From positions 1 through 21,580 of IMG/VR virus record IMGVR_UViG_3300050821_009272: DNA of 21,580 nt; one strand, written 5' to 3'. The notes beneath the pieces were generated by a model. It was not told where the DNA came from. It did no database searches and worked only from the letters and a program-made list of their open reading frames with translations. Made by a program: the position numbers and the translations under genes. Shown piece by piece: positions 1 to 21,580 of this stretch. Positions within the stretch are counted from its first letter, which is position 1. Each line of letters begins with the position of its first letter. Origin of the DNA: a virus.

Positions 1-116
1 GCGAGAAAGTCTTTGTCGAAATCTTCGAATTCGACGGAGGCCGTATGGGAGTGTGTCTGGGATGTGGGGAGGAACGAGTGGAACCGTTCACGAGAACGGT
101 GAGCGAGGTGGCGTGA
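1..116 (+). CDS. C-terminal end of an unrecognised protein (partial)
   Basis: The frame beginning at base 3 is open from the window edge to a TGA at 114-116 and gives 37 residues. It contains a CLGCGEE segment, a possible half of a zinc-binding site, so it fits the many small Cys-rich proteins that follow. The stop is one base before the ATG of the next gene, as elsewhere in this operon, which supports this frame over the other two. The start lies outside the window and the product cannot be named. Confidence 0.55.
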   Translation, partial: EKVFVEIFEFDGGRMGVCLGCGEERVEPFTRTVSEVA

Positions 117-117
117 A

Positions 118-339
118 ATGCCGGACACGCGGACAGATCGGTGCGGCCAGCAGCTCGTTAACGCGCAAACCGCCATAAATCGCGCCGTCTTTGAGTTGAA
201 TATCCGCGAAGAGTCCAAACCTCCCGGCCGTGGGCGTGCTCCCGATGACGATTACACCCTGCGATGCGTGATTCAAGCGCTCGGCGATCTCTCTGCGGCG
301 GCAGACATCCTTTTCGGGAAGAGAGGGCAAAGACGGTGA
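118..339 (+). CDS. Small hypothetical protein, 73 residues
   Basis: I do not recognise this protein. It is hydrophilic, with many Arg and Asp residues, no Cys pair and no membrane segment. The middle and C-terminal part (about residues 40-65, around VIQALGDLSAAADILF) looks helical. The ATG follows the upstream stop by one base, and a GAGGTGG sequence about ten bases upstream could serve as ribosome binding site. Its TGA shares its last base with the ATG of the next gene, so the two are probably translationally coupled. A reverse-strand open frame covers the same bases but has no matching junctions. The function is unknown; by position it is one of the accessory early genes of the phage. Confidence 0.6.
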   Translation: MPDTRTDRCGQQLVNAQTAINRAVFELNIREESKPPGRGRAPDDDYTLRCVIQALGDLSAAADILFGKRGQRR

Positions 340-539
340 TGCAAAACCTACTGCTCTTCGCGGAGGCGATTCTTAAATGCGGCCTCTACACCGGGTTGCT
401 TCCGGGCGTCTTTGGGATCGTCATCTACGCAGGGGGAAAGCTGGCGAGAGCCCGCCGGGTCCCTGCCCAACATCGTCCGGCGAAGGTGGTGAGTTTCGAG
501 AAACCGAGGCCGTGCCGGATGACTGTGAGGGCGTCGTGA
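339..539 (+). CDS. Small single-pass membrane protein, 66 residues
   Basis: Residues 13-31 (KCGLYTGLLPGVFGIVIYAG) are hydrophobic and are followed by a Lys/Arg-rich stretch (GKLARARR). The protein therefore probably spans the inner membrane once, with a basic, cytoplasmic C-terminal tail. The chosen ATG at 339 shares a base with the stop of the previous gene; the longer open frame upstream would overlap that gene by 75 bases and is unlikely. The stop overlaps the GTG start of the methyltransferase. No family is recognised. Other membrane proteins of similar size lie at 2158 and 2543. Confidence 0.6.
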   Translation: MQNLLLFAEAILKCGLYTGLLPGVFGIVIYAGGKLARARRVPAQHRPAKVVSFEKPRPCRMTVRAS

Positions 540-1297
540 AACCTCTCTGCATTGATCTCTACTGCGGGCTTGGCGGATGGGCAGAGGGATTTCTCGCGGA
601 AGGCTATCGCGTCATCGGGTTCGACGTGGAGCGCCACGACTACGGCACGGGCGGTTATCCAGGTGAGCTGGTGCTTGCGGATGTACTCGCGGTCGACGGT
701 TCGGAATTTTGCGACGCCAGTGTGATCGTGGCCTCGCCACCTTGCCAGCAGTATAGCTATCGCGCTATGCCGTGGGGTCGCGCCAAGTCTCTGCCGCCGC
801 CGGATAATTCCCTTTTCGATGCGTGCTTCCGAATTCAGCGCGAAGCAAGCGAAGCGGCCGCCCGACACGTTCCGTTGATCGTCGAAAATGTTCGCGGCGC
901 TCAGAGATTTGTGGGAATGGCCCGTTGGCATTTTGGGAGTTACTTTCTCTGGGGCGACGTTCCCGCGCTGATGCCGATTGCTCGATCGCAGAAGGTCTTT
1001 GGTCAGAACTGGAGCCGCTTCCGCGAAACCGGCGAAGTAACGCCGCATTGGAGGTTGGAAGGGTTGAAGTTGCCCGCCCGCGTCTATGCGCGAGACGGCC
1101 ATCCACACACCCGACACCTGACAAATCCCGCTGAGCATGTTCGGGCGGCCGATTGGTTTGACTACGGCCCCGCGTTATTCGCCTCGAATTCCCTCAAGCG
1201 AAAAGCGGCCAGCGCGATGTTGGCTAAAATCCCCTTTCCCCTCGCGCAGCACATCGCCCGCTGCTTTCTTCCGGCTCAGATGGAGGTTTCCGCATGA
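536..1297 (+). CDS. Compact DNA cytosine-C5 methyltransferase-like protein
   Basis: This is a likely SAM-dependent DNA cytosine methyltransferase of 253 residues. Motif I is DLYCGLGG (residues 7-14), the following FDVE (29-32) fits the acidic cofactor-binding position, motif IV is PPCQ (68-71) with Cys70 as the expected nucleophile, and motif VI is ENV (117-119). The C-terminal segment around 226-244 resembles motif X. I see no clear QxRxR motif VIII and little room for a separate target-recognition domain; full enzymes are usually well over 300 residues, so this is a short form like those found in phages. The GTG start overlaps the previous stop by four bases; the open frame reaches further upstream, but that part overlaps the membrane-protein gene. 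A likely role is self-protection of phage DNA from restriction; no partner endonuclease is seen. Target sequence unknown. Confidence 0.85.
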   Translation: MKPLCIDLYCGLGGWAEGFLAEGYRVIGFDVERHDYGTGGYPGELVLADVLAVDGSEFCDASVIVASPPCQQYSYRAMPWGRAKSLPPPDNSLFDACFRIQREASEAAARHVPLIVENVRGAQRFVGMARWHFGSYFLWGDVPALMPIARSQKVFGQNWSRFRETGEVTPHWRLEGLKLPARVYARDGHPHTRHLTNPAEHVRAADWFDYGPALFASNSLKRKAASAMLAKIPFPLAQHIARCFLPAQMEVSA

Positions 1298-1740
1298 CCT
1301 CCGACTTCAAACTCGCCGCCACTGGCCCCGAAGTTCCCTGCGACTTCCCCGGCTGCACGCTCGACGCCTTCCATGACGGCAATCACGAATTCGCCCACGC
1401 AAAATCGGCGGTCTATGCCCACGAAAACGATGAACGGCTCGCGGCTCTCGCTGGATCCTATGGATTGGGCACTCGTTCCTACAATCGCAGCGCGGGAAAA
1501 CGGGAGACAGATCGGCAACGCGCCGAACTCGCGGCCAAAATGGAGCGCGGGGAAATCAAGTTCAAGCCGTTCGATGTTCCCCTCGCCTGCGCCTGTCCCC
1601 AGCGCGATTACCCACACGACCTCTCGATTCACGCGGAACTCCGCGCTGAGTCCTACCACCCCCAACGAAGATTTCGCTGGCCTTGGTCGCTTGCTTTGAG
1701 TGAGCGGGCCGAGCCCAGCACGGAAAGGAAGGCGGCATGA
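1294..1740 (+). CDS. Hypothetical protein with a CCHH-type putative zinc site, 148 residues
   Basis: The N-terminal part carries C16-x4-C21-x5-H27-x3-H31, a spacing that could bind zinc. A second Cys/His group (CACPQRDYPH) lies near residues 98-108. The middle (about 65-90) is rich in Arg, Lys and Glu and looks helical. No known enzyme motif is visible. The ATG overlaps the methyltransferase stop by four bases (ATGA), so the two are likely co-translated. A working relation to the methyltransferase is possible from the coupling but not shown. Confidence 0.7.
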   Translation: MTSDFKLAATGPEVPCDFPGCTLDAFHDGNHEFAHAKSAVYAHENDERLAALAGSYGLGTRSYNRSAGKRETDRQRAELAAKMERGEIKFKPFDVPLACACPQRDYPHDLSIHAELRAESYHPQRRFRWPWSLALSERAEPSTERKAA

Positions 1741-1741
1741 A

Positions 1742-1906
1742 ATGGCGGAAGATCGAATCGCAGTTTTGAAACGGATGGCGGAGAACCTCAATGTTCACGA
1801 CAGCAACCGGGATTTTTTGCGGCTCATCGTCGAAGAACTGTCGATGCTGCGCTATCGCACCGAAACCAGCGACCGGGTACTCAAGGCGATGAGAGAGGCT
1901 TTTTAA
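1742..1906 (+). CDS. Small helical hypothetical protein, 54 residues
   Basis: The protein is short, charged and predicted helical by eye, with regularly spaced Leu and Ile residues (AVLKRMAENL, FLRLIVEELSML) that could form a coiled coil. The ATG at 1742 sits one base after the previous stop and about 14 bases after an AAGGAAGG sequence. The frame is open further upstream to 1700, but that would overlap the previous gene. No family recognised. Confidence 0.6.
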   Translation: MAEDRIAVLKRMAENLNVHDSNRDFLRLIVEELSMLRYRTETSDRVLKAMREAF

Positions 1907-2161
1907 TTGGAGTCCTCCGAAATCTTCGCGATCTTCACCGGCACGCACTGCGAAGGCTGCAATCAGCCGAAGCGAAAACGCTCGGCATTCTGTCTGCGCT
2001 GCTACCAGCAACTTCCGCGAGCGCTGAAGGTTTCGCTGTGGAAACGGTTTGGTTCTGGATTCGAGGAAGCCTACCACGCCTGCATGAGCTGGTTTCGCGA
2101 GCATCCGTTTCAAGGCGAACACCGGGCACGGCAGAAACACTTTTTCGAGGAGGGCGCATGA
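1907..2161 (+). CDS. Phage zinc-finger-like protein with two CxxC pairs, 84 residues
   Basis: C15-x2-C18 and C29-x2-C32 form a four-Cys site. The FCLRCYQQLP segment followed by a Leu-rich, aromatic helix is a pattern I associate with small phage proteins of unknown function. The start is a TTG placed directly after the preceding TAA at 1904-1906; no in-frame ATG occurs until residue 59 (CMSW), well after both CxxC pairs, so the TTG is the likely start although unusual. The stop overlaps the ATG of the next gene. It may bind nucleic acid through the zinc site, which is inference. Confidence 0.65.
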   Translation: MESSEIFAIFTGTHCEGCNQPKRKRSAFCLRCYQQLPRALKVSLWKRFGSGFEEAYHACMSWFREHPFQGEHRARQKHFFEEGA

Positions 2162-2373
2162 AAATGCTGATCGGTTTCACGGCGGGGTACGTCTTCTGCC
2201 TGTTCGTGATGTTCATGGAGCCGCCCATGCCGAAGATTGCAGTTCTGCCGCCGCGTGTTCCCGGAGCCTGTGGCGTCATGTTTGAGGTTATGACGACTGC
2301 GGCTACGACAGCGCCGACGACCACATGGTCTGAATGTGTCATTGGTGGGCTGGGATCGGATCACCGCCGATGA
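2158..2373 (+). CDS. Small membrane or exported protein, 71 residues
   Basis: Residues 4-20 (LIGFTAGYVFCLFVMFM) are a hydrophobic segment behind a short Lys-containing start, so the protein is either anchored at its N-terminus or carries an uncleaved signal. The rest is rich in Pro, Thr and Ala and has two Cys residues (in GACGV and SECVI) that could pair outside the cytoplasm. The ATG at 2158 overlaps the previous stop (ATGA). A longer frame from 2038 exists but would overlap the zinc-finger gene by over 120 bases. Function unknown. Confidence 0.6.
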   Translation: MKMLIGFTAGYVFCLFVMFMEPPMPKIAVLPPRVPGACGVMFEVMTTAATTAPTTTWSECVIGGLGSDHRR

Positions 2374-2546
2374 GCACCGAAGTCCACCCCAACTCCGTTT
2401 CCAGGCCATGCCGGGAAGTAACCCGTCACGAGCTCGACTCCACCTGTCCCCGCTGCGGTCACATCCACCAGGGAGACAAAGAGTGCGGAGAGCCGATGGG
2501 CGGAGGAAGGATTTGCCGGTGCGAGATGGAGGCGGTGCCGCGATGA
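2370..2546 (+). CDS. Small Cys-rich putative zinc-binding protein, 58 residues
   Basis: A CPRCGH motif (C26, C29) is followed by Cys39 and by a C-terminal CRC (C49, C51), with His at 31 and 33, so one zinc ion could be held. The ATG overlaps the preceding stop and the TGA at 2544-2546 overlaps the ATG of the next gene, which supports the frame although the protein is tiny. The frame is open further upstream in the preceding gene. Function unknown. Confidence 0.6.
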   Translation: MSTEVHPNSVSRPCREVTRHELDSTCPRCGHIHQGDKECGEPMGGGRICRCEMEAVPR

Positions 2547-2731
2547 TCACATTCTGGATTGTGTTCTGGATCCTCGCATGTTTGGTCGCGGCCTTCATCG
2601 TCGGCTACGAGACAGGATCCCGCGGCGGTTACAAACGTGGGCGCCGCGAAGCTGACAACTGGTGGATCCACGCGGAAGAAAAAGTCGCTCAGGTCCGCGA
2701 ACAAATTTGGCGAAAGGAGCTGAAATCATGA
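2543..2731 (+). CDS. Small single-pass membrane protein with charged tail, 62 residues
   Basis: Residues 2-22 (ITFWIVFWILACLVAAFIVGY) form a strong membrane segment. They are followed by an Arg/Lys-rich loop (GYKRGRREA) and a helical charged tail (EEKVAQVREQIWRKEL), so the tail is expected in the cytoplasm. The ATG overlaps the previous stop. The gene ends in AAGGAG followed by an ATG overlapping its own stop, but that downstream start leads nowhere (see 2714-2736). Size and topology would allow a small holin or superinfection-exclusion type protein, but nothing in the sequence decides this. Confidence 0.6.
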   Translation: MITFWIVFWILACLVAAFIVGYETGSRGGYKRGRREADNWWIHAEEKVAQVREQIWRKELKS

Positions 2732-2736
2732 GGTAG
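2714..2736 (+). other. Orphan ribosome-binding site and start codon (Met-Arg-stop)
   Basis: AAGGAG at 2714-2719 is eight bases before an ATG at 2728 that overlaps the upstream TGA in the same ATGA manner as the other junctions of this operon. The frame reads ATG AGG TAG and stops after two codons. It looks like the start of a gene that has been lost, perhaps when the next gene was inserted. A leader-type mini-ORF is the alternative. Confidence 0.45.
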
Positions 2737-2809
2737 AATGGCTGCCGCGCCTAGAAGTCCTCCCCCAGGGCTGTACACAAAATCGCTGTTCCACAAAGGA
2801 GAAACTCCC

Positions 2810-4018
2810 ATGAAAAAGCTGTCGCTGTGCTTCCTGAACTTCGTCCTGGCTGCCTCGGCGTTCGCCCAGACCTACCAGCAGGTCTACGTGGTCCCTGGCA
2901 ATCGTCCCTTCGTCAATCCCTATGCCGGGCTCGCGATTGTGGGCAAGGTGGCCTACAGCTCGACTCAATACGGTGGTGTGTATTCAGCGACGCCCGGCGC
3001 CCTCGCAGATCACCGCTCGCAGTGCTCCACCAACCAGGCCTGCTTCAGTTACGCATCGCTCACTCCCAATGGCCTGGGACAGCTTTTCGGAGTTACGCCC
3101 CTGCCGCTGAATTCGCAGGGGCTGGCGGCGGGCGAAGTCTTCATGGTGGACACCACGAAGTCCGGTTGGCCGGCCACCGCGCTCTACCAGTTCACCGGCG
3201 GAGCGGATGGTGGCATTGGCCCAGGGGCCACTGAAGCCAACCTGATCTTCGATGCTGCTGGCAACCTATGGGGCACCACTTACACTGGCGGAAATTTCGG
3301 CTGCCCCTATGGGAACCAAACAGTTTACTGCGGCGTGGTGTTTGAGCTGGTGAACAACGGCAACGGCACCTGGACCGAGCAAGTGATTCATGCCTTCTCT
3401 GGGCCGGACGGATGGGGACCAGTCGCGGCTCTGACGCTCTACCAGGGAAATTTCTACGGCACCACGGAATTCGGTGGTGATTTGAACTGCTCCTACGACC
3501 CAGGCGAGGGATGCGGGACGCTGTTTGAGCTGACCCCGAACCAGAAAGGCGGCTGGACCGAAACCATCCTGCACAATTTTGAGGGCGGAGTATCCGACGG
3601 CGCCCAACCACTGGCGGGCGTGACGATTGACGCGCAAGGCGACATCTTTGGGACCACTGGGTATGCTGCGAACCTAGGCAATGATCCCGGCGGCTCGGTG
3701 TACGAGCTTTCTGCTGGCGGCGTGTATTCACTTTTGCAGTCCGATATGGGCGTGCCCGAGGGCGCCCTAGTGTTCGACAAGCAAGGCAACCTGTGGGGCA
3801 CTTCCTCGCAAGGCGGCCTCGGCTTTGGAACGGTTTTTGAGCTGGTGAAGGGGGTGACCTTCCAGGTGCTGCACAACTTCACCGGCGGGGACGTTCCGCC
3901 AGATGGCGCGTTTCCGGCCGGCGCTTTAGCGATCGACGGCAATGGCAACCTGTGGGGAACAACGCCGAAGGGTGGCTACAAGTGCGGGTGCGGGACGTTC
4001 TTTGAAGTCAAACCGTGA
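2810..4018 (+). CDS. Secreted GloVer (Gloeo/Verruco) tandem-repeat protein
   Basis: This 402-residue protein begins with a Sec signal peptide: basic MKK, a hydrophobic core, and a likely cleavage after ASAFA or at AFAQ (about residue 20). The mature part is built from repeats of the type 'GNLWGTT..GG..G.VFEL', here around residues 145-181, 208-241, 273-300, 322-344 and 375-400, with a weaker copy near 89-113. This matches the Gloeo/Verruco repeat family, usually found in extracellular proteins of soil bacteria; a beta-propeller-like fold is plausible but not shown. Unlike many relatives it has no visible C-terminal sorting signal. The ATG at 2810 is preceded by AAAGGAG at good distance. It is a bacterial-type cargo gene within phage genes, probably exported by the host. 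Function unknown. Confidence 0.8.
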   Translation: MKKLSLCFLNFVLAASAFAQTYQQVYVVPGNRPFVNPYAGLAIVGKVAYSSTQYGGVYSATPGALADHRSQCSTNQACFSYASLTPNGLGQLFGVTPLPLNSQGLAAGEVFMVDTTKSGWPATALYQFTGGADGGIGPGATEANLIFDAAGNLWGTTYTGGNFGCPYGNQTVYCGVVFELVNNGNGTWTEQVIHAFSGPDGWGPVAALTLYQGNFYGTTEFGGDLNCSYDPGEGCGTLFELTPNQKGGWTETILHNFEGGVSDGAQPLAGVTIDAQGDIFGTTGYAANLGNDPGGSVYELSAGGVYSLLQSDMGVPEGALVFDKQGNLWGTSSQGGLGFGTVFELVKGVTFQVLHNFTGGDVPPDGAFPAGALAIDGNGNLWGTTPKGGYKCGCGTFFEVKP

Positions 4019-4243
4019 ATGAGTGAAGCATGCAAACTCGAAATCTCCCAGGTCAAGGTGACTCTCCAGAATGGGCGCTGGGAAGTCGCCGTGATCTGGG
4101 AAGGCTTGCCGTTTCTTTTGCGGGTGGGAACGGGTGACAGCCCCGAGGAAGCTATGACGAATGCGCTCAGGCAAGTGGTGGCGGATTGCCGGGACGAACT
4201 CAGCCCTTCTCCGAGTTGCACACCCAGTGCGCCGCCCCGTTGA
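4019..4243 (+). CDS. Small hypothetical protein, 74 residues
   Basis: The ATG at 4019 directly follows the TGA of the GloVer gene without its own ribosome-binding site, so it probably depends on re-initiation. The pattern of a strand pair (LEISQVKVTLQNGRWEVAV, then FLLRVGTG) followed by a helix (SPEEAMTNALRQVVADC) looks like a small folded domain. The C-terminal Pro/Ser-rich end overlaps the convergent HNH gene by 44 bases. No family recognised. Confidence 0.5.
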   Translation: MSEACKLEISQVKVTLQNGRWEVAVIWEGLPFLLRVGTGDSPEEAMTNALRQVVADCRDELSPSPSCTPSAPPR

Positions 4244-4565
4244 CCGAGTTCCCTGCTCCGTCTTCAATGCGGTCATCCCGGAAGGCTGCACCCATGCCTC
4301 GGCGTCGTTGGTGCTCAAAAGTGGCGTCGTTTCGCGCCAAGCGGCGTTTACAGAGGCAGCAGCGATAGTTCTGGCGTTGCACCATCACTTCCACCCGGCG
4401 CGTGTATTCCCGCCAGCCCTGGGCGTTCTCCTGGCAAACCTCGCGGCCGTCGGAATAGGTGCGGACGGAATTTGAGGAGTTCACGGTGTAGTGCTGGGAG
4501 TTGACTGGTTTGGTTCCCCTTGACCAGTGGTAGTCGCTGCGGGGGATGGGGCGGCGGCGGATCAT
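4200..4565 (-). CDS. HNH-type nuclease-like protein, 121 residues
   Basis: The C-terminal half has the layout of a zinc-supported HNH domain. C69/C70 and C72 (YRCCLCKRRL) are followed by Glu84-His85 (ATFEHQ), and then by N109, H113 and C116-N117 (NGAAHWVCNSEKG). His85 would be the general base and N109/H113 the remaining core residues. In phages such proteins nick or cut DNA during packaging or recombination, or act as homing nucleases; here it ends the leftward early operon, not beside the terminase. The ATG overlaps the stop of the preceding Cys-rich gene (ATGA). Its 3' end overlaps the convergent plus-strand gene. The C-terminal helix after CN is very short, so activity is not certain. Confidence 0.7.
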   Translation of the reverse strand: MIRRRPIPRSDYHWSRGTKPVNSQHYTVNSSNSVRTYSDGREVCQENAQGWREYTRRVEVMVQRQNYRCCLCKRRLARNDATFEHQRRRGMGAAFRDDRIEDGAGNSVNGAAHWVCNSEKG

Positions 4566-4924
4566 CGCGGGTTAATAACCTGCCGTTTTGCGTCCGCCAA
4601 AATCCGCTGCGCTTCCATGAAAGCATTCTGTTCGCTTCGGTCGTGGGCCATCCATGCGTCCCAGCCGTGCTGCCTAATGTAATCGTCGCGATTCACGAGG
4701 CGCGGGTAGACCATGCGGACGGCGGCGTCGTTCAAAGTTCTGATGATCTGCGATCTGTTCATCGGCGGGCGATAGTGCGGGTCATCCATCGGCAGCGCGG
4801 AATAGTCGCCATTGCTCGGAACTCTTTTTGCGCCGTGTTTCGCGCCGCCACAGCGACACTTGCAGGCAGGCTCCTTCGCCTGTTCGCAGCGATCAGCTTC
4901 GCGCTGAGAAAGAAATCGTTTCAT
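4562..4924 (-). CDS. Cys-rich early phage protein, about 120 residues
   Basis: The N-terminal part contains a compact CKCRCGG..HG cluster (about residues 21-31) that could bind zinc, followed by a charged, helical region (SQIIRTLNDAAVRMVYPRL). I recognise the general shape 'MKRFLSQREADRC...C.C.GG.HG' as common among phage proteins of unknown function. I prefer the ATG at 4924, which has GGAG nine bases upstream; a GTG at 4969 with GAGGGG only two bases away would add 15 residues. It is translationally coupled to the HNH gene downstream. The 140 bases to the exonuclease stop hold an AT-rich patch (about 5028-5051) but no convincing promoter or gene. Confidence 0.65.
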   Translation of the reverse strand: MKRFLSQREADRCEQAKEPACKCRCGGAKHGAKRVPSNGDYSALPMDDPHYRPPMNRSQIIRTLNDAAVRMVYPRLVNRDDYIRQHGWDAWMAHDRSEQNAFMEAQRILADAKRQVINPR

Positions 4925-5067
4925 TGTCCCTGGCTCCGCGAGAGGAGCGCCCCACTCGGCCCGATCCACATCCCCTCAGTAGCAGACCGGAAAGGTAACA
5001 GGCTTGCGCTCCCCTCGCGCGGCCCGGGAATATAACAAATTTGATATATCCCGCCGCGCCCCTCGTG

Positions 5068-5826
5068 CTACAAACCACCAACCTCCTCTCGGAACGAATC
5101 CATGATCTTGACCACCGGCTGCGGCCCACGCTTCGCGTTCACCAGGGCCACGGATTTGTGCAGCATCATTTCCAGCCCATCGTCTTTGAGTGAAGCCAGC
5201 CGCACCAGGTAGTCCTTCACTTCGGCCAAAAAGTTCTCAACCGCCAGCTCGATCTCGGCGATCCGCGTCTCGTCCCGGTGCAGGCGTTTGACGAACAACT
5301 GCAAGTCCGCTGGCAACCGTGGGTCGAACGATACGAAGTCGCACCAGGCTTTTCCCGTGCACGCCATTTCCGCGAACATCTGGGAACGATATTCCGCTGG
5401 AACCTCGCCTTTCAGCAAGTATTCAATGTGAGTGGCTGTGTTGGGGCATTTGAACTGCACCAGGCCGTCGTCAGAGACCAGGCCGTCCGGGGAGCAGCCG
5501 AAGTTCTCGAGGCGCGGGTGCTCACAGAAGCCCATGGTGTCCACCAGGAACCCTCGATAGAGTTCGTAGTTGCCACGGGCGCGGGATTCGTTGTCGATGC
5601 CCCACTGCACGGCGCGGAGATTGTTGAGCCAGGAATCGTCGCAGGGTTCCCCGGACAGAATCTCCGCGATCAGTTGAGCGCGGTAGTTCGCCCGCCCCGC
5701 GGTTTCTTTCTCGGTCTTCTTGGGTTTCGAGAGCACATTGGCGATGGCCGAGGCGGTGACTTTCCCCATGCGGGCCAGCCGCCACTCGTCGCTGCGCTGT
5801 TCGCAGAGCTGGTTAGCGGTTGCCAT
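5068..5826 (-). CDS. YqaJ-type viral recombinase exonuclease
   Basis: This 252-residue protein resembles the YqaJ/lambda-exonuclease group of PD-(D/E)xK nucleases, which resect DNA ends for single-strand annealing. Visible marks are QRSDEWRLARMGKVTAS near the N-terminus (residues 10-26), the acidic helix WGIDNESRAR (Glu80), the catalytic strand pair SPDG (Asp114) with QFKCP (Gln124, Lys126), and RSQMFAEMACTG (148-159). In the canonical motif the second position is Glu (ExK); here it is Gln, encoded by CAG. The ATG at 5826 has AAAGGGG upstream and overlaps the end of the ERF gene by 14 bases, so exonuclease and annealing protein form the usual recombination pair. The Gln change may lower or alter activity. 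Confidence 0.85.
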   Translation of the reverse strand: MATANQLCEQRSDEWRLARMGKVTASAIANVLSKPKKTEKETAGRANYRAQLIAEILSGEPCDDSWLNNLRAVQWGIDNESRARGNYELYRGFLVDTMGFCEHPRLENFGCSPDGLVSDDGLVQFKCPNTATHIEYLLKGEVPAEYRSQMFAEMACTGKAWCDFVSFDPRLPADLQLFVKRLHRDETRIAEIELAVENFLAEVKDYLVRLASLKDDGLEMMLHKSVALVNAKRGPQPVVKIMDSFREEVGGL

Positions 5827-6595
5827 TGGGAAACCCCTTTCTGCGCTCGTCCTTGGCCCGCACATAAGCATCTTCGGCGGCGGCATCGCCGAGTTCATGG
5901 GCTTCCCGGTAGGCGGCGAAGTAGACCTGTTTCATGGCGTCCAGGTTTTCCGCCTTGAGAATCTTCTGGCAGAATTCCCGGACGCGCTCGGAAGCGATTC
6001 GGCTCTTGCCGTTCGTGGGCGTGTTGCCGTCGGTGTCGTCTTCCCCGATGGCGAGATTGAATACGTCTTTCACCAAGTACCGCTTGGCGTAGGAGTCGGC
6101 GGCGGCGGTCGCGTGGGTTTTGCTCATCACGTCGCCGCCCTTCGGCCCCTTACCATCTGTGGGCATGTCGATCTGGTAGAGCCGGGTGTACGATCCGAGG
6201 CCAGCCACACAAACCACGCGGATGTGATCGGGCTTCGGGCTGTCGCCATGCGAGAACGAGAGGCTCATGCCTTCGGCGGTATAGAGCGGACGGATGATTC
6301 GATCAATCGCCGCGTAAGAGGCGTACTTCGAGCTGGTCTGCGGGTTGAGCAGGTCGGGTGCGATCCGCGCCACTGCCGCCTGTATCCGGCTCAGGGCGTC
6401 ATTGAAGTCGGTTTTCGCGTCGCGCATCAACACTTTCTCTTGCAGCGCGACCAGCCGTTCGATCACGTCGATGGCGGCATTGTTTTCGAGGGCGAGAGAA
6501 AGCAAGTCCATCGGCGAGTGAATGTTTTCCGGGAGTGCCTTTCTCCCGAGATGGTGAACTTCCGGCTGAGGGTTCGTGACCTGTGCGGTTGCCAT
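5813..6595 (-). CDS. erf: ERF-type single-strand annealing protein
   Basis: The 260-residue protein fits the ERF superfamily (P22 Erf-like), which coats single-stranded phage DNA and anneals complementary strands. The conserved core lies at about residues 60-185. It includes KTDFNDALSRIQAAV, the KYASYAAIDRIIRPLY segment with its lysine-tyrosine start, GLSLSF-like GMSLSF, and a late SKTHATAAADSYAKRYLVKDVFNLA followed by an acidic GEDDTDG. The C-terminal 70 residues are charged and variable. The start at 6595 has GGGAGGGG upstream. The gene lies directly before the YqaJ exonuclease with overlap, the classic partner arrangement. Confidence 0.88.
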   Translation of the reverse strand: MATAQVTNPQPEVHHLGRKALPENIHSPMDLLSLALENNAAIDVIERLVALQEKVLMRDAKTDFNDALSRIQAAVARIAPDLLNPQTSSKYASYAAIDRIIRPLYTAEGMSLSFSHGDSPKPDHIRVVCVAGLGSYTRLYQIDMPTDGKGPKGGDVMSKTHATAAADSYAKRYLVKDVFNLAIGEDDTDGNTPTNGKSRIASERVREFCQKILKAENLDAMKQVYFAAYREAHELGDAAAEDAYVRAKDERRKGFPNGNR

Positions 6596-6596
6596 G

Positions 6597-6926
6597 CTAG
6601 TACCCCTCCCGGTCTGCGTAGTAGGTGTTCACGTCGGGAAAGCCGTTCAAGGCGATGGTCAACGGGTCGAGTTTTTTGCGCGGCGGAATCTCGAAGGCTT
6701 GCAGGTTCATGCCTTCGCCGATTGCCCAGAGTTCATTCAGCATCGCGGCATTGCGGGCGCGGCGCTGGTCATCGGTGGGGATGGAATCAGGAATGGTGAA
6801 GCCGTCCGGCTCTGACTGGGGCGGTTTCGGTTGTTCTACTTTTTCGATGATGCGGGTGAGTTCGTTGACCAGTGGGCTGTTGAGATTTTCAGGGGACTGA
6901 ACTTTTGCTAGAGTGGGTGTAGCCAT
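6597..6926 (-). CDS. Hypothetical early protein, 109 residues
   Basis: I do not recognise this protein. It has a flexible N-terminal half rich in Pro, Ser and Glu (EKVEQPKPPQSEPDG), then a helical segment (DQRRARNAAMLNELWAIGEG) and a C-terminal part with aromatic residues (NTYYADREGY). A strong AAGGAGG lies five bases before the ATG. Its stop is two bases from the ERF start, so the two are probably coupled; a helper role in recombination is possible from position only. The 74 bases upstream to the next gene hold no gene; a small hairpin-capable GGTG/CACC pair lies there. Confidence 0.6.
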   Translation of the reverse strand: MATPTLAKVQSPENLNSPLVNELTRIIEKVEQPKPPQSEPDGFTIPDSIPTDDQRRARNAAMLNELWAIGEGMNLQAFEIPPRKKLDPLTIALNGFPDVNTYYADREGY

Positions 6927-7000
6927 GTTGGCCTCCTTGTTAGGTCAGTTTGGTTAGCCTCGGGTCGGTGCTTGTAACACCAGCTCGGGGCGTTGTGTTC

Positions 7001-7144
7001 TTAACGGACTCTCTTGCGGAGAGCCTTCAGCAGAGCGAGTGCGTCTTTGCGCTCGTCGAATACGACGATGATCTTGTCGGTGCAACCACCATGCAGCCTA
7101 ACCACCGTCTGGCCGCCGCGATTCGTGTAAGTGTCTACGCTCAT
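7001..7144 (-). CDS. Very small early protein, 47 residues
   Basis: On the minus strand an ATG at 7144 opens 47 codons ending in TAA at 7001-7003. The sequence starts MSVDTYTNRGGQTVVRLHGG, then contains DKIIVVFDE and a basic helix with LALLKALRKRVR at its end. The strand-strand-helix look and basic end would suit a small nucleic-acid-binding or regulatory protein. It is the first gene behind the TTGACA promoter at 7154-7182 and lies only a few bases after the expected transcription start, with no Shine-Dalgarno, so it may be translated from a leaderless message. Function unknown. Confidence 0.6.
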   Translation of the reverse strand: MSVDTYTNRGGQTVVRLHGGCTDKIIVVFDERKDALALLKALRKRVR

Positions 7145-7153
7145 GATGAGTGA

Positions 7154-7182
7154 ATACTATACGCAGCGGGTGCGTATGTCAA
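7154..7182 (-). promoter_or_regulatory. Leftward early promoter
   Basis: On the minus strand a perfect TTGACA (7177-7182) is followed by TATAGT (7156-7161, spacing 15) or TAGTAT (7154-7159, spacing 17). Transcription would start about 3-6 bases before the ATG at 7144 and run through the recombination genes to the HNH gene. Confidence 0.65.
7159..7177. promoter_or_regulatory. Palindromic operator candidate inside the leftward promoter
   Basis: ATACGCA and TGCGTAT are exact inverted repeats with five bases between them. The palindrome fills the spacer between the -35 and -10 hexamers, where a bound dimeric repressor would block RNA polymerase. No repressor gene is recognised in the window; a phage repressor outside the window or a host regulator is possible. 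Confidence 0.6.
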
Positions 7183-7210
7183 GAACTCTATTTGGCGTGT
7201 TTTCATTGTT

Positions 7211-7261
7211 ATACAAAGCCGCTCTGTATAGGCGGCGAAAAGCCGTTATAAACTCGCCGCA
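7211..7261 (+). promoter_or_regulatory. Rightward control region with nested inverted repeats
   Basis: Three exact inverted repeats overlap here: TATACA/TGTATA (7211-7216 and 7226-7231), GCCGC/GCGGC (7219-7223 and 7233-7237) and GCGGCGA/TCGCCGC (7233-7239 and 7255-7261). The last one brackets TATAAA at 7248-7253, a likely -10 element for the gene at 7262; no good -35 is seen. The ATG lies nine bases after the -10, so the message would be nearly leaderless. The repeats could be operators, or one could be an RNA hairpin. Confidence 0.45.
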
Positions 7262-7405
7262 ATGACGACCTTGAGTGAGCACCTCTCCCGGATCGGGCGC
7301 AAAGGCGGAAAGGCCACGGCGCAACGTCGCACCGTAAAAGAACGACAGGAAGCTGCCCGCAAAGCAGTGTCGGCGCGTTGGGCCAAAACAAAGAAGGACA
7401 AATGA
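7262..7405 (+). CDS. Small basic protein of the GGKA...ARWAK type, 47 residues
   Basis: The 47-residue product is very basic: a GRKGGKATAQRR segment is followed by a helix ending AARKAVSARWAKTKKDK. I recognise this 'GGK.R/A ... AA.ARW.K' style from tiny proteins on phages and plasmids, probably DNA- or RNA-binding. It is the first rightward gene after the divergent control region and lacks a Shine-Dalgarno. The next gene ends in a similar ARWAKQKKESK, so the two may be related by duplication or may act together. Confidence 0.6.
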   Translation: MTTLSEHLSRIGRKGGKATAQRRTVKERQEAARKAVSARWAKTKKDK

Positions 7406-7406
7406 C

Positions 7407-7559
7407 GTGGGCGCTACTCCTGATGATCTGGTGGAGGATGCGAATCGTGAGGCGTATCCCGCGCAACTATCCGAGGTTTCGGGAAGCGGCAGTGTGGTTC
7501 CGTTGGGTGTGATGGCTGCCGAGGCCCGCTGGGCGAAGCAGAAGAAGGAATCGAAGTGA
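7407..7559 (+). CDS. Small protein with a basic ARWAK tail, 50 residues
   Basis: A GTG at 7407, one base after the preceding stop, opens 50 codons. The N-terminal half is acidic (TPDDLVEDANREAY), the C-terminal end AAEARWAKQKKESK is close to that of the preceding protein. The stop overlaps the GTG of the next gene (GTGA), which supports this frame. An alternative frame from ATG 7402 to 7512 gives a 36-residue Trp/Arg-rich peptide but lacks these junctions. Function unknown; it may modulate its neighbour. Confidence 0.5.
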   Translation: MGATPDDLVEDANREAYPAQLSEVSGSGSVVPLGVMAAEARWAKQKKESK

Positions 7560-7807
7560 AAACGGTTTGGCCGCGCTCACCTGAATTCGCCGCCGCTGAG
7601 TTCGACTGCCATTTCCTGCGCTGCTGCGGAATCGAGTGGCCAGAAATGTGGGAGATATATCGGGCGCGTGAACGTATGGAATTGATGCGGGCCGCCGAAG
7701 CGGAGATGATCCAATATCAACTCGCGCCGCCGATGCTCTACGACCACTGGGGCAGACGAATCGATGAGATTTACAGACCCACCACCCGCAAGCCTGACCG
7801 TGGGTAG
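7556..7807 (+). CDS. Hypothetical protein, 83 residues
   Basis: The protein is rich in Trp, Arg and acidic residues and starts at a GTG that overlaps the previous stop. The middle is helical (EMWEIYRARERMELMRAAEAEMI). There are paired Cys residues in LRCCGIEW, but no complete zinc site. No family recognised. The bases up to the next gene (7808-7860) hold no gene but contain a TATAAT and a repeated 13-base sequence, annotated separately. Confidence 0.55.
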   Translation: MKTVWPRSPEFAAAEFDCHFLRCCGIEWPEMWEIYRARERMELMRAAEAEMIQYQLAPPMLYDHWGRRIDEIYRPTTRKPDRG

Positions 7808-7836
7808 CTGGCCCCGGAAGCCCCTCACCACGGAGC

Positions 7837-7849
7837 CGCACTTCGTAGA
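7837..7849 (+). repeat. Direct repeat CGCACTTCGTAGA, copy 1
   Basis: This 13-base sequence recurs exactly at 8090-8102, 253 bases downstream. The copies lie 12 bases before the start and 16 bases before the end of the zinc-ribbon gene, so they nearly flank it. It could be a recombination scar or a protein site; chance is not excluded. Confidence 0.5.
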
Positions 7850-7852
7850 GGA

Positions 7853-7858
7853 TATAAT
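7853..7858 (+). promoter_or_regulatory. Candidate -10 element (TATAAT) at the zinc-ribbon gene
   Basis: A perfect TATAAT lies two bases before three consecutive ATG codons (7861, 7864, 7867). If active, transcription would begin near 7865-7867, so the third ATG would start a leaderless message. No convincing -35 is present at 7830-7835. Confidence 0.35.
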
Positions 7859-7860
7859 TC

Positions 7861-8118
7861 ATGATGATGGACTTTCTTACAATCCTCGATTCCGGCGTCG
7901 AAGTTCTCGCAACTGCATTTCCGGTCAAAGGGGGCGGAATCAAATGGCGCTGTGGCGCGTGTCGCAGAGGGTTGGTATCGCGGCCCACCGCTCCTGGCGT
8001 TGATAAAATCGAACAACGCTGCCCAGTGTGTCACCGAAAAGTGCTGTTTCGCATATGGGTGAAAAACAAAGTCCCAGCACATTTGGAGACGCACTTCGTA
8101 GACCATCATTCTTCGTGA
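7861..8118 (+). CDS. Small zinc-ribbon protein, 85 residues
   Basis: Two Cys pairs, C31-x2-C34 (WRCGACRRG) and C54-x2-C57 (QRCPVCHRK), form a classic zinc-ribbon, a fold common in nucleic-acid-binding phage proteins. The N-terminal part (FLTILDSGVEVLATAF) is hydrophobic and the end is His-rich. Translation could begin at any of three ATG codons in a row; the last is favoured if the TATAAT just upstream is the promoter. A 13-base direct repeat lies just before the gene and again near its end. The exact role is not known. Confidence 0.65.
   Translation: MMMDFLTILDSGVEVLATAFPVKGGGIKWRCGACRRGLVSRPTAPGVDKIEQRCPVCHRKVLFRIWVKNKVPAHLETHFVDHHSS
8090..8102 (+). repeat. Direct repeat CGCACTTCGTAGA, copy 2
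   Basis: Second exact copy of the 13-base sequence at 7837-7849. It lies inside the last codons of the zinc-ribbon gene, where it encodes part of the His-rich tail. Loose similarity continues for some bases after both copies (ATTC...GTGAT-like). Confidence 0.5.
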
Positions 8119-8269
8119 TTTCGAATCTAAAGTCCTTCTCACTTCGGTAACTTGCTTCCCTTCCCTTCTTTAAGCCACTCTCAGGACTGTTTCCGTCGTC
8201 CCCGTGGTCCCAGGCACACCTGCTCGAACGCCCGCCGGCGCGTCGCAGCCGCGCATACCGCAGAACCCC

Positions 8270-8596
8270 ATGAGAATTCCTGTCTTCGCTCGACGGTCGA
8301 ACCCCTCCGTGGACCGTCCCTTCCTCAAAAAGAGCCTGTTCTACGTGACAGAGCAGGTGAACGCTGGCCGCGCCGACTGGGTTGATCCGTCGTCTCCAGC
8401 TCGAGGCATCATCTGCCGCGAGCTGCTCTACTTCGGCGAACGGGCGCAAAGAGTCGAAACGGTGGCGATCTCGAAGCTCGGCTTCACTACCGGCGAAATC
8501 CCCGGCCTGCGCTGGGTGGGGCCGAAACCGAAAATCCAGTTAGTAACTACGACGCCAGCCGACTTCCAGCAATACGCGGGAGCGGCAACCGCGTGA
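8270..8596 (+). CDS. Hypothetical protein, 108 residues
   Basis: I do not recognise this protein. It is mixed alpha/beta in look, with a conserved-looking middle (GIICRELLYFGERAQRVETVAISKLGF) and a Pro/Gly-rich region (GEIPGLRWVGPKPK). The frame is open upstream to a GTG at 8204, but the added 22 residues are low-complexity Pro/Ala/Arg, so I take the ATG at 8270. No clear ribosome-binding site precedes either. The 151 bases from 8119 to 8269 show no gene, promoter or hairpin that I can support. Confidence 0.55.
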   Translation: MRIPVFARRSNPSVDRPFLKKSLFYVTEQVNAGRADWVDPSSPARGIICRELLYFGERAQRVETVAISKLGFTTGEIPGLRWVGPKPKIQLVTTTPADFQQYAGAATA

Positions 8597-8603
8597 GAGC
8601 ACC

Positions 8604-8771
8604 ATGCAGCGCATCACCATCACAATCTCGGGAAAACTCCACGAGGAGTTGGTGATCGCCACGCTTGATTCGGCGGAGCTGGACGAAGACCTGACCATGA
8701 CACCGGAGGACTACGCCCGCGAGTGCATTGAGAGTGTGCTGGCAACCCGGCGCCTGGCTGCGATCGGCTAA
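8604..8771 (+). CDS. Small hypothetical protein, 55 residues
   Basis: A strand-like start (RITITISGKLHEELVIATL) is followed by acidic residues and a helical end (PEDYARECIESVLATRR). This strand-helix-helix order recalls small ribbon-helix-helix-like or antitoxin-like proteins, but no family can be named. The ATG follows the previous stop by seven bases, with GAGAG as a weak ribosome-binding site. Confidence 0.5.
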   Translation: MQRITITISGKLHEELVIATLDSAELDEDLTMTPEDYARECIESVLATRRLAAIG

Positions 8772-8780
8772 CTGAAGTCC

Positions 8781-9029
8781 ATGCACGCCTGGTCCAAGAC
8801 ATTCCGCCGCATCCCGGACGACTGGCGGGACGCCTACAAGCACCGCACCCGCGAAGAACTACTGGGTGATGTGGAGATCGCCTTCGACCGCCTCCACGAT
8901 CAGAAGTTGAAGATGTGGTTTCTGACCTTCGTTCTGGGCCTCGAAGGAGCAATGCTCGGCTGGATGGCGAACAGCCTGATTGATTGCATCGAGCTGGGCC
9001 ACAAGTTTGCGGCGGTCGTAGGCCGCTAA
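8781..9029 (+). CDS. Small membrane protein, 82 residues
   Basis: A basic, helical N-terminal half (RIPDDWRDAYKHRTREELLGD) precedes one membrane segment at about residues 45-67 (MWFLTFVLGLEGAMLGWMANSL). The N-terminal part is probably cytoplasmic. The acidic Glu within the segment makes a simple anchor less certain. The stop TAA shares its last base with the ATG of the next tiny gene. Function unknown. Confidence 0.6.
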   Translation: MHAWSKTFRRIPDDWRDAYKHRTREELLGDVEIAFDRLHDQKLKMWFLTFVLGLEGAMLGWMANSLIDCIELGHKFAAVVGR

Positions 9030-9136
9030 TGCTCCCCACCTTCAAAGCTCGTTACGAACGCTACGCAGCCTGGTGTAGGCTTCTCGGAAAGAAACCGCTC
9101 AGCCTGGCCGGCTATGTGTGGGTTTGCGTGCGATGA
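9029..9136 (+). CDS. Tiny basic protein coupled to the recombinase, 35 residues
   Basis: The ATG shares a base with the previous stop and the TGA overlaps the recombinase ATG by four bases, so the frame joins both neighbours. The product is basic and aromatic (FKARYERYAAWCRLLGKK). It may exist mainly to couple translation of the recombinase. No known family. Confidence 0.4.
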   Translation: MLPTFKARYERYAAWCRLLGKKPLSLAGYVWVCVR

Positions 9137-9684
9137 ACGTCGCTCTCTACGCCCGCGTATCGAAGTTGGCCCGCATAAATCCCTCCGAGGATCAGAAGCG
9201 CGACCAGAATCCCGAAGTGCAGCTCCGTGAGCTGAGGGAATGGTCGAAGCGCGAGGGCCATAAAGTGATCGCCGAATATGTGGATCGCGCCAGCGGCAAG
9301 AACATGCAGCGGCCGCAACTACAAAAACTGATGCGCGATGTGCGAGCCGGAAACTACGACATCGACGCCGTGGTGGTGTGGCGCCTCGATCGCTTCGGTC
9401 GGTCGGTGCTGGATCTGCACAGCCTCATTGCTGAACTACAGGCCGCGAAAGTCTCGTTCATCTGCCAGCGTGATAACTTCGACCTCACCAGCTCGATCGG
9501 CAAAGTGATCTTTGGGATCCTCGCCGTGTTCGCAGAATTTGAGCGGAATGTGATTGCGGAGCGCACTAAAGCCGGCCTCGCCCTGGCTCGATCGGAAGGC
9601 CGGTTACCTGGTCGAAAGATTGACCCGAAGCGCGGCCCGAGCCGCACCACGCGCTGGCGGCAAAAACAGCGGAAAACCGCCTAG
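9133..9684 (+). CDS. Serine recombinase (resolvase/invertase type) lacking a C-terminal helix-turn-helix
   Basis: This 183-residue protein has a full resolvase catalytic domain: YARVS with Arg8 and catalytic Ser10, the VVWRLDRFGRS segment (DRFGR, residues 86-90), SIGKVIFGILAVFAEFERN and the long dimer helix with IAERTKAGLALAR (to about 152). After GRLPGRK only some 20 basic residues remain (GPSRTTRWRQKQRKTA); the usual helix-turn-helix DNA-binding domain of about 40 residues is missing or reduced to a trace. Such enzymes cut and rejoin DNA at paired sites for integration, inversion or dimer resolution. Here specificity is unclear. The ATG at 9133 overlaps the stop of the tiny upstream gene; a GTG at 9118 is less likely. 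It lies beside a repeat-rich non-coding stretch that could hold its site. Confidence 0.85.
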   Translation: MNVALYARVSKLARINPSEDQKRDQNPEVQLRELREWSKREGHKVIAEYVDRASGKNMQRPQLQKLMRDVRAGNYDIDAVVVWRLDRFGRSVLDLHSLIAELQAAKVSFICQRDNFDLTSSIGKVIFGILAVFAEFERNVIAERTKAGLALARSEGRLPGRKIDPKRGPSRTTRWRQKQRKTA

Positions 9685-9885
9685 TAGGCGCGTTTCATAT
9701 CGACCGAAATGAAAAATCAACAACTTAGCGGCGTAAAAATGGGCGTTTTTCCGGTCCCATTTGATTTCCTATTTGATTCCGAAAACGCCGATTGTGCCCT
9801 TAACTCCTTGGCGGCTCATCGGTTTACGGCCTCCCGCCGGCATTTGATTCCGCCCAAATCATTTGATTAATAGTGCTTTTTTCAA
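9685..9885. repeat. Non-coding AT-rich stretch with four ATTTGATT repeats
   Basis: No gene is visible in these 201 bases. ATTTGATT occurs exactly at 9759-9766, 9771-9778, 9842-9849 and 9861-9868; copies two and three share ATTTGATTCCG. GGCGTTTT at 9742-9749 and AAAACGCC at 9782-9789 form an inverted repeat around the first two copies. Closer to the recombinase, TTTCAT/ATGAAA (9693-9714) and CGCC/GGCG (9678-9690) could form weak hairpins. The stretch separates the recombinase from the packaging genes and could hold a recombination site, a packaging site, a replication site or a late control region. Nothing decides between these. Confidence 0.55.
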
Positions 9886-10284
9886 ATGGCCGCGAAAAAG
9901 AACAAACGCGGGGGAAAGCGTCCGAATGCAGGCAGAAAAAAACGTGAGATCACACCGCCCGAGCCGATCGACGGCCGCACCATTAAAGGCCGTATCCGTT
10001 CCGGTGAACTCATTGAAAAACTTAATGCACTGCCACCAAAGGAAGGCGATCCGATCGATGTTGCCGGGTGGCGTCGTTTTTGGGACAGCCTAGATCAGCG
10101 GATCGCGCTCGACACGCGCAAATACCTCCACAACCAGCACGAAGGCGAACCCGTGAAGACCATCAACCACGTGCACGACAAGCCGATCGACCTCAACGTG
10201 AATGTGTCGATGGCGGATGTGGTCCGCCAGGTCCGCGAACGAAAACAACAATATGAGCGCAGCCGCAATAAATCCTCTCGCTGA
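9886..10284 (+). CDS. Probable small terminase subunit, 132 residues
   Basis: The call rests mainly on position directly before the large terminase, with a 32-base overlap, and on a very basic N-terminus (RGGKRPNAGRKK), a signature often seen at the start of phage small terminase and DNA-binding proteins. The rest has a helical, charged segment (IRSGELIEKLNAL, RRFWDSLDQRIAL) and a Lys/Arg-rich end. It would recognise phage DNA and present it to the large subunit. No Shine-Dalgarno is seen before the ATG. Another DNA-binding function remains possible. Confidence 0.6.
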   Translation: MAAKKNKRGGKRPNAGRKKREITPPEPIDGRTIKGRIRSGELIEKLNALPPKEGDPIDVAGWRRFWDSLDQRIALDTRKYLHNQHEGEPVKTINHVHDKPIDLNVNVSMADVVRQVRERKQQYERSRNKSSR

Positions 10285-11788
10285 AATACAGCGCGAGCTG
10301 GCGGAATTCACCGATGATCCGCTCGGCTTTGTGATGTGCGCCTATCCCTGGGGAACCGGCGAGCTCGCCGGCGAAGCTGGGCCGCGCGCGCACCAGGTCA
10401 AGTTCTTAAAAGAACTCGGGGAGCATCTGCGCAATCCTGAGAGCCGCTACAAACCCTTCCGCAAAGCCAAATCCTCGGGCCACGGCATCGGCAAGACGAC
10501 AGAGTTTGCCTGGATCACGCACTGGGGTCTCTCGACCTTTGAAGACTGCAAAGTGATCCTCATGGCCGGCACCGGCGACCAGCTCAAGACCAAAACCCAG
10601 CCCGAATGTGCGAAGTGGTTTCGCCTGGGCGCCAACGCGGATCTGTTCGAAGTGAACGTGACATCGATCAAGGTGCGCGAATCGGGCCACGAGACCACCT
10701 GGCGCGCGGACTTCAACACCTGGTCGGAAGAAAATCCCCAGGCTTCGGCTGGCGCCCACAACAAAGGCAAGCGGCTGATCATCCTCTACGACGAATCCGC
10801 CGGCATTCCCGATGTGATCTGGAAGACGCAGGAAGGCGCGATGACCGACACCCGCACCGAGATCATCTGGCTTGCGGCCAGTCAATGCACGCGCTCCGAT
10901 GGTTTCATGTTCGACGCGGTGTTCGGCAGCCAGCGGCATCGCTGGAACCCCGAGGTCATCGACTCCCGGACCGTCGAGGGCGTGAACGTCGAGGAAATCA
11001 ACGAAGACATCGCCGTCTATGGCGAAAACTCCGATCACGTCCGCGTACGCTGGCTCGGGCTTTACCCGCTGGGCGGTGAAGGCAAGTTCATCCCGCTCGA
11101 CATCATCGAAGCCGCGCAGACGCGAACCGCGGTCAAGTTGGACGATGACGCCCTGATCGCCGGCGTCGATCTCTCCTGGGGCGGCTCCGATGATACCGTG
11201 ATCCGTTTCCGGCGAGGGCTTGACGCGCGCACAATTCCGCCAGTCAAAATTCGCGGCGAACACACAAAGAACCCTACCGTCGTGCGCGAACGATTGGCGG
11301 ATATTTTACGGAAGAAATACGACGGCAGTGCGGTGTCGATGATGTTCCTCGATAACTCGGGCGTCGGTGGCAACGCTGGCGCCATCCTCGCAGGCCTGCA
11401 GCAGCTCGGCTTCAAAAACGTCATGGGCATCAACTTCGGCGACCAGGCGCTGAACTCCAAGTTCTACGTTCTCCGCCGCGATGAGATGTGGGGCGGGATG
11501 AAGGATTGGTTGCGCGAAGGGGGCGCCATCGACGACGACCGCGAGCTGCAGGTGGATCTGCAAAAGCCGATGCTCATTCCGGACCGCGAGCAGCGCATCA
11601 AGCTCGAACCCAAAGACCTGATGAAGAAACGCCTTGCGAAAGCCGGAATGGATTCCTCTTCGCCCGACGATGCCGACGCGCTGGCGCTGACGTTCGCGCT
11701 GCCCGTCACATTCATTAAGCCGATCTCGGCGCAGCCGCCAGTGATCAGCGCCTGGGAGCGCACCGGAGACGGCTCATGGATGGGGTAA
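10253..11788 (+). CDS. terL: Phage terminase large subunit
   Basis: This 511-residue motor protein packages DNA into the prohead using ATP and cuts it with its nuclease. Walker A is SSGHGIGKT (about 74-82), Walker B is LIILYDE (175-181, acidic D180/E181). The RNase H-like nuclease domain shows GVDLSWGG (Asp306), MMFLDNSG (Asp367) and DDADALALTF (Asp472-475). The order and size fit the family well. The ATG at 10253 lies inside the end of the small-subunit gene; the frame further upstream overlaps it and is unlikely. It would dock on the portal encoded at 13179. Confidence 0.92.
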   Translation: MSAAAINPLAEIQRELAEFTDDPLGFVMCAYPWGTGELAGEAGPRAHQVKFLKELGEHLRNPESRYKPFRKAKSSGHGIGKTTEFAWITHWGLSTFEDCKVILMAGTGDQLKTKTQPECAKWFRLGANADLFEVNVTSIKVRESGHETTWRADFNTWSEENPQASAGAHNKGKRLIILYDESAGIPDVIWKTQEGAMTDTRTEIIWLAASQCTRSDGFMFDAVFGSQRHRWNPEVIDSRTVEGVNVEEINEDIAVYGENSDHVRVRWLGLYPLGGEGKFIPLDIIEAAQTRTAVKLDDDALIAGVDLSWGGSDDTVIRFRRGLDARTIPPVKIRGEHTKNPTVVRERLADILRKKYDGSAVSMMFLDNSGVGGNAGAILAGLQQLGFKNVMGINFGDQALNSKFYVLRRDEMWGGMKDWLREGGAIDDDRELQVDLQKPMLIPDREQRIKLEPKDLMKKRLAKAGMDSSSPDDADALALTFALPVTFIKPISAQPPVISAWERTGDGSWMG

Positions 11789-11955
11789 GCCTGATCGACG
11801 GCGTACGCGAGCCGGTGTTTTACATTCTCACCAAGGAAATGCTCAACCGCCTGATCGAAGTAGCCGTCGCGCAAAACAGTCCCGCTCTTCACATGTCCTG
11901 CGACTGGCTGAGCGAACTCAAAAGGAGCCAATATGGCCGGAATCCAAGTAGCTGA
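11776..11955 (+). CDS. Small hypothetical protein, 59 residues
   Basis: An ATG at 11776, within the last codons of the terminase and preceded by GGAG, opens 59 codons that end inside the next gene. The protein is mixed: GVREPVFYILTKEMLNRLIEVAVAQ looks like a strand and helix, with one Cys and two Trp/aromatic positions afterwards. Overlaps of 13 and 23 bases with its neighbours are in the range seen in this module. No family recognised. Confidence 0.5.
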   Translation: MDGVSLIDGVREPVFYILTKEMLNRLIEVAVAQNSPALHMSCDWLSELKRSQYGRNPSS

Positions 11956-12214
11956 ATCGACCGCAAAGAAGCGCAGCCCGAAAACTCTTGACCACCTTGA
12001 GCTCCATCCCCAGCTCGGCGGCGGCCACATCGTGAAGCACGTTTACACGGGCTACGACCACGAGTCGAAGGAAGTGAAGTTCAACGCCGAAGGCAAATCC
12101 CAGGGCGGCGAGCACATCATGAAGCACCTGGTGAAACACGGCGGAATTCCGCTCATGACCAATGCAGAAGGCAACGGCGACGAATCTCAAACCGAAGAAG
12201 AGGAGACCGAATAA
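11933..12214 (+). CDS. Hypothetical packaging-module protein, 93 residues
   Basis: AAAAGGAG precedes the ATG. The protein is rich in His, Gly and Lys in the middle (LGGGHIVKHVYTGYDHESKEVKF, GGEHIMKHLVKHGG) and ends in an acidic Glu tail. The two His-Gly-rich segments (GGGHIVKHV and GGEHIMKHL) resemble each other and may be an internal repeat. It may be a small DNA- or head-associated protein of the packaging module; no family is recognised. Confidence 0.6.
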   Translation: MAGIQVAESTAKKRSPKTLDHLELHPQLGGGHIVKHVYTGYDHESKEVKFNAEGKSQGGEHIMKHLVKHGGIPLMTNAEGNGDESQTEEEETE

Positions 12215-12216
12215 CC

Positions 12217-12378
12217 ATGAAAGGCAAAGCAGCGAAACCCGGCATCGGCTCGGGACTACAGAACACCAAAACCATCAAAACGGAAAAGCCGGCCAACAAG
12301 AAGATCGGCTCGGGCGGCTTGCCCTCCACCTACCACGCCAACGCGCGCGCCTGCGGCACAGAGCGCGGCTGCAAATAG
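12217..12378 (+). CDS. Small Lys/Gly-rich protein, 53 residues
   Basis: The ATG follows the previous stop by two bases, with AGGAG 14 bases upstream. The product is basic and Gly-rich with two IGSG segments (PGIGSGLQN, KIGSGGLPS) and ends in a Cys-containing CGTERGC. The stop is immediately followed by the ATG of the next gene. It is too small to fold strongly; a DNA-associated function is only a guess from charge. Confidence 0.5.
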   Translation: MKGKAAKPGIGSGLQNTKTIKTEKPANKKIGSGGLPSTYHANARACGTERGCK

Positions 12379-12585
12379 ATGCCGGCATTTCTCGAAGCGA
12401 AGCTGAAGAAGAAGGCCGCGGCCAAAGGCTTCGAAGGCAAACGTGCCGATCGCTACGTCTATGGCGCCATGAACAACCTGGGCGCCATGCGCGGGAACAA
12501 AGAAACCCCCAAGGGCAAGCGCATGCAGAAAAAGCATGAAGCGAAAGTCCACGGCGGCATGAAGAAACTGAGCGACCTGGCGTGA
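12379..12585 (+). CDS. Small basic protein, 68 residues
   Basis: The ATG directly follows the previous stop. The protein is strongly basic (LEAKLKKKAAAKG, GKRMQKKHEAK) with a central RADRYVYGAMNNLGAMRGN segment, a pattern I have seen in small proteins near phage portal genes without known function. It may bind DNA or the head. It ends the first block of the packaging module, before a 141-base gap holding two hairpin-like sequences. Confidence 0.55.
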   Translation: MPAFLEAKLKKKAAAKGFEGKRADRYVYGAMNNLGAMRGNKETPKGKRMQKKHEAKVHGGMKKLSDLA

Positions 12586-12615
12586 AGGCTTTCGTGGATT
12601 GCTACTTCTATATTT

Positions 12616-12646
12616 TTCCCTGTGATTGGTTCAGGGGGTTTTGTTT
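12616..12646 (+). terminator. Weak terminator-like hairpin
   Basis: CCCTG (12618-12622) and CAGGG (12632-12636) pair around a nine-base loop, extendable by two T-G wobble pairs, and are followed by a T-rich run (TTTTGTTTGT). The stem is short, so termination may be partial or absent. Confidence 0.3.
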
Positions 12647-12654
12647 GTATCTCT

Positions 12655-12691
12655 CGCCACACCGCCCGATCTGCGACGTCCACGTGTGGCG
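12655..12691. repeat. Inverted repeat CGCCACAC/GTGTGGCG before the co-chaperonin gene
   Basis: Exact eight-base arms lie at 12655-12662 and 12684-12691, separated by 21 bases. The repeat is 35 bases before the ATG at 12727 and could be an operator or an RNA structure in the leader of the GroES-like gene. Confidence 0.4.
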
Positions 12692-12726
12692 CACCCAAAT
12701 CGGCTGGATGCGAATTCCTCTCTAAA

Positions 12727-13188
12727 ATGCCTCTCACTCGCGAAGCCATCAAGCACGCGCCGGTGTCATCTGAGACCTGGCGCCCACAACGCACCCAGGC
12801 GGGCGGGCTGTGGTTTGACCCTTTAAAGGTCAAACCGATGGGCAATCACATCCTCGTTGTGCTCGATGGTGAACGCCCCGCAAGCCCGCGCCTGGTGATC
12901 CCTGACATCGCCCGCAACCAGGAGATCGGCACGCGGACCGGAACTGTAGTGGCAGTCGGCCCTGGGAAGTGGCACGAAAAGCCGGGCGAAACCTGGGAGA
13001 ACACCAGGCAGTACTTCATTCCCACCACCTTGAAGCCGGGCGATCGCGTGGTGATCGGCCACTACTCCGACTGGGAGTCCTGGTCATGTGATTACGAAGG
13101 GCGCGGCCCGAATGTGGTGCTCTGTCAGGAAGCCGACGTGCGGGTCGTGGAAAACGTCTCGATCGAGGAGATGGCCGCTTGCCTGTAG
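12727..13188 (+). CDS. GroES-like co-chaperonin (Cpn10 family), 153 residues
   Basis: Residues 34-142 fit the Cpn10 fold: KVKPMGNHILVVLD at the start, a loop region around RPASPRLVIPDIARNQE (50-66) where GroES has its mobile loop, TGTVVAVGPG (71-80), KPGDRVVI (103-110) and a final strand ADVRVVEN (136-143). Host GroES is about 97 residues; this protein has an extra N-terminal stretch of about 35 residues and an insertion before residue 100. Phage relatives such as T4 gp31 replace GroES to let GroEL fold the coat protein, a sensible role here between terminase and portal. The ATG at 12727 is preferred; one at 12838 would drop the N-terminal stretch. The stop overlaps the TTG start of the portal. 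Confidence 0.75.
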   Translation: MPLTREAIKHAPVSSETWRPQRTQAGGLWFDPLKVKPMGNHILVVLDGERPASPRLVIPDIARNQEIGTRTGTVVAVGPGKWHEKPGETWENTRQYFIPTTLKPGDRVVIGHYSDWESWSCDYEGRGPNVVLCQEADVRVVENVSIEEMAACL

Positions 13189-15362
13189 TCCTCTCGTCCA
13201 AATCGAAAAAGCGCAACAAGCGCATCTCGGACTCTGAAGAGCTGATCACGACCTCGCTGAAGCGGTTTAAGATCACCGCCGAGGCCGAGTCAGACTGGCG
13301 CCGCCAGGCGCTCGAAGATCTGAAGTTCTCGATCGGCACCGGGCAATGGGACGAGGCCGTCAAAGCCAATCGTGAAATCGAAGGCAAGCCCTGCCTCACC
13401 ATCAACCGGGCGCCAGCCTTTTTGCGGCAGTACACCGGCGAAGAACGCCAGCACCGCCCCGCCATGCTGGTGAGTCCCGTGGGCAACGGCGCGGACCGCG
13501 AAGCGGCGAAGATCCACCAGGGCGTGCTGCGGCACATTGAAGTCGTCAGCAGGGCGGACAACACTTACGACAGCAGCTACGACATGATGATGCGGATCGG
13601 CGTGTGCCCGTGGCGAGTCAACACAGAGTACGTTTCGGACACATCGTTCGATCAAGAGCCCCGCATTCAAGCGATCGAGAACCCCTTCGCGGTCTATCTT
13701 TCGCCCGTGCGCCGTCCGGACGGCACCGATCCGCTCTGGGGCCACGTGATCCGCGATTACTCGAAAGCCGACTACATTGCCGAGTTCGGAGACACCGAGC
13801 TGAAGAAACTTTCATTCCCCAGCTCTCAGGGCAATGCTGAGCCAGGCTGGGTCACCAAAGACGGTGTCCGGGTGGCGGAATATTGGTGGATTGAACTGCA
13901 GGCCAAGGTGCTTTGCTTGCTCGACGACGGAACCACCATACTGAAAGAAAAGATCATCGACGATCTCACCAAGGCGCGTGTGGTCGATGAGCGCGACACC
14001 ATTATCCGCAACGTGCACTGCATCAAGCACGACGCCATCTCGATCATCCAAAAATACGACTGGCTGGGCCGCTACCTTCCCTTCCCTGAAGTGAACGGAG
14101 TGCGGTTGAATGTCAACGGAAAAATCTATCGCGCCGGGATGGTGCGCGATTACCGTGATGCCCAGCGTATCTACGACTTCATGGTGACCCGGCAAGTCGA
14201 GCAGGTGGATCTGGTCTCGAAAGACCCGCTGTTGGTGCCCGAGGAGAACGCGCAATGGGACAACGACTACCGCCAGATGAACCGCAAGAACTTTTCCCAC
14301 ATATATTTCAAGGCTTATGACGCCAACGGGAAGGAGTTGCCTCCGCCGCAGCGTGCCGGCCGCGAAGCTCCGATCCAGGCGATGTCGGAGGTCATCAAGC
14401 AGGCCGACTACGACATGAAAGCCGTGATCGGCATCTACGGGCCGTCGCTCGGCGAAGAATCGGGCAGTCAGCCGGACTCCGGATTTGCCATTCTCACCCG
14501 CCAGCAGCAGACCGACACCGGCGCCGTCTCTTGGCACGACAATCTGAATCAAACGATCGCCTGGCAGGGCGTAATCCTGCTCGATCTCTGGCCGAAGTGC
14601 ATCAACTCCGCGCGTGTGCAGCGCATCGTGAACCCCGACGACAGCGTGCGCCATGCGGTGATCTACAACTCCCAGAACGACACCAACTCCGCCGACGCGC
14701 AAAAACTCATCAACGAGCAGATGGGCCTCAAGAAAGCCTACGACGTGGGAGTTGGCGATTACGATCTCGTGCTCTCGACCGGGCCGATGTACAAAGCCGC
14801 GCGGCAAGAGGCGTTCCGGGCGATGACGATGGTGATCAACGAGAATCCGGAAGTGATGCTGCCGATCGTGGGTGATATCTGGGCCAAAAACGCCGACTTT
14901 CCCGACGCCGACGTCCTCGCCGATCGTTTTAAGAAAATGCTGCCGCCGAATCTACAGGACACCGACTCCGAGGACCTGCAGGCGAAGTTCAACGCGGCGC
15001 AGGCGCAGCTCGCCCAGCTCTCGCAGATGCACAACCAGATGCTGCAGGAGCTGAATCGCGCGTCCGACACCATACGCACCAAGCGGCTCGATCTAGAAAG
15101 CCGCGAGCGCGTGGCGCTGATGAACAACTGGACGCAGCTCATGCTGCAGCGGCTGAAATCGCAGGACGCGGCCGCGCAGGCCCAGATGGATGCGCAGCTT
15201 GAAGCGATTTCCCAGCGCCTGCAGGTGCTGCACGAGAATATGTCGATCTCGGACGACGCCGGCGCCCCACCGGACACGCCCGAATTGCCGGGACAAGTTG
15301 AACCCAAGGTGCAACCGATCACGCCAGCCGCTCCAACACCGCGGCCGCAACCAGTTCAGTAG
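13179..15362 (+). CDS. P22-type portal protein, 727 residues
   Basis: The length matches the P22 portal (about 725 residues), and the order of segments fits: a helical N-terminus (ISDSEELITTSLKRFKI) followed by SDWRRQALEDLKF, the GKPCLTINRAPAF region, DPLWGHVIRDYSK, and a long C-terminal helical stretch from about residue 600 rich in Gln, Ala and Leu that would form the barrel. The portal forms the twelve-fold ring through which terminase pumps DNA. The start is TTG at 13179, overlapping the co-chaperonin stop; no ATG occurs until far inside. The next gene begins 35 bases after its stop behind a strong ribosome-binding site. Confidence 0.85.
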   Translation: MPVVLSSKSKKRNKRISDSEELITTSLKRFKITAEAESDWRRQALEDLKFSIGTGQWDEAVKANREIEGKPCLTINRAPAFLRQYTGEERQHRPAMLVSPVGNGADREAAKIHQGVLRHIEVVSRADNTYDSSYDMMMRIGVCPWRVNTEYVSDTSFDQEPRIQAIENPFAVYLSPVRRPDGTDPLWGHVIRDYSKADYIAEFGDTELKKLSFPSSQGNAEPGWVTKDGVRVAEYWWIELQAKVLCLLDDGTTILKEKIIDDLTKARVVDERDTIIRNVHCIKHDAISIIQKYDWLGRYLPFPEVNGVRLNVNGKIYRAGMVRDYRDAQRIYDFMVTRQVEQVDLVSKDPLLVPEENAQWDNDYRQMNRKNFSHIYFKAYDANGKELPPPQRAGREAPIQAMSEVIKQADYDMKAVIGIYGPSLGEESGSQPDSGFAILTRQQQTDTGAVSWHDNLNQTIAWQGVILLDLWPKCINSARVQRIVNPDDSVRHAVIYNSQNDTNSADAQKLINEQMGLKKAYDVGVGDYDLVLSTGPMYKAARQEAFRAMTMVINENPEVMLPIVGDIWAKNADFPDADVLADRFKKMLPPNLQDTDSEDLQAKFNAAQAQLAQLSQMHNQMLQELNRASDTIRTKRLDLESRERVALMNNWTQLMLQRLKSQDAAAQAQMDAQLEAISQRLQVLHENMSISDDAGAPPDTPELPGQVEPKVQPITPAAPTPRPQPVQ

Positions 15363-15397
15363 CAAAACACACCACACACCCAAACCAGGAGGAAGTG

Positions 15398-16324
15398 ATG
15401 ACACCATCAGGAATCGTTATGGCCAGTTCGTCAGTCGGGGCCACACAAGAAGCGATCGAGAAAGTTCTGACCGAAAACGGGCACGAACCGGAGAAACCGG
15501 CAGCCGCGGCCGTCGAAACGCCAGTCGAGCCGAAGCGCGAAGATTTCAAGACGGACGAAGAGTTCGCCGAGGCGCAAGAGACCTTTGCCACCGCGCAGGA
15601 GGAGGCCGAGGAAGCAGCCGAAGCCGCACGTCTCGCCGCCTTGCCCAAGAAATCACGACGCCAGAAAGCGGTCGAAAAGGCCACCAAGGACCTGAAGGAT
15701 GAGAACCGCCGGCTCGCCGATCGCGTGGCTGCCCTCGAAGGCAGGGGCGGCGAAAAGAAAGAGCCTGTCGCGGCCGCGCCCAAAGCGCCCGAGCGCAAAG
15801 ACTTTAAGACCGATGCCGAATACGACGACGCCATGTTCGACTACCGCTACCAGCTTCGCCGCGCCAAAGAGCAAGCCGAGCAATCGAAGACCGCTCTCGA
15901 GGCGAAGATGCGAAAGAATTTCACCCACTACCAAACCTCAGTGCCGGAGTTCAAAGAGGAACACGACGACTGGGACGATGTAGTCAACCAAGAACTACCC
16001 ATTCCCGATCCCGTTTACTTCGCCATTGTCGATCTCGGAAAAGAGGGGCCCGCAGTGACCTACTACCTGGGGCAGCATCCCGAGGAAATCGACAGGCTTG
16101 GCGAGATGACACCGTACCGCGCCGCCATTGAAGTTGGCCGACTGGCCGACAAACTGAAGAGCAAGACTCCAGGCAACGCGGAAAGAAAAATCCCGCCGAA
16201 GAAACTGCCCGCGCCGGTCACGCCGGTCTCGACTTCGGCCACCACCTCATCGCTCACCTCGCGCGAAGCCGCCAACAACAAGGATTTCAAAGCCTTTAAA
16301 GCCGCCCAGCGCCGGGGAGCGTAA
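15398..16324 (+). CDS. Probable scaffolding protein, 308 residues
   Basis: The protein lies between portal and coat genes and is highly charged and helical, rich in Glu, Ala, Lys and Arg, as scaffolds are. About residues 65-120 should form a coiled coil. A segment DFKTDEEFAEA near residue 50 recurs as DFKTDAEYDDA near residue 132, an internal repeat. The C-terminal end is basic with a helix (NKDFKAFKAAQRR), as in coat-binding ends of scaffolds. The ATG at 15398 lies five bases after a perfect AGGAGG; an in-frame GTG at 15395 would be too close. It would guide coat assembly and then leave the head. The scaffold call is from composition and position, not from a recognised domain. Confidence 0.65.
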   Translation: MTPSGIVMASSSVGATQEAIEKVLTENGHEPEKPAAAAVETPVEPKREDFKTDEEFAEAQETFATAQEEAEEAAEAARLAALPKKSRRQKAVEKATKDLKDENRRLADRVAALEGRGGEKKEPVAAAPKAPERKDFKTDAEYDDAMFDYRYQLRRAKEQAEQSKTALEAKMRKNFTHYQTSVPEFKEEHDDWDDVVNQELPIPDPVYFAIVDLGKEGPAVTYYLGQHPEEIDRLGEMTPYRAAIEVGRLADKLKSKTPGNAERKIPPKKLPAPVTPVSTSATTSSLTSREAANNKDFKAFKAAQRRGA

Positions 16325-16339
16325 ACAGGAGAATTCACC

Positions 16340-17608
16340 TTGTCAAACATGATCCTTACCAACCAGGAGATCAGCTTCAAGAACTTGATGGTGCTTGAAA
16401 ACTCCGTCTCCTTCACCAAGAAAGTGGTCCGCCGCTACGACGATAAATTCGGCCGCACCGGCGCGAAGATCGGCTATATCATCAACATCCGCAAACCCGC
16501 GCGTTCTGTTTCCACTGCGGGCCAGGGGATTCAACTCCAGGACTACATCGAACGCTCGGTACCTCTGGCGCTTAACAAGCAGTACCAGCAGGCCGCAGGC
16601 TTCACCTCGTCCGATCTGTCTTTGTCGCTCGATGATTTCACCAACCGCGTCACCAAACCAAAGATCGTCCAGCTCGCCAACGACATCGACTACGACGGTC
16701 TGCAGCAGTTCATCAACGTGCCGGCGGAAGTGGGAACACCGGGAACGGTGCCCTCAACTCCTGACACGTATTTGAACGCTCTGCAGGTGCTCGCCGATGA
16801 AGGTTTTCCCATCGATGACGTGGAAGGATTGTCGGTCCACATCTCACCGCGCATGCAGCGCAGCATTTTCCCGGCACTCCAAGGCCTCGTGGCCACCGGA
16901 TCCGGCACTGCGAGCTTCGCTTTCTTGCGCAACCTGGCAAAAGGCGAGGGCGGTGAGGCCGATTACTTCAAGGGCCTGGTCGCGAAAGGTCTGGGATTCG
17001 ATTGGTTCATGACCCAGAACGCTCCGACCTTCACCACCGGCACCCAGGGCGGATCTCCGGTTGTGAACGGCGCCAACCAGACGGGCAGCTCGATCGCAAC
17101 TTCCGGCTGGTCGAACAATACCAACGTACTGAACCAGGGCGATGTGATTTTCTTCGCCGGGGTTCACCGCATCAATCCGCTGACCCGCCAATCGACCGGC
17201 GATCTGCGGCCGTTCGTTGTCACTGCGGCTTGCAACACCAACGGCTCCGGTCAGGTCAACATCCCGATCGCGTGCGTCGATGGCGACGGCATCACCCTCG
17301 CCGGTCCTTACCAGACCGTCGATGTGTCGCCGGCGAACTCGGCCGCGATCACGGTGCAGGGCACCTCTGCGGTTCAGTCCTATCGCGGCGTGGCGTTCCA
17401 TCCCGAGGCCTTCTGCTTTGGCTGCGCGGATCTCGAAATGTACGAGAACCAGCACATGATGGAAATGGCGGCAGATAAAGAGTTGGGCCTGGCGATTCGT
17501 ATGTGGGCTCAGCCTGACATCAACACCGATCGGCTGCTGATGCGGTTAGACGTGCTCGGTGGATGGCTCACCATGTACGGCCAGGCCGCGGTGCGGATCG
17601 CCAGCTAG
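16340..17608 (+). CDS. P22-type major coat protein, 422 residues
   Basis: The length (P22 coat is about 430), position after the scaffold and sequence style match the P22 coat family: an N-terminal NQEISFKNLMVLENSVSFTK stretch, GAKIGYIINIRKPAR, DYIERSVPLALNKQYQQ, and a C-terminal AFHPEAFCFGCADLE followed by MRLDVLGGWLTMYGQAAVRI. The protein forms the icosahedral shell. The TTG start at 16340 stands eight bases after AGGAG; the ATG at 16349 is too far from it. Two Cys in the C-terminal region (FCFGCADL) could be close in the fold. A 59-base gap separates it from the next gene. Confidence 0.87.
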   Translation: MSNMILTNQEISFKNLMVLENSVSFTKKVVRRYDDKFGRTGAKIGYIINIRKPARSVSTAGQGIQLQDYIERSVPLALNKQYQQAAGFTSSDLSLSLDDFTNRVTKPKIVQLANDIDYDGLQQFINVPAEVGTPGTVPSTPDTYLNALQVLADEGFPIDDVEGLSVHISPRMQRSIFPALQGLVATGSGTASFAFLRNLAKGEGGEADYFKGLVAKGLGFDWFMTQNAPTFTTGTQGGSPVVNGANQTGSSIATSGWSNNTNVLNQGDVIFFAGVHRINPLTRQSTGDLRPFVVTAACNTNGSGQVNIPIACVDGDGITLAGPYQTVDVSPANSAAITVQGTSAVQSYRGVAFHPEAFCFGCADLEMYENQHMMEMAADKELGLAIRMWAQPDINTDRLLMRLDVLGGWLTMYGQAAVRIAS

Positions 17609-17667
17609 ACCCGAGTGTGACTTAACAATCACACTTTCACAATTCCAAGAGAAAAGAGAAAAACAAC

Positions 17668-18504
17668 ATGACCTACAGAAAAATCGCAACGCTTCTCGTT
17701 CTTCTGGCGGGTCTGGCTGGAGTTTCGTTCGGCCAGGCTGCGCTCACCCAAACCACGCTCGCCGCGGCGGTTTCCGGGCCTTCGTTTTACTCCGGAACCT
17801 CATCGACGATCTCAGGAACGGTCACGCTGGCCGCGTGCACCGGACTTGCCGCACCGATTCTTCCCGGCACCCCATCGAGCATCCTCTATGTGGGCCGGGA
17901 AGCCATGGGTGTGTTCTCGATCAACACCACGTCGTGCGTGGCGGTCGTGAACCGCGGCTATCTTGGAACCCAGGCGGCACCGCACCCCTCGGGCGACATG
18001 GTGCTCTACGGCGCTAATTACGCTGTAACCCTGTCGCAAGGCGGGAACCCGACTCCGAATGGATTGTTTCAGCAGGACCCGCCAGCCAATGGCGCCTGCA
18101 CCCCTTCGGGCACGCCCACGACTCCGTGGGTAAACATCCTGAGCGGGTCGCAGTGGTTGTGCTCGACCATCTCTAAGACCTGGATTCCGGGCTTCGTGAA
18201 TCCACTCACCGCGGCGGATGATGTTCCAAATACGGCGGTCGCTTCGGCCACCACCATCCTGCCCAGTGGGCCGCTGTTCCACCTCACGGGCACAACTCCG
18301 GTGACCACCATCACCACTCCGATCGGCTGCGACGCAACCGCGGTCGGTGGTTGTTTGTTCACGATGATCGTCGATACCGGAACTGCTTCAATGTTCGGCA
18401 CCGGCGGGAATTTGGAAATCGGAGCCGCCATCACCACATTGACCGGCAAGGCGTACACCTTCGTGTGGGACGCCGTGCAATCGAAGTGGGTCATTAGCGG
18501 CTAA
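17668..18504 (+). CDS. Signal-peptide-bearing structural-type protein, 278 residues
   Basis: The N-terminus is a clear Sec-type signal: MTYRKIA, a hydrophobic stretch LLVLLAGLAGVSFG (to about 22) and a likely cleavage near FGQA. The mature part starts with a domain (about 27-120) containing ILYVGREAMGVFSI and VVNRGYLGTQAAPHPSGD, a pattern I associate with phage decoration or minor tail proteins ('LYV..E...V ... RG..GT.A..H..G'). The C-terminal domain (about 205-278) with GGCLFTMIVDTG, GGNLEIGAA and KAYTFVWDAVQSKW resembles tips of phage fibre-like proteins. A Purine-rich leader precedes the ATG and no later ATG would remove the signal before residue 80. It lies directly after the coat gene, so a decoration or head-fibre role is likely; the signal peptide is unexpected for such a protein. 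Confidence 0.65.
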   Translation: MTYRKIATLLVLLAGLAGVSFGQAALTQTTLAAAVSGPSFYSGTSSTISGTVTLAACTGLAAPILPGTPSSILYVGREAMGVFSINTTSCVAVVNRGYLGTQAAPHPSGDMVLYGANYAVTLSQGGNPTPNGLFQQDPPANGACTPSGTPTTPWVNILSGSQWLCSTISKTWIPGFVNPLTAADDVPNTAVASATTILPSGPLFHLTGTTPVTTITTPIGCDATAVGGCLFTMIVDTGTASMFGTGGNLEIGAAITTLTGKAYTFVWDAVQSKWVISG

Positions 18505-18555
18505 CCAGCTGCTTCGTGATTCATTCCGCACCTCCTAGGCCCCTGGGAGCGCTTC

Positions 18556-18579
18556 GGGCGTTGAGCGTCATCAGCGCCC
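18556..18579 (+). other. Hairpin GGGCGTTGA / TCAGCGCCC
   Basis: A nine-base stem with one G-U pair and a six-base loop lies between the signal-peptide gene and the next gene. There is no T-run behind it, so it is more likely an RNA-stability or attenuation element than a strong terminator. Confidence 0.4.
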
Positions 18580-18608
18580 ACTTTCAAAACCATTTCAAGG
18601 AGATTTCT

Positions 18609-18896
18609 ATGACGCAGGAGAACTACAACTCCCACGGCGCCGCGCTCGACGGCAAGAGCGTGATTAAGCCGACTGCATTCGATGCCCACGAGCAGGCCAC
18701 GCGCGGCACACATGTTCCCACAACCAAAAACAGCCCGGATCTCGATCCCCGGTCGATTCAGGAGTTCCCGAAAGCAGTCGATCACGTCGAGCATCCCTCA
18801 GGTGTAGGCCTTCAGCCGGTGGTCGTAAACAGCGCCGCCGCAGAAAAGTCTTACAACGAAGCGAAGACGGACGCCGAAGAAAACCAGGCTGGTTAA
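18609..18896 (+). CDS. Hypothetical virion-module protein, 95 residues
   Basis: The ATG at 18609 follows AAGGAG at good distance; the frame is open further upstream, but that part has no ribosome-binding site. The protein is hydrophilic, rich in His, Asn and Pro in the middle and acidic at the end (SYNEAKTDAEENQAG), and looks mostly unfolded. Such small proteins after the coat gene may be minor head components. The leader (AAGGAGATTTCTATG) is nearly identical to that of the next gene. Confidence 0.6.
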   Translation: MTQENYNSHGAALDGKSVIKPTAFDAHEQATRGTHVPTTKNSPDLDPRSIQEFPKAVDHVEHPSGVGLQPVVVNSAAAEKSYNEAKTDAEENQAG

Positions 18897-18952
18897 CCGA
18901 ATCGACTTACAGTTAGTCACTCCCCTTATTTTTCATCACCAAGGAGATCTCT

Positions 18953-19279
18953 ATGGCAACCGGCGGCAATTTCAACATGGAGGACCCGGCGAAGCAAGAG
19001 CAGATTCGCCGCGGCTCTCACGAATACGTTCCCACCGCGGGCAATCATGGCAGGTACCTGCCCAAGCCCTACAAACACCAGGAATACCCCAAGATGATGG
19101 GTAAGTGGCCGCGTCCTGAGCTGAAGCAATTCCAGGTCGTGAACGGCGTTGCCATCCCCGGCGACGTCGCACTCGCGAACTTCCAGGCTGCGATGACGGA
19201 ATGGGACCGCGCCATGAGCGCCTCGACGGTGAACTCGAAAGCCGAAGAGACGCAGTGGCTTAGAGAGAACGCGTCCTAG
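18953..19279 (+). CDS. Hypothetical virion-module protein, 108 residues
   Basis: AAGGAGATCTCT directly precedes the ATG, almost the same leader as the gene before. The protein has a basic, Pro/Tyr-rich first half (HGRYLPKPYKHQEYPKMMGK) and a helical second half (VALANFQAAMTEWDRAMSAS). No family recognised. It lies between the hydrophilic 95-residue protein and the gp4-like adaptor, so a minor head or connector part is possible. Confidence 0.6.
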   Translation: MATGGNFNMEDPAKQEQIRRGSHEYVPTAGNHGRYLPKPYKHQEYPKMMGKWPRPELKQFQVVNGVAIPGDVALANFQAAMTEWDRAMSASTVNSKAEETQWLRENAS

Positions 19280-19291
19280 GACTGGTAAGCC

Positions 19292-20104
19292 ATGCCAGTC
19301 CTTGCTCCATCGAACCCGCTGGCGCTTTCGGCGACTGACTTCATCAAGTCGGCGTTGCGCCTGGTGGGTGCTCTGCGTTCCGGTCTCGGTCTGACCCAGG
19401 CCGAACTGACGGATTGCGCCCTAGTGCTCAATTCGATGCTCGACGCTTTCTCGATCGAGCGCACGCAAATCCCCGCCATCAGCATCATCTCGACCAACAC
19501 CGCCCAGGTCCCGCTCTCACTCGTCCCGAACAAGCAGTCCTATAAGCTCGGCAACTCGACCGGCACGGAAGACTTTCTCTTGCCGCGCCCCTCGCGGGTG
19601 GAGCGGGTCTCGATCATGTACTCGGCCTCGCAGCAGACCCCGGTCGAGTTGCCGATGGAGATGCTCGACGATGTGCAGTGGCAGGGCATCACCAACAAAT
19701 CCACGACCTCGATCCTTCCGCAGGGTTGCTTCGTGGATGCGTCGCAGGCCGTGTTCCCTGACATGCTGTGTAATTTCTGGCCGGTGCCCACGCAGGCGAA
19801 CCCGGTGATTCTCTACCTCTGGCAGCTGCTGCAGCAGTTCTCAAGCCTCACCGCGCAGTTTTTATTTCCGCCCGGCTATGCCGAGATGCTGCGCTACCAG
19901 CTGGCGGTGCGGCTGGCGGCCGAGTTCCCCTGCGACATGACGAAATTCGAGATCGTGCAGAAACTTGCCTACGAAGCGAAGTCTCGGGTCGCAGGAATCA
20001 ATGTGCAGGCGAAGGAAGCGGTTTGTGATGAGGCCATCGTGGGATCCAACGGGAAGATGGGGAACATCTTCACCGGCTCATCCAACCGGAGTCTCAGGCA
20101 CTAG
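19292..20104 (+). CDS. P22 gp4-like head-completion adaptor, 270 residues
   Basis: The N-terminal part (ATDFIKSALRLVGALRSG, then LTDCALVLNSMLDAFSIER) is the typical start of gp4-like adaptors that bind below the portal. Later segments agree: a strand stretch with PNKQSYKLG, PRPSRVERVSI, the FWPVPTQANPVILYLW part and the LPPGY-like FPPGYAEMLRYQLAVRLAAEF helix (about 190-210), with AYEAKSRV near the end. P22 gp4 itself is shorter (about 166 residues); longer versions of this kind are common in related phages. It is directly followed by the gp10-like gene, as in P22-type genomes. It seals the head and connects the tail. Confidence 0.75.
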   Translation: MPVLAPSNPLALSATDFIKSALRLVGALRSGLGLTQAELTDCALVLNSMLDAFSIERTQIPAISIISTNTAQVPLSLVPNKQSYKLGNSTGTEDFLLPRPSRVERVSIMYSASQQTPVELPMEMLDDVQWQGITNKSTTSILPQGCFVDASQAVFPDMLCNFWPVPTQANPVILYLWQLLQQFSSLTAQFLFPPGYAEMLRYQLAVRLAAEFPCDMTKFEIVQKLAYEAKSRVAGINVQAKEAVCDEAIVGSNGKMGNIFTGSSNRSLRH

Positions 20105-20107
20105 CGT

Positions 20108-21580
20108 ATGCGCTTCGGTTTCGTCGGTCCGGCGTATCAATCGGCCTCGCCGCTCGTGGCAGCGGAGCAGCTCATCAACTGGCGGCCGCAAAAAGTGGAA
20201 TCGCCGAATGCGCGCACTGCGTATTTGCTGCTGCCAACGTCCGGCCTCGTGCTCTTCGCGAGACTCGCGGCGGGATTGTCTTCGGTGCGCGGAGAATGGA
20301 CGGGCAACGGGCGCGCCTTCGCTGTCGCTGGAACGCATCTCTATGAATTGCGGGAGTCTGGCGCAGTGGTTGATTACGGCGGCGCCGGCACTGCGTACAA
20401 CCAGATCGTCGATGACGGTCAGCCGGCGACGATGGTGGCGGGAGGGACGGTTGGCGGCATCTATCCTTCACAACTGCTGATTTGCTCCGGGGGAACCCTC
20501 ACCGTATTTTCGCTGGCCTCCAATTCTTTTCAGGCACTGACTACGCCCCCGACCGAAGTGCTGATGGTCGATTTTCTCGATGGCTATTTCATTGCGCTTG
20601 AAGCGACGAACGATTTCAGTGTTTCCAATCCCGAAGACGCGACCACCTGGCCAGGGCTTTCCGTCTCCCAGGTGCAGGTATTTTCCGATCAGTTGTTGGC
20701 CATCGTTGTCGCCAATCGCCTGCTCTGCGTCTTTGGTTCGAAGCGCGCGGTTTTCTATTACACCTCGGGCGCGCCGCTGTTCCCTCTCGATGTGGCTTCG
20801 GGCGGCTTCATGGAAGTCGGCATTGCGGCGCAATATTCCGCCGCCCGCGTTGCCACTCATCAGGGCACGACGATTCTGTGGCTGGGCGGCGATGAGCGCG
20901 GTCAAGGCGTTGTGTATGCGGCCAACGGTTTCACTCCGCAGCGCGTTTCTGATTCTGCGCTTGAATACTGGATGTCGCTGCAGACCACCATCTCCGACGC
21001 CGTGGGCATGGCCCGCCAGGAACAAGGCCAGAACTTTTACGATCTCTGGTTTCCTTCGGCAAACGCGACCTGGACACTCGACGTGGACCTCGGCTGGTGG
21101 CATCGCCGGTCGTCTTTGGTGCAAGGGGTCGAGGCTGCCCATCTTGGGCGCTGCCATATGAACGCCTTTGGTCTTCACCTGGTGGGCGACCGCACCAGCG
21201 GCAACGTCTACAACCTAACTTCGCGTTCCCCGAGCGACAACGGCACTCCTATCCTGCGCACGCGCGTGGGGCCGACGATTGAAAACGAAGGCGGGCAGAT
21301 TCCCGTTCCCATCAACGAATTCCAGGTGGACTTTGAAACCGGCATGGGGCCGATCCCCCCGCTGACCGATGGCTTCGGCAATCCCCGCGATCCCTACGCC
21401 ATGTTTTCGTATTCGGAAGACTACGGCAAGACCTGGACGCCGGAACGGCAAATTGCCTGCGGCCAGGGAGGCAACTTCAATACCGTCGCGATCGACCGCA
21501 GGCTTGGGAGTTGGCGCAGTTGGACTCCTCGTGTGAGAGTTTCTGATCCCATTCCCTGGAGCATCGCCGACGCCTACGTG
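20108..21580 (+). CDS. P22 gp10-like packaged-DNA stabilisation protein (open at right edge)
   Basis: From the ATG at 20108 the frame is open for 491 codons to the window edge. The sequence matches the gp10 type: an N-terminal EQLINWRPQKVESPNARTAYLLLPTSGL (like the usual 'NLYPE ... L..TPGL'), beta-rich propeller-like repeats with FYYTSGAPLFPLDVASGG and GTTILWLGGDERGQGVVY, and a C-terminal YSEDYGKTWTPE and RRLGSWRSWTPRVRVSDP segment that is typical near the end of the family. P22 gp10 is 472 residues, so only a short end is likely missing. It plugs the tail channel to keep DNA inside the head and connects to gp4. Start is three bases after the previous stop. Confidence 0.83.
   Translation, partial: MRFGFVGPAYQSASPLVAAEQLINWRPQKVESPNARTAYLLLPTSGLVLFARLAAGLSSVRGEWTGNGRAFAVAGTHLYELRESGAVVDYGGAGTAYNQIVDDGQPATMVAGGTVGGIYPSQLLICSGGTLTVFSLASNSFQALTTPPTEVLMVDFLDGYFIALEATNDFSVSNPEDATTWPGLSVSQVQVFSDQLLAIVVANRLLCVFGSKRAVFYYTSGAPLFPLDVASGGFMEVGIAAQYSAARVATHQGTTILWLGGDERGQGVVYAANGFTPQRVSDSALEYWMSLQTTISDAVGMARQEQGQNFYDLWFPSANATWTLDVDLGWWHRRSSLVQGVEAAHLGRCHMNAFGLHLVGDRTSGNVYNLTSRSPSDNGTPILRTRVGPTIENEGGQIPVPINEFQVDFETGMGPIPPLTDGFGNPRDPYAMFSYSEDYGKTWTPERQIACGQGGNFNTVAIDRRLGSWRSWTPRVRVSDPIPWSIADAYV

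What the first reader, a model, noticed from the sequence alone, without database searches (positions are those of the whole stretch)
2810..4018. Secreted GloVer-repeat protein carried as cargo within phage genes
A 402-residue Sec-exported protein with five clear and one weak GloVer repeats lies between small phage genes and the early recombination operon. The family is known to me from cellular genomes, not from phages. It has its own ribosome-binding site, is much larger than its neighbours and could change the surface or surroundings of an infected or lysogenic host.
Basis: partly seen in the sequence, partly recalled or inferred. Interest (0 to 1): 0.6.

Follow-up and report, generated by a model that had tools for sequence, protein, structure and literature searches.

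The report
Secreted propeller gene carried by phages
A soil phage carries, wedged between its own early genes, a bacterial-type gene for a secreted propeller-shaped protein, and other soil phages have picked up relatives of the same gene several times, which suggests phages use it outside the infected cell.

Summary
The ORF at 2810-4018 encodes a 402-aa Sec-exported protein with five scored TIGR03803 (GloVer) repeats (101 bits, cut-off 44). The window is a virus record with P22-like terminase, portal, scaffold and coat genes. Genes on both sides of the GloVer gene match related phages that have other small genes there, so it is phage-borne cargo, not a host flank. None of 57 related phage records carries it, yet profile searches found GloVer genes in 15 other viral contigs. 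Two share this phage's early genes but carry GloVer in a second slot; one has it between portal and head protease. Two related phages share a sharply bounded 1.3-kb GloVer cassette (98.9% identical, few amino-acid changes). Phage copies are scattered among acidobacterial ones on a tree, so capture was probably repeated. A family member is predicted to be a seven-bladed beta-propeller (pLDDT 84). In related phages the two slots hold other secreted proteins, a Rap1a immunity protein or methyltransferases. Best reading: exported cargo acting at the host periplasm or surface, perhaps in superinfection exclusion; this role is untested. Lysogeny of this phage is not supported by the window.

The parts
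2810..4018 (+). GloVer-repeat protein, 402 aa, Sec-exported, no C-terminal anchor
   Evidence: ORF; TIGR03803 E 1.6e-29, 101 bits
2810..2866 (+). Signal peptide, 19 residues (cleavage AFA|QTYQ)
   Evidence: sequence; heuristic scan
3044..3202 (+). Degenerate sixth GloVer-like repeat
   Evidence: by eye only; below the profile threshold
3230..4015 (+). Five GloVer repeats: 3230-3406, 3416-3586, 3599-3739, 3752-3892, 3905-4015
   Evidence: TIGR03803 matches
2732..2809 (+). Leader with ribosome-binding site AAAGGAG (2795-2801); left edge of the insertion
   Evidence: sequence; no sigma-70-like promoter found
2334..2546 (+). Zn-ribbon phage gene, left of slot A
   Evidence: homologues in L014, L020, L023, L026, L105
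2543..2731 (+). Small membrane-protein gene, left border of slot A
   Evidence: homologues in L013, L014, L026, L105
4019..4243 (+). Small ORF whose ATG abuts the GloVer stop (TGAATG)
   Evidence: sequence; no significant Pfam match
4200..4565 (-). HNH-type endonuclease-like phage gene, right border of slot A
   Evidence: homologues at 59-69% identity in L013, L014, L026, L027, L044, L047, L105; sub-threshold Endonuclease_7 match
5068..5898 (-). RecE-like exonuclease
   Evidence: phrog_149 3.8e-39
5813..6595 (-). Erf-like ssDNA annealing protein
   Evidence: phrog_155 2.9e-24
7259..7405 (+). Conserved small basic (KGG-like) gene; marks cargo slot B, which holds GloVer in L044 and L047 but no recognised cargo here
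   Evidence: sub-threshold KGG match
9118..9684 (+). Small serine recombinase (resolvase/invertase type)
   Evidence: phrog_125 2.5e-44
10250..11788 (+). Terminase large subunit
   Evidence: phrog_2 1.3e-23
13179..17608 (+). Portal, scaffold and P22-type coat protein genes
   Evidence: phrog_156, phrog_8865, phrog_283

Best explanation
This is a bacterial secreted-protein gene that a soil podovirus, probably of Acidobacteriota, has taken into its early region as cargo (a 'moron'). Shown by sequence: it is a GloVer protein with a signal peptide, lies between two conserved phage genes, and relatives hold other genes there. Strongly inferred: it folds as a seven-bladed beta-propeller and is exported, unanchored, to the periplasm or outside. 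Inferred from context only: it binds a component of the host envelope or matrix and protects the infected cell, most likely by masking or altering surface receptors (superinfection exclusion). The alternatives in the same two slots of related phages (other secreted proteins, a Rap1a immunity protein, methyltransferases of kinds often used on surface molecules) are exported or surface-directed too. I give about 0.93 to 'phage-borne exported cargo' and about 0.4 to the envelope-protection role; the score below is for the whole.
For: GloVer match and signal peptide. Virus record with P22-like head genes. Both flanks found in relatives without GloVer; 0 of 57 related records carry it. Fifteen other viral contigs encode GloVers; the 12 examined begin with a signal-peptide-like stretch. 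L044 and L047 share this phage's early genes and carry GloVer in slot B. L091 has it between portal and head protease. L045/L046 share a 1294-bp block at 98.9% identity with mosaic or 87% flanks, 9 synonymous against 3 non-synonymous differences. Tree: phage copies scattered, 8 label changes, 7-9 in bootstraps, at least 2 forced. Fold: L041 model pLDDT 84, pTM 0.85, propellers at VIA Z about 30. Slot contents.
Against: No experiment or solved relative gives a function for GloVer. The window copy has no close homologue, so selection on it could not be measured; it has a long branch and degenerate N-terminal blades. The model of the window protein itself is only pLDDT 70 and fails for residues 26-78. 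No promoter of its own was recognised. The host is inferred from the distribution of GloVer and similar G+C, not from CRISPR or integration; only 1 of 396 acidobacterial genomes had a distant coat-protein relative.
Confidence: 0.5

Rival explanations
1. Host-fitness cargo: the secreted propeller binds or helps process extracellular polymer or nutrients and improves the infected or lysogenic acidobacterium, like an auxiliary metabolic gene.
For: Some acidobacterial genomes carry dozens of GloVer proteins, so the family matters to those cells. L092 and L043 hold integrases in the same contig, so some carriers may be temperate.
Against: No enzyme family is assigned; only a weak generic propeller match in Pfam. 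No recognised integrase in this phage. Slot neighbours in relatives are immunity, methyltransferase or unknown secreted genes rather than nutrient enzymes.
Confidence: 0.25
2. Passenger: a host gene caught by recombination, with no function for the phage, on its way to loss.
For: Sporadic: absent from 57 related records. Long branch and degenerate N-terminal blades. Acidobacterial genomes offer many copies to recombine with.
Against: Frame, signal peptide and RBS intact; GC3 0.73 matches the phage genes (0.70-0.82 for most) rather than the sampled cellular GloVers (0.62-0.65), so it is not a fresh capture. Recurrence in at least several phage types, cassette exchange and few amino-acid changes in L045/L046.
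Confidence: 0.15
3. Virion or tail-associated propeller that only looks exported.
For: The same phage group has another signal-peptide protein right after the coat gene, and viral structure libraries hold propellers in structural proteins.
Against: It lies among early genes far from the head genes in the window, L044 and L047, in one case on the opposite strand to the head genes (L091); related phages assemble without it.
Confidence: 0.06
4. Assembly artefact: a cellular GloVer gene wrongly joined into a phage contig.
For: No second assembly covers the gene; L011 covers only 7644-16923, and an exact search for the right junction found no other viral contig.
Against: Two misjoins at exact gene borders would be needed; both flanks are phage genes in phage order; base composition matches the phage; GloVers occur in other phage contigs.
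Confidence: 0.04

Closest known systems
NCBIfam TIGR03803, choice-of-anchor tandem repeat GloVer-containing protein (cellular; many in Acidobacteriota)
   Same: Repeats above the curated threshold, tandem arrangement, signal peptide
   Different: Carried by a phage; only five repeats scored, N-terminal blades degenerate; no C-terminal anchor
Phage morons / lysogenic conversion cargo, e.g. surface lipoprotein Ltp of Streptococcus thermophilus phages (PMC3952083) and the P22 superinfection-exclusion genes (PMC10883804)
   Same: Extra host-directed gene set between phage genes, placed outside the cytoplasm or membrane
   Different: Different fold and family; lysogenic expression and exclusion not shown here; no own promoter recognised
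Seven-bladed beta-propellers such as virginiamycin B lyase and the integrin alpha propeller
   Same: Predicted fold (VIA Z about 30 for the L041 model)
   Different: 9-14% sequence identity; catalytic or metal sites not examined; no sequence relationship found in PDB

Membership tests
TIGR03803 GloVer | Whole-protein score above the curated cut-off (44 bits) | tested here: met
   101.4 bits, E 1.6e-29
TIGR03803 GloVer | Tandem repeats of about 50 residues | tested here: met
   Five stretches in one frame
TIGR03803 GloVer | C-terminal sorting or anchor signal ('choice of anchor') | tested here: not met
   Protein ends at the last repeat (CGTFFEVKP); the sampled acidobacterial homologues also end there, so this is not required for membership
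Phage moron | Extra gene between genes that are adjacent or differently filled in related phages | tested here: met
   L013, L014, L026 lack it between the same flanking genes
Phage moron | Own promoter and terminator | tested here: inconclusive
   None found by a sigma-70/terminator consensus scan, which may not fit this host
Lysogenic conversion gene | Carried by a temperate phage and expressed from the prophage | tested here: inconclusive
   Only a small serine recombinase recognised in the 21.6-kb fragment
Superinfection exclusion protein | Blocks adsorption or entry of other phages | not testable with these tools
   Needs an infection assay
Seven-bladed beta-propeller | Seven four-stranded blades closed in a ring | tested here: inconclusive
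   Seven blades in the L041 relative at pLDDT 84; the window protein's own model is unresolved at residues 26-78

The most novel reading that the evidence does not exclude
Soil podoviruses of this group keep two exchangeable 'export slots' among their early genes, into which secreted or surface-modifying host genes, including GloVer propellers taken repeatedly from large acidobacterial paralogue pools, are swapped as tools of phage-phage competition or surface protection.
Probability: 0.3. Interest if true: 0.72.

Novelty: new variant of a known kind. Interest (0 to 1): 0.5.

Why it matters
GloVer proteins are numerous in some acidobacterial genomes and have no known function; no paper in the held library names the repeat. 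Repeated capture by phages suggests that the protein does something outside the cell that matters during infection. That gives a first testable idea of its role, and it points to cargo slots in the little-known phages of soil acidobacteria.

Tried and rejected
A close-relative scan of viral contigs with the protein itself found none, and tblastn of 50,697 phage records found none; only profile searches found viral homologues. Host by prophage: coat protein against 396 acidobacterial genomes gave one distant hit. Solved homologue by sequence: one chain at E 0.03 only. The large secreted protein of L023 looked tectonin-like to the eye, but no Pfam or PDB sequence match supports that and no other viral contig has it. 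Promoter and terminator scans gave nothing at the gene. Exact search for the right junction in viral contigs: none. Literature searches for GloVer or TIGR03803 returned nothing relevant. Contigs L039, L041, L042/L095 and L094 were not counted as clean evidence because GloVer may lie at a prophage edge or the contig is a fragment. A first survey of slot B by regular expression missed most members and was replaced by an HMM.

Full report
Observation. The ORF at 2810-4018 (+) encodes 402 aa. NCBIfam TIGR03803 matches at E 1.6e-29 and 101.4 bits, cut-off 44, with five separate repeats. Pfam shows only a weak generic propeller match. The N-terminus is a standard Sec signal peptide, AAAGGAG lies 8 bases before the ATG, and the mature protein has eight cysteines in close pairs.

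The window is a phage. It is a virus record of 21,580 bases with RecE-like exonuclease, Erf, a small serine recombinase, terminase, a P22-type portal, scaffold and coat protein. The nearest isolated phages by portal and coat protein are at 40% identity or less. A contig from another sample, L011, is identical over 7644-16923 but does not reach the GloVer gene.

The gene is an insertion. Related phages share the small Zn-ribbon and membrane genes on its left and the HNH-like gene on its right. Between the membrane and HNH genes L013, L014 and L026 have three to six small ORFs and no GloVer. None of 57 related records found by terminase or coat protein has a GloVer match, although many are fragments. 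In L023 the same place (after the Zn-ribbon gene, before the exonuclease) holds a different large protein with a signal peptide; in L105 a methyltransferase lies between the Zn-ribbon and membrane genes. I call this place slot A. GC3 of the GloVer gene (0.73) is in the range of the phage's own genes and above that of the sampled cellular GloVers, 0.62-0.65, so it is not a fresh capture.

GloVer genes recur in other phages. A profile including acidobacterial homologues found ten viral contigs and a second profile five more. Placement is clear in several. L091: between portal and head-maturation protease, on the opposite strand. L092: between terminase and integrase. L040/L043: near terminase, with an integrase further on in L043. 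L045/L046: beside phage methyltransferase, tRNA-His guanylyltransferase and Sak4-like genes, terminase elsewhere in the contig. L048: next to an exonuclease, terminase in the contig. L093: terminase and P22-type portal in the same contig. L047: between Erf and resolvase, upstream of a terminase 56% identical to the window's. L044: beside MTase (72%), HNH (64%) and resolvase (57%) homologues of the window, although no head gene could be named in that 71-kb contig. L039, L041, L042/L095 and L094 are ambiguous.

Slot B. In L044 and L047 the GloVer gene directly follows a small basic KGG-like gene that is conserved in this phage group (window 7259-7405). The same position holds related secreted proteins in L013 and L014, a secreted Rap1a immunity protein in L026 (Pfam 1.2e-19), and FkbM-type methyltransferases in L020 and L023. 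The window has no recognised cargo there.

Origin. Strong GloVer matches (E<=1e-14) occur in 7 of 99 sampled acidobacterial genomes, two of which hold dozens of proteins. The best cellular match to the window protein is 54% over 254 aa. In a tree of 46 proteins, phage and cellular copies are mixed: eight label changes, 7-9 in bootstraps, at least two forced by well-supported branches. Many branches are long and weakly supported, so the number of captures is uncertain. L045 and L046 share a 1294-base GloVer block at 98.9% identity while flanks are mosaic or 87% identical, with nine synonymous and three non-synonymous differences, dN/dS about 0.12. This points to movement of the cassette between phages and to selection, in that pair only.

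Fold. The window protein was modelled as a beta-propeller at pLDDT 70 with residues 26-78 unresolved; Foldseek gave propellers (E 5.6e-9). The relative L041 was modelled at pLDDT 84, pTM 0.85; I read seven blades from its strands, with the N-terminal strand closing the last. It aligned to known seven-bladed propellers at Z about 30.

How it may work. The gene has no recognised promoter or terminator and its stop codon abuts the next start, so it is probably read with the early genes. The product should be exported and left unanchored in the periplasm or outside. Propellers commonly bind ligands or partners (general knowledge). The company it keeps in slots A and B suggests protection or alteration of the host envelope; phage proteins placed outside the membrane are known to exclude other phages (Ltp, PMC3952083). 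This last step is inference. Host-fitness cargo, passenger, virion part and assembly error are weighed as rivals.

Novelty. Secreted phage cargo is a known kind; a GloVer propeller as recurrent phage cargo appears undescribed in the held literature. I rate it a new variant of a known kind, interest 0.5.

Noticed in passing
window 17668-18504: A 278-aa protein with a Sec-like signal peptide lies right after the coat gene; similar signal-peptide proteins follow the coat gene in L013, L026, L027 and L070. An export signal in the head-gene region is odd.
   Followed up: partly
L023:2317-3894: A 525-aa secreted protein without any Pfam or PDB sequence match sits in the slot where the window has GloVer.
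   Followed up: partly
L026:5806-6186: A phage-encoded secreted Rap1a-family immunity protein (Pfam 1.2e-19) in slot B.
   Followed up: partly
window 7259-7405: Small basic KGG-like gene conserved across the phage group just before the variable slot B; function unknown.
   Followed up: partly
L045:9172-9888 and L046:5928-6404: Directly upstream of the shared GloVer cassette one phage has a tRNA-His guanylyltransferase (phrog_4717, 3e-74) and the other a secreted 158-aa protein instead.
   Followed up: no
BFVD A0A481Z910 (Pithovirus LCPAC304): The best viral structural match to the GloVer model is an uncharacterised pithovirus protein at 22% identity, possibly a GloVer relative in a giant virus.
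   Followed up: no
L140:11432-19640: The 71-kb GloVer-bearing contig G628 encodes three 800-980-aa proteins in a row that all begin with signal-peptide-like stretches.
   Followed up: no
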